Below, piece after piece: positions 1 to 41,373 of a DNA stretch of 41,373 nucleotides. Position 1 is the first letter of the stretch; each line of letters begins with the position of its first letter. The translations under genes were made by a program, and so were the position numbers. The DNA lies in the IMG/VR virus record IMGVR_UViG_3300031962_000008, positions 1 to 41,373 of that record; one strand, written 5' to 3'. The notes below the pieces were generated by a model that was given only the letters and a program-made list of their open reading frames with translations, did no database searches and was not told the DNA's origin. Source of the stretch: a virus.

Positions 1-159
1 TGTGCTGTTCCAGATTGATTGATGATAAAAGCGTCGTTGGCAACTGCGATAAACCAGGGTTCTCCATTGAAATCAAGAGTGATCGAACCATTCGCCGCTA
101 AGTTCATCGCACCCGTTAGGTTTGTCTCTCCATCCTTGAAGATAAGATTCGTTGCCGCT
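1..159. repeat. Terminal overlap, left copy (circular closure)
   Basis: These 159 bases recur at 41215-41373 with one difference (T at 127, G at 41341). The gene reading leftward through position 1 continues in frame at 41214, so the repeat is best read as the overlap of a circular assembly of about 41,214 bp rather than a true terminal redundancy. The mismatch changes a GAG (Glu) codon to GCG (Ala) in the spanning gene. Confidence 0.93.
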
Positions 160-434
160 CCGACAGTAAGAATCATTTGATACACGCGGATATTCCGAGT
201 CGTGCTTGTTGAGACAATTACATTATCGCCAGTCGTACTAAAGTTAATGGAAGCACTGACTAAGTTGGCGGTTGTCGTCGTGCTGTAAGCGAGAGCAAAT
301 GGAGTCATGCCGCCAATACCTTGAACAGTTGTTACCTCTGGCGATGGACTCCCCGCATACCCCGTTCCCGCCTTTGCTTGACCGGCGCAAAGCATAACGC
401 CGAGAAACGCCAATCCTGCAAGTAGTTTTTTCAC
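1..434 (-). CDS. Secreted fibre/tip-like protein, runs across the circular junction
   Basis: This is the 5' part of a 154-aa protein. It starts at GTG 434 behind an AAGGAG box and, after position 1, continues at 41214 to a TAA at 41186-41184. The N-terminus is a clear Sec signal peptide: KK, a hydrophobic stretch, then a QAKA|G cleavage site near residue 22. The mature part is rich in Thr, Ser, Asn and Val and looks like beta-structured phage appendage protein. The last codons overlap the next upstream gene start (ATG 41194). It lies at the end of a string of tail and lysis genes, so a role in the virion tip or at the host surface is plausible, but no domain is recognised. The two terminal copies differ by one Glu/Ala codon. 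Confidence 0.8.
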   Translation of the reverse strand, partial: MKKLLAGLAFLGVMLCAGQAKAGTGYAGSPSPEVTTVQGIGGMTPFALAYSTTTTANLVSASINFSTTGDNVIVSTSTTRNIRVYQMILTVGAATNLIFKDGETNLTGAMNLAANGSITLDFNGEPWFIAVANDAFIINQSGTA

Positions 435-449
435 TGTGTTCTCCTTTGT

Positions 450-779
450 CTATTGATATGTTGTTCCAATTAATCCGCTTAAGCCACCCTGAAAATTGGA
501 TATCCCCGAATTCAGTTGAGTCGCCCTCTCTTGAACGTAGGCTTTTATATCGTTGGCTGTCATTTTGGGAGAATAAGGAACATTGATAACTTCGTTTGGC
601 TTTCCATCTGATCTGCTGATGGTAATTGCTAAATTGTTCGTGGTTTGATTGCCGGAGATATTGGTGATCGTTAGGATGACAGTCAGCAAAAAACTTGCTA
701 AATTCATCCCCTCAAAATCCGGGCATGGGGGGTGGGGAATGTATTGGTTGCTTTGGTCTACGACAATTATATTTGCCAT
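450..779 (-). CDS. Hypothetical protein, beta-rich, 109 aa
   Basis: I do not recognise the family. From about residue 27 the protein shows a hydrophobic, strand-like segment (TVILTITNISG), a second strand (LAITISRSDGK) and a C-terminal helical part ending in a Gly-rich tail. Start choice is uncertain. ATG 779 has no visible Shine-Dalgarno sequence, and ATG 707 (85 aa) has GAGGGG immediately against the codon. The shorter form would avoid most of the overlap with the small plus-strand gene at 739-864. It sits between an ejection-type protein and a secreted protein in the late operon, which suggests a minor virion component. Confidence 0.6.
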   Translation of the reverse strand: MANIIVVDQSNQYIPHPPCPDFEGMNLASFLLTVILTITNISGNQTTNNLAITISRSDGKPNEVINVPYSPKMTANDIKAYVQERATQLNSGISNFQGGLSGLIGTTYQ

Positions 780-864
780 TTATCTTGATTATCAATTTGC
801 GAACATAAGAAAAGAACTGATTGATTTAACAATAGCAATCCGTGAATTAAATGAAGTTGATTAA
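739..864 (+). CDS. Putative 41-aa membrane protein on the opposite strand
   Basis: Starting at ATG 739 behind a GGGGGTGGGG stretch, this encodes a hydrophobic segment (residues 2-18, rich in W, L, I, F) followed by an amphipathic helix (NIRKELIDLTIAIRELNE). That is the layout of small phage membrane proteins such as holin or spanin partners. It fills the only sizeable gap between the two minus-strand genes here, and its TAA overlaps the opposing stop of the 759-aa gene in the shared tetranucleotide TTAA. It may instead be a chance antisense frame, but the composition looks protein-like. It would be transcribed against the late operon and no promoter is visible. Confidence 0.42.
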   Translation: MYWLLWSTTIIFAIYLDYQFANIRKELIDLTIAIRELNEVD

Positions 865-3140
865 GGCATTCTTCTTTGATTGAATTTGTCCTTTAGCTTT
901 TGTAATTGATCTACTATTGGTGCTCCTTTTAACGGAGCCGCCAAAGAACTTCCCGCTAAGTCAGAAGCTATCTCACCTAAACTTGAAGCCGCTCTAATCC
1001 CACCACTGATTAGTTTCGGAGAAGTGGCCGCAATCATAGATGTTCCAGCCCCAACCTTACCCATGAGAATATCTCTCAATCCAAAAGCGGCCAGGAACTT
1101 CCTGCCAAAAATATCGCTGAGTTGTAGGGCTGAAAAATGTTTGAAAAGCTCTGGAATGTTGTCGGTTCCATTTTGCTGATCTAATTTGTCAAGTTCTGTT
1201 AAAACTTCTTGGTTTTTACCACTGGATTTTGTAAACAAGCCAGCTAGAAAATCTTGAGTTGAACCAGGCGTTTTGAATCCTTTATTTATACCGCTCCAAA
1301 TCGTTGATAAATCCTTTACATTCTGACCGACAGGACTGGATGGATATGCCACTGGTTTTAAGGTGGATGGATTTGTGGGCATCGTTTGAGGAAGATTCGT
1401 TAAACTTCGTGGATTTGTAAGAACTTCCCTTGCTTGATCTATAAGTTTATTTACGGCTGTTTCGTTCGCTACTTTCCCACTAGAAGCAACTCCGCCAGAA
1501 AGAATCTGAGCCGCCTTATCTTTTAACTCTTGCGTGGCAAAATGACCTGATAAATCATCTATATATTTGTCGCCAGTTATGTTTTCAATTCCTTTCAAAG
1601 CATCCATCGTATCCTGACTCTTTCCAGTCGGACTTGTTAAAGCGGCCTTGATATAATCTTCTGCCCTGCCGCCGTTTTGAATATGCGTTTGAACTTGATC
1701 GTAAAGATTGGCAATAGTGCGAAATTTATCATCTTTTTCACGAACTCCTGGTGCTATTTCATCTAACCTTGAATTAATCTTTGTCGCCATGTCTTGTAAA
1801 GTAGAATTCATATTATCCTGAACACCTGGCACCTGCGTATTAGCGGCAGGAGTTTTAAGATTTTTATAGATGCCATCGCGCAAAGCTAATAAAGCTTCTG
1901 TTTCATCACCAGGTTTCATTCTTGCTTGTTGAGCAGGATCGCTTAATGCCTTAAAACGTTGAGCTATTTCTGCTGGTCTAGGAGCGGCAAATTCAGGAGG
2001 AATGCCTTGATTTGATAAAGCTTCTAATTCCGGTGAAAGTTTCTCTCCATGTTTAGCAATTTGTTGTCTAAGAAATTCCAGTTTTTCACCCATTGGAACT
2101 GGGATATTCGTTCTAGTTCCAGGCCCATATGAAGCGAGAGCATCTATTCTTTCATCATCGGATAAAGACCCTTTTGCTTTTCCTAATTCTTGCCCGGCTG
2201 ATTTTCTTGCCTCAACGATTGAATTTTGAAAGTTGCCTATCAAATCTTTAACTTCTCCCGGATCACCAGAATAAATATCCAAGTGGTCTGGATTCTTCAT
2301 AATTTGCGCGGCAGACATAGGCGAGATTGATTTTGCTAACTGGATAGCTTGCTGTTGACCAGCTTGATCCGATTTTATAGAGGAAATGTTTTTGACATAG
2401 GCCTGACCTTCGGCGGTTTGAGCCGGAGTGAAAACGGTTGGTTCGGGAAGCGTAGCTTGAGTCTTTTTCGCCCATGCGGTTCTAATGTCATTGACGATGT
2501 TTTTAATATCTTCCATGCTCCCATAGTCTTTTAGTTTTCCGTTATCCTGAAATAATGCTCTCCATGCGGCAGGAGCCTTTGCCGTCAATACGCCAAGAGC
2601 TTCCGGGAGCAGAGTATTTTTCATCCACGAACCGGCGGCACTTACCCTTCCACCCGTCAAAGCATCCCCCGCCATCACTGCGCCCTTACCGAGAGCTTTT
2701 ACGGCTGGCAATAATAACTCACCAGTAGCTGTCATCTTCGCACCAGTATCAAACGCTTTCGCCTGATCTCCAATGTTCTTCATAAACGTCTGCGGCTTAT
2801 CGCCTTCAAAGGTTTGTCCGATAGCTTGATCTAGGGCAGTTCCAAAAGAATAGCCTGCCCCACCACCCGCCGTACTTGCCGCTTCCATTCCAGAAGGGCC
2901 ACCCGGCGCACCGAAAGGAGCGGCCAACATGCTACCCACCCCCGCTCCCGCCAAAGGAAGGAATTGGCGTTGGGCTTCCCTCAACTTTCCTTTCATTGAT
3001 ACGTCTGGATTGGGTTTTGAAAACACGCTATCTATATAGGCATCCGCATCATCAGGTGCAGACTGAGATTGAACAGGCTGTCTCGGTCTGGCGAAAACGC
3101 TGTCAACGTAGGAATCTACGTCGTCAACTGTCTGTGGCAT
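861..3140 (-). CDS. Large ejection / internal virion protein, 759 aa
   Basis: This is one of three consecutive large proteins downstream of the tail genes, in the place where P22-like phages keep their DNA-ejection proteins. The N-terminus has two copies of a short acidic motif (DDVDSYVDSVF near residues 6-16 and DDADAYIDSVF near 30-40). A Gly/Ala-rich hydrophobic region follows (about 62-105) that could insert in a membrane, then a long Gln/Lys/Asp-rich helical body, and another hydrophobic Gly/Ala segment near residue 700. No peptidoglycan hydrolase motif is seen. The start ATG overlaps the stop of the 354-aa gene (TAATG). Assignment rests on position, size and composition. Confidence 0.72.
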   Translation of the reverse strand: MPQTVDDVDSYVDSVFARPRQPVQSQSAPDDADAYIDSVFSKPNPDVSMKGKLREAQRQFLPLAGAGVGSMLAAPFGAPGGPSGMEAASTAGGGAGYSFGTALDQAIGQTFEGDKPQTFMKNIGDQAKAFDTGAKMTATGELLLPAVKALGKGAVMAGDALTGGRVSAAGSWMKNTLLPEALGVLTAKAPAAWRALFQDNGKLKDYGSMEDIKNIVNDIRTAWAKKTQATLPEPTVFTPAQTAEGQAYVKNISSIKSDQAGQQQAIQLAKSISPMSAAQIMKNPDHLDIYSGDPGEVKDLIGNFQNSIVEARKSAGQELGKAKGSLSDDERIDALASYGPGTRTNIPVPMGEKLEFLRQQIAKHGEKLSPELEALSNQGIPPEFAAPRPAEIAQRFKALSDPAQQARMKPGDETEALLALRDGIYKNLKTPAANTQVPGVQDNMNSTLQDMATKINSRLDEIAPGVREKDDKFRTIANLYDQVQTHIQNGGRAEDYIKAALTSPTGKSQDTMDALKGIENITGDKYIDDLSGHFATQELKDKAAQILSGGVASSGKVANETAVNKLIDQAREVLTNPRSLTNLPQTMPTNPSTLKPVAYPSSPVGQNVKDLSTIWSGINKGFKTPGSTQDFLAGLFTKSSGKNQEVLTELDKLDQQNGTDNIPELFKHFSALQLSDIFGRKFLAAFGLRDILMGKVGAGTSMIAATSPKLISGGIRAASSLGEIASDLAGSSLAAPLKGAPIVDQLQKLKDKFNQRRMP

Positions 3141-4204
3141 TATTGGTTACCCATCCCTGCCATTGCGAAGTCTGCTGGCGTCTGATCTTGTTGAGTAGGT
3201 TGTTGTTGTCCACCTTGAGGATTGGCGATAGCATGAAGATTCGTTATCTGTATGTTCCGCATGACTTTGCTAATGGCCAGTTTGCTGTAACCCTGTTTTT
3301 TAAGATTCTCTATCACCTTACTTCCCGCCGTAAAAGAATCCATACCTTTACCACCCTGCTTAGGAGAAGTGGTCAAAGTGTTGTAGGCGACCATCGCCTT
3401 AGAAGAAAGGTCATTCAATTCATCTATGGACTGAATATGAGTGCTACCAGGATTTTTCAAACTGTCTTTTAAAAGTTCTTGACCCGTTTGAATCTCATCC
3501 TGATTTAAAGGTACTTCATTTGTTCCATAGAGAGAGCCCGGAACGTGCTTTACATACTTAGGCTTTCCAGTTTTAGGATCGGTGTTGGCCATCTCAAACT
3601 GTTTGGCAATAGCTTGAGGAGTTAAATCTTTTCCCCCTTGCTTTCCTATTCCATCAAGAGCATAAGAAGGAATGTTATCTCCAAAGGCTTTTTGAGCCGC
3701 TTGAGCTTGAATATCGGCATCGTCTTTGTCGAGGCCTAGACCTTGAAGATATTGGGAGGCGTAACTTGCGGGGATAGGCTTCTCGTTCTTTTCGCCTGAG
3801 TTTTTGTTTTTAGTATCCCACATCTTGAAAAAATCAGCATTGGAAACGTCTTTGTTTTTACCAAAGACTTGTGGAACCCATTCCAGTCCACTCAATTTTC
3901 CTACATTGTCAGTATTTATGCTCTGCACTAAATTAGGATTAGAATTATCCGTGCTATATTTCTTGTCAATCTGTTTTTGAAACTCGTAGAGTTGCATCTG
4001 TTGTCGAGTGTCCCTATCCGTATCAGCTTGTTTATTAGCCTGATCGAATTTACTGCTGTATTGATTTCCACTCAAATATCCGGCAAGCGTATCGGCAAGG
4101 CCAGAAAGGAATCCATTCCCTCCCCCTCCGCTCGCAGGTGTGCCTACTCCTGCCACCGTTCCTCCGGGTGAGCTGATCGGTGTTGGTGCGCCAGTGTTAT
4201 CCAT
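3140..4204 (-). CDS. Probable ejection / internal virion protein, 354 aa
   Basis: The sequence is hydrophilic and Gln/Asn/Lys-rich, with a Gly/Pro/Ser-rich start (residues 1-32), a short Gly-Leu hydrophobic patch, then mostly helical sequence and a Gln-rich C-terminus. It begins at an ATG behind AGGGGGAA and is coupled to the 759-aa gene by a TAATG overlap. Together with the 353-aa and 759-aa proteins it forms a three-gene set typical of podovirus ejection proteins. No catalytic motif is visible. It could also be a tail-associated scaffold. Confidence 0.65.
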   Translation of the reverse strand: MDNTGAPTPISSPGGTVAGVGTPASGGGGNGFLSGLADTLAGYLSGNQYSSKFDQANKQADTDRDTRQQMQLYEFQKQIDKKYSTDNSNPNLVQSINTDNVGKLSGLEWVPQVFGKNKDVSNADFFKMWDTKNKNSGEKNEKPIPASYASQYLQGLGLDKDDADIQAQAAQKAFGDNIPSYALDGIGKQGGKDLTPQAIAKQFEMANTDPKTGKPKYVKHVPGSLYGTNEVPLNQDEIQTGQELLKDSLKNPGSTHIQSIDELNDLSSKAMVAYNTLTTSPKQGGKGMDSFTAGSKVIENLKKQGYSKLAISKVMRNIQITNLHAIANPQGGQQQPTQQDQTPADFAMAGMGNQ

Positions 4205-4219
4205 TCTTCCCCCTGATTA

Positions 4220-5281
4220 TCATGCTGAACCGCCCCAGCCACCGAGATCGCCGCCCAATTCCCCTCCGATAACCGCTCCTGGAGGGCCACCGATTGCGCC
4301 TCCAATCAAACCCCCGCCAACTTTTCCAAGAGCCGTATCAATACCAAAACGCTGTTTTTGTTTTTGCCTCCCCGTCGCTCCCGCCTGATCTATATTTTTA
4401 CCGGCCAACTGTGTAACCCGATTCAAAGCGTCTTGATTTGCGCTGAATATACTATCCACACCTTTTGTGAGCATATTGTTTTGATAGTTTCTGGCGGCCA
4501 AAGCCTCGTTGTATTGGGCTTGCCATGCTCCCAACTTCTGTTTATTTTGAGCTTGCCAATTAGCAATAGTTCCCTGATTTACTATGTCTCTAACTCCACC
4601 CGCATAATCCATCAACTGCTGATTTTTGTTGACGGCCAAATCAACGCCTGTTTGGTTCAACGCCTGATTGAAAGCTCCTGAAGAAAAGCCGCCAGAGGCC
4701 GCAAACTTGGCAGAAAGTTGGTCTGCCGCATGATTCAAAACCTGCTTATCAATCTCGTCAATCTGTCCACCTATATCGGCATTGGCTCCGGCCAAATCCA
4801 TATGTTGTTGCAACTGCAAGGAGGCTATTTGGGGATATTGCTGGATAATACCAGTCATCAAAGTTTTACGGGCATTCACGTCATTTTGAACATTTGTCAA
4901 AGACGATCTTAAAGCGGTGATCTGTTGTAAATCACTTGGGCTTAATTGCTTAGACCATGTTCCAAAGTCAGAACCAGGTTGCTGACCATAAATAGCACCC
5001 AGAGCGTCATCTACTGGTGTTCCGAGGGCTATTTGAGCGAGTAAAGGGATGCCGGAAGGGTCTGCCTGACCCATTGTGGGGCCGATACCAGGAGGGTTGG
5101 CGGGGCCAGGTTGACCGCCCCCACCACCGCCGCCATTGAACCAACTGGAAGGTTTAAGGATTCCCGATTTCCCGTTTCCACCATAAATAGCACCACCAGT
5201 AGCGGCATTGGCGATTTCCGCTGTTCCAAAAGTTGCTACGTCAGTTGCAGCTCTTACAAAAAAATCTCCTACTCCACCCAT
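4220..5281 (-). CDS. Probable ejection protein with glycine zippers, 353 aa
   Basis: The N-terminal third contains Gly-rich stretches (a GGGGGGG run near residue 55). The middle is Gln/Ala-rich helical sequence. The C-terminus (about 320-350) is a textbook glycine-zipper, GGGLIGGAIGGPPGAVIGG, of the kind used by ejection proteins to form membrane channels. The start ATG follows AGAAGGAG. It is the first of three consecutive proteins of this kind, downstream of the GNAT-like gene. The role is inferred from composition and gene order. Confidence 0.7.
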   Translation of the reverse strand: MGGVGDFFVRAATDVATFGTAEIANAATGGAIYGGNGKSGILKPSSWFNGGGGGGGQPGPANPPGIGPTMGQADPSGIPLLAQIALGTPVDDALGAIYGQQPGSDFGTWSKQLSPSDLQQITALRSSLTNVQNDVNARKTLMTGIIQQYPQIASLQLQQHMDLAGANADIGGQIDEIDKQVLNHAADQLSAKFAASGGFSSGAFNQALNQTGVDLAVNKNQQLMDYAGGVRDIVNQGTIANWQAQNKQKLGAWQAQYNEALAARNYQNNMLTKGVDSIFSANQDALNRVTQLAGKNIDQAGATGRQKQKQRFGIDTALGKVGGGLIGGAIGGPPGAVIGGELGGDLGGWGGSA

Positions 5282-5716
5282 TTACAACTCCTTCTTAAAC
5301 GATGTGTAATTAAATGAATAACCAAAGCGTTTAACCCATCTTTCGTAAACCAATGGATTGTGTTTTGTTACACACGAAATATATTTCAGGTTCATTCTTT
5401 TTGCTGAATTTTCCAATATATTCACACAAGTTCCGGTGTGTCTGTTCTGCCATTTATTTTGTAGATAAAATTGCCAAACTTGAATCCCATTGTTTTTTCC
5501 ATCCTGAACAAATCTGATGAGCATATAACCAACCGGCATACCATCCCCAAGAGCGATCCAAAACTGAGGAGCCTCTTGTTTCTTTTGTCCGTTACGGACA
5601 AAATGTTCAGTGATTCCAAAGGCAGTGAGGGAATTGTCTTTGCTTCTCCTGACGTATTCGATGGCGTTTTTGAGGATTTCTCTTGTGTTTTCATGCGTAA
5701 CGTCCTTTGGCTCCAC
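5282..5716 (-). CDS. GNAT-fold acetyltransferase-like protein
   Basis: The 144-aa protein has the pattern of a GNAT fold: a strand with FWIALGDGMPVGYMLIRF (about 52-69), a second strand with a helix-start region around NKWQNRHTGTCVNILENSA, and a late strand with KYISCVTKHNP plus ...RFGYSFNYTSF, as in the acetyl-CoA binding family. The pyrophosphate-binding R/Q-x-x-G-x-G/A loop is imperfect (QNRHTG), so activity is uncertain. Start is GTG 5716. In many podoviruses a GNAT-like gene sits next to ejection proteins and is annotated as an internal virion protein, and the same arrangement is seen here. Confidence 0.55.
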   Translation of the reverse strand: MEPKDVTHENTREILKNAIEYVRRSKDNSLTAFGITEHFVRNGQKKQEAPQFWIALGDGMPVGYMLIRFVQDGKNNGIQVWQFYLQNKWQNRHTGTCVNILENSAKRMNLKYISCVTKHNPLVYERWVKRFGYSFNYTSFKKEL

Positions 5717-5726
5717 GAGTCTAAAC

Positions 5727-6767
5727 TCAAAGGCCAGGGTTCCCCCCGACTCCTAAAGAGTTATCAATGAAGCCAGAAACGTAAATATCGTAAGCCTGTC
5801 CCGCAGTGCCCGCTATCTTGAATCCGTTGGCAGCTTGAACCAGAGCCTCAGCGGCGGCGGCAGTGCCGCTTGGCGTCTGAAAGTAATTTGTTGCGGCGGC
5901 GGAATCTGAAAAACTGATGCTCGATCCACCTCCTGAGTTACCCGCCACGCCGCGATAATAAACCAAAGTCATGTTGTTGGGAATTTGGCTTCCTGTGATA
6001 AGTCCAGTAGCATAGGTGTAAGTGGCATTCGTACCAGAAGCCACAGAAGCCACCCTTGGCCCACTTCCTGCTTGTCCCTGTCCAGTTGTTGTGTTCTTGA
6101 ATTTTGTCGTGTTGCCGGACATGACGAAATTCAATATCACGCCGGGACTTCCAGAATTATCCCCATAGCAGAGCATCCCAAGATAGACCCATCCATTTGT
6201 TCCAAAGTAAGTGTTGAGATTGGCGAAATTTGTTTGAATAGGAAGGTAGGTAGAAGCTACGATGACGAAATCAGTTGTATTGACCTGAGACTTGACTGCG
6301 TAATTTGCATACCAAGTATTCGTTACTGCCGTACTGACCATCACGCCGGATTGAGCCGTTCCCGTCAAAGCCATCGTGCGGGTTACATCCAAATTAATAT
6401 GGGAAGCCGTGCTGTCCGTCCTTGCCGTTCCATCGGGGAAAACGATAAGAGCTTGCCCTGCGGTTCCATTTAATCCAACCTCTATCGTCGTGCTACTGAT
6501 CCCTAGATATTGAAGAACCGGCCTTCTGTAATTGAAAATTTGCTGGACGCCGGTGGAGAGATTGGAGTAATTGACGCCGTTGGCGGCGATGTTATTATTG
6601 TTGATTGAGCCGTTATAATCGTTAACAATCGTACTGAAATTTGTATTCATTTGTGTCGGATCAATAACCGTTCCGGCAGTGAAAGTATTTGGAATTGTTA
6701 AAGTTGTCGCCTTTACTGTGGCCACCAATGAGGCCACACATAGAATAATCAAACTTAATTTACGCAT
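5727..6767 (-). CDS. Tail fibre-like protein with signal peptide, 346 aa
   Basis: The start at ATG 6767 is supported by AGGGGGAAC; an upstream in-frame ATG at 6782 is less likely. The first 20 residues (RKLSLIILCVASLVATVKA) form a Sec signal peptide with an AxA-like cleavage site. Next comes an Asn-rich segment with NTFTAGTVIDPTQMNTNF, a motif type common at the start of phage fibre repeats, then long Thr/Ser/Gly-rich beta sequence. It lies directly after the gp10-like tail gene, the position of a tail fibre or spike. A secreted fibre is odd, because virions assemble in the cytoplasm. Confidence 0.7.
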   Translation of the reverse strand: MRKLSLIILCVASLVATVKATTLTIPNTFTAGTVIDPTQMNTNFSTIVNDYNGSINNNNIAANGVNYSNLSTGVQQIFNYRRPVLQYLGISSTTIEVGLNGTAGQALIVFPDGTARTDSTASHINLDVTRTMALTGTAQSGVMVSTAVTNTWYANYAVKSQVNTTDFVIVASTYLPIQTNFANLNTYFGTNGWVYLGMLCYGDNSGSPGVILNFVMSGNTTKFKNTTTGQGQAGSGPRVASVASGTNATYTYATGLITGSQIPNNMTLVYYRGVAGNSGGGSSISFSDSAAATNYFQTPSGTAAAAEALVQAANGFKIAGTAGQAYDIYVSGFIDNSLGVGGNPGL

Positions 6768-6778
6768 TGTTCCCCCTA

Positions 6779-8407
6779 TCATTCAGACCATGCCTCTGGC
6801 TTATAAATTGGAACGTAACCAAGCAAACTCACATTAGTCGCATTCGATGAATTGACATATTGAACCCTGAAAGCCTTGATACCGCTTCTGTTGATTTCGT
6901 TCCTTGCCCACTTCGTTGAAGCTCCCCCCCAATAGTCCGTTCCCCAAATAGCTACCTTCCACAAGGCTCCATTGGCTCCGGCGTTCAAAGTAAAAGTATC
7001 CGCATAAGCGGGACTGTAATCATAAGCCACATTCATCGTTACTGTTGTGGTTGAAATGTCTGTTCCCAGGAACGTGTAAATCCACTTGAGTTGTTTGTCT
7101 AAATCAGGAGAGCCAAGAACAATATCCTGACTGGTGTAGCTAGCGGTAATGGCAGTTGATTTGTTGCTCGGATTGTCCGAGTTTCCCACATCGTGCTTGT
7201 AAACTCCGCCTGTCGTATCCCCGCTGAAAATCCAATTCTGATTGTTGTTATCCTCAACCTGTATCAAGGCATTGGCGTTGATTCCCGCATAAGTCGTCCA
7301 TGCCTTGTGTTGGTTTGTGTCTCCCAAGTGGTAGTCATAGACAAGAATCTCTGAGTTTGTCGTTAGAGAACCCGTAGCAATCGCCAACCAGTATTGGGTG
7401 TATTTACCTGACTTTGCCGAGGTTGATTGGGCAAACTGGGTCTTGTTGATTTTCAAAAACTCATTCCAGATCGGCTCTGAAATCCTATGGATTTGAGGAT
7501 TCCCGAAGTAATCAAATCCCGTCATCTGATAAATGCCGTCAGCTCCCTGCCAGAAAACACCATGATCCCTGATGACCTGAACTGAATTTTTAGCCCAACA
7601 ACCAATGCCTCTGGCTATCGGCCTAGCTATAAAAGCGTTGGCTCCCGAAAGCCCGGTAATTGAGGCGGCGTAAATTGACCGTTTTTTAAATATGAGTAGG
7701 TATCTCCACGCCACAGCAATGTCAACAATCGAATCCCCGTCGTTGTAGCCAAGATCTATGTAATTATTGGTCGGCCATGAATCTACCGTATTGACATCTG
7801 ACCACCTGAGGCGGGATGGATAGGAAGTTCCAGATTCTGTCGTATTGCCAAAAAATAAATAGTTAAAAAAGCTGGCGCAAGTCTTGGCTCCTGTCGGCGC
7901 GCCCGTTAAAGCGGCGGCACTCGCCGATGCGCTTATTTTGAAAGGAGCATCGGTTTCATTACAGAAAACCCGGTAATCATTGAGAGAATCGGATTGAACG
8001 AGATTTGACGCGCTGTTGGTAAGCGTGATTCCATTGGTAACGTCTGTGAAAGAACCGCCAAAGACATTGGAAGTCTTATAGACGCCTGTTCCAGAAACAA
8101 CTGCGAGGAAAGAAGTGCCTGTCTGAGCTAGATGGTAGCCGCCGCCAGTAACGGGAGAAGAACTCAATGCCGCGTTAAAGGCATAACCAGTTCTCTTGGT
8201 AAGTTGCCCTCTTTGAGAAAGGCTGAAATTGACGATGGATTTGGCTTCATCCGTCAGGAAAGGAGATGTGTGATCCTCCATTCCACCGACAAAGTTGAAG
8301 CGTCTCTCCGGGATAAGATCGGTTCCTGGAGGTTTCAAATCCTGTGGAGCCGCGAAAACAGGGGCGATCAGAAATAGAGGAAGCAGGAATCTGGCGAATT
8401 TCCTCAC
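6779..8407 (-). CDS. P22 gp10-like tail stabilisation/hub protein with signal peptide
   Basis: The 542-aa protein has the features of the phage stabilisation protein family (P22 gp10-like, beta-propeller): an early FNFVGGMEDHTSPF segment (about 38-51), an RGQLTKRTGY repeat, then WRYLLIFKKRSIYAAS and a GVFWQGADGIYQMTG strand set. Family members join the portal and adaptor ring to the tail needle. Here it begins with a predicted Sec signal peptide (RKFARFLLPLFLIAPVFA|APQ). It starts at GTG 8407, overlapping the previous stop (GTGA). The signal peptide is unexpected for this family and may be a real adaptation or a membrane anchor. Confidence 0.72.
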   Translation of the reverse strand: MRKFARFLLPLFLIAPVFAAPQDLKPPGTDLIPERRFNFVGGMEDHTSPFLTDEAKSIVNFSLSQRGQLTKRTGYAFNAALSSSPVTGGGYHLAQTGTSFLAVVSGTGVYKTSNVFGGSFTDVTNGITLTNSASNLVQSDSLNDYRVFCNETDAPFKISASASAAALTGAPTGAKTCASFFNYLFFGNTTESGTSYPSRLRWSDVNTVDSWPTNNYIDLGYNDGDSIVDIAVAWRYLLIFKKRSIYAASITGLSGANAFIARPIARGIGCWAKNSVQVIRDHGVFWQGADGIYQMTGFDYFGNPQIHRISEPIWNEFLKINKTQFAQSTSAKSGKYTQYWLAIATGSLTTNSEILVYDYHLGDTNQHKAWTTYAGINANALIQVEDNNNQNWIFSGDTTGGVYKHDVGNSDNPSNKSTAITASYTSQDIVLGSPDLDKQLKWIYTFLGTDISTTTVTMNVAYDYSPAYADTFTLNAGANGALWKVAIWGTDYWGGASTKWARNEINRSGIKAFRVQYVNSSNATNVSLLGYVPIYKPEAWSE

Positions 8408-9516
8408 ATATCCCTCGCAGAAGCAGGAATGTTATAACCCACCGTTCTGACGCCCGTGTAATTCATGTGTTCGGCGACGTGCATATCCTTGACCAAATCC
8501 ATCCAGGCTAGGCGGGCTTCCCTCGCTCTGACAGTATCGTTCTTGTCCAAATAGTCCATATAGGTCATGCCGGAAATGAGAACATGTGGATACGTTTCAG
8601 CAATCCAATCGGTATCGTTGTCGTTGATAAACGGCCAGTCTTTCGTGTAATAGCCGTAACTCGCAATCTGCTGGACTGTGGGAGCCATAAACCTGACTTG
8701 AATGGAGTTCTTCCCAACTGCCGTATAAGTGGTCAAAGCCGCCACAGCCGCCGTCAACATCTGATAGAGCGTTACCTGAGTGTCAGAAACAACTGTCCTA
8801 ACCCTATAAATCGTTGAGCCAATCGTAATTTCCCACCCTGGCTCCAAAGGAGTCGTCCCAGTAAGCCAAGTGGTTCCTGCCCCCGTTAAAGTATTGGAAT
8901 TCGCGCTTCCTGAAACAGTCCCGGAAGAAACAGTTGAAGTCAAAGGGACAGTCCCATAATTGCTCCATAATTCAGGTGTCTGATTCTGACCCGGAGCGGT
9001 ATATTTGTTTCTTAGGTTCCCTTTCCAGGCTTCCGACATCTGGGAGGGGTCGATGTAATTGAGGAAGTCATCAATGACGAGAGCGTCTGGATAGAGGCGA
9101 TTTAAGTCCTGCCAAATAAGGTAGGTGATTCCTGCGGCGGCACTGGTCGTGCCTTGAAAGGGTTGAGTCAAGATAAGACTTGTGGCACTGACAACATTAG
9201 CAATCCGATAAAAGGCGGTTCCCGCTTGAATTAACTGGCCGTTATAAGAACTTGTCCAGGTCGTCCCACTCCCCGTAACTGTATAGGAGCCATTGGTGAA
9301 AACAGCAGTTCCCGTATTATAAGGAACAGGAAGACCGATCCACCCATCCCTGTAATTCCTGTCCCAATGACCGCCATACATGCCAACGAGAGTTGCCTTG
9401 ACAATGTTAACCCGTCTTTGCGCTCTTGCTTTGTTCGCTAAAGATTGAGCGTCGCTTGCAGTGATTCCATAATTCCCAAGCGCACCGGCTTCCTTAAGAA
9501 GATCGAGGTTGACCAA
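8404..9516 (-). CDS. Tail/connector protein with two repeated beta-domains, 370 aa
   Basis: The N- and C-terminal parts are helical, and two similar beta-sandwich modules are inserted: about residues 70-125 (TVTGSGTTWTSSYNGQLI ... FYRIANVVSATSLIL) and 200-255 (TLTGAGTTWLTGTTPL ... IYRVRTVVSDTQVTL). Such modules are frequent in phage tail and neck proteins. It sits between the gp10-like protein and the glycosyltransferases. The start appears to be TTG 9516 directly after the TAA of the upstream gene, so translation is probably coupled. Adaptor, tail-hub or collar function is inference. Confidence 0.6.
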   Translation of the reverse strand: MVNLDLLKEAGALGNYGITASDAQSLANKARAQRRVNIVKATLVGMYGGHWDRNYRDGWIGLPVPYNTGTAVFTNGSYTVTGSGTTWTSSYNGQLIQAGTAFYRIANVVSATSLILTQPFQGTTSAAAGITYLIWQDLNRLYPDALVIDDFLNYIDPSQMSEAWKGNLRNKYTAPGQNQTPELWSNYGTVPLTSTVSSGTVSGSANSNTLTGAGTTWLTGTTPLEPGWEITIGSTIYRVRTVVSDTQVTLYQMLTAAVAALTTYTAVGKNSIQVRFMAPTVQQIASYGYYTKDWPFINDNDTDWIAETYPHVLISGMTYMDYLDKNDTVRAREARLAWMDLVKDMHVAEHMNYTGVRTVGYNIPASARDM

Positions 9517-10734
9517 TTAGCTCACCAATTCCAAAGCAGGTTTCTTGTCCAGCAGATTTGAATAGGCGTCCGCCCATTCCCTTGCCACTGTTTCCACGTT
9601 GTAAAGTGCCTTGCATGTCGCCATTGCATTCATGCGAAGTTTGATCCTCAAATTCTTATCGTTGTAGAGCTTCTCTAAAGCGTTGAACCATTCCTCTTTG
9701 GTTCCCGCCAAAAGAGCATTCTCCCCGTTTACAATATCTTCCTTATAAGGGGTCATATCCTGAAGAATGGAAGGATAGCCACAAGCCGAGTATTCCTGAT
9801 ACTTGATGTTCGACTTGCACCGATTAAATTCCTTGTCAGCCAAAGGAGCAATTCCCACATCTAATCCAATGGTCGAAAGCATAAACTGATAAGAGCCGTC
9901 GTAAAGATCAGCCCAATGCCATTCCTCAAGCTGTTCGTTTGGATAGCGTTTCTTCAAATCAAACCCGATATCGCCCATGACAACGAACTTAGCGTCCTTG
10001 TGCTTATCCAAAAACTTGAAAATGACATCGTTGATATAGAGCCAATCAACCATGTGGGAAGCTCCGCAGGCATAACCAATTCTGAAGCCTTCTCCCCATT
10101 TATCCCTTGAGTTTGGATAAGGCTTCCATAAGTTAAAATTAATGGCGTTTGGTATTGGAACAACTCTTTCAGGATGGAATGGAAGATCGAGCGCACCCTG
10201 TTCCTCGTAGAGAACGGACTCGATGATCTTCTTTTGAAGATAAGGAGTCGTGCAAGTAATGATGTCGCAAATCTTCATCAGGTCATTCCATGACTTCTTT
10301 TGAATCCTGTTGGAGATGAGATTGAATCCTTCCTTCCCATGCTCCCATAGCTTTGACTTTTGGCCTGTCTTTGGGTCTTCAATCTCCACTTCCTCCTGCC
10401 CCAAATGGCAGTAATGCCAGTTGAACACGTCGCACTCCCACGGGTAATCATCGAAATCAATCGCCACTTTCTTTCCAGATTCCTTATATTTCATGGCGAT
10501 AACGACCGGCTTGGAACCGATGACGGACTGTTGAAGAATCACGTCCGCCCAAGCGATGTCCTCTTTCTTGATATGGCTCATGGAAAGCCACGCTTTTTCA
10601 ACAATCTTCCCTTCCGCCAACCCTTGCTTTTGCATTTGCTCCAATGGCATCCGGGAACGCCAGAATTCACATCCTCCGCGACCGAGGTAATACAGGAGAC
10701 GTGGTTTCCTAGACGAGTGATAGCCGTTTCGCAC
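9517..10734 (-). CDS. GT-B fold glycosyltransferase (family 4-like)
   Basis: The 405-aa protein shows the two-domain GT-B pattern. The N-terminal domain has RLLYYLGRGGCEFWRSRMP near residue 11 and DVILQQS. The C-terminal nucleotide-sugar domain has RIGYACGASHMVDW (about 218-231), FVVMGDIG, a DVGIAPLADKEFNRCKSNIKYQEYSACG signature (broken here only for reading: DVGIAPLAD, then NRCKSNIKYQEY, then SACGYPSI) and a terminal helix. It would move an activated sugar to a glycan or protein. It overlaps the second glycosyltransferase by 26 bases, and both are embedded in the tail operon. It starts at GTG. Confidence 0.8.
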   Translation of the reverse strand: MRNGYHSSRKPRLLYYLGRGGCEFWRSRMPLEQMQKQGLAEGKIVEKAWLSMSHIKKEDIAWADVILQQSVIGSKPVVIAMKYKESGKKVAIDFDDYPWECDVFNWHYCHLGQEEVEIEDPKTGQKSKLWEHGKEGFNLISNRIQKKSWNDLMKICDIITCTTPYLQKKIIESVLYEEQGALDLPFHPERVVPIPNAINFNLWKPYPNSRDKWGEGFRIGYACGASHMVDWLYINDVIFKFLDKHKDAKFVVMGDIGFDLKKRYPNEQLEEWHWADLYDGSYQFMLSTIGLDVGIAPLADKEFNRCKSNIKYQEYSACGYPSILQDMTPYKEDIVNGENALLAGTKEEWFNALEKLYNDKNLRIKLRMNAMATCKALYNVETVAREWADAYSNLLDKKPALELVS

Positions 10735-11710
10735 CGATTTCCCTCAAGATGTTCTCCACCGGATCGCCTAAAAGAACCCCCAACTCATGCTGAACGACTT
10801 GCGCCCTTTCCGCTCTCCGGTCTTCGGGGTGTTCAAGAGCGAAATTAACGCACGCCTCAAGAGCCGAAAGCGGGCAATGGTTGGCGGCGTTTGTGTTGAT
10901 AACCTCAATATCCTTGTAGTCAGAACCGCCCAAAAGCGTCCATTTGAACTCGTCGCAGACAACAACTGAAATATCACAGGCCATAGCCAGAATTTCAGTC
11001 GTGGATTCATCTAGGCTCACGATACAGTCAACATTGGAAAACAACTCGAACAACTGCTTCATATGATCGGGGCCGCCTTGATAGCTCTGGATAACGTTTC
11101 CGTGATAGAGCTTTGAGACATGGGTTCCGACTGTTTTGGCGATCAAAGTGAATCCTGAAATATCATGAAAGGAAACGCCGCCTTTTTGCTTGTAATCCCA
11201 TTTGACGTGAAGATCGTCCCTGTTCTTATTAAGAAACTCTTGAGAATTCTTAAGCGTCATCTTCAAAAGCTCATAATAGACAATGAGATTCTCAGGCTGT
11301 TCGTGGTCGGCGTTGACGGGAATAAAAACGACGTTTTTCTCTGAACGCTCAACTACTGGACGCTGAAACTTGAGAAGCGGGCAACCGACAATCACTGTCT
11401 TGTCTCCATATCCCAACTTCACCATGCGGTCATAATCGGCTTGTCCCCAACAAAGGAACTTATCGGCCACCAACTCGGCTCCCAAAGGCTTCTGGTAGTC
11501 CCTGACGGCTCCACGCCCATGCTGGACGACGTAAACTTTCTTCCCCACAGACTTCGCCCTGACCGCCAGATTCTTAAGGGGCCCCCTTGTATCGGCATAC
11601 ATCACAAGAACGTCCGCATCTTGGGGGGTTGTGATCTCATGGCCTTCTGCTAAAACCGCCTCTCTGACGTGCGTGAAAAGATTATTCCACTCGGAGAAAT
11701 AGAATTTCAT
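10709..11710 (-). CDS. Second glycosyltransferase-like protein (GT-B-like)
   Basis: The 333-aa protein starts at ATG 11710, which overlaps the stop of a 48-aa gene (ATGA); longer in-frame starts would run into that gene. It has an N-terminal Rossmann-like domain (DADVLVMYADT, KKVYVVQHG) and a C-terminal domain with NVIQSYQGGPDHMKQLF and DCIVSLDESTTEILAMAC, like the acceptor-binding end of GT-B transferases or CDP-glycerol-type transferases. Paired with the preceding family 4-like enzyme it suggests two-step glycan building. The exact sugar cannot be read from sequence. Confidence 0.65.
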   Translation of the reverse strand: MKFYFSEWNNLFTHVREAVLAEGHEITTPQDADVLVMYADTRGPLKNLAVRAKSVGKKVYVVQHGRGAVRDYQKPLGAELVADKFLCWGQADYDRMVKLGYGDKTVIVGCPLLKFQRPVVERSEKNVVFIPVNADHEQPENLIVYYELLKMTLKNSQEFLNKNRDDLHVKWDYKQKGGVSFHDISGFTLIAKTVGTHVSKLYHGNVIQSYQGGPDHMKQLFELFSNVDCIVSLDESTTEILAMACDISVVVCDEFKWTLLGGSDYKDIEVINTNAANHCPLSALEACVNFALEHPEDRRAERAQVVQHELGVLLGDPVENILREIGAKRLSLV

Positions 11711-11853
11711 TCGTCCCATCCCATTAAACGCGCATAGAGAGCTTCGCGAATTTCCCAAACATGCTTATCCTCTCCTTTTATATCGAAGATGAAAGTTGTT
11801 TGTGAATCACAAGGAATAAATGTCGTTTTCTCAAAATCATTTACTCTAATCAT
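11707..11853 (-). CDS. Small hypothetical protein, 48 aa
   Basis: ATG 11853 overlaps the previous stop (ATGA) and the TGA overlaps the glycosyltransferase start (ATGA), so it fits a tightly coupled operon. The protein is acidic and beta-then-helix (TTFIFDIKGEDKHVWEIREALYARLMGW split into two recognisable parts: TTFIFDIKG and VWEIREALYARL). The family is not recognised. Its place between head and glycosyltransferase genes does not reveal a function. Confidence 0.68.
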   Translation of the reverse strand: MIRVNDFEKTTFIPCDSQTTFIFDIKGEDKHVWEIREALYARLMGWDE

Positions 11854-12068
11854 TTCTTCAATACCACCCTGACGGCACTCCCAAAGGTTCCGATGATGGA
11901 AACAACTCCATTCCCTTCTGGGTCGCGCTCGTTTAATTCCCTCTGCAAATCTTCCATTTCACAATTGAAAACCCTGTAATGGCTTGTTACCGGCTTTGGC
12001 AGCTCAACTCTTGGCGGTTCCGGTCTTGGCTTCGGCAGAACTGTAAACTGCGGCGGTGAACCTCTCAT
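11850..12068 (-). CDS. Small Pro-rich hypothetical protein, 72 aa
   Basis: The start at ATG 12068 is set by a strong GGAGGAGG box and an ATGA overlap with the preceding stop; a longer in-frame start at 12125 is unlikely. The first half is Pro-rich (PKPRPEPPRVELPKPV), the second half a short alpha/beta segment ending in VVSIIGTFGSAVRVVLKK. The family is not recognised. It may be a small head or adaptor protein, judging only from its place after the capsid gene. Confidence 0.65.
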   Translation of the reverse strand: MRGSPPQFTVLPKPRPEPPRVELPKPVTSHYRVFNCEMEDLQRELNERDPEGNGVVSIIGTFGSAVRVVLKK

Positions 12069-12562
12069 ATTCCTCCTCCCACTGTAGCGAACTCTTTGCC
12101 TTCCGGCGTTTTGGTCAAAAGCCACCTAACAACCAAATCCCTTTCTCCTGGGTCTGTATATTGCTCCTGAATGGCCTCATAAACCTCCGGCGGGAAAGCT
12201 CCGATGTGGCGGAACTGCTTGCCGTCTGAGAATCCATTGTTCTCCTCGTTCAACTTCCTGATCTTTTGGGCATGACGGCGGTAAGGGTCAAAGCATTTCC
12301 TCGCCAATTGCTGACGGAGGGGAAGGAGCCTACGATTAACGGCGAAATAGAGATTTTCATTCTTGGTGAGATCAATCGTCCTAGTCTTCATTAACTCGGT
12401 TAAGGCAGGCATCAAAGGATCGGAGTGAACTTCATCAACTGTCGTGATGTCAACCGTGTCGCCCCGCCCCAACTTCTCATGAATGACCATGCGAAGCTGA
12501 GGCGGGACAAGCTCTAATTTCTTCCTTTTAACGTAGGTAGAATCAGAGGGGTTGATTCTCAT
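12065..12562 (-). CDS. Hypothetical head-region protein, 165 aa
   Basis: This soluble, charged, mainly helical protein is immediately downstream of the major capsid gene. It includes PPQLRMVIHEKL (about 20-31), DLTKNENLYFAVNRRLLPLRQQLARK and FPPEVYEAIQEQY. No membrane segment or catalytic motif is seen. The intergenic gap to the capsid gene is three bases and no good Shine-Dalgarno is visible, so translation may depend on coupling. Position suggests a head-completion or decoration role, which is inference. Confidence 0.65.
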   Translation of the reverse strand: MRINPSDSTYVKRKKLELVPPQLRMVIHEKLGRGDTVDITTVDEVHSDPLMPALTELMKTRTIDLTKNENLYFAVNRRLLPLRQQLARKCFDPYRRHAQKIRKLNEENNGFSDGKQFRHIGAFPPEVYEAIQEQYTDPGERDLVVRWLLTKTPEGKEFATVGGGI

Positions 12563-12565
12563 TTT

Positions 12566-13453
12566 TTAGTTGGTCGCAAAAGCAGTAAACACACCGCTTG
12601 CGTTTTGGTTCAGGTACTCGAGCGTCAACTCCCCAACGATTTGGAATTGCCTCAAGTCGCCAACTTTCGCCAATTCTTCGGCGCGAGGTTTTCTCAACCA
12701 AGCCAGCCGGAAGTAATCGTCGTTCATCACTAGACCAACGCCTTTAGGAATATACCGATCAAGGAACACTTCAATCTGACCAAAGTCCGATTGATAGATG
12801 TTGACCACATTAATCAACGTTCCATCCTCGGCATTGATGTAGCGCGTGTTGGAGGTCGCGAACTGGCTGATTTTTCGCTTCAGCCATCCGGCCACAAAAC
12901 ACACTTTAGGAACCGCGCCGTTCTCGAAGATCGTCTGAAGCAGGTTGTTGAAGATCGTCTCGGACAACTGAGTATTCCCCTGCGAACCAGACTGAGCAGT
13001 CGCTTTCGCCACGTCCAAAAGACCCGTCATAGTTCTAGCCGTCGAGGTAGAACCTACGGCGGAAGTCTGAAGGATGATGACGTTCTCCGCGTCCAGCTTC
13101 CACTGCTTCATATGCTTCTTCAACTCATAAGCGTATTCGGAGTCAATATCAACTTTGAGCACCGCTTCCTGAGTTCCCGAAACCGCCCCGAACTGCGCCA
13201 GAATCTGGCAGTAGTTGGACTGCCTGACTTTCTGCGCCGTCGTGGAGGCATTCGCGGTGAAACCTTCAACCTGGGCATTGGTGGTGGAAGTCGCCAACGT
13301 GTCCTGCACCCATTGATGCTGGGTGGCGTAGGCAACACTGTCTTTCAACCTGGAAAAGATTGGAGCCTCTTCCGGCGAGATAATCTGAATCAAATCCAGA
13401 ATATCCTCGCGGTTTCCGGCAGTGATGTTATACGTTTGTGCTGGTGTAGGCAT
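12566..13453 (-). CDS. Major capsid protein (SU10/DUF5309-like, HK97 fold)
   Basis: The 295-aa protein fits the SU10-type major head family: an N-terminal arm, NREDILDLIQIISPEEAPIF (about 14-33), HQWVQDTLA, EGFTANAS, RQSNYCQILAQFGAVSGTQEAV in two adjacent blocks (RQSNYCQI and AVSGTQEAV), then an E-loop/P-domain helix region and a C-terminal DYFRLAWLRKPRAEEL followed by a beta strand ending in LEYLNQNASG. It follows the scaffold gene and has a good AGGAG box. Length is usual for the family. It should form the icosahedral shell. Confidence 0.85.
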   Translation of the reverse strand: MPTPAQTYNITAGNREDILDLIQIISPEEAPIFSRLKDSVAYATQHQWVQDTLATSTTNAQVEGFTANASTTAQKVRQSNYCQILAQFGAVSGTQEAVLKVDIDSEYAYELKKHMKQWKLDAENVIILQTSAVGSTSTARTMTGLLDVAKATAQSGSQGNTQLSETIFNNLLQTIFENGAVPKVCFVAGWLKRKISQFATSNTRYINAEDGTLINVVNIYQSDFGQIEVFLDRYIPKGVGLVMNDDYFRLAWLRKPRAEELAKVGDLRQFQIVGELTLEYLNQNASGVFTAFATN

Positions 13454-13478
13454 TTAAGTTACTTTCTCCTGTTACGAA

Positions 13479-14249
13479 TTACTGATCCCCTTTCAAATTC
13501 ACGTTTTTAAGACCTCTTCCTCCGAGCTTTGCCTTCAACGCCTCCTTAAAAGTGGCGTCGAACTCTGCCGATTCCGTCCTCTGCCGTGAGGCTTTGACCA
13601 ATAAGTCCTCGTAGCTTTTGGCTCCGGCCACTGAAACAGGAGCGTTCCCACGATCTTTGCTTATCGAAGCGGCTTTTATGCCTTCAAGACGCTCTTTCTC
13701 GGCCTGAGCTTCCCGGCCTGGATTCCTTACGGTTTTCAGTTCTGAGGCGGCGAGCCTTGCGGCGGCGTAAAGACCGGATGGAGTAGCGTCCAATCCCATC
13801 TCCCTTGCAATCTTTTGCATCCTTGCGTGCATGGGACTTGAGGCATCAAGAGTTTCCGGGTATTCCTCCATCCTCTTGATCTCGAAAGACTCCCTTTTCT
13901 GCTTCTCCTGCTCTTGCTTGAAGCGGCGTTCCACTCTACGGTCAAAGAGAATGTCATCCGCCTGATCCTTGAAGTTCTGGGCGACGTTAGGAGCGTTCTT
14001 GATCGCCCTTAACTGGGTGTCATCCCATGTGGTTAAGTCATTCGGGTTGTATCCGCTTGTAGCGCGGTCAACCTTTTCTCTTAAGGCTTGTATCTCTCGC
14101 GCTTTGCGCTCGTTCTCAGCCTTTAACTGCTCTGGCGTTTGCTTTCCAGCCTCTGCGGCTTTGGCCGCTTCCTCTGCGGCAATTCTTTCCGCTTCGGCTT
14201 TCTCGGCTTCCAATCTTGCGGCTTCCGCTTGTTCTTCTTCAGGTGTCAT
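13479..14249 (-). CDS. Probable scaffolding protein, 256 aa
   Basis: The start is ATG 14249 behind GGAGA; upstream in-frame ATGs lack a box. The first 70 residues are almost pure Glu/Ala/Lys/Arg coiled coil (EEEQAEAARLEAEKAEAER), the rest charged helices with a basic C-terminus (KAKLGGRGLKNVNLKGDQ). High charge, helical prediction and the slot between portal and capsid are what is expected of a scaffold that shapes the procapsid. No protease motif is visible. Confidence 0.78.
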   Translation of the reverse strand: MTPEEEQAEAARLEAEKAEAERIAAEEAAKAAEAGKQTPEQLKAENERKAREIQALREKVDRATSGYNPNDLTTWDDTQLRAIKNAPNVAQNFKDQADDILFDRRVERRFKQEQEKQKRESFEIKRMEEYPETLDASSPMHARMQKIAREMGLDATPSGLYAAARLAASELKTVRNPGREAQAEKERLEGIKAASISKDRGNAPVSVAGAKSYEDLLVKASRQRTESAEFDATFKEALKAKLGGRGLKNVNLKGDQ

Positions 14250-14259
14250 TGTGGTTCTC

Positions 14260-14625
14260 CTATACGCCGCTGACGCTCGGCGAGGCGGTTTCCTCATCGG
14301 GACGAGTAGACTCAATCAATCCGGCCTGCTTTCCAGTCCTCATCGTCTCAATAAATTTTTGGAGCATTTCATTAACCACATACTCAAATGCGTGGACATT
14401 GCCACACTCATAAGCGGCTTTTGAGGCATGACCTTCCTTGATAAAGGCTTCCATCAAACATTGATGGGAGAAAATATCCTCGGCCAGAATCCCCTTGATA
14501 ATGTTCCAAACCTCCGAGGCAAGGAAAGCCTCAAGCTGACCGGCCAGAGAATGCCGGTCGTTTGAGCGGACGATATCCGGCAAAGTGCGCTTAGGCTTGG
14601 CTCGCCGGACTTTGCGCCTGTTCAC
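14260..14625 (-). CDS. Hypothetical protein between portal and scaffold, 121 aa
   Basis: It starts at GTG 14625 with AAGGAG eight bases upstream, and overlaps the 3' end of the portal gene by 35 bases. A basic N-terminus (NRRKVRRAKPKR) is followed by helices containing LEAFLASEVWNIIKGIL and HAFEYVVNEMLQKFIETM. It is similar in size and helical content to small proteins that follow portal genes in many podoviruses. The function is unknown. Confidence 0.72.
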   Translation of the reverse strand: MNRRKVRRAKPKRTLPDIVRSNDRHSLAGQLEAFLASEVWNIIKGILAEDIFSHQCLMEAFIKEGHASKAAYECGNVHAFEYVVNEMLQKFIETMRTGKQAGLIESTRPDEETASPSVSGV

Positions 14626-16759
14626 TCGTCAATCTCCTTTGCTCACGCATATTCTCCAAAGCGACCAGGTGGTTCTGGTTATTCTTCTGCGCTCCTGCCA
14701 ATGGATTAGTTGGCTGACCAGGTTGTCCAGGTTGGCCGCCCATTGCCTTACTCTGCGCCAAAGCCTGCTGTTCCTGTTGAGCCTGAACTGCTGCCCTCTG
14801 GCGTTCAATCGCCTTCACTTGATCCGGTGTCGCCAGAATCTTGTCCATTGCCACCGGGTTAAGACGTTTGATGATGTTAAAAAGCGTGTAGTATTTGCTC
14901 TCAGGCAGGTAGGTGAGATATGGGTCTTGTCCCACTGTGTTATAGAGGAGAACGGCATTCTGAAGCTCGGCAGACTCAGAGATTATGCTTCCACCCGCCA
15001 ACTCAAAGAAGAAGTGCCCTTTGATCTTGTCCCTGAAAATCCTGATGAGATTGGAGCCGTCGTTCGGAGCCGTCTGGCTTGAAGAATCCCCCATAATCAT
15101 CAACTCTTTCGAGAAAGGCATGTGCCTTAAATTAAGCCGGTAAATATAGTCAAACATCGGAGCCATCTGAGCCTTGATGCGCTCATAGAGCATATCGAAG
15201 CGAACACCGGAGCGCGAAAGAGCCTGGCTTACCTCATAGGCCGTCGTATTCGCCTTCTTTGAAACCTCTCCCTGAACCACCTCATTGATGGAGGTCATGC
15301 GCTCGATAATGCTCATGAGAAGGTTAATCATCTGAAAAGAGACCTGCGGTTCTTCCGGCTGAGGCGGGATGTAGACATTTTTGGAGGGTTCCCTAGTAGG
15401 AATCCAAGAGTTCGGGCCGAAGTTGCCCATACTCTGAGGGTTAAAGCCGCCCGCAGGATCGTAGAACTTGGGAGGCATGGACTTCATAAGCCCTATGTTG
15501 ATGACGGTATTGATGAGGAGGTCGAGTTCGGCGACTTGGGTTCTGATGATTTTTGGCAGGGACTCTCCGAAGGGGGTTTCGTCAACCGGAAACGGGACGA
15601 GTGGGAAGAAAGGTCTGACTCCATCCAGGTTAAGTTTGCAAGAGAGGAGAGTCTTTGAGGCTCTGTCAATTCGGGCCACGACTTCCCGCTTTCTTCCTTT
15701 GACATCCCACTGGCCATGCCACTCAAGAACCTCAGCCAATTCTCTTTTGATCCTGAAATCGTTAGAGTAACCCGTCTGCTGGTATTTTGAAGTGAGAATG
15801 AGATCGAGTCCGATTCTCTGGGATGTGCGATCACGAAGAATAAGCCTTTTGTCCAAAGGCTTAAGCCGTTTGAAGACTTCATTCTTAACGATACCGACAT
15901 TTTGCGCTTCACCCGCTTCCTCCTCCGCTTCAAGTTGTGCGATGGTTGGGAACGTCTGCTGAATGACAAAGGGTGAGTTCTGATAAGCCTCGAAAGGACT
16001 ATTGCCGGGAGCCCACACCGGCAGGTAAATCCGGCTTCCGCCAATCACATAAATCGTTACGCCGTCTTTGATAACGCGTTCCTGCGTTACGTCAAACGGC
16101 ACAAGAACCATCCCGGCGTCCTTCAATTCTTTTTCTGTAGCGTCTACCTCATCGGGATCAACGGAAATAACCGTATTTCCCGCCCTATTCACTACCGTAT
16201 TCGTTTCAAGCTCATAGGTGAAGCCGTCCTGCTTGTCCTCTGGAACCCACCGCCGGACAGTCGTTTGAACCTCAACCGTAGAATGGTCATAGATCGGCTT
16301 TAGAACCGAGAAACTTTCCACTAAAGCATTCGGCAGGGCGTGGTCAAGAATGGCGCGAAACCTAAACTCATTCCTCGCCCCGTGATTCATGAGGTCAGAA
16401 ACGTATTTGGCCGCTTCCAAAGACTCAAGGTTTGTTGGGCGAACTTGGATCACGTCCTCGGGAGCGAAGATTGACTTCATCACGTTGGCGCAAAGAGTGT
16501 CCACCGCAATCCGGTGAAAACCACTTGATATCTTGGCCGCACCTTTGAAAGGCCAGTCCTGGACGTTTTTGATGCCGAAATAAGCCTTTACATCCCTGTT
16601 GCGCTCCCCCATCCATTCCTGCTTGGAGGCCTCAGCAAGGAGCATGTCGGCCAGAATCCGAAGGACAAGATCCTCCGGGTTGTCAACGTCGGCGGCGAAT
16701 ACGGCTCCGCGTGGTTGTTCGGCGAGTTCTTCCTGTTTGACGGTCTTTGTATCGGCCAT
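14591..16759 (-). CDS. Portal protein (P22-type, 722 aa)
   Basis: This long portal has the regular features of the P22-like family: an acidic N-terminus; DPDEVDATEKE and a wing domain; the stretch LPKIIRTQVAELDLLINTVINIG (in pieces LPKIIRTQVAELD and LLINTVINIG); GEVSKKANTTAYEVSQALS; RFDMLYERIKAQMAPMF (stem helix); and a Gln/Ala-rich C-terminal barrel-like helix (residues about 660-722). It forms the dodecameric channel at the packaging vertex. The start ATG 16759 follows AAAGGAA and lies only 13 bases after the U-tract of a terminator-like hairpin. Confidence 0.88.
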   Translation of the reverse strand: MADTKTVKQEELAEQPRGAVFAADVDNPEDLVLRILADMLLAEASKQEWMGERNRDVKAYFGIKNVQDWPFKGAAKISSGFHRIAVDTLCANVMKSIFAPEDVIQVRPTNLESLEAAKYVSDLMNHGARNEFRFRAILDHALPNALVESFSVLKPIYDHSTVEVQTTVRRWVPEDKQDGFTYELETNTVVNRAGNTVISVDPDEVDATEKELKDAGMVLVPFDVTQERVIKDGVTIYVIGGSRIYLPVWAPGNSPFEAYQNSPFVIQQTFPTIAQLEAEEEAGEAQNVGIVKNEVFKRLKPLDKRLILRDRTSQRIGLDLILTSKYQQTGYSNDFRIKRELAEVLEWHGQWDVKGRKREVVARIDRASKTLLSCKLNLDGVRPFFPLVPFPVDETPFGESLPKIIRTQVAELDLLINTVINIGLMKSMPPKFYDPAGGFNPQSMGNFGPNSWIPTREPSKNVYIPPQPEEPQVSFQMINLLMSIIERMTSINEVVQGEVSKKANTTAYEVSQALSRSGVRFDMLYERIKAQMAPMFDYIYRLNLRHMPFSKELMIMGDSSSQTAPNDGSNLIRIFRDKIKGHFFFELAGGSIISESAELQNAVLLYNTVGQDPYLTYLPESKYYTLFNIIKRLNPVAMDKILATPDQVKAIERQRAAVQAQQEQQALAQSKAMGGQPGQPGQPTNPLAGAQKNNQNHLVALENMREQRRLTSEQAQSPASQA

Positions 16760-16771
16760 TCGTTCCTTTCG

Positions 16772-16826
16772 TAAAAATAGAAACAGCCTATAACAGAGGA
16801 TCACGGCCTCCGTGTAGGCTGTTTCT
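16772..16826 (-). terminator. Composite intrinsic-terminator hairpin directly before portal
   Basis: Perfect 12-bp outer arms (AGAAACAGCCTA at 16779-16790, TAGGCTGTTTCT at 16815-16826) enclose an inner CACGG-cct-CCGTG hairpin (16802-16814) that touches one outer arm and leaves 11 unpaired bases on the other side. Read leftward, the hairpin ends in TATTTTTA and the portal ribosome-binding site follows within about six bases. It looks like an intrinsic terminator, but placed so close to a start codon it may act on read-through or mRNA stability. Confidence 0.75.
16807..16820. repeat. Near-direct repeat flanking HNH remnant, copy 1
   Basis: CCTCCGTGTAGGCT here matches CCTCCGTGATAGGCT at 17215-17229 except for one inserted A. 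The two copies bracket the broken HNH endonuclease gene; this one forms part of the terminator hairpin before portal, the other the ribosome-binding region of the HNH gene. Confidence 0.6.
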
Positions 16827-16843
16827 AAATTTACGCTTCTAAA

Positions 16844-17208
16844 TCAGATGACTTGTTTTCTAAGTTCTAAAACTGCCTTCATAGCAGCCAACATTTCATC
16901 ATGAGTAAGGTCTGAATTTTTTATCCTATTGCAACTTGGACAACATGCCGTAACATTGTCGAAAACATATGCTTTTGAACTATCTTTCCTATCTAATCCC
17001 CCAGCAGTTTTTCTTTCAAAAGATTTACCGCTTCTAATACCTTTATGCGGTTCTCTTTTGAGCGTTTAAGAATTCTTTCTCTATTATCAACATAGTATTT
17101 CTTAGAACGTTGGCATTCTTGTTCCTTATGGCTTTGATAATACCTATGTGCATTTACAAGAAGTCTCTCTTTATTCTTCTGATAATACTCTTGATGATAA
17201 GTAATCAC
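16844..17208 (-). pseudogene. Broken HNH homing-type endonuclease
   Basis: The N-terminal piece starts at GTG 17208 behind GGAGG. It is the Lys/Tyr-rich segment typical of free-standing HNH proteins (EYYQKNKERLL, KKYYVDNRERILKRSKENR) and stops at 16993. In another frame the C-terminal part continues to 16844 with GLDRKDSSKAYVFDNV, CCPSCNRIKNSDL and DEMLAAM, the conserved end of HNH endonucleases (GIDR..N..GY...N..PCC..CN). The middle with the first zinc-binding Cys pair is missing. A deletion plus frameshift has therefore destroyed a homing endonuclease that once sat upstream of the portal gene. Confidence 0.78.
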
Positions 17209-17214
17209 CAAAAA

Positions 17215-17229
17215 CCTCCGTGATAGGCT
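17215..17229. repeat. Near-direct repeat flanking HNH remnant, copy 2
   Basis: CCTCCGTGATAGGCT matches 16807-16820 apart from one base insertion. Read leftward it contains the GGAGG ribosome-binding site of the HNH remnant. Confidence 0.6.
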
Positions 17230-17235
17230 TTAAGA

Positions 17236-17277
17236 TTAAGAATTGCCTAAGTGAGGATTTTAACCCCCACTTAAGAA
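17236..17277. other. Imperfect inverted repeat upstream of the HNH remnant
   Basis: TAAGTG and CACTTA arms, extended by AATT arms across a small internal loop, flank GAGGATTTTAACCCCC. No U-tract follows on either strand, so it is not an obvious terminator. It may be part of the HNH insertion or a processing site. The neighbouring intergenic bases 17278-17306 show nothing else. Confidence 0.35.
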
Positions 17278-17306
17278 TTCCTATACTGATTTGTTCTAAT
17301 CTAGAA

Positions 17307-17621
17307 TTACTTCTCCTGCGTCGGCCTCGGATCACGGCTCGAATTCGGCCCCGTTTCATTCACGTTTCCAGGATAACCCCTCGAATTACGATCCACCTTA
17401 TAGTTATAAGTCTCTGGATCGGTTCTCGGAGGCTTTGGCGTATCCTTAACGCCAGACATCCAACCATCAACGCCACCGTTATTGTCCCGCAAGTCCTGCG
17501 GATCAATTTCAATTCCGAAGTTAGTACCGCCTGGGACCCTATGAACCGGAATTGAATCCATTTCCGGTATATCAGAACCTGGCGATGCTTTCGCGCTTCC
17601 CACTCCTGCACCCTTTGGCAT
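17307..17621 (-). CDS. Hypothetical protein sharing a DSIPV motif with its neighbour
   Basis: This 104-aa hydrophilic protein is Gly/Pro/Asp-rich and looks largely disordered. It starts with MPK at an ATG behind GGAGG. The segment EMDSIPVHRVPGGTNFGIEID (residues about 20-40; core DSIPVHRV) closely resembles EVDSIPVNRVKEGCNYGEAID in the next upstream gene, so the two are tandem relatives. The family is unknown to me. It lies among small genes between terminase and portal. Confidence 0.62.
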   Translation of the reverse strand: MPKGAGVGSAKASPGSDIPEMDSIPVHRVPGGTNFGIEIDPQDLRDNNGGVDGWMSGVKDTPKPPRTDPETYNYKVDRNSRGYPGNVNETGPNSSRDPRPTQEK

Positions 17622-17631
17622 ATAGCCTCCT

Positions 17632-17856
17632 TTAACCGACTCTAATACGCTTTCCTCGAAACATCATAAAAGATGGATAAACAACTTCCTGCGTAGGAGT
17701 TCTAGCTGAACCATCAATGCGATCCTGAACCTGATCCTTCTTAAGCATCTCCACGTCAATCGCTTCCCCGTAATTGCATCCTTCCTTTACGCGATTAACT
17801 GGAATGCTGTCCACTTCCTGAACACTTTGGCCGGGAACCAATTTTGGCTTCGGCAC
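17632..17856 (-). CDS. Hypothetical protein, paralogue of the following gene, 74 aa
   Basis: GTG 17856, with GGAGGG upstream and a TAGTG overlap with the preceding stop, gives a protein beginning MPKPK. A longer in-frame start is improbable because it would overlap the zinc-ribbon gene fully. Core motif DSIPVNRVKEG near residue 17 matches the adjacent 104-aa protein. The C-terminus is basic (MFRGKRIRVG). Function unknown. Confidence 0.6.
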   Translation of the reverse strand: MPKPKLVPGQSVQEVDSIPVNRVKEGCNYGEAIDVEMLKKDQVQDRIDGSARTPTQEVVYPSFMMFRGKRIRVG

Positions 17857-18044
17857 TAACCCTCCATACCTTGAAGAACAGTGGACGGCCCTTTGGCTTC
17901 GTTTCGTTTGCGCCACAAATCACGACAGGGGCCGGAACAGAAACGTTGAGCAGAACCTAATGTTCCACTAAATTCCGGGTCTTCAATAGGGCTTGCATTG
18001 CTGTTTAACGTTACGCCACAGTTTTTACAAGTTGTGTTCGCCAC
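17856..18044 (-). CDS. Small zinc-ribbon protein, 62 aa
   Basis: It contains CKNC near residue 6 and a second pair, FCSGPC (about 35-40), followed by RDLWRKRNEAKG. This is a four-cysteine arrangement as in small zinc-binding phage proteins. Its start region overlaps the 3' end of the cytidylyltransferase gene by 34 bases. Binding partner unknown. Confidence 0.65.
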   Translation of the reverse strand: MANTTCKNCGVTLNSNASPIEDPEFSGTLGSAQRFCSGPCRDLWRKRNEAKGPSTVLQGMEG

Positions 18045-18565
18045 TTTTCAACCTCCTTTCTCTCGAACTCTTTTCTCACTCTTTCCAAATCTTCCGGCGT
18101 ATTAACGCTCCAATCTTCCTCATGGCAATTTGGAACATGCCTCGGATGAATCACATGCTCCCGATGAGTCCAGTAAGGACGACTCAAAACCTTGGCATCG
18201 AACACCTGAACGTCATAACCGCTCGGATACTTCTTTCGATTGCAGTAGTAAGGCTTCAAACTGTTCTCAAACTCGTGGATTGCCTCATCAATAATCTCTC
18301 CCGTCAAAAGAGGACAATCAGAAGTGAGGCGAACCACCACGTCGGGTTTGTTAATTTCCACAACAGCTTTGAAGCGTCCAAGAACGTTGTCCTCATCTAG
18401 GTTTTTGAAATTCTCCGCCCATGCCACGCTGACATCATTCACATACTTTGCCGCTTGTGCGGCTTGAGTTACTCTCGCCACCATTGTCTTGTCGCCGATA
18501 AGTTCCAAAACCTTGCACGGAAACCTCTTTGAATTCAATCTCGCCTGAATGATGGCGAGCGTCAT
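18011..18565 (-). CDS. SpsF-like cytidylyltransferase (CMP-sugar synthetase family)
   Basis: The 184-aa protein begins AIIQARLNSKRFPCKVL, the N-terminal nucleotide-binding signature of SpsF / CMP-KDO synthetase-type enzymes. RLTSDCPLLTGEIID near residues 79-93 gives the metal-binding Asp, and a late EDWSVNTPEDLERV segment is typical of the family. It would activate an acidic sugar with CTP. It is about 60 residues shorter than usual SpsF proteins. The ATG overlaps the GNAT stop (ATGA). With the GNAT, aminotransferase and reductase it suggests a nonulosonate-like or surface-glycan pathway. Confidence 0.82.
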   Translation of the reverse strand: MTLAIIQARLNSKRFPCKVLELIGDKTMVARVTQAAQAAKYVNDVSVAWAENFKNLDEDNVLGRFKAVVEINKPDVVVRLTSDCPLLTGEIIDEAIHEFENSLKPYYCNRKKYPSGYDVQVFDAKVLSRPYWTHREHVIHPRHVPNCHEEDWSVNTPEDLERVRKEFERKEVEKWRTQLVKTVA

Positions 18566-18987
18566 CTTTCCATTCGGTAACATCTGAAACCTTTAACAAG
18601 CTCTATACTAACGAAGCGAAATCCACCTTTCAGGAAAGCAATAATGGAAGGAATGTTGATTGGCAGGATATGAGCCACCAGTTTCTTTTCATGGGATATG
18701 GATTTTATGGCAGAAGAACCAATCCCCCTGCTTCGCATGGATGGATCAATCGTAATTGAAACCTCCACTAAATCCTGATTATCATCCATTCTTAACTGTC
18801 CCACTGTTTTATGATCCGCTTCGATCATGGTGATCTTCCTATGGTTTCTATTAAACCAATCCTCGTGAGTTTCGAGAGCGATGACGTCCTTGTCAAAAGA
18901 GAACTGGCGGCTCACAGGATCATTCCGCCAAGCAAGAATCAGGGGACTGTCTGCCAACGTCGCTTCCCTAAAAGTAATGTCATTCAT
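18562..18987 (-). CDS. GNAT acetyltransferase, PseH-like sugar N-acetylation candidate
   Basis: The 141-aa protein has FREATLADSPLILAWRNDP (about 5-23), VGQLRMDD, VEVSITIDPSMRSRGIGSSAI (core RSRGIGS: the acetyl-CoA pyrophosphate loop near residue 80) and a late IAFLKGGFRFV strand. The WRND and NR.W motifs occur in PseH-type enzymes that N-acetylate amino sugars. Start is taken as ATG 18987, which overlaps the terL stop; TTG 19023 and ATG 19011 are alternatives. It directly precedes the SpsF-like gene in the operon. Confidence 0.78.
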   Translation of the reverse strand: MNDITFREATLADSPLILAWRNDPVSRQFSFDKDVIALETHEDWFNRNHRKITMIEADHKTVGQLRMDDNQDLVEVSITIDPSMRSRGIGSSAIKSISHEKKLVAHILPINIPSIIAFLKGGFRFVSIELVKGFRCYRMER

Positions 18988-20335
18988 GGACAAAAGCGGG
19001 AACTTCCCCATAAACCGGCTCAACTAATTGGAATGGAATAGCCACTCGCTCATCTCTAATCCAGCTAAGAGCGTCGAGGCAATCAATCTTAAAGCTCTTA
19101 ATGTTGGGGCGATAATAACGGAATTGTCCGATGAGTGGACTCTCAGGTAATAAGTGGATGGCGCGACCCTCCCACAAATTCTGCAATCCCATAATTCGTT
19201 GGTGCTTGCCAGTAATACCCTGATGGGTAAGTCCGATATATTTGACATCGAGTCCCCTTTGTATCGCCATGCGCTTAAAGTCAAAGCCGACGGACTTCTG
19301 GAAGACTTCTTCCTCCATGCCGATAGCGTAAGCCGATCCGAACTTGCCTGAGTAGCGAACCCCCACCCTCACCATCTGCTCACAAACGGCATGGGTGTCG
19401 TCCGAATGGAGGACGTTGGTTTCAATCTCCCAGAGGTTGTTCTGGGCGTCCTGACCGACCGTTACTATCGCCGAGTCACAGGCCGCCTCGCGCTCCGCCA
19501 CAGCAGGGTCAACAAGAGTCCTAACGGTAACGAAGGCTGGAAATTCATATCGTTCGTTGATTGTCCTGTATTGATCTTTGAAGGGTTGTGTCTTTGGGTC
19601 TACGCGCTGAAGAAGCCACTCTCTTGCAAACGCAAGACTTCCGATTTCCACTTCCCTCTGCTTTAACTCATCCGATGTAAAGAGATAAGGGAATAGTGCC
19701 TCGCTCTTGTCGTTCAAGGCTGGATACGCCTTAAAGATATATCCCTTATTTGTCTCTAGTTGTTCGAGTAAATCTCCCGCATCCAAAGGGGTTCCGACAA
19801 CGATGATTTTAGTATCACGCTTTGCCATTCCCGATAAAGCTCCGTTAAAAAAGTCTGCTTGTTCTTCAGGGCTCATTCCTCCTCTGTCTTTCAGTGGATC
19901 ATCCACGATAATGTAATCCGGGTGCGCTCCGCGAATTGAGGAACCAAACCCCTCGCCGCGAATATAGGAGCCGTCCACAAACGTCAGATTCAACGCCTGC
20001 CATATCTGGGACTTTCGGGGACGCATACTGGCCAAGTATTGATTGTGCATGATCTCGTCATTGATCTTCCTTAAGAGGTCTTTGGCCTGGTCTTCCGAAT
20101 AACTGATGTCAATGATCTCAACCGGCTTCTTCCTGCTGTAGATGAGCCAGATAGGATAAGCCTTTGAAAAAAACCAACTCTTGCCATGAGATCGAGCGCA
20201 CTCCACCAGTATCCGCTTTTCCTTATCAATGAGATCGTCCCACTCGTTGTGATGCGGAACCCAAGTCATTCCCAATACCTCACGACAGAAGTATGGGAAA
20301 CTAGCTTTGGCGAGCGCGGCTATCTTCAAATCCAT
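18980..20335 (-). CDS. terL: Terminase large subunit
   Basis: This 451-aa packaging ATPase/nuclease has a Walker A-like CARSHGKS (46-53), Walker B YIIVDDP (141-147), coupling motif IIVVGTP (177-183) and an RNase H-like nuclease domain starting with LVDPAV (D276), with further acidic residues at CDSAI and in the C-terminal DALSWIRDE. It moves DNA into the procapsid through the portal and cuts it. It follows the small hairpin protein with a TAA-ATG junction and precedes the GNAT gene. Length is normal. Confidence 0.93.
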   Translation of the reverse strand: MDLKIAALAKASFPYFCREVLGMTWVPHHNEWDDLIDKEKRILVECARSHGKSWFFSKAYPIWLIYSRKKPVEIIDISYSEDQAKDLLRKINDEIMHNQYLASMRPRKSQIWQALNLTFVDGSYIRGEGFGSSIRGAHPDYIIVDDPLKDRGGMSPEEQADFFNGALSGMAKRDTKIIVVGTPLDAGDLLEQLETNKGYIFKAYPALNDKSEALFPYLFTSDELKQREVEIGSLAFAREWLLQRVDPKTQPFKDQYRTINERYEFPAFVTVRTLVDPAVAEREAACDSAIVTVGQDAQNNLWEIETNVLHSDDTHAVCEQMVRVGVRYSGKFGSAYAIGMEEEVFQKSVGFDFKRMAIQRGLDVKYIGLTHQGITGKHQRIMGLQNLWEGRAIHLLPESPLIGQFRYYRPNIKSFKIDCLDALSWIRDERVAIPFQLVEPVYGEVPAFVHE

Positions 20336-20656
20336 TTAGGCGGCGTGGACTCCATGAACCTGCCTTTCCTCACGATCTCTCGCCCGTTCACAAATCCAAA
20401 GTAGGGCTTCCTCAAGATGTTGCGTAGCGATGGCGTTCTCCCGACATGGGAACTTGCCGTTCTGATAGAACCTGAGCCTTCCGATAGCGGCTTGGATCAC
20501 GCCTTCCACGAAAGCCCCGGTAGGTTCCTTCTTGTTCTCTCCGCGCCCCACGGGGCCGTCTTGCCACTCAATCCTGATTCCAAGAGATTCCGTCGTCCCG
20601 CCCATCGGGTTTCCGTTCTCATCCATCTTATGGTTCTCGGTCAATACCTGTCGCAT
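20336..20656 (-). CDS. Small helical protein resembling the Acb2/Tad1 hairpin family
   Basis: The 106-aa protein contains IEWQDGPVGRG (about 29-39), PTGAFVEGVIQAAIGRLRFYQ (core GAFVEGVI, RLRFYQ), FPCRENAIATQHLEEALLW (core CRENAIA, LEEALLW) and a terminal RDREERQVHGVHA. This helix-turn-helix pattern occurs widely in small phage proteins, and some databases now group similar proteins with the Acb2/Tad1 hairpin domain of anti-CBASS/anti-Thoeris sponges. I recall that grouping and have not checked it. It is immediately upstream of terL and starts about 15 bases after a terminator U-tract, with AAGGAA as its ribosome-binding site. A packaging accessory role is the alternative. Confidence 0.7.
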   Translation of the reverse strand: MRQVLTENHKMDENGNPMGGTTESLGIRIEWQDGPVGRGENKKEPTGAFVEGVIQAAIGRLRFYQNGKFPCRENAIATQHLEEALLWICERARDREERQVHGVHAA

Positions 20657-20671
20657 CAGTTTTCCTTGCCC

Positions 20672-20723
20672 AAAAAAATAAGTGCTCGCAAAGAAAGGTA
20701 AAGGCTCCCTTTACGAGCACTTA
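20672..20723 (-). terminator. Composite intrinsic-terminator hairpin before the Acb2-like gene
   Basis: Outer arms TAAGTGCTC (20679-20687) and GAGCACTTA (20715-20723) enclose a perfect inner GTAAAGG-ctc-CCTTTAC hairpin (20698-20714) that abuts one outer arm, with 10 unpaired bases on the other side. In the leftward transcript it is followed by TTTTTTTG and then the next gene's AAGGAA. The geometry is nearly the same as the hairpin before portal. Confidence 0.8.
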
Positions 20724-20751
20724 AAATTTCGGAACTTAAATTATGAAAGAG

Positions 20752-21030
20752 CTACTTACAAGCCGTCGTGGAACTGGTCAAAACAGAAAAACTTCCCACC
20801 GCCGTTCCCGTTGACACGCACACCGGGGCAACGCACGTCGAGCAGTAATAGATCAACCCCAACTGCGCCGGAACCATCGCCTGTAACTGCGTCAACGTCT
20901 GGCTTTTGACCTGGGTGTCGTTCAGGATCAGAAGATTGTCCGAAATGACGGTTCCGCCCAAGTCGGTTAAAGATGCAAACGCTACTCCACTAAAAACGAG
21001 AAGGCTAATTAGGCAAAGAAGCCTGTTCAT
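20752..21030 (-). CDS. Small secreted protein with Cys pairs, 92 aa
   Basis: The N-terminus NRLLCLISLLVFSGVAFA|S is a clear Sec signal peptide. The mature part has a strand-rich region and YYCSTCVAPVCVSTGTAVGS, with closely spaced cysteines that could form disulfides outside the cytoplasm. Similar short Thr/Ser-rich tails occur in phage appendage proteins. The start overlaps the 3' end of the small-terminase candidate by 26 bases. Function unknown. Confidence 0.68.
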   Translation of the reverse strand: MNRLLCLISLLVFSGVAFASLTDLGGTVISDNLLILNDTQVKSQTLTQLQAMVPAQLGLIYYCSTCVAPVCVSTGTAVGSFSVLTSSTTACK

Positions 21031-21535
21031 TCTTCGGACGGTTCGCCAGTTCCTTTCCCAACTCCTTAAGCCTCGCCTCTGCCTCCGGGTCGTTGATCTC
21101 AGTTGAATTGAAAATGTTGATCTCGTTCTCAGCTCTCGTCTTTAATTCCCCGGCATCCTCCAAAACAGCTTCCGCCGCTTTCAACGTGGTAGGCTCCACT
21201 CCCTTTTTCAACGCCCGCTCATAAGCTCTCCACGCTGAAAGCTTTATCCTTTTCTTGATGGTCTGGCACATCTGGTTATCTAGTTTCAGGAACTTTTCGG
21301 AATGAACAAGCCTCCATACATCACTTGTATTAAATCCAGTTTCTTTCGCCACCTGCGTAATGGAAGGCTGTGAAAAAGAAAAGTAAAGCCTCGCTATCGC
21401 CCTCTCCTTGTCATTGAAAGGAATCAGGTATTCTTCTGGCACTTCGCCATCTATCGGAATCTGGTTCTCAGGCACTTTCTTATGTTTCGGCATGAAGTCA
21501 GGCCGCCAATTTGGATAATCATAATCCTTCCCCAT
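21005..21535 (-). CDS. Terminase small subunit candidate with HTH
   Basis: The 176-aa protein has a helix-turn-helix segment, SITQVAKETGFNTSDVWRLV (about 57-76), after a Pro-rich start, then basic helices (KKRIKLSAWRAYERALKKG) and an acidic C-terminal helix (EAEARLKELGKEL). Together with its position upstream of terL this is the usual build of small terminases, which bind pac DNA. Start ATG 21535 overlaps the preceding TGA (TGATG). A 92-aa and a 106-aa gene lie between it and terL. Confidence 0.75.
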   Translation of the reverse strand: MGKDYDYPNWRPDFMPKHKKVPENQIPIDGEVPEEYLIPFNDKERAIARLYFSFSQPSITQVAKETGFNTSDVWRLVHSEKFLKLDNQMCQTIKKRIKLSAWRAYERALKKGVEPTTLKAAEAVLEDAGELKTRAENEINIFNSTEINDPEAEARLKELGKELANRPKNEQASLPN

Positions 21536-21789
21536 CACAGGTTCCTTGACTTCTTAGCCCACTCCGCACTCCTTTGCTTTGACTTCCGGTAGTTCGCCAC
21601 AGGCTTTGAATCTTGGTTCTCCATCCGCAAACCCTCAAGAGTTTGAGCAAGGGTGATTCCTAATCTTCTCGGCCTTTTGACAGGCATAACCTTTCTTCCC
21701 TTAGTTTTACGCCTTGTCTCATAAAACGCATCATTCCGTCCCTGTCCCTCATTAATCGGAAGTCGTTGGGAGTATTTGTCAATGGCCAT
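21535..21789 (-). CDS. Small basic hypothetical protein, 84 aa
   Basis: The protein is Arg/Lys-rich (TRRKTKGRKVMPVKRPRRLG) with a basic C-terminus, so nucleic-acid binding is possible. I place the start at ATG 21789 because a terminator hairpin occupies 21795-21825 and would cover the start at 21813. The stop overlaps the small-terminase start (TGATG). No family recognised. Confidence 0.6.
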   Translation of the reverse strand: MAIDKYSQRLPINEGQGRNDAFYETRRKTKGRKVMPVKRPRRLGITLAQTLEGLRMENQDSKPVANYRKSKQRSAEWAKKSRNL

Positions 21790-21794
21790 ACCTA

Positions 21795-21825
21795 AAAACA
21801 AAACCCCAACCATTGCTGGCTAGGG
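21795..21825 (-). terminator. Intrinsic terminator with GNRA loop
   Basis: Leftward, CCCTAGCCA-GCAA-TGGTTGGGG forms nine base pairs (two or three of them G-U) closed by a GCAA tetraloop, followed by TTTTGTTTTT. It ends the early-left gene group, yet the next gene's start lies only a few bases further on. Confidence 0.82.
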
Positions 21826-21863
21826 TATGTTGCAAAACGCCAACAAGTCTTTTGGTTTCATAG

Positions 21864-22226
21864 CTATCCTCTATTGACGGTTATTTTTATTCCTTTTACC
21901 TTCAAGAAAGCGAGACAAATAGCAAGAGGAGCCTTTTCTGCATCCGTCCAACCATCTGATGAATATGTTTGATCAAAAGAAACCGTATATCCTCCATCAA
22001 ATTTATTCAGTCCCATCCGCATTTTTTGCTCATGCATTTTTTCCACAATTTCCCACGCCGCTTCAATCGAGCGGGAATAGTCGGGAAGTTTGGATTGCCC
22101 ACGTCTCATAACTCCGCCTTCAACAGCCTTCCAACCAGAAGGTTCCAACCATCCCATAGTATCTTGTTGCCACCCCAACGCCTTCGCCACTTGTTCGTTG
22201 ATATTGTCTAGTTCTGAATTATTCAC
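21864..22226 (-). CDS. Phage ABA-sandwich domain protein, 120 aa
   Basis: The pattern LGWQ... W ... LPDYSRSIEAAWEIVEKM (core LPDYSRSIEAAW, about 46-57) ... APLAICLAFLKVKG is that of the phage ABA-sandwich (BC1872-like) family, small alpha/beta proteins of unknown role common in phage early regions. The GTG start overlaps the stop of the 50-aa gene. Its N-terminal SELDNINEQV is nearly identical to that of the neighbour, which suggests a duplicated segment. Confidence 0.78.
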   Translation of the reverse strand: MNNSELDNINEQVAKALGWQQDTMGWLEPSGWKAVEGGVMRRGQSKLPDYSRSIEAAWEIVEKMHEQKMRMGLNKFDGGYTVSFDQTYSSDGWTDAEKAPLAICLAFLKVKGIKITVNRG

Positions 22227-22371
22227 TTTTTATTTTATTCCAACTACCTATAAAATACGCATTCCATTCAGAAGAATCTACTTTCCCGTGTTGATCTTTA
22301 TATTTTTCAATTCCATGCCCACAGTAAGAACAAACTTGTTCGTTGATGGAATCGAGTTCTTGATCTGTCAT
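22219..22371 (-). CDS. Small CxxC protein, 50 aa
   Basis: ATG 22371 overlaps the preceding TGA (ATGA) and the TAA overlaps the ABA-domain start. The protein has CSYCGHG (residues 14-20) and a Trp-containing C-terminal half (SEWNAYFIGSWNK). The N-terminus ELDSINEQV repeats that of the following protein. A single CxxC suggests zinc binding with a partner, or a remnant. Function unknown. Confidence 0.68.
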   Translation of the reverse strand: MTDQELDSINEQVCSYCGHGIEKYKDQHGKVDSSEWNAYFIGSWNKIKSE

Positions 22372-22568
22372 TTCATCTTCATCCCAACAGGAGTTTCCTT
22401 CTGAAACTGGTTCTGCAAAGACTTAACCATCTTCTTTATTCTAGGTTTCTTCCGAGTCCTTCCACTTTTCTTATTCCTCGTCTCGAAGTCCTGAGGATTC
22501 ACATTACGATCACTGAAAGCACCGACGATCTTATTCTTGAGCAGGTAAGGTTTTCCTTTCTTAATCAT
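22368..22568 (-). CDS. Small very basic protein, 66 aa
   Basis: It is Lys/Arg-rich throughout (RNKKSGRTRKKPRIKK) with little hydrophobic core, which suggests nucleic-acid or ribosome binding. It is coupled at both ends by ATGA overlaps. No family recognised. Confidence 0.62.
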   Translation of the reverse strand: MIKKGKPYLLKNKIVGAFSDRNVNPQDFETRNKKSGRTRKKPRIKKMVKSLQNQFQKETPVGMKMK

Positions 22569-22729
22569 TTTAAACCAAGTTCCTTTAAACGTTTGTTGAA
22601 TTTCTCAGCTTCTTTCTTATGCAATATATCAACGAATTTACAATTTACGCATAGCATTAATTTATCAACGCACTTTCTGACATCTAGAATAAAATTATCA
22701 CAACCCGGATAATCTATTTCTTTAGGCAT
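22565..22729 (-). CDS. First gene of the leftward arm, small Cys-containing protein, 54 aa
   Basis: It begins with ATG 22729 shortly after a TATAAT hexamer and overlaps the next gene by ATGA. It holds four cysteines (GC, KC, LCVNC) and a Lys/Glu-rich C-terminal helix (KKEAEKFNKRLKELG). Possibly a zinc-binding regulator. No family recognised. Confidence 0.65.
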   Translation of the reverse strand: MPKEIDYPGCDNFILDVRKCVDKLMLCVNCKFVDILHKKEAEKFNKRLKELGLK

Positions 22730-22748
22730 AGTTATAGCCTTTTGATAA

Positions 22749-22754
22749 TTATAC
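22749..22754 (-). promoter_or_regulatory. Probable -10 element of the leftward arm
   Basis: On the minus strand TATAAT is preceded by TGAG, close to an extended -10. A good -35 is not visible at 16-18 bases (ATCTGG / TCTGGA). A start about seven bases downstream would leave a leader of roughly a dozen bases before ATG 22729. Confidence 0.45.
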
Positions 22755-23029
22755 TCACTAGCATTGTAATCCAGATAGCGAATAAGAGCTGGTGATCAGT
22801 CATTGATAACTCGATAGAGCTTTATAGCTTTTCTTAATTCAGGATTAAAGAGAATTTTTATCTTGAGAAGGGTTGTTTTGAAAATGGAATAAATTTTTTG
22901 AAAGGGACGCTTTGAAATTTGAGAATATTTTTTTGGAAGATACATTTTGTCTTTGCCTTATATATAAGAAAATCAATCCCTTGTTTCCCCCCTACCCGGT
23001 ATCAATTTCTATCTAGGTTCTGATAATAA

Positions 23030-23048
23030 GTGGTATGTTGCATACTAC
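23030..23048. promoter_or_regulatory. Operator-like palindrome 1
   Basis: GTGGTATG-TTG-CATACTAC is a 19-bp dyad with eight-base arms and one mismatch (G/A). Isolated in A/T-rich DNA upstream of the leftward genes, it looks like a binding site for a dimeric regulator. Confidence 0.5.
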
Positions 23049-23066
23049 AAATCATTAAAAGTGTTG

Positions 23067-23087
23067 ATAATCAATCACTTTGATTAT
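23067..23087. promoter_or_regulatory. Operator-like palindrome 2
   Basis: ATAATCAA-TCACT-TTGATTAT has perfect eight-base arms. It lies 18 bases from palindrome 1, but the sequence differs, so two different proteins or one structural role are possible. Confidence 0.48.
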
Positions 23088-23567
23088 TTCTTGTTACTTC
23101 ACAACATTATTTGTAATTGCTTCCTTATTATTAGCACTCGGAATTGAGGTTGAATTGATTAATTCTCCGACGGAAAATGAATCTATTGATTGGATTTTCA
23201 TTCGTGTGAGAAAAATACACTCTCACCAGTCTCTCAAAACTCCTTCACTCAAATCCTTTCACTACAATCACTATTCCAATTCACATTTGTATACGCTCAT
23301 ATCCACGCAATAAATTGATTCAATCATCATTTAAATATAGCTACGGCTAAAGGGGGATTTTAAGTTCGGTTGGTGAAAGAATTTCAGCATGGATTCTAGG
23401 CTACTCCGATCTTCACCCTATTTTGTAGTCCCGATGTCCGGGATGATCCATTGCGGACGCCCTTTCTGGCGTTGGTCTTGGTATTAAGCGCGGGGCTTTG
23501 AAACTATTCCCAAGATCCCCGATTGCCTTTACCAATCGCCTTTTGTTTCGTTGGGTTTCCAGCGTTA

Positions 23568-23644
23568 CTCAAAGTCTCTTCTTACGCCGCTAGCTGCTCT
23601 CAGTCTCCCCCAAAGGTCAAAAACCCTTAGGGGAGACTTTGAGC
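23568..23644 (-). ncRNA. Switch-like leader structure at the start of a leftward transcript
   Basis: Reading leftward, segment S1 (23644-23630, GCTCAAAGTCTCCCC) can pair with S2 (23610-23596, GGGGAGACTGAGAGC; 13 of 15 positions) or with S3 (23578-23568, GAGACTTTGAG; 11 perfect pairs). The two pairings exclude each other. S1 begins just where a transcript from the promoter at 23651-23679 should start. It may be a regulatory leader or a small RNA; the 3' end is unknown. Confidence 0.45.
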
Positions 23645-23650
23645 AATTAA

Positions 23651-23679
23651 AGTATTGCTCTGATCCTCTGTCTTGTCAA
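23651..23679 (-). promoter_or_regulatory. Leftward sigma70-type promoter
   Basis: On the minus strand: TTGACA (23679-23674), 17-base spacer, AATACT (23656-23651). The -35 is perfect and the -10 matches four of six. The predicted start (about 23645) coincides with the first base of the hairpin described at 23568-23644. Confidence 0.6.
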
Positions 23680-23821
23680 GTCTCTCCGTTCATCCTCCCT
23701 CGTTCTGACGCTGTTCTGGCGATGGTTTACAATAGCGGTTAATCATCAACTATGCCATTTTCAGGCTGTTACAATAAATTTACATACCGTCGAGGATTTA
23801 AAGATATTTTGTTCTGACCCC

Positions 23822-23850
23822 TTGACAAATAAAGGTATGTCTGATATACT
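23822..23850 (+). promoter_or_regulatory. Main rightward early promoter
   Basis: TTGACA (23822-23827), a 17-base spacer and TATACT (23845-23850) give a near-perfect sigma70 promoter. The -10 overlaps an imperfect dyad TGTCTGATATACTGACA, a possible operator. Transcription would start near 23857 and read the early genes from 23889. Confidence 0.88.
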
Positions 23851-23888
23851 GACAGTAGAAGGATAAAGCAGGACAGGAGGATAAAACC

Positions 23889-24164
23889 ATGATCAAAGAA
23901 ACCTACCAGAAAAAAGAAAATCGGGACGCAAGATACAAAGAGCTAAAAGCACAAGGCTTGAATGTTCGTCGTCGTTCGACAGGGCCGGCTCGTTTGCATC
24001 CTGAATACATCAAGGACTATCAAGGCGCGTTTCAAACTGGATTTGGCAACACGGATTATTTAACGATGTTTTCAAATCTCTATATCGTGGAAGCACAAGA
24101 AGATAGCAACAGCTACATCATAGCGCAAGACGATCCGGCACAACAGAGAGAAGTTAATGTGTGA
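23889..24164 (+). CDS. First early gene, basic hypothetical protein, 91 aa
   Basis: The ATG follows ACAGGAGGATAAAACC, a strong ribosome-binding site, 30 bases after the predicted transcription start. The N-terminal half is Lys/Arg-rich (TYQKKENRDARYKELKAQG) and the C-terminal half acidic. Being first on the strong early promoter suggests a host-takeover or regulatory role, but no family is recognised. Confidence 0.72.
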   Translation: MIKETYQKKENRDARYKELKAQGLNVRRRSTGPARLHPEYIKDYQGAFQTGFGNTDYLTMFSNLYIVEAQEDSNSYIIAQDDPAQQREVNV

Positions 24165-24357
24165 TTTGTGCGGAACATTTGAAGAAACGAAACAAGGAAA
24201 ACGGGCTTGTCGTTACATGGCAGAGAGGCTTGATAAAATGCGTCATCACTATATGCAATTAGCGATTGGCGCTGTTAAACCGCACACAGAGGAAGCTAAA
24301 AAATCCGAGCTAAACGCCAAGCTGATAATCCGTAAATTGGTGGAGGACTACATATGA
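24157..24357 (+). CDS. Small CxxC early protein, 66 aa
   Basis: It opens with CDLCG (residues 2-6), has a later Cys in KRACRYMAERLDKM and is otherwise a charged helix. It overlaps the previous gene by eight bases. Zinc binding is possible. No known family. Confidence 0.65.
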   Translation: MCDLCGTFEETKQGKRACRYMAERLDKMRHHYMQLAIGAVKPHTEEAKKSELNAKLIIRKLVEDYI

Positions 24358-24542
24358 GAGTAGACCGCTGTCCTATTTGTTGGGATTCAAAACCGATAGG
24401 GCATATCTGCGAAGAAACAGTAAACAGGCCAACACAAGACATCTTGTTTGCCATAAATGAACTTGAAAAGATAGTTCGGCGTTTGGAGATCAGAGTAGAA
24501 ACACTTGAAAACAAAGTTCACGGATTAATGGAGCGAGAATGA
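24354..24542 (+). CDS. Zinc-finger plus coiled-coil early protein, 62 aa
   Basis: CPIC (6-9) and HIC (17-19) make a likely zinc site, followed by an amphipathic coiled coil (ILFAINELEKIVRRLEIR). ATG overlaps the previous stop (ATGA). It may be an adaptor that dimerises; function unknown. Confidence 0.65.
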   Translation: MRVDRCPICWDSKPIGHICEETVNRPTQDILFAINELEKIVRRLEIRVETLENKVHGLMERE

Positions 24543-24694
24543 GAGACTGGGGAACCATTCTAAGAGGAACCGGAAAACCTGAATTCCTCTTTTATGATGA
24601 ATGGGTTTATTGGATGTATCGCCCATTGCCTAGAGGATGGATTATCCTGGATGTGCCGAAACATTGGAAATTACCAAAACAGGAAGGAGTCTAA
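24539..24694 (+). CDS. Small Trp-rich early protein, 51 aa
   Basis: ATG 24539 overlaps the preceding TGA (ATGA). The protein is strikingly aromatic (YDEWVYWMYRPLPRGWIIL) and short. The next gene's ribosome-binding site AGGAAGGAG lies in its last codons. No family recognised. Confidence 0.65.
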   Translation: MRDWGTILRGTGKPEFLFYDEWVYWMYRPLPRGWIILDVPKHWKLPKQEGV

Positions 24695-24695
24695 C

Positions 24696-24890
24696 ATGGC
24701 CCAATCCATCAACGTCTATTTGGGAAGCGGTAAATCAGGAGAACAAAGATTGAAATTCGTCCAGAAAGAAGCTGACAACAATGGAATCTCAATCAGCGCA
24801 TTCATTCAACAGTTGATTGATGACTATGAGGAAAGCGCGAACAAACCCCGCAAAAACAAAGACATGGAAAACAAGGAGGTTAGACAATGA
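24696..24890 (+). CDS. Ribbon-helix-helix-like small protein, 64 aa
   Basis: The start is ATG 24696 behind AGGAAGGAG; a longer in-frame start at 24594 would cover the previous gene. A strand (SINVYLG) followed by two helices (RLKFVQKEADNNG and SISAFIQQLIDDYE) matches the ribbon-helix-helix plan of Arc/CopG-type DNA-binding proteins. It is the best candidate here for a protein that binds the palindromes of the control region. The C-terminal tail is charged. Confidence 0.68.
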   Translation: MAQSINVYLGSGKSGEQRLKFVQKEADNNGISISAFIQQLIDDYEESANKPRKNKDMENKEVRQ

Positions 24891-25099
24891 CTCTCATGCA
24901 AGTCTTTGAATCCTTACCGCTTGCTGATAAAACAGTCGTCAAACACAAGTTCACTCATCAAGGCTATAAATTGGTGAATGATCTAGGCTACCCAAGCGTT
25001 TACAGAGTGGTTGGAACTGACGGCATAGAACTTGGAGCAGTCAAATATTACAAGGGACGGAAGTTGTGCGCTTATGAAAAAGTTAAAAGGGACAGATAG
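24887..25099 (+). CDS. Small hypothetical early protein, 70 aa
   Basis: Compact alpha/beta sequence with YKLVNDLGYPSVYRVVG and a basic C-terminus (KGRKLCAYEKVKRDR). It starts by ATGA overlap and shares its last 26 bases with the next gene in another frame. No family recognised. Confidence 0.65.
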   Translation: MTLMQVFESLPLADKTVVKHKFTHQGYKLVNDLGYPSVYRVVGTDGIELGAVKYYKGRKLCAYEKVKRDR

Positions 25100-25196
25100 A
25101 GTCATTCGTTTCATCCTTGTGCTTAAGATGATAGACCAACTCAATGACGCTGAATTAGAACAATTCATAAAACGCTTGAACAATGGAGGAAACTAA
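25074..25196 (+). CDS. Very small early protein, 40 aa
   Basis: ATG 25074 lies inside the end of the previous gene; the stop is one base before the next ATG, and GGAGG in its last codons serves the next gene. The sequence is one or two helices (RVIRFILVLKMIDQLND, ELEQFIKRL). Function unknown. Confidence 0.6.
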   Translation: MKKLKGTDRVIRFILVLKMIDQLNDAELEQFIKRLNNGGN

Positions 25197-25197
25197 C

Positions 25198-25617
25198 ATG
25201 GAAAACTGGGGAGCAGAGCAATCGAGACAACCGACATTAAAAGATGATGATACGCTCCTATATTCGGAGCATGGTCGTGTCCTTAACAACGTCTGCTATC
25301 GTTCGCATTGGTTCAAATTGGTAAAGGCTCAATACGGGCCGACGGCCTTGTTGGTGAAACATGGAGGCGGAGAAGAACGAATCGAGAACTACAATCTTGA
25401 TCTACTGCTTCCGGCTCTTGAAAAAGTAGAGAGTGATAACCGCTATCGTTTGTTATATGCGGTTTACAGAACGCACATCGAAGCCAAAAGAAAGAGCGCG
25501 GACGAAACGGCGCAGACCTATCGCAAAGCGTTTGTGGAAGGCCGGTTAAGAAGCCGTAAGCTACCCGCACAAGGTAAAATTAAAATCTGGATTGAATCGG
25601 AAAAGGTTACCGCATGA
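25198..25617 (+). CDS. Hypothetical early protein, 139 aa
   Basis: ATG 25198 with GGAGG seven bases upstream is preferred to the in-frame ATG 25183. The protein has an alpha/beta N-terminal half (SHWFKLVKAQYGPTALLVKHGGG) and a long Arg/Lys-rich helix (AKRKSADETAQTYRKAF), ending in KIKIWIESE. Possibly nucleic-acid binding. No family recognised. Confidence 0.7.
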   Translation: MENWGAEQSRQPTLKDDDTLLYSEHGRVLNNVCYRSHWFKLVKAQYGPTALLVKHGGGEERIENYNLDLLLPALEKVESDNRYRLLYAVYRTHIEAKRKSADETAQTYRKAFVEGRLRSRKLPAQGKIKIWIESEKVTA

Positions 25618-25880
25618 AACTGACTACGCCTACACCGTGGAGCATTGACGCTTTAGGCTATATTCGTGGAGCCGACAATCAAAATATTTTGGAAAAACCA
25701 GAAAACGCTTACCTTATCTGCAAAACTGTAAATTGCTTTGACAAGTTAATAGAGGCATTGAAAGAAATATCGGAAGGCAAAGGGAGATACAGTCTAGACC
25801 AATTCGAGCATTGTCGAAACACTGTAGAGGATATGAAAGAACTGGCAAAAGACGCTCTTAAACTCATCGAGGAAGCATGA
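25614..25880 (+). CDS. Hypothetical early protein, 88 aa
   Basis: The N-terminal TPWSIDALGYIRGADNQ ... NAYLICKTVNCFDKLIEALKEI pattern (in pieces: TPWSID, ADNQNIL, LIEALKEI) is common in small phage proteins of unknown role. The C-terminal half is helical. Coupled by ATGA at both ends. Confidence 0.72.
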   Translation: MKLTTPTPWSIDALGYIRGADNQNILEKPENAYLICKTVNCFDKLIEALKEISEGKGRYSLDQFEHCRNTVEDMKELAKDALKLIEEA

Positions 25881-26104
25881 GAGACATCGAACCCAAAACC
25901 TGCGAAAGATGCGAACAGACTTACTGGATGAACAAACATGAGCCGGACAGATCAAATCTTTGTGGAGAATGTGAATCAAAAGGAGCTACTAACATGACCC
26001 CCCAAACCAAGCAGGGCGCGAAGCACAGCCCGACGCCTAAAATGGTGAGAATCTATCTGGACGGATTAAATGAAGCCGAACTCCATGAAAAGGATCGCTC
26101 TTAG
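25877..26104 (+). CDS. Zinc-ribbon early protein, 75 aa
   Basis: CERC (9-12) and CGEC (34-37) form a four-cysteine ribbon. The remainder is hydrophilic with Lys/Pro, ending in a helical NEAELHEKDRS. It closes the first early cluster; a second promoter-like element follows. Function unknown. Confidence 0.68.
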   Translation: MRDIEPKTCERCEQTYWMNKHEPDRSNLCGECESKGATNMTPQTKQGAKHSPTPKMVRIYLDGLNEAELHEKDRS

Positions 26105-26133
26105 CCTTTGCCTGAAAATACTTGAAAAAAGAC

Positions 26134-26162
26134 TTGATTCCAAAAAGGGCATAAACTAAACT
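26134..26162 (+). promoter_or_regulatory. Second rightward promoter candidate
   Basis: TTGATT (26134-26139), a 17-base spacer and TAAACT (26157-26162), followed by AAGGATAAAGCA just before ATG 26180. The same 12-mer follows the main early promoter, which supports the call. Confidence 0.5.
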
Positions 26163-26179
26163 AGGAAAAGGATAAAGCA

Positions 26180-26371
26180 ATGACACTCAATAAAAAATCC
26201 ACCATGAAATCCGTCCTTCCTCTTGAGGAGATCATACCTCAAAAGGGTGTCATTGCGCCTCAATGGAGGACGGGTTTGATGGTGGGAAAAAGTTCACCTT
26301 CCAATCAACCCGAATCCTGGGCCAAAGCCCATGCTGAATCTCACCAAATAATAGGAACCTACCGGCCATGA
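26180..26371 (+). CDS. Small early protein, 63 aa
   Basis: The ATG follows AAGGATAAAGCA. The protein is Pro/Ser-rich with no clear fold (VLPLEEIIPQKGVIAPQWRT). It is first after the second promoter candidate. No family recognised. Confidence 0.62.
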   Translation: MTLNKKSTMKSVLPLEEIIPQKGVIAPQWRTGLMVGKSSPSNQPESWAKAHAESHQIIGTYRP

Positions 26372-26559
26372 AATGTCAATGGGAACTTGCCTACGATGAA
26401 ATTACCGCCTATTGGCCCATGAAGATAAATTCAAAAGGAAACAAATGCGTCCGTGCCGTTGGCAAAGCTGAATTCTGCCCCGTTCACAAGCATATGCGGA
26501 TCGTGCCTCACGACAAGAATTTACAGCCGGTTGAAATTGAGAAAGAGGTGCTCCCATGA
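26368..26559 (+). CDS. Small Cys/His-containing early protein, 63 aa
   Basis: Four cysteine or histidine ligands are in reach (KCQW, NKCVR, EFCPVHKHM), so metal binding is possible. It is coupled to its neighbours by ATGA overlaps. No family recognised. Confidence 0.65.
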   Translation: MKCQWELAYDEITAYWPMKINSKGNKCVRAVGKAEFCPVHKHMRIVPHDKNLQPVEIEKEVLP

Positions 26560-26720
26560 AGCGTAAAAAGCCTTACGTTCATCTGCCTTTCCAACCTGGA
26601 ATTCCAATGGAACCGTCTGTCTTCAAGGATGACGTGATTCCTGCTCTCCTAGGGATGACGGCGTTTCTCATGCTTCTATGGCTGGGACGAATCTTGGGCC
26701 ATGCTTGGGGGATTTGGTGA
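26556..26720 (+). CDS. Single-pass membrane protein, 54 aa
   Basis: After a basic, Pro-rich N-terminus, residues about 28-46 (IPALLGMTAFLMLLWLGRI) form one membrane helix. ATG and TGA overlap both neighbours (ATGA, GTGA). An early membrane protein could alter the host envelope or exclude other phages, but this is speculation. Confidence 0.65.
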   Translation: MKRKKPYVHLPFQPGIPMEPSVFKDDVIPALLGMTAFLMLLWLGRILGHAWGIW

Positions 26721-26977
26721 GCGAATCCGAATCTGAATACCGCCGGAATCAGGTAGAACGAAACATCAAGCCTTCCATTGATGAACGATGCTTTGACGCT
26801 CAAGATCAGGTATTCCGCCTGAAAAACATCGCCATCGGCTATCAAATGCAAGCCACCTATATCGTTCCCTTTTTCCTTCCCCCCACCCATGAACAGATTT
26901 ACAAGAAATCATGGTTTGAGGCTGAATCGAGAAAGATTCATCGGCTTGCCGATCTTTTACAGGAGTTGGTGAAGTGA
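26717..26977 (+). CDS. Hypothetical early protein, 86 aa
   Basis: GTG 26717 overlaps the previous TGA and gives a protein starting SESESEYRRNQVERN. It is helical with FDAQDQVFRLKNIAIGYQ and a late AESRKIHRLADLLQELV. No metal or membrane motif. No family recognised. Confidence 0.68.
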   Translation: MSESESEYRRNQVERNIKPSIDERCFDAQDQVFRLKNIAIGYQMQATYIVPFFLPPTHEQIYKKSWFEAESRKIHRLADLLQELVK

Positions 26978-27108
26978 GAAAAACAATTACCGTAAAAATA
27001 TCTCAACTGGATCAAGGTTATATTATCACTTGGAAAAATGAGGAATGGTGCTTTTCGGAATGGGAAGAAGCAGTTGAATTTTTAGAAGGATGCTTTGACG
27101 AAAAATGA
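26974..27108 (+). CDS. Very small acidic protein, 44 aa
   Basis: GTG 26974 overlaps the previous TGA, and the stop overlaps the next ATG (ATGA). It looks like a small beta-beta-alpha domain (TITVKISQLDQGYIITWK, then EWEEAVEFLEG). Acidic; a protein-binding role is possible. Confidence 0.65.
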   Translation: MRKTITVKISQLDQGYIITWKNEEWCFSEWEEAVEFLEGCFDEK

Positions 27109-27335
27109 CCCAATCCCAAAGTCTCATAGAAATGTTCCGTTCCAACGGCGGTCGTTTGCGCCGTAACGATATCCTTCAATCCGGCTTCTTGGCGGCAAGC
27201 TACCGCCAACGCATGACCGACTTACGAAAACAAGGCTACGACATAGCTTGTGAGGATAAGGACGGAGATACAGTATTCATTCTACGGCAGGAACCCCCCC
27301 GCTACGAACCAAACGGGCAAGCGGTGATGTTATGA
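27105..27335 (+). CDS. Winged-helix-like DNA-binding protein, 76 aa
   Basis: LIEMFRSNGGRLRRNDILQ (helices 1-2), SYRQRMTDLRKQGYDI (recognition helix and start of the wing) and DGDTVFILRQE (wing strands) give a typical small wHTH. It could regulate early transcription. Tightly coupled to both neighbours. Confidence 0.72.
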   Translation: MTQSQSLIEMFRSNGGRLRRNDILQSGFLAASYRQRMTDLRKQGYDIACEDKDGDTVFILRQEPPRYEPNGQAVML

Positions 27336-27520
27336 AATGCGCTGGATGCGATATCAGTTACAGATTTCCAGGCGGTCTTATGTTCTCTCCGCCAAACTCA
27401 AATGAGTATTGCCGAAAATATCATCTTTGCAAGAAATGTTGGAAAACAATGCTTCTACTTTTGGCGACTGAAATCATTTACAAACGAAGCCCCGCAAGGC
27501 TGAAAACTGCAAAGGAGTAA
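27332..27520 (+). CDS. Zinc-binding early protein, 62 aa
   Basis: CAGC (3-6), a later YCRKYHLCKKCW (about 26-37) and a hydrophobic helix (TMLLLLATEIIYK) form a four- to five-cysteine protein of zinc-ribbon type. It precedes the Sak4-like ATPase by three bases. Confidence 0.66.
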   Translation: MKCAGCDISYRFPGGLMFSPPNSNEYCRKYHLCKKCWKTMLLLLATEIIYKRSPARLKTAKE

Positions 27521-27523
27521 ACA

Positions 27524-28423
27524 ATGCCGATGCTGAAAGCCGTATCACCGGACGTAATCAAACCAGGTCATGTAAAAGGTCTTATCAGTGGGCCGTCAGG
27601 GGTAGGCAAGACTTTTTTCGGTCTTGATTTCCCCCGTCCCTACCTCATTGACACAGAGAAAGGAGCCACCAGACCCCAATACAAAAACAAGCTCAAAGAA
27701 GTTAATGGGGTCTATTTCGGCAAAGAAGAGGGAAGCCAAAACCTAAAAACAGTAGTTGAGGAAGTCAAGCTTCTTGCCACAACGAAACACGACTACAAAA
27801 CTCTCCTCTTAGATTCTTTCTCCGCTCTTTACCTGGGCGAAGCCGCAAAAGCCGAAGAAAAGGTAGGCAATGACTTCGGACGCGACAAGAAGGAAGCTAA
27901 CCGACCTACCCGCCAACTTCTGCGGTGGCTGGATAACTTGGATATGAACGTCTGGCTAATATGCCACAGAAAAGATAAGTGGGCGCGGAAAGCCAACGGT
28001 GAAGTAGAGTACGCGGGGTCGACGTTTGATGGCTACGAAAAGCTCGAATACATCTTAGACCTATGGATTGAGGTTGAAGAATCCAAAGGTGATCGGTTCT
28101 TCACCGTCAAGAAAAGCCGCATTGATTCCCTCCCCAAAGGCAATACCTATCCACTAGACTACTCACGGTTTGCCGAACTCTACGGCAAGGAAACCATTGA
28201 AAAATCTTCTATCCCATTGACAATGGCAACTGATGAACAAATCGCCAAAGTAACCCACCTCACCGAAGTCGTCAAGATCGAACCTGAGGAAATCGAAAAG
28301 TGGTTTACCAAAGCCGATGTTGACTCATGGACGGAAATGACTTCGGAGCAAATCCAAAAGGCGATTGACTTCCTTGAGAAGAAAATCCAATCCGTCGGAA
28401 ACGGCAAAGCGAGGACAAAATGA
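27524..28423 (+). CDS. Sak4-like RecA-fold ATPase (AAA_24)
   Basis: Walker A GPSGVGKT (23-30), Walker B TLLLDS (93-98), PYLIDTEKGA (about 39-48) and HRKDKWARK define the phage nucleotide-binding / Sak4-type ATPase family. These single-strand annealing or RecA-like proteins act in phage recombination together with a dedicated SSB, and here the SSB-like gene follows with a four-base overlap. The 299-aa length is usual, with a C-terminal helical extension (EEIEKWFTKADVDSW). It acts in the cytoplasm on replication intermediates. Confidence 0.85.
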   Translation: MPMLKAVSPDVIKPGHVKGLISGPSGVGKTFFGLDFPRPYLIDTEKGATRPQYKNKLKEVNGVYFGKEEGSQNLKTVVEEVKLLATTKHDYKTLLLDSFSALYLGEAAKAEEKVGNDFGRDKKEANRPTRQLLRWLDNLDMNVWLICHRKDKWARKANGEVEYAGSTFDGYEKLEYILDLWIEVEESKGDRFFTVKKSRIDSLPKGNTYPLDYSRFAELYGKETIEKSSIPLTMATDEQIAKVTHLTEVVKIEPEEIEKWFTKADVDSWTEMTSEQIQKAIDFLEKKIQSVGNGKARTK

Positions 28424-28899
28424 CCTTCCTTCACAACTCAACTGGTATCGAGCCGGAATCAAAACCCGTGCGTGAACTCATTCCCGACAACACTTGGGTT
28501 GTTCTTGAAATCAAGGACTACGAAGAAAAGGAAACCAAGAAAGGCGACAACATGCTCGTCCTTGAATGCGATTGTGTTTCCCCCCCTGATTACGACGGCT
28601 CAAAGGTCTGGCATGGCGTCGTTTTCATGCCTAAGGAGCGCGAGGGGAAAAAGGTTAAAGGAGCGGGAATGTCAGTCCATTTCCGCAAGTGCTTGGGACT
28701 CCCGTATGGAGGAAATGACGCTGTTAATGGCGAGCATTATCTTGATAAGAAATTCAAAGCCTTAATCGGCATACAGGATTACCAAGACAAGGAAGGAAAC
28801 TGGAAAAAGAAAAATACCGTGTGGGAAGTCATGCCGATGGAACAGACTCCGGCATCACCAAAGCCAGCGGAAGTAGACGACGATTCGACGCCGTTCTAA
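28420..28899 (+). CDS. SSB-like protein (DUF669 type) with acidic C-terminal tail
   Basis: The 159-aa OB-fold-type protein contains WVVLEIKDYEEKETKKGDN, then MLVLECDC and GVVFMPKE strands, and ends in VDDDSTPF. That acidic tail with terminal Pro-Phe is the hallmark of SSB proteins that dock replication and repair enzymes. It overlaps the Sak4-like gene, a pairing seen in many phages. It should coat single-stranded DNA during phage replication or annealing. The following initiator gene begins 75 bases later. Confidence 0.84.
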   Translation: MTFLHNSTGIEPESKPVRELIPDNTWVVLEIKDYEEKETKKGDNMLVLECDCVSPPDYDGSKVWHGVVFMPKEREGKKVKGAGMSVHFRKCLGLPYGGNDAVNGEHYLDKKFKALIGIQDYQDKEGNWKKKNTVWEVMPMEQTPASPKPAEVDDDSTPF

Positions 28900-28974
28900 T
28901 CTTATCCGTCCCCGGTTGGCAGAGAGCCGATTTGAAAACTGCCATTAAATTTTCCGCATCTGAGGGGTTACAAA

Positions 28975-29700
28975 ATTCAATACCTTCTTTCCTTACCGAG
29001 TAAAAGCCGTAATAGAAAATTCAAAGGACTCGCACACGATCTAAACATGAGATTAACCCACGTCATCGGACACCTGGACTTTTTTTGGGGAAACGTCCTT
29101 GAGCAAAAAGACGACGGCGACATTAGTTCGTGGCCGGATGAACTTATCGCCGAATACTCTGACGCCCCTTGTGAACCCCGTAAATGGGTGGAGCTTCTCA
29201 AAAAGCACTCCTTCCTTGTAGGGGGGCTTGTGAGGAACTGGATACGTTACGCAGGGCCTTACTTGACCGCTAAGTATAAGGGAAAGAATCGTGAAAAACT
29301 ATGCCAAATATGGGCAAAACACGGATTGCAGTATGGGAAGGAGGAGGGAAGGAGTAAATCCTTCCTTACTCCTCATCTGAAAAGTTGGGAACAAGGAGAG
29401 TTGTTAAAGTCTTTAGTATTACGTAACAACCCTACGTCAAAGACACCTAAGAACCTTCTGTCTTGGGTAACGGAGATTGATAAGTTAAAGCGTATAGACG
29501 GTAAAAGCGACGTTGACGTAGAAGCTGTAATTCGTTGGTGTCAGGATGATTTATTTTGGCGCTCAAATATTTTGAGTGGTGGAAAACTTCGGGAGAAATT
29601 CGACCAGTTGTTTTTGAAGATGAAAGACTCTAATGGGATGAAAGTTCGTCCCGGCAGTCCTGCGCCGGAGACAGCGAAGTATGCAAACAGGGATGAGTGA
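28975..29700 (+). CDS. Replication initiator / replisome organiser, probable ATT start
   Basis: The C-terminal domain has WVTEIDKLKRIDGKSDVDVEAVIRW (read as WVTEIDKL, DGKSD, VEAVIRW) and FWRSNILSGGKLREKF, typical of lambda O/DnaT-like organisers that recruit host helicase. The N-terminal winged helix (RKFKGLAHDLNMRLTHVIG then DFFW and DGDISSW) begins upstream of the first ATG (29047), which lies inside the domain. The frame is open to 28933, and ATT 28975 has GAGGGG at the right distance, giving 241 aa. No ATG, GTG or TTG exists in the extra part. The helicase loader is at 32249. Confidence 0.75.
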   Translation: MQYLLSLPSKSRNRKFKGLAHDLNMRLTHVIGHLDFFWGNVLEQKDDGDISSWPDELIAEYSDAPCEPRKWVELLKKHSFLVGGLVRNWIRYAGPYLTAKYKGKNREKLCQIWAKHGLQYGKEEGRSKSFLTPHLKSWEQGELLKSLVLRNNPTSKTPKNLLSWVTEIDKLKRIDGKSDVDVEAVIRWCQDDLFWRSNILSGGKLREKFDQLFLKMKDSNGMKVRPGSPAPETAKYANRDE

Positions 29701-29703
29701 AAG

Positions 29704-30180
29704 ATGAGCCTTGTAGAAATCTGGTTTGACGGCTGTTGTGAGCCGGTGAACCCCGGCGGTTACGCCGGATGGGGCGCGGCTCTGTTTGTGGACGGCACTC
29801 GTGTTTGGGAAAACTCTGTTCTTGTGGGGCATGGAAAAGACATGAGCAATAACGTGGCGGAATACTCCGGGTGCTTGGCCGCGATGGAAGAAGCGATCAG
29901 GCGCGGGTTTAACAAGGGCAAGCACAAGATTGTAATTCGTGGGGACTCGAAACTCGTCATCAATCAGCTTCCCCTGCTTTGGAAGCGGAACGGAGGTCTT
30001 TACTATCCGTTTTTCCAGAAAGCGCGAGAGGCTTACACGAAACTTGGCGGCAAAGACTATGTTCCAAAAGGCCGCGTTACTCTTGAATGGATACCGCGTG
30101 AGGAAAATTCGATAGCGGATGAACTTTCAAAACGTGCCCTGAAAGAAGCCGGGGTTAAATTCAGGATTCAACCGGAATAA
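29704..30180 (+). CDS. Ribonuclease HI-like protein
   Basis: The four acidic catalytic positions can be followed: D9 (IWFDGCC), E53 (NNVAEYSG), D81 (VIRGDSKLVI) and D139 (NSIADELS). The 158-aa length fits a single RNase H domain. It would remove RNA primers or R-loops during phage replication. It follows the initiator by three bases. Confidence 0.9.
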   Translation: MSLVEIWFDGCCEPVNPGGYAGWGAALFVDGTRVWENSVLVGHGKDMSNNVAEYSGCLAAMEEAIRRGFNKGKHKIVIRGDSKLVINQLPLLWKRNGGLYYPFFQKAREAYTKLGGKDYVPKGRVTLEWIPREENSIADELSKRALKEAGVKFRIQPE

Positions 30181-30228
30181 TTCAAATGATGGGAACTCAA
30201 AAAGTATGAAAATGTGTCGGAGTGAAAA

Positions 30229-30849
30229 TTGAAACCCTACTACGAGGAAAACGGGATAGTGATTTATTGCGGAGATTGTCGGGATATTTTGCCAATGCTT
30301 CCCCAAGCGGATTTGATATTGACTGATCCGCCCTATGGACTGAAAGAAAAAATCCACGATGGGGGCGGGTGGTCGACCAATACGATTTATGATTCAGTTT
30401 TGAAATGGGATATAAAAATCCCTATGAGCGATTGGGAACCAATTTTGAAACAAGCCTCTCATGCTATTGTGTGGGGAGGAAACTATTATCAATTTCCCCC
30501 TTCGCGTTGCTGGTTGGTTTGGTCGAAAATTAACAATGTCCCAACGATGGCCGATGCGGAATTAGCTTGGACAAATTGGGATAAGAACACAAAACTATTT
30601 CGAGAGATTATAAACGCCGACGGGAAACGAAGTCATCCAACCCAAAAGCCAGAAAGCCTGATGAAATGGTGTATTCAACAAGCCGACTGCTGGAACATTC
30701 CGCAAACGATACTTGACCCCTTCATGGGCTCTGGCACCACGTTACGAGCCGCCAAAGATTTAGGCCGCAAAGCCATTGGCATAGAGATCGAAGAAAAATA
30801 CTGCGAGATAGCGGTGAAGCGTTTGGCACAGGAGGTTTTGCCGCTTTGA
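30229..30849 (+). CDS. DNA methyltransferase (N6-adenine / N4-cytosine, beta class)
   Basis: DPPYG (33-37) comes before the AdoMet loop DPFMGSGTT (163-171), the order of beta-class amino-methyltransferases; HPTQKPESL (136-144) is also conserved. No target-recognition fusion is present in 206 aa. The start appears to be TTG 30229 with GGAG eight bases upstream. It would protect phage DNA from host restriction or regulate packaging; the target sequence cannot be deduced. Confidence 0.88.
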   Translation: MKPYYEENGIVIYCGDCRDILPMLPQADLILTDPPYGLKEKIHDGGGWSTNTIYDSVLKWDIKIPMSDWEPILKQASHAIVWGGNYYQFPPSRCWLVWSKINNVPTMADAELAWTNWDKNTKLFREIINADGKRSHPTQKPESLMKWCIQQADCWNIPQTILDPFMGSGTTLRAAKDLGRKAIGIEIEEKYCEIAVKRLAQEVLPL

Positions 30850-31088
30850 AAAAATCTTGGGTCAGGTTATTGCCTAAGCTAGGAACACCTGATGAAAAGT
30901 TCCATCGGTTTAATGATATTTTCTTGAAACATCATAAAAACGCCGATGAATTGGTCTGTGCTAAAGAAGGTTTCCCAATAGCCGCTGTATATTTTACGCC
31001 GGAAGCCTATCAGAGAAAAAGAACCAAAGAGTTTTTCAGAATGCTTCGAGAAGAAATGCTTTATCGAAATGAAATGGAGGATGAATGA
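30846..31088 (+). CDS. Hypothetical protein, 80 aa
   Basis: TTG 30846 overlaps the methyltransferase stop, with AGGAGG upstream in that gene's last codons. It is a basic alpha/beta protein (NADELVCAKEGFPIAAVYFTP in pieces DELVCAKEG and IAAVYFTP) with a long charged C-terminal helix (RTKEFFRMLREEMLYRNEME). No family recognised. Confidence 0.65.
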   Translation: MKKSWVRLLPKLGTPDEKFHRFNDIFLKHHKNADELVCAKEGFPIAAVYFTPEAYQRKRTKEFFRMLREEMLYRNEMEDE

Positions 31089-31378
31089 TTCCTGGAACAC
31101 TAGTTGAACTTAGAATCAAAGGCATGGAACACGCCATAGTCCAATGCTTTACCGACTATGAAATTCAGTTGGGAACTGAAATAAAAGAGATTGTCCACAA
31201 GACTATCAAGAATTTTAATTGGGAAAGAGAAGTCCAAATGGCAACCGAAAAAGTTTTACATGACAATGTTCAGTATTACGTTTCAGAAAGTTTAAGACCA
31301 GTTCTTAAAGGCAAAATTGAAACTGAAATAGAAAAAGCGATAAGCAAGATTTATCCAAATTCTAGTTTATACAAATGA
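31085..31378 (+). CDS. Hypothetical helical protein, 97 aa
   Basis: ATGA overlap with the previous gene. After a short strand-rich start the protein is Glu/Lys-rich helix (IKEIVHKTIKNFNWEREVQ, EKAISKIYPN). Could dimerise through a coiled coil. No family recognised. Confidence 0.65.
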   Translation: MIPGTLVELRIKGMEHAIVQCFTDYEIQLGTEIKEIVHKTIKNFNWEREVQMATEKVLHDNVQYYVSESLRPVLKGKIETEIEKAISKIYPNSSLYK

Positions 31379-31424
31379 CCCCCCACCTCTCCCTCTCAAA
31401 AATTGAAGGCTTAAAGGATAAAAC

Positions 31425-32252
31425 ATGAAAAAACTGCTGGCCTTTCACAATGACCAAAAAATCAAAGAGAAATACTTGGCGAGAGTTCGCGCCCACGCCA
31501 AAGCAGATGAGATCATTCATGGAACCTATTGGACGGGAAGCAAAGGATGTGCTGTGGGATGCACGATTCATTCAGGCAATCACAACGCCTATGAGACTGA
31601 ACTTGGAATACCCGAATACCTGGCACGAATCGAAGACGGAATTTTCGAGAATATGTCCAACGGGAAATCAAAAGAGTGGCCCGGGAAATTCCTTGAGTCA
31701 ATCCCGGTAGGAGTCGATCTTTCAAGAGTAGTTTGGAAGTTTTTGGATTGGCTTTTGGTTGATGAGAAAAATGGGATACTTCAATTCGCAATTGAGGCCG
31801 ATAAGAAAATAATCCAAGAAGTAGCCACTCTGTGTCGCCGCCAGGGAAACGGAGATAAACCTTCCGTTAAAGAGTGGTCAGAGGCCGCAGAGGCCGCAGG
31901 GGCCGCAGGGGCCGCAGAGGCCGCAGGGGCCGCAGGGGCCGCAGAGGCCGCAGGGGCCGCAGAGGCCGCAGGGGCCGCAGGGGCCGCATGGGCCGCAGAG
32001 GCCGCAGGGGCCGCATGGGCCGCAGAGGCCGCAGGGGCCGCAGGGGCCGCAGAGGCCGCAGGGGCCGCAGGGGCCGCAGAGGCCGCAGGGGCCGCAGGGG
32101 CCGCATGGGCCGCAGAGGCCGCAGGGGCCGCATGGGCCGCAGGGGCCGCATGGGCCGCATGGGCCGCAGGGGCCGCAGGGGCCGCAGAGGCCGCATGGGC
32201 CGCAGAACGGCAAGGTGAAAAACTTCTTGAACTTATGAGTGAGGCAAAATGA
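31425..32252 (+). CDS. Phage protein with GCAVGCT domain and long AAX repeat, 275 aa
   Basis: The N-terminal 150 residues match a widespread phage/mobile-element family of unknown role: [19 protein letters not shown] (about 37-55, a possible metal/Cys site), [20 protein letters not shown] (about 60-79) and [12 protein letters not shown]. The C-terminal part is a 108-residue repeat of Ala-Ala-X with X = Gly, Glu or Trp, then a short [11 protein letters not shown] helix. Relatives often carry Ala/Trp/Glu repeats here, but this one is long and very regular. It starts behind AAGGATAAAACA and overlaps the helicase loader by four bases. Function unknown. Confidence 0.8.
31881..32204 (+). repeat. 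36-unit 9-bp coding tandem repeat
   Basis: 36 consecutive units of the form xxG-GCC-GCA. The GCC-GCA part is identical in all units; the first codon is GAG (11 units), GGG (18) or TGG (7). A block E-G-G-W-E-G-W occurs at units 10-16 and again at 23-29, so larger segments were also duplicated. The repeat is in frame with the 275-aa protein and open in other frames only because of its period. Confidence 0.95.
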
Positions 32253-32959
32253 AACTCGACGTTCTAAAAACCCTCGAATCCTCCCTCAGCCCGCAGGATG
32301 ATTTTGCGTGTCCGAAATGCAAAGAGATGTGGGGCTACAAAGCCAAGATGGAATCCGGCCTTTGCATGGAGTGCGACAAAGAGAGAATCCGCCAAGAAGA
32401 AGCCGTAAAAGAACGCCGTCTCGAAGTCGTCAAGCTCATCGGCGGTGGATCCATCTTTGAGAAAACCGCTTGGGAGAAGATCAAAGTAACGCCCTTAAAC
32501 CAAAAGGCCGTCGAAGCCTGCAAAGCCTTCCGTCCCGATACGGACAATCTTTTCCTTTGGGGCGAATGCGGCAGAGGCAAGACGCTCCTGGCTAAGGCTG
32601 TCGCGCGTTACAATGCCCTACAGGGGGCGAAAGTGTCCATTGAGACCACTTCTACCCTTTCGCGGAAAACTCGCGGCCTAGAGGGTTCTAAAGAGCAGGA
32701 GATGGTAGATCGCTTCTGTGAGGCCGATATCTTTATTCTCGACGACTTAGGACGTGGGAACGTCACGCCTACGATGCTCTCTATTCTCTGTGAAGTTCTT
32801 GATAGTCGCTTTGATAATAACCGGCAGGGGTTTATAGCTACATCGAACTGTAACCTTGCTAAGTTGGCGATGGCTCTTGGGGATGACCGGCTTACATCGA
32901 GGTTGCTTGGTTGTCGAAGTATTGAAGTCAAAGGTTCGGATTGGAGGCTAAACAAATGA
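32249..32959 (+). CDS. DnaC-like helicase loader (AAA+ ATPase)
   Basis: N-terminal CPKC (21-24) and CMEC (39-42) make a zinc ribbon. The AAA+ core has Walker A GECGRGKT (105-112), Walker B IFILDDLG (161-168), a sensor TSN near 198-200 and arginine finger/sensor II residues in [10 protein letters not shown] (212-221). The 236-aa length and layout are those of phage DnaC/IstB-type loaders that place host DnaB on the origin opened by the initiator. No phage helicase is encoded. ATGA overlaps on both sides. Confidence 0.9.
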
Positions 32960-33306
32960 ACTTGAAGAATGAAACTTTAGAAATATTGAAAAAGAATGGG
33001 AAATCATTTGATGACGTTGAGTGGATCGGTTCTAAAACTCACCAAATACGAAAAGAGGATTTCCTTGTTTTAGCAGACGTTGAATACGATGAGGGATATG
33101 GATGTATGGAAGTCGCTAACGATCTTCTTATTGTCGGTAAAGATTGGTGGCTTGAACGACATGAATATGACGGTTCTGAATGGTGGGAATTCAAGATAAT
33201 TCCAAAAAAACCGAAAGAGATTATTGAATCGCCAGTAAAAATCACTTACAACTTAGGCGGAAGTTTGGAAGCCCTGGCAAAATACAAAAAAAATGATCCA
33301 TCATAA
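32956..33306 (+). CDS. Hypothetical phage protein, 116 aa
   Basis: ATG 32956, with GGAGG at the right distance and an ATGA overlap, is the natural start. The sequence DDVEWIGSKTHQIRKEDFL ... LADVEYDEGYGCMEVANDL ... GKDWWLERHEYDGSEWWEF (core GYGCMEVA, DWWLERHEYDGSEWW) matches a common small phage family of unknown function with conserved Trp residues. It follows the helicase loader. Confidence 0.78.
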   Translation: MNLKNETLEILKKNGKSFDDVEWIGSKTHQIRKEDFLVLADVEYDEGYGCMEVANDLLIVGKDWWLERHEYDGSEWWEFKIIPKKPKEIIESPVKITYNLGGSLEALAKYKKNDPS

Positions 33307-33595
33307 ATTTAACGCTCAGATAACGGATATCAATGGTGAGAAGTTCCAAAGTAAGAAAGAAGCAAAATACTACAGTGATCTACTCCTTGCACAAAAAGCA
33401 GGGGACTTACTATTTTTCCTCAGGCAAATCGCTTTTAGGCTTCCGGGAGGGATCAGATATGTTTGTGATTTTGCCGAGTTCTGGAAAAATGGTGAAGTCA
33501 GATTCGTTGATGTTAAAGGCTATCGAACCCAAACTTATATTCAGAAAAAGAAGCAGGTTGAAAGCCTATACCCCGTGAAGATTTTGGAGGTCTGA
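33293..33595 (+). CDS. DUF1064-family nuclease (PD-(D/E)xK-like)
   Basis: The 100-aa protein has KFQSKKEAKYYSDLL (E23), VCDFAEFW (D59) and FVDVKGYRT (D73 and K75), the E...D...DxK arrangement of restriction-like nucleases and the standard pattern of DUF1064. Members are thought to act as phage Holliday-junction or recombination endonucleases. It overlaps the previous gene by 14 bases. Confidence 0.85.
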   Translation: MIHHKFNAQITDINGEKFQSKKEAKYYSDLLLAQKAGDLLFFLRQIAFRLPGGIRYVCDFAEFWKNGEVRFVDVKGYRTQTYIQKKKQVESLYPVKILEV

Positions 33596-33750
33596 CTCTC
33601 TGTAAAAAAGGCAAGCATGAATTTTCTGGTAAAAATATCTACACCAATCCTGTGACTGGTGGGAGGCGTTGTGTTCTTTGCAGACGTAAGAAGGACAGAA
33701 AAGATTATCTGGAAAACAAAGCCCGTTCACTCGTCGGAGGGAAACCGTGA
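33592..33750 (+). CDS. Tiny HNH-like zinc-finger protein without an ATG
   Basis: From CTG 33592 the frame reads LTLCKKGKHEFSGKN (in part), then NPVTGGRRCVLCRRKKDRK, ending at TGA 33750, which overlaps the GTG of the next gene. The C-x-x-G-x-H-E ... C-x-x-C pattern is a common small phage zinc finger. No ATG, GTG or TTG precedes it, and the GGAGG in the DUF1064 gene end is only one base from CTG, so the start is uncertain. It may be expressed by coupling or be a remnant. Confidence 0.5.
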   Translation: MTLCKKGKHEFSGKNIYTNPVTGGRRCVLCRRKKDRKDYLENKARSLVGGKP

Positions 33751-33968
33751 ACCACGATCATTCGAGTGCCGCAACTTATCCTCTCTGCGAATTCGTTTCT
33801 ATCGAGAGGAAAAAACTAGAATTCCTAGAGAGAAAAGCCGCCGCGTTTGATTTTTTAGTAAAGGATAGACACAATGAATTATGGTCTGCTGAGTTTTACG
33901 GAAGAGGTAAAACAGCTTTAGAAGCCGTCGAATCCGCCATGCGCTCCCAGGAGAACCCCAAAATATGA
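33747..33968 (+). CDS. Hypothetical protein, 73 aa
   Basis: GTG 33747 with CGGAGGG upstream. It has a charged helix (SIERKKLEFLERKAAAFDFL) and a beta-alpha end (WSAEFYGRGKTALEAVES) that looks like a small sandwich domain. No family recognised. Confidence 0.65.
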   Translation: MNHDHSSAATYPLCEFVSIERKKLEFLERKAAAFDFLVKDRHNELWSAEFYGRGKTALEAVESAMRSQENPKI

Positions 33969-33981
33969 TAGACTGTTTCCG

Positions 33982-34066
33982 TGATGACACTGCGCCAGCG
34001 GTCTTTTTATTTACCCCTGGGGACAGGCCACTGGCATGTCATCACAACCCAGGGGGTTTTTATTTT
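33982..34066 (+). terminator. Nested inverted repeats with two U-tracts before the HNH-AP2 gene
   Basis: First stem ACTGC-GCCA-GCGGT (33989-34002) is followed by CTTTTTATTT. Second stem ACCCCTGGG (34013-34021) with CCCAGGGGGT (34048-34057) is followed by TTTTTATTTT. A third pairing, TGATGACA (33982-33989) with TGTCATCA (34037-34044), would compete with both. The ribosome-binding site and ATG of the endonuclease follow 12 bases later. It looks like a terminator or attenuator pair. Confidence 0.65.
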
Positions 34067-34078
34067 CTGGGGGATAGC

Positions 34079-34531
34079 ATGAGAAAAATTCCAGTAGGCC
34101 GAGGAATGTTCTCGTTGGTGGATGACGACGTTTACGGGTGGGCGAAAAACTACGCTTGGCACGCTGTCAAGAATTACAAGGCTTTTTATGTGGAACATGA
34201 GATCAAAGGTTTTCACATCTCGCTTCATCAATGCGTGATGGGACGCCCTATAAATGGTTTGATGATCGACCACATTAACGGCGATGGACTAGACAACCGC
34301 AGAGAAAATCTAAGAATGATAACCCACAGACAAAATCAGCAGAACAGAATATCCCATAGAAAAGGCAGACTAATGGGAACGACCTTTTCTAAATTGACTG
34401 GTAAATGGCTATCTCGTATTCAGATAAAAGGGAAAGGCATTCACTTGGGATCGTATCCAACAGAAAGAAAGGCGCATAAAGCCTACACTGAAGCCCTGGA
34501 CAAAATCTCCCGCCTCGGGGAGTCGAAGTGA
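34079..34531 (+). CDS. HNH endonuclease with AP2-like domain, 150 aa
   Basis: The core HQCVMGRPINGLMIDHINGDGLDNRRENLRMI (in pieces LHQCVMG, IDHINGDGLDNR, ENLRMITHRQNQQN) is the HNH motif of free-standing homing endonucleases. A GTTFSKLTGKWLSRIQIKGK segment resembles an AP2 DNA-binding domain. The start is ATG 34079 after GGGGGAT, downstream of the nested terminator. Such genes are selfish elements; the nearby hairpins may shield neighbours from its transcription. Confidence 0.88.
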   Translation: MRKIPVGRGMFSLVDDDVYGWAKNYAWHAVKNYKAFYVEHEIKGFHISLHQCVMGRPINGLMIDHINGDGLDNRRENLRMITHRQNQQNRISHRKGRLMGTTFSKLTGKWLSRIQIKGKGIHLGSYPTERKAHKAYTEALDKISRLGESK

Positions 34532-34641
34532 CTAAGTGGTATCGAATCAAAGGCTTTGCTGTCGGAGTTATTTTCTTCAAAAATGGATATGCAGTTTATC
34601 TCGGTGTCGTGAGCAAGTTTTTCCAAATGGAGTCGAAGTGA
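34528..34641 (+). CDS. Very small protein, 37 aa
   Basis: GTG 34528 (GTGA overlap) lies in the sequence GGAGTCGAAGTGA, and the same 13 bases end the gene at 34629-34641. The peptide is hydrophobic/aromatic (FAVGVIFFKNGYAVYLGVV), possibly membrane associated. Function unknown. Confidence 0.6.
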   Translation: MTKWYRIKGFAVGVIFFKNGYAVYLGVVSKFFQMESK

Positions 34642-34784
34642 AGAAGGCGGTGTGGCATAAAACCTTTGATAAATTTACTTTGTGTGGCATAAATTGGTTT
34701 TTGCACACATCAGTTCAACTAGCAAGCAGTTGGAATGATGTTACTTGCCAGCGTTGCCTAAAATCCCGCCGGAAAAATAGATGA
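34638..34784 (+). CDS. Small zinc-ribbon-like protein, 48 aa
   Basis: GTG 34638 follows GGAGTCGAA. It contains TLCG and VTCQRCLKSRRK, the Cys pattern of small phage zinc proteins. ATGA overlap with the next gene. Function unknown. Confidence 0.65.
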   Translation: MKKAVWHKTFDKFTLCGINWFLHTSVQLASSWNDVTCQRCLKSRRKNR

Positions 34785-34951
34785 TAAAAACTGAGTATTT
34801 TATTTTGTTTCTGCTCAGCATGTTTCTTTCTGCATTCGGAGCCTTCATGTATGCCAAATGGAAGGTTGTTATGGGGGTTCTGGGAAGCGTGGTAGGCGGG
34901 ATATGTTCTATCTATTGGCTTTTTAGAATGTTCTTTGAGATGAAGCCATGA
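34781..34951 (+). CDS. Small membrane protein with two helices, 56 aa
   Basis: Residues about 5-24 (EYFILFLLSMFLSAFGAFMY) and 29-50 (VVMGVLGSVVGGICSIYWLF) are two membrane helices joined by a short basic loop. That is a holin-like topology, but it lies in the early arm far from lysis genes, so another membrane role is possible. Coupled by ATGA on both sides. Confidence 0.7.
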   Translation: MIKTEYFILFLLSMFLSAFGAFMYAKWKVVMGVLGSVVGGICSIYWLFRMFFEMKP

Positions 34952-35316
34952 CCTCCTCCCCAGATTTTGAGAAGGCGAATGAAGTCATCAAGCATTATTG
35001 CAAAGACGACATAGCCATCAGGAACCCGACGGGGAAGTGCGACCATTTGGAATATCCGTCGTATTGCGAAACTTGTAAAGAGTTAAGCGATCCGATGAGT
35101 TTGTTAGAGAAAATCCGCGCCCTCGAAAGCCAAAATCAAGCCTTGAGGGAGGCGTTGGAGAGAATTTTTAAAGTTACACAATTCGATCATCCAGCAAGTC
35201 AAATTATTGGTTCAGAGGAATATGAGGGAGCATGGCTTGATTGCGTAGAAATCGCACAGAAAGCCCTCTCAATCTGCCCCTCCGTTCCCGATTCCAAGAT
35301 GAAGATAAACAAGTGA
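34948..35316 (+). CDS. Hypothetical protein with Cys pairs and coiled coil, 122 aa
   Basis: It has CDHLEYPSYCETC (about 31-43) and a coiled coil (LLEKIRALESQNQALREAL, about 52-70). Small proteins with an N-terminal Cys cluster and a coiled coil are frequent in phages but uncharacterised. Its end overlaps the reductase start (GTGA). Confidence 0.65.
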   Translation: MTSSPDFEKANEVIKHYCKDDIAIRNPTGKCDHLEYPSYCETCKELSDPMSLLEKIRALESQNQALREALERIFKVTQFDHPASQIIGSEEYEGAWLDCVEIAQKALSICPSVPDSKMKINK

Positions 35317-36149
35317 AAATCTGGATTCCAGGCTGTAAAGGTCTTTTAGGTCGTTACGTCTGCGAACAATCAAAAAAAGACCATCAACTTATCGGAACCG
35401 ACATCGAAGTTGATGTTACGAAATCCTTGGACAAATTCCTGAAAAAGATAAATCCCGAAGCCGTTGTTTACTGCGCCGCCTACAAAGATTCTGATAAATG
35501 TGAAGCTAATGAAAAAATAGCCTATAAAACAAATGCTGTCGCTATTCAGAAAATCTATAAATTCAATCCGAACATTCTGTTTATCTATCCTTCAACTGCT
35601 TCCGTGTTCTGCGAAAAAAAGCTCTACAAAGAAACCGACCATCCATCCGTTGAATGCGTTTATTCAAGAACAAAAGTCTTAGCCGAAGGATTGATTCAAT
35701 CTTTCAACAGGCATTATATCTTGAGGCTTTCCAACCTCTACGGATGGGGTCAACAGAACTTTGCCACATGGATATATGCTTCCGCTAAAAACATGGTTCC
35801 TCCTGTTAAAGTGACGACTGATATGGTGTGTCAACCGACAAATTCATTTCATGTGGCTGAGTGCATTGGGAAACTATTGCAGGAAAAACCTCCCTTTGGC
35901 ACTTACCACCTTTGCACTCCCGAAAAAATAACGAGGAAGGAATTCGCTGAAAGGCTCTATAAACAGATGGGAATTGAAAAGCTTTATCCTTTCGAGAAAA
36001 TAACACTTGCCGACTTGAATTTACCGGCCAAAAGACCTGTTCATGCGGTACTGGATTGCTCAAAATGGGAGAAGTTAATGGGGAATTTGCCGACGCATGA
36101 GGAAGGGATAAGGAGATTTCTAAATGAAAGACAAAAAGTATTATCTTGA
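35313..36149 (+). CDS. RmlD-like nucleotide-sugar reductase (extended SDR)
   Basis: The start is GTG 35313. GCKGLLG (7-13) is the NAD(P)-binding glycine motif, STASVF (94-99) and Y117-x-x-x-K121 (YSRTK) form the catalytic triad, and LRLSNLYGWG with late GTYHLC fit RmlD-type dTDP-4-dehydrorhamnose reductases. The 278-aa length is usual. It would reduce or isomerise an NDP-sugar in the cytoplasm. Two genes on lies a class III aminotransferase, and the leftward arm holds the SpsF-like, GNAT and transferase partners. Confidence 0.85.
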   Translation: MKIWIPGCKGLLGRYVCEQSKKDHQLIGTDIEVDVTKSLDKFLKKINPEAVVYCAAYKDSDKCEANEKIAYKTNAVAIQKIYKFNPNILFIYPSTASVFCEKKLYKETDHPSVECVYSRTKVLAEGLIQSFNRHYILRLSNLYGWGQQNFATWIYASAKNMVPPVKVTTDMVCQPTNSFHVAECIGKLLQEKPPFGTYHLCTPEKITRKEFAERLYKQMGIEKLYPFEKITLADLNLPAKRPVHAVLDCSKWEKLMGNLPTHEEGIRRFLNERQKVLS

Positions 36150-36315
36150 TGATAATAATGGTTTTGCGCCAAGAAAAGTAAGTAAGAAAGAATTCGAGGA
36201 GAACAAACGAATGAACAAACGATTGAATAAATTCTGTTATGTTTTATGTGTAATAACTGGATTTTTATTAGCTATTGTTTTTTTAATAAAACATTTTTGT
36301 AAAATTCATTTGTGA
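36124..36315 (+). CDS. Small tail-anchored membrane protein, 63 aa
   Basis: ATG 36124, with AAGGAGA upstream, overlaps the reductase end by 26 bases. A charged N-terminal half (KKEFEENKRMNKRLNK) leads to one C-terminal membrane helix (VLCVITGFLLAIVFLIKHF). It might place the surrounding sugar enzymes at the membrane; this is only a guess from position. Confidence 0.66.
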   Translation: MKDKKYYLDDNNGFAPRKVSKKEFEENKRMNKRLNKFCYVLCVITGFLLAIVFLIKHFCKIHL

Positions 36316-37541
36316 ACTACCGCCAACTCGCTAAAGAACTCATCCCCGTAAGCTCCCAAACCTTTTCAAAGGGGCCGACGCAGTTTGTAGAGAGCATACC
36401 TTCTCATGCAACTTCTGGTAAGGGAGTTTACATTGATACTTCAAATGATGGGAAAAAATACAAAGAATATATTGATTGGTCTATGGCATTAGGTTCTGTA
36501 AGTATTGGTTATGGGGAACTTGAAAATTTAACATACTTTCCAAAAGGTGAACCTTCTTTTACTTTGCCATCGGCTTTAGAAGTTGTGCTCGCCAAAAAGC
36601 TAAATCGGTTAATACCTTGCGCCGAAATGATCCGCTTCGGAAAGAACGGGTCAGACGTTACGACGGCGGCTGTCAGGCTGGCTAGAGCCGTTACGGGAAG
36701 GGACATCGTAGCTTGTTGCGGATACCACGGCTGGCATGATTGGTTTATAGGAACTACGACCCGAAATCTAGGCGTTCCAAAGGTCGTTCAAAGGCTCACC
36801 AAAACCTTCAAATATAATGACATTAACTCCCTACGTTCAATCTTTGAACACAACAAGGGAAACGTAGCTTGTGTCATTATGGAACCGGTTTCCTTAGAAC
36901 CCCCACAGGATGGCTTTCTTTCGAGCGTAAAGGCACTTTGCAGGCGTTATGGCGCGCTTTTGATATACGACGAGGTTGTAACCGGCTTTCGCTTCTCTAT
37001 GGGCGGCGCACAGCAGTATTTCGGAGTTACGCCTGATCTGGCCTGTTTTGGGAAGGCGATGGCGAATGGCTATCCACTCTCAGCCTTAGTCGGGAAGGCT
37101 AAATACATGAGGCAGTTTGAGGACGCGTTCTTTTCTGGAACTTACTTCGGAGATGCCGTTTCTTTAGCGGCTTCTCTTTCAACGATTGAAATTATGGAAA
37201 AGGAAAATTACATCAAGTTAATTTGGAAACAAGGATTAAGATTATGGCATGAATTAAAATACTCTTTGTCTAATGAACAATTAGATCATGGCTGGTCAAT
37301 CAAAGGGTTTTGTCCTCGATTTGTTCTTAATTTTCCTGATCTTATTACGAAAAGTATTTTCCAACAAGAATGTTTTAAAAGAGGCGTTCTTTTTACGGGA
37401 GCACATAATGTATGTTTAAGTCATACTGACGAAATTATTGATAAAACAATTAAGGTTTACAAAGAAGTTGCGGAAGGAATGTCTCAAGGAAAATTCAAGC
37501 TGAAAGGAAAACCGATAGAGCCGGTGTTTAGAAAGTTTTGA
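36312..37541 (+). CDS. Class III aminotransferase, glutamate-1-semialdehyde aminomutase-like
   Basis: The 409-aa PLP enzyme has FGKNGSDVTTAAVRLAR (around 109-125; phosphate/PLP site), YHGWHDW (138-144), EPVS (191-194), YDEVVTGFRF (219-228; D220 contacts PLP) and FGKAMANGYPLSA (K248 is the Schiff-base lysine). It is most like GSA-type aminotransferases, of which versions occur in surface-glycan and nonulosonate-like loci next to SpsF-type enzymes. It starts at GTG 36312 and stops by TGATG at the next gene. Confidence 0.88.
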   Translation: MNYRQLAKELIPVSSQTFSKGPTQFVESIPSHATSGKGVYIDTSNDGKKYKEYIDWSMALGSVSIGYGELENLTYFPKGEPSFTLPSALEVVLAKKLNRLIPCAEMIRFGKNGSDVTTAAVRLARAVTGRDIVACCGYHGWHDWFIGTTTRNLGVPKVVQRLTKTFKYNDINSLRSIFEHNKGNVACVIMEPVSLEPPQDGFLSSVKALCRRYGALLIYDEVVTGFRFSMGGAQQYFGVTPDLACFGKAMANGYPLSALVGKAKYMRQFEDAFFSGTYFGDAVSLAASLSTIEIMEKENYIKLIWKQGLRLWHELKYSLSNEQLDHGWSIKGFCPRFVLNFPDLITKSIFQQECFKRGVLFTGAHNVCLSHTDEIIDKTIKVYKEVAEGMSQGKFKLKGKPIEPVFRKF

Positions 37542-38041
37542 TGGTATTTAAGGTGGATGGAAAAATAAGGTTGTGTCGTTGGTGTCCAAATCCAGTGAAA
37601 AAGTATTATGACAAAAGAAACTATTTCAAATCATATCTCAATACCTGTGGTAGTGAACAATGTCGAATGGCCGCTTACAAAAATAAGAATATAAACCAAT
37701 TAAAAAGATTCCATGCTTCAAGAATATGTGAGTCTTGCAAAATTTCCTATGAAGCTACCTCTTTTAAACAAAGATGGTGCAAAAAATGCTCCACCGATAG
37801 AAAACACAGCACTTTATTAACAAGATACAACTTGTCAGCACCCCAAGTTAAAGTTTTATTAGTCAATACAAATGGAATGTGCAAAATTTGTTTAATACGA
37901 AAAGCAACCGTTGTTGACCATGATCATAAAACAAAAAATGTAAGGGGAATAATTTGTCCTTATTGTAATATGGCGCTTCACATGATTGAACAACCAGAAA
38001 TTGTGAAAAGAGCAATGGATTATTTGGAGGGAAAATTATGA
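37541..38041 (+). CDS. Endonuclease VII-like HNH nuclease, 166 aa
   Basis: CRWCPNP (N-terminal zinc site) and SRICESCKISY ... RWCKKCS are followed by the conserved core CKICL ... VVDHDHKTKNVRGIICPYCNMAL, seen as VVDHDH, VRGIICPYCN. This is the recombination endonuclease VII / His-Me finger pattern. It may resolve branched DNA before packaging or act as a homing nuclease. ATG 37541 overlaps the preceding TGA. Confidence 0.87.
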   Translation: MVFKVDGKIRLCRWCPNPVKKYYDKRNYFKSYLNTCGSEQCRMAAYKNKNINQLKRFHASRICESCKISYEATSFKQRWCKKCSTDRKHSTLLTRYNLSAPQVKVLLVNTNGMCKICLIRKATVVDHDHKTKNVRGIICPYCNMALHMIEQPEIVKRAMDYLEGKL

Positions 38042-38214
38042 GTCCGTGGAAATCTTTGGCTCAAGAAAGATGGGGAAACTCTAAAAGCGGTCAGAAAGCT
38101 TTAGGTAAGAAAGGCGTAGCCGAATGGAACGCCGCCTCCAAAGGCAAAAAGTTGCCTGAGAAAGTAAGCAAACCACGCCTTAAGAATATCGTGAAGAAAG
38201 CAAGAAAGTCTTAA
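38038..38214 (+). CDS. Small basic protein at the end of the rightward arm, 58 aa
   Basis: ATG 38038 with GGAGGG upstream, overlapping the previous stop. It is very basic (SKGKKLPEKVSKPRLKN) and may bind DNA. Its TAA overlaps the stop of the opposing minus-strand gene in TTAA. Confidence 0.66.
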   Translation: MSPWKSLAQERWGNSKSGQKALGKKGVAEWNAASKGKKLPEKVSKPRLKNIVKKARKS

Positions 38215-38543
38215 TCAAACGACTTCGTTGATTTCTTCCCCAATTTCGTCGAGTTGATTGAAGGCTGTCCCTTCGCTATGGTTGTCGTTCCCGCCGCGTA
38301 GAAGCCGTTCTTCTGATCTGAACTGATATCCGTCTTGCTCATATCAGGTATCTTGGCAACGTTCTCTACTACGTCATTCATCCAAGCAGTGCTTCCACCC
38401 CAATCGTCTTTCATCACTCGATTGGTGATCGGTTTCCCTTTTAGATCATTAAGGTTTGACTCGATGAACGTAACGGGAGCAGAACCCATAGGACGACCCG
38501 GAGACTTATACTTTTGTCCGAACCACTTAGGTTTTGATTCCAT
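38211..38543 (-). CDS. Hypothetical protein, 110 aa
   Basis: This hydrophilic, Lys/Gly/Ser-rich and probably poorly ordered protein (KSPGRPMGSAPVTFIESN, SINSTKLGKKSTKSFD) is the last gene of the leftward arm. Its stop overlaps the stop of the opposing gene. No family recognised. Confidence 0.65.
   Translation of the reverse strand: MESKPKWFGQKYKSPGRPMGSAPVTFIESNLNDLKGKPITNRVMKDDWGGSTAWMNDVVENVAKIPDMSKTDISSDQKNGFYAAGTTTIAKGQPSINSTKLGKKSTKSFD
38213..38233. terminator. Weak hairpin at the convergent junction
   Basis: AATCAA-A-CG-ACTT-CG-TTGATT forms eight pairs with one bulge; on the plus strand TCTTCC follows. It may end the rightward transcript but lacks a strong U-tract. Confidence 0.4.
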
Positions 38544-38544
38544 A

Positions 38545-38844
38545 TTAACCCTCCTCTCTTAATTTATCCGCCGCCTTTCCAAGTTGTCTTTTTGGTGTCG
38601 AATCTGATTCAAGCGGCGCGATGTAAGGCTTTGAGATTCCACGGAAGCGGTTGGCTTCCTTGTTTTGAGTTGTATTGAGAACCGGATGCCTGAACTCGTA
38701 GTTCTTTCCCGGAGTCGTTTTCATGTTCATGTCTTCATTGCGAAGATGATATTCCGCGTGTTTTAGATCAAGCGAAATGTGAGAATCTTTAGCTGTATGA
38801 AGGTCTGTATTGAGTTTGTTCACTCCGTCTTTAAGACGAGTCAT
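38545..38844 (-). CDS. Hypothetical protein, 99 aa
   Basis: ATG 38844 has an AGGAGG box. The first half is helical and polar (DGVNKLNTDLHTAKDSH, LDLKHAEYHLRNED), the second half basic. One base separates it from the next gene. No family recognised. Confidence 0.66.
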   Translation of the reverse strand: MTRLKDGVNKLNTDLHTAKDSHISLDLKHAEYHLRNEDMNMKTTPGKNYEFRHPVLNTTQNKEANRFRGISKPYIAPLESDSTPKRQLGKAADKLREEG

Positions 38845-38852
38845 GAAGCCTC

Positions 38853-39254
38853 CTAGAAAAGCCCGATACTTGCTTTTGCTCCATAGATCATTGAACCCTT
38901 GAAGTCATTTCCAATAAACCCTCCAATTTCTATATTGTCAGGAAGCAAGTTCTTGTTGGTAATGATGTTTGACAGCTTAAGATCAATTCCTAGAAAAGGA
39001 ATCGCATCTCCTTGAAGCGAAGTAACTCCTCCTACTGTTCCCTCAAAATACCAAAGGTCAGCAAAAGAAGTCTCCGCACCAAGCATCATGCGTCCCTTAT
39101 TGAAATCATAGAGTGTTACCTGTTCCAACCCCTGAGAAAACGGCACATTGACTGTCAAAGGCCCTACGGTCAGACTCAACGGATCGGCATAGGCTGGCTT
39201 CGGCCCAATGCTAAATAATCCTAATAATCCCCAAATTAGAGTTATACGTTTCAC
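38853..39254 (-). CDS. Secreted, beta-rich protein, 133 aa
   Basis: A Sec signal peptide (KRITLIWGLLGLFSIGPKPAYA|D) precedes strand-rich sequence with LSLTVGPLTVNVPF and IEIGGFIGNDFKGSM, and the chain ends in a phenylalanine, as outer-membrane barrel strands often do. It is too short for a complete barrel unless it oligomerises. It starts at GTG 39254 (GTGA overlap). A phage-encoded envelope protein that changes the host surface is an attractive but unproven idea. Confidence 0.68.
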   Translation of the reverse strand: MKRITLIWGLLGLFSIGPKPAYADPLSLTVGPLTVNVPFSQGLEQVTLYDFNKGRMMLGAETSFADLWYFEGTVGGVTSLQGDAIPFLGIDLKLSNIITNKNLLPDNIEIGGFIGNDFKGSMIYGAKASIGLF

Positions 39255-39571
39255 GATGCCACCGCCTTTAGACTCGCAATCAGCCCTTTGAGGTCATTTA
39301 CGAGCTTTAAGGCCTTTGGATCAGTAACAGCTTCGGTTTCCAGAGCTTCGGCGTCTGCCACAATCCCCTCAAACTCAGGGATCAACGCGAACAATGCTTT
39401 GAGTTTTTCCATTTTACCCTCCCTTTTCCAGAATAAGATAAACTCCCGTAACTTTGCTATAAATTCGCCCGTCTCTTTAGGAAAGATGACGAAGACTCCC
39501 CACAGAATATGACCATACTCTGCCCAGTGAGCATGTTTGAGGAACCAATATATTTTGTCATCCCAATCCAT
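39251..39571 (-). CDS. Hypothetical helical protein, 106 aa
   Basis: It has an aromatic N-terminal half with an amphipathic or weak membrane segment (YGHILWGVFVIFPKE) and a Leu/Ala/Glu coiled C-terminus (LKALFALIPEFEGIVADAEA, then DLKGLIASLKAVAS). It lies in the lysis-type gene group, so a holin or spanin accessory is possible. TGATG overlap with the upstream gene. Confidence 0.65.
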   Translation of the reverse strand: MDWDDKIYWFLKHAHWAEYGHILWGVFVIFPKETGEFIAKLREFILFWKREGKMEKLKALFALIPEFEGIVADAEALETEAVTDPKALKLVNDLKGLIASLKAVAS

Positions 39572-39723
39572 CAGTTATCAATCCAGGATCTTGAATATTG
39601 AAAGGCAATCTGACCGAATAGACTGATAAATCCATAAGGGATGGTCGTGCATTTCGTTTTGTCAATCCAGACAAAACGCCATAAGTTAAACTTGATAAAT
39701 TCAGAACCGTAGTAATGACCCAT
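39571..39723 (-). CDS. Small protein after the DUF5675 gene, 50 aa
   Basis: ATG 39723 overlaps the preceding TGA (TGATG). It is aromatic and amphipathic (FNLWRFVWIDKTKC, YGFISLFGQIAFQYSRSW). It could be membrane associated. Function unknown. Confidence 0.6.
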   Translation of the reverse strand: MGHYYGSEFIKFNLWRFVWIDKTKCTTIPYGFISLFGQIAFQYSRSWIDN

Positions 39724-40163
39724 CAGGCCGCCCCCGATCCTTCCCTGATTGTCCATTCGACCGATTCACCATGCAGTTCAGCCTGCTGAATCTTTTGAAG
39801 AAGGTCGCCAAAAGCCGCTCGTGAATTACCGATGAAATCCTGCGACTTCTCAAAACCAACCCCAACGCAACTTTCGGTTTCCTTCGCGGTATTCAATGGG
39901 TGGCAGTAAACTCCTTCCCTATTCGGCACGTTCTGGAATTCTGGAACTGCCGTGATGGGAGGCTTAAACCGCTTTTGAAAATCGGGTGAAGGGATTACAA
40001 TTTTTATGGAGTAGACGCCGCAAGGAATAGGCCCCTTCTGGCCGCTTGGTGTCGTAAAGCTATCTGGCGGTTCGAGACTCCATGAGTGATGAAGACCATC
40101 AATAAATGTCTCGCCTTGAGTGGACAGCGGACTTGAAGGATTACGTATGGTCAGGATTTTCAT
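39723..40163 (-). CDS. DUF5675-family protein, lysis-associated candidate
   Basis: Start ATG 40163 behind GGGAGT. The sequence TQGETFIDGLHHSWSLEPP (read TFIDG, HSWSLEP), GPIPCGVYSIKI, NREGVYCHPLN and TESCVGVGFEKS follows the DUF5675 pattern: a short strand, a P-x-G-x-Y turn, a His, and a conserved Cys-Val-Gly. The fold has been compared with L,D-transpeptidase-like domains, and such genes often sit beside holins. A role at peptidoglycan is likely but unproven. No other endolysin is visible in the genome. Confidence 0.72.
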   Translation of the reverse strand: MKILTIRNPSSPLSTQGETFIDGLHHSWSLEPPDSFTTPSGQKGPIPCGVYSIKIVIPSPDFQKRFKPPITAVPEFQNVPNREGVYCHPLNTAKETESCVGVGFEKSQDFIGNSRAAFGDLLQKIQQAELHGESVEWTIREGSGAA

Positions 40164-40311
40164 CTGTTTTACTCCCGTCCACTGGAACCTCTTTTTTAGA
40201 GTAATCCACCACGTTCTCCCACTCACATTTGGGACATTTGGACATCCGTCCAGTAGGCTCATTCCAAATCATCACCATTTCATAATCGCATTGTAAGCAT
40301 CTTTCTTTCAT
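40141..40311 (-). CDS. Small zinc-ribbon protein, 56 aa
   Basis: ATG 40311 overlaps the previous stop (ATGA). CLQC (5-8) and CPKC (26-29) form a classic zinc ribbon, followed by an acidic tail. Its 3' end overlaps the DUF5675 start by 23 bases in another frame. Function unknown. Confidence 0.7.
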   Translation of the reverse strand: MKERCLQCDYEMVMIWNEPTGRMSKCPKCEWENVVDYSKKEVPVDGSKTDENPDHT

Positions 40312-40514
40312 TTTTTAACAATTGCATCTTCGAGACGTATGATTCTCTCATGGTCTGCTTTTACCATCGGAATAATCTCGCTTATAACAGATTCCATTTG
40401 AGTGCTAAGTTTCCAATCTGAATGAAGCCAGCCAATAACTGCCCCAATGGTAATGACCATAGCGACAGTAATGTCCATGCGATCATGCCAACGATGAATG
40501 CGACGTTCTTCCAT
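40308..40514 (-). CDS. Small membrane protein with coiled coil, holin candidate, 68 aa
   Basis: A basic N-terminus (EERRIHRWHDRMD) is followed by one membrane helix (ITVAMVITIGAVIGWLH, about 15-31) and an amphipathic coiled coil (SEIIPMVKADHERIIRLED). This type-III-holin-like or spanin-like plan, next to the DUF5675 protein, makes it the best holin candidate. TAATG overlap with the fibre-like gene upstream. Confidence 0.66.
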   Translation of the reverse strand: MEERRIHRWHDRMDITVAMVITIGAVIGWLHSDWKLSTQMESVISEIIPMVKADHERIIRLEDAIVKK

Positions 40515-41194
40515 TACGGCGTCCCTATATCTTCCACGTCAATAGAGCATGTCGCGTTGGCTCCATCTGAGCAGAATGTACACGTAGGGGTCGTTCCCGC
40601 CGCCTGAAATAGAACCGTATAAGTGGTGGGGCTTGTGGTATTTGGCAAATCAACCCAGGTGAACGTTCCAGTCCCAACTCCCGTGACACCAGCCACAGCA
40701 TCGGTCGCACTCGCTAAAGGATTTGTTCCTAAAGCTGTGACTCCTGAATTAGAAATATTCAACTGGCATTTGGCCCCCAACGAACCAGAGGCAGAAATTG
40801 GGCCTGAAACTGTCACTCTGATTTTTGATCCCGTGAAGCGAGGAGTAATTTGTGCAGTTAATCCAGTATTTGACCAAGTTGTTCCACTTGTCGCAGTAGA
40901 AACATTGATGACCGAAAAAGAACTAGTAATGACTGGAAGCCAAGTTGGTACTCCTCCATTTCCATTACTTCTTACGTCATATCCAACCGTTCCAACGCTA
41001 GATTGACCTCCCAACCCAAGTGGGCCAAGTATGGTGGTTGTTGATGAAGACGATCCAAATGAATTTGATCCAGTCCATGTTTGTGTTGATCCCAACTGAA
41101 TCGCATTCCCGCCAGATATACTACTGGCAAAACATCTTTTTATAGGGAATAAACCAAAAAGTAAAAGAAGACAAATTTTTACTTTACTGTTCAT
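40514..41194 (-). CDS. Secreted fibre/tip-like protein, 226 aa
   Basis: ATG 41194 follows AGGGAGGA; the long upstream extension in this frame overlaps another gene and is not used. A Sec signal peptide (KVKICLLLLFGLFPIKRCFA|S) leads to Thr/Ser/Gly-rich beta sequence (STTTILGPLGLGGQSS, TGSKIRVTVSGPISA) and a C-terminal Cys cluster (CTFCSDGANATCSIDVED) ending in IGTP. It resembles receptor-binding tips. It lies next to another secreted protein that crosses the circular junction. Confidence 0.7.
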   Translation of the reverse strand: MNSKVKICLLLLFGLFPIKRCFASSISGGNAIQLGSTQTWTGSNSFGSSSSTTTILGPLGLGGQSSVGTVGYDVRSNGNGGVPTWLPVITSSFSVINVSTATSGTTWSNTGLTAQITPRFTGSKIRVTVSGPISASGSLGAKCQLNISNSGVTALGTNPLASATDAVAGVTGVGTGTFTWVDLPNTTSPTTYTVLFQAAGTTPTCTFCSDGANATCSIDVEDIGTP

Positions 41195-41373
41195 AGTAAA
41201 TCCTCCCTGACACCTGTGCTGTTCCAGATTGATTGATGATAAAAGCGTCGTTGGCAACTGCGATAAACCAGGGTTCTCCATTGAAATCAAGAGTGATCGA
41301 ACCATTCGCCGCTAAGTTCATCGCACCCGTTAGGTTTGTCGCTCCATCCTTGAAGATAAGATTCGTTGCCGCT
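41184..41373 (-). CDS. 3' part of the junction-spanning secreted protein (second copy)
   Basis: This is the other end of the gene described at 1-434. From 41214 it adds the last codons (...SGRIYYEQ, TAA at 41186-41184), overlapping the start of the 226-aa gene. Bases 41215-41373 repeat positions 1-159 and differ only at 41341, where GCG (Ala) replaces GAG (Glu). Confidence 0.8.
   Translation of the reverse strand, partial: AATNLIFKDGATNLTGAMNLAANGSITLDFNGEPWFIAVANDAFIINQSGTAQVSGRIYYEQ
41215..41373. repeat. Terminal overlap, right copy (circular closure)
   Basis: Matches 1-159 with one mismatch (G at 41341 against T at 127). See the left copy. Confidence 0.93.

Follow-up and report, generated by a model that had tools for sequence, protein, structure and literature searches.

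The new element in the DNA analysed here, a single IMG/VR virus record of 41,373 nt (IMGVR_UViG_3300031962_000008; the whole stretch is called the window below), is a tail module of the podovirus type with predicted Sec leaders on its parts. Virion parts of tailed phages normally stay in the cytoplasm until the particle is built, and textbook tailed phages are assembled wholly in the cytoplasm and exit by lysis. From the sequence patterns described below, we give slightly less than an even chance to the proposal that the outer tail parts of this phage leave the cytoplasm, lose their leaders by cleavage and are then attached to filled heads, either on the periplasmic side or during lysis.

The window phage is a podovirus-like tailed virus of bacteria. 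Matches to phrog profiles identified the large terminase (18980..20335, minus strand; phrog_38, E-value 1e-56), the portal protein (14591..16804, minus strand; phrog_1216, E-value 1.3e-19) and the major capsid protein (12566..13453, minus strand; phrog_1328, E-value 6e-74), all of them leaderless. The gene in the head-tail adaptor position (8404..9516, minus strand) has no leader either and shows a weak match (E-value 0.036) to phrog_2941, the family of the leader-bearing adaptor of locus L105. A direct repeat of ~157 bases, with one mismatch, is common to both ends (1-157 and the last 159 bases) and lies inside one gene, that of the 154-aa protein described below; the record is therefore circular or terminally redundant, and the genome is probably complete. 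No tRNA was found in the window. Single-sequence scans of IMG/VR revealed no close relative of its gp10-like protein, capsid, terminase or 154-aa protein. Searches for the host returned, among the INPHARED isolates, a single weak capsid match in an unannotated fecal phage fragment and no match to a leader-bearing gp10. Two genome scans for prophages yielded nothing beyond a gp10-like fragment without a leader in a Marinimicrobia MAG. Genes that by eye look sugar-related occur at scattered places in the window (9517-11758, 18011-19023 and 35241-37541): two glycosyltransferase-like genes between the capsid and tail genes, an SpsF-like cytidylyltransferase, a GNAT acetyltransferase, an RmlD-like epimerase and a class-III aminotransferase. 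A similar glycosyltransferase block occupies the same position in loci L013-L016, L021 and L022. The second half of a 275-aa ORF at 31425-32252 is a long Ala-Gly-Glu-Trp low-complexity repeat.

Leaders were called with a rule that demands a basic n-region, an uncharged hydrophobic core and a small-x-small site at 15-38, in a strict and a relaxed version; it called 14/14 known E. coli leaders. All six proteins for which the earlier note had claimed Sec leaders were found, its coordinates for the gp10-like and fibre-like pair being right, and each combines a basic start, an uncharged hydrophobic core and an [AVC]-x-A site, i.e. a canonical predicted Sec/SPase I leader. Five of the six pass the strict version, the 92-aa protein passes only the relaxed one for want of a Shine-Dalgarno sequence, and none of the other genes passes when the rule is applied to all ~70 genes of the window. 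Shuffled N-termini pass at a rate of 0.44%, which amounts to 0.31 per genome against the 5-6 observed, and a chance origin of the six leaders was rejected on this count; internal Met positions pass at 0.13%. Among control phages, P22 has just two proteins that pass, the Rz and Rz1 spanins, and T7 has none among the proteins tested. For five genomes of rumen phages, the published number of signal peptides is 0-2 per genome (PMC5723332). Inspection of the cleavage sites revealed no SPase II lipobox ([LVI][ASTVI][GAS]C) in any of the six leaders. The leader-bearing proteins are not enriched in cysteine, and a disulphide or oxidative-folding benefit was rejected on that ground.

The gp10-like virion protein (nozzle or phage-stabilization type; 542 aa, 6779..8407, minus strand) begins with a predicted signal peptide of 19 codons (8351..8407, minus strand; MRKFARFLLPLFLIAPVFA/APQ, where the slash marks the predicted cleavage site; rule score 4.76). 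From residue 47 it matches the "virion structural protein" family phrog_3287 (E-value 3.8e-30), a profile that is not itself named nozzle; its relatives are annotated as phage stabilization protein, and the gp10 family is also present in IMG/VR loci. The GTG start at 8407 overlaps the upstream stop (GTGA) and has a Shine-Dalgarno sequence, GAGGG; in the same frame, the starts that follow are a poorly spaced TTG and an ATG within the conserved FVGG region. The gene lies between adaptor and fibre, in the window as in its relatives, and occurs once in the window; there would be no copy besides the exported one. This position after the adaptor and before the fibre, the phrog_3287 family and the phage-stabilization annotation of relatives are shared with the nozzle proteins P22 gp10 and T7 gp12, and by eye the N-terminal LKGGISQQPDILRYPDQGSRQVNGW stretch of T7 gp12 is similar to the window protein; unlike the latter, both P22 gp10 and T7 gp12 are leaderless. 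Because direct single-sequence comparison with P22 gp10 or T7 gp12 failed (hhalign probability <1%), "gp10-like" is used as a name only. The fold model of the protein was unusable (pLDDT 30.7).

The adjacent fibre-like protein (346 aa, 5727..6767, minus strand) shares 34-43% identity with the product of the gene that follows gp10 in related phages. Its ATG at 6767 is directly preceded by AGGGGG, and a longer form of 351 aa could start at an ATG at 6782. The predicted signal peptide covers 20 codons (6708..6767, minus strand; MRKLSLIILCVASLVATVKA/TTL; rule score 5.09), and the mature TTLTIPNTFTAGTVIDPTQMNTNFS aligns with M-AINFTVSYTFSPSTTISSSQVNTNFS of leaderless relatives; the predicted mature N-terminus is thus the relatives' fibre N-terminus, and the putative leader is an exact N-terminal addition. 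The C-terminal domain resembles phage proteins, including those of the DUF2793 type, and was modelled mostly at pLDDT 70-90, with no confident match in a comparison of the model with the PDB.

The other four leader-bearing proteins are all encoded on the minus strand. The 154-aa protein spans the window ends (1..434, then 41373-41184; leader 369-434, MKKLLAGLAFLGVMLCAGQAKA/GTG, rule score 4.51). A 226-aa fibre-like protein (40514..41194; leader 41126-41194, MNSKVKICLLLLFGLFPIKRCFA/SSI, ending KRCFA/SSI, score 4.47) found no family or phage match. A 133-aa protein (38853..39254; leader 39186-39254, MKRITLIWGLLGLFSIGPKPAYA/DPL, ending KPAYA/DPL, score 4.05) found no family match, ends in a C-terminal Phe like an outer-membrane protein (by eye) and looks like a separate envelope protein. 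Beside the terminase lies a 92-aa Cys-rich protein (20752..21030; leader 20974-21030, MNRLLCLISLLVFSGVAFA/SLT, ending GVAFA/SLT, score 5.0), whose gene has no Shine-Dalgarno sequence. No family match places any of the four in the virion. Among the six, a tail role is supported for the gp10-like and fibre-like proteins only.

Phages with the same gene order (L013-L016, L021, L022 and L029: glycosyltransferases, adaptor, gp10, fibre, internal proteins) encode gp10 and fibre proteins 24-27% and 34-43% identical to those of the window. In contrast to the window, their full-length gp10 and the corresponding fibre are leaderless and start just downstream. Since the relatives' fibre begins at the predicted mature N-terminus of the window fibre, the putative leader was either added to an existing protein in the window lineage or lost in the others. 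L013, L015 and L022 each encode one other, leader-bearing fibre-like protein (L013:13961-14515, L015:6760-7560, L022:1618-2253), two of which have an LNI.T.DG..N.YPY.AKF start. A leader-bearing fibre-like protein together with a leaderless gp10 is possibly an intermediate state.

The signal peptides for which the earlier note had proposed a search in relatives are thus absent from the same-order phages, but they are present on gp10-like proteins of 13 other loci (L049, L054, L062, L081, L082, L083, L084, L085, L092, L094, L104, L105 and L111) among 69 tabulated gp10-like IMG/VR loci. Ten of the 13 were assigned by rule and L049, L083 and L085 by eye (MKQFISLILILLFCNYGYTA, ..SFIFTIMIVSPLFS and MLWLILFLIINIYA, respectively). 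In most of them the leader immediately precedes a DFSGGLNT-type start, whereas in L104 it lies far upstream of that start. Comparison of profiles with hhalign ties two leader-bearing groups to the window family (97.7% and 98.3%). As in the window, a leader on the gp10-like protein goes together with leaders on other tail-module genes in L065, L061, L057, L084, L054, L075, L094, L111, L062, L066, L049, L104 and L105, which differ from the window in a mostly longer gp10 (520-1012 aa), in their small exported proteins and, in some, in an adaptor leader. The adaptors of L066 and L105 carry the leader immediately ahead of the part that matches the adaptor profile (phrog_399 and phrog_2941), and that of L062 was assigned a leader by eye; the L081 adaptor is leaderless and matches the same adaptor profile from residue 1. 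No leader was found on the L081 terminase, portal and capsid or on the L066 portal and capsid, and the window is split likewise, its capsid, portal, terminase and adaptor-position gene being leaderless. Two further arrangements were observed: in L044, L045 and L048 a leader-bearing protein of 136-370 aa recurs as the second gene before a leaderless gp10, and in L081:7829-8275, L082:8083-8598 and L083:7681-8169 a leader-bearing protein of 148-171 aa directly follows the capsid gene, a place in which one could expect a decoration protein of the capsid.

The leaders cluster. Among genes other than gp10, 38/206 (strict) or 50/206 (relaxed) carry leaders in the 13 loci (18-24%), against 10/576 or 15/576 (2-3%) in 46 loci with a leaderless gp10 (Fisher test, 3e-15 strict and 5e-19 relaxed, values not corrected for kinship). 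With the window included, the gene after gp10 bears a leader in 7/10 leader loci vs 0/36 others, and of the eight nearest genes one or more do so in 12/12 vs 5/39. A test corrected for kinship had too little power, the number of independent pairs being 1 on well-supported branches and 5 on the best tree. In the tree of gp10 cores, built without the leader and with L084 and L104 excluded, the leader label needs five changes, of which well-supported branches force one, and it is more clustered than in 500/500 shuffles; these patterns suggest that gp10 leaders were likely gained independently.

We infer export, cleavage, periplasmic storage and final joining, in the following way. The gp10-like and fibre proteins, and probably the 154- and 226-aa proteins, would carry cleavable Sec signal peptides; the outer tail proteins would cross the inner membrane and be processed by host signal peptidase I, and the mature products would correspond to what related phages make without a leader. 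The heads, the packaging of DNA and the internal proteins would remain cytoplasmic, and the exported parts would complete the DNA-filled heads from the periplasmic side, either because heads dock at the inner membrane or because the parts meet them once lysis breaches it. The earlier suggestion of an unusual assembly route or membrane-anchored tail parts withstood all the checks applied and is partly supported; the recurrence of leaders in 13 loci, clustered on tail genes, strengthens it. The gp10 equivalent of P22 helps to retain DNA; a head awaiting an exported gp10 would therefore need another plug, which counts against export, as does the lack of any visible gain such as disulphide bonds.

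The main rival to export with cleavage is a membrane-tethered version, in which the leaders are targeting or anchor segments that hold tail parts at the inner membrane, the site of head docking and maturation, until late cleavage or extraction frees them. The hydrophobic cores are long enough to lodge in a membrane, some next-gene proteins (L057, L066) look more like anchors than like cleaved leaders, and heads of several phages mature on membranes. However, an anchor needs no signal peptidase site, and each of the six window leaders closes with a correctly spaced small-x-Ala site. We regard tethering as unlikely. Lower still do we rate a role outside the virion, where the proteins would be exported to act at the envelope or beyond it (superinfection exclusion, adhesion, decoys). 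It has a precedent in Lom of lambda (PMC12309495), and it would agree with the envelope-like 133-aa protein and with the lack of a virion match for the 92-, 154- and 226-aa proteins, but gp10 is single-copy and stands in the conserved adaptor-gp10-fibre order, so that the virion would be left with no gp10, and in other loci adaptors bear leaders as well. An envelope-only role thus suits the 133-aa protein and not gp10; by the same token host-surface display, also proposed earlier, is unlikely for gp10 and possible for the small proteins.

It is improbable, too, that the leaders are passive, i.e. recombined from host secreted-protein genes and neutral or tolerated, with fast cytoplasmic folding blocking export. 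Fibre domains are modular and shuffled among phages, and the same-order relatives manage without a leader; yet several genes carry leaders together, and leaders are found again in phages with different gp10 types, a clustering that disfavours passive gain. An artefact of wrong start codons or chance hydrophobic N-termini has very little probability. The homologues do start downstream, an outcome that the earlier note would have taken against the leaders, gp10 uses GTG and the 92-aa gene has no Shine-Dalgarno sequence. Against this stand the Shine-Dalgarno sequence and stop-start overlap of gp10 with its poor alternative starts (TTG spacing, ATG inside the FVGG region), the chance rate of 0.13-0.44% per gene and the recurrence in 13 loci. 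The long form is favoured by the reading frame, by the Shine-Dalgarno sequence or the overlap of stop and start, by the three-part build of the leader and by the fact that it recurs. Wrong starts were rejected, and the downstream starts read as a gained or lost leader.

Export of the outer tail parts would have only partial parallels. Inoviridae make their coat and minor virion proteins with signal peptides and assemble them at the inner membrane. Such filamentous phages hijack secretion (PMC4823517). Their genome is of ssDNA and encodes no terminase, portal or HK97-type capsid, whereas the window phage is of the tailed dsDNA type and has genes for all three functions, terminase, portal and capsid. 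In tailed phages, Sec leaders are known from spanins, from certain endolysins and from envelope proteins, among them Lom (PMC9144972, PMC8951688, PMC12309495), an exported outer-membrane protein of lambda whose gene lies among tail genes (PMC12309495). These are envelope or lysis proteins, while the leaders of the window are on nozzle-like and fibre-like proteins. In the open-access text that was searched, no account of leaders on a nozzle, adaptor or main fibre came to light.

More tentatively, we consider a recurrent, possibly convergent morphogenesis that would send the parts distal to the portal (the adaptor in some lineages, nozzle, fibres and decoration-like proteins) through Sec, the tail being added on the periplasmic side to heads already filled while in the cytoplasm. 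Such phages could be searched for on a large scale, and tested, by a simple signature, a leader in front of a DFSGGLNT-type start. If this reading is true, assembly would be split across the inner membrane; DNA retention and the timing of lysis would come under new constraints, and there may be a tie to a special host envelope. If proved, this would be a new kind of tailed-phage assembly.
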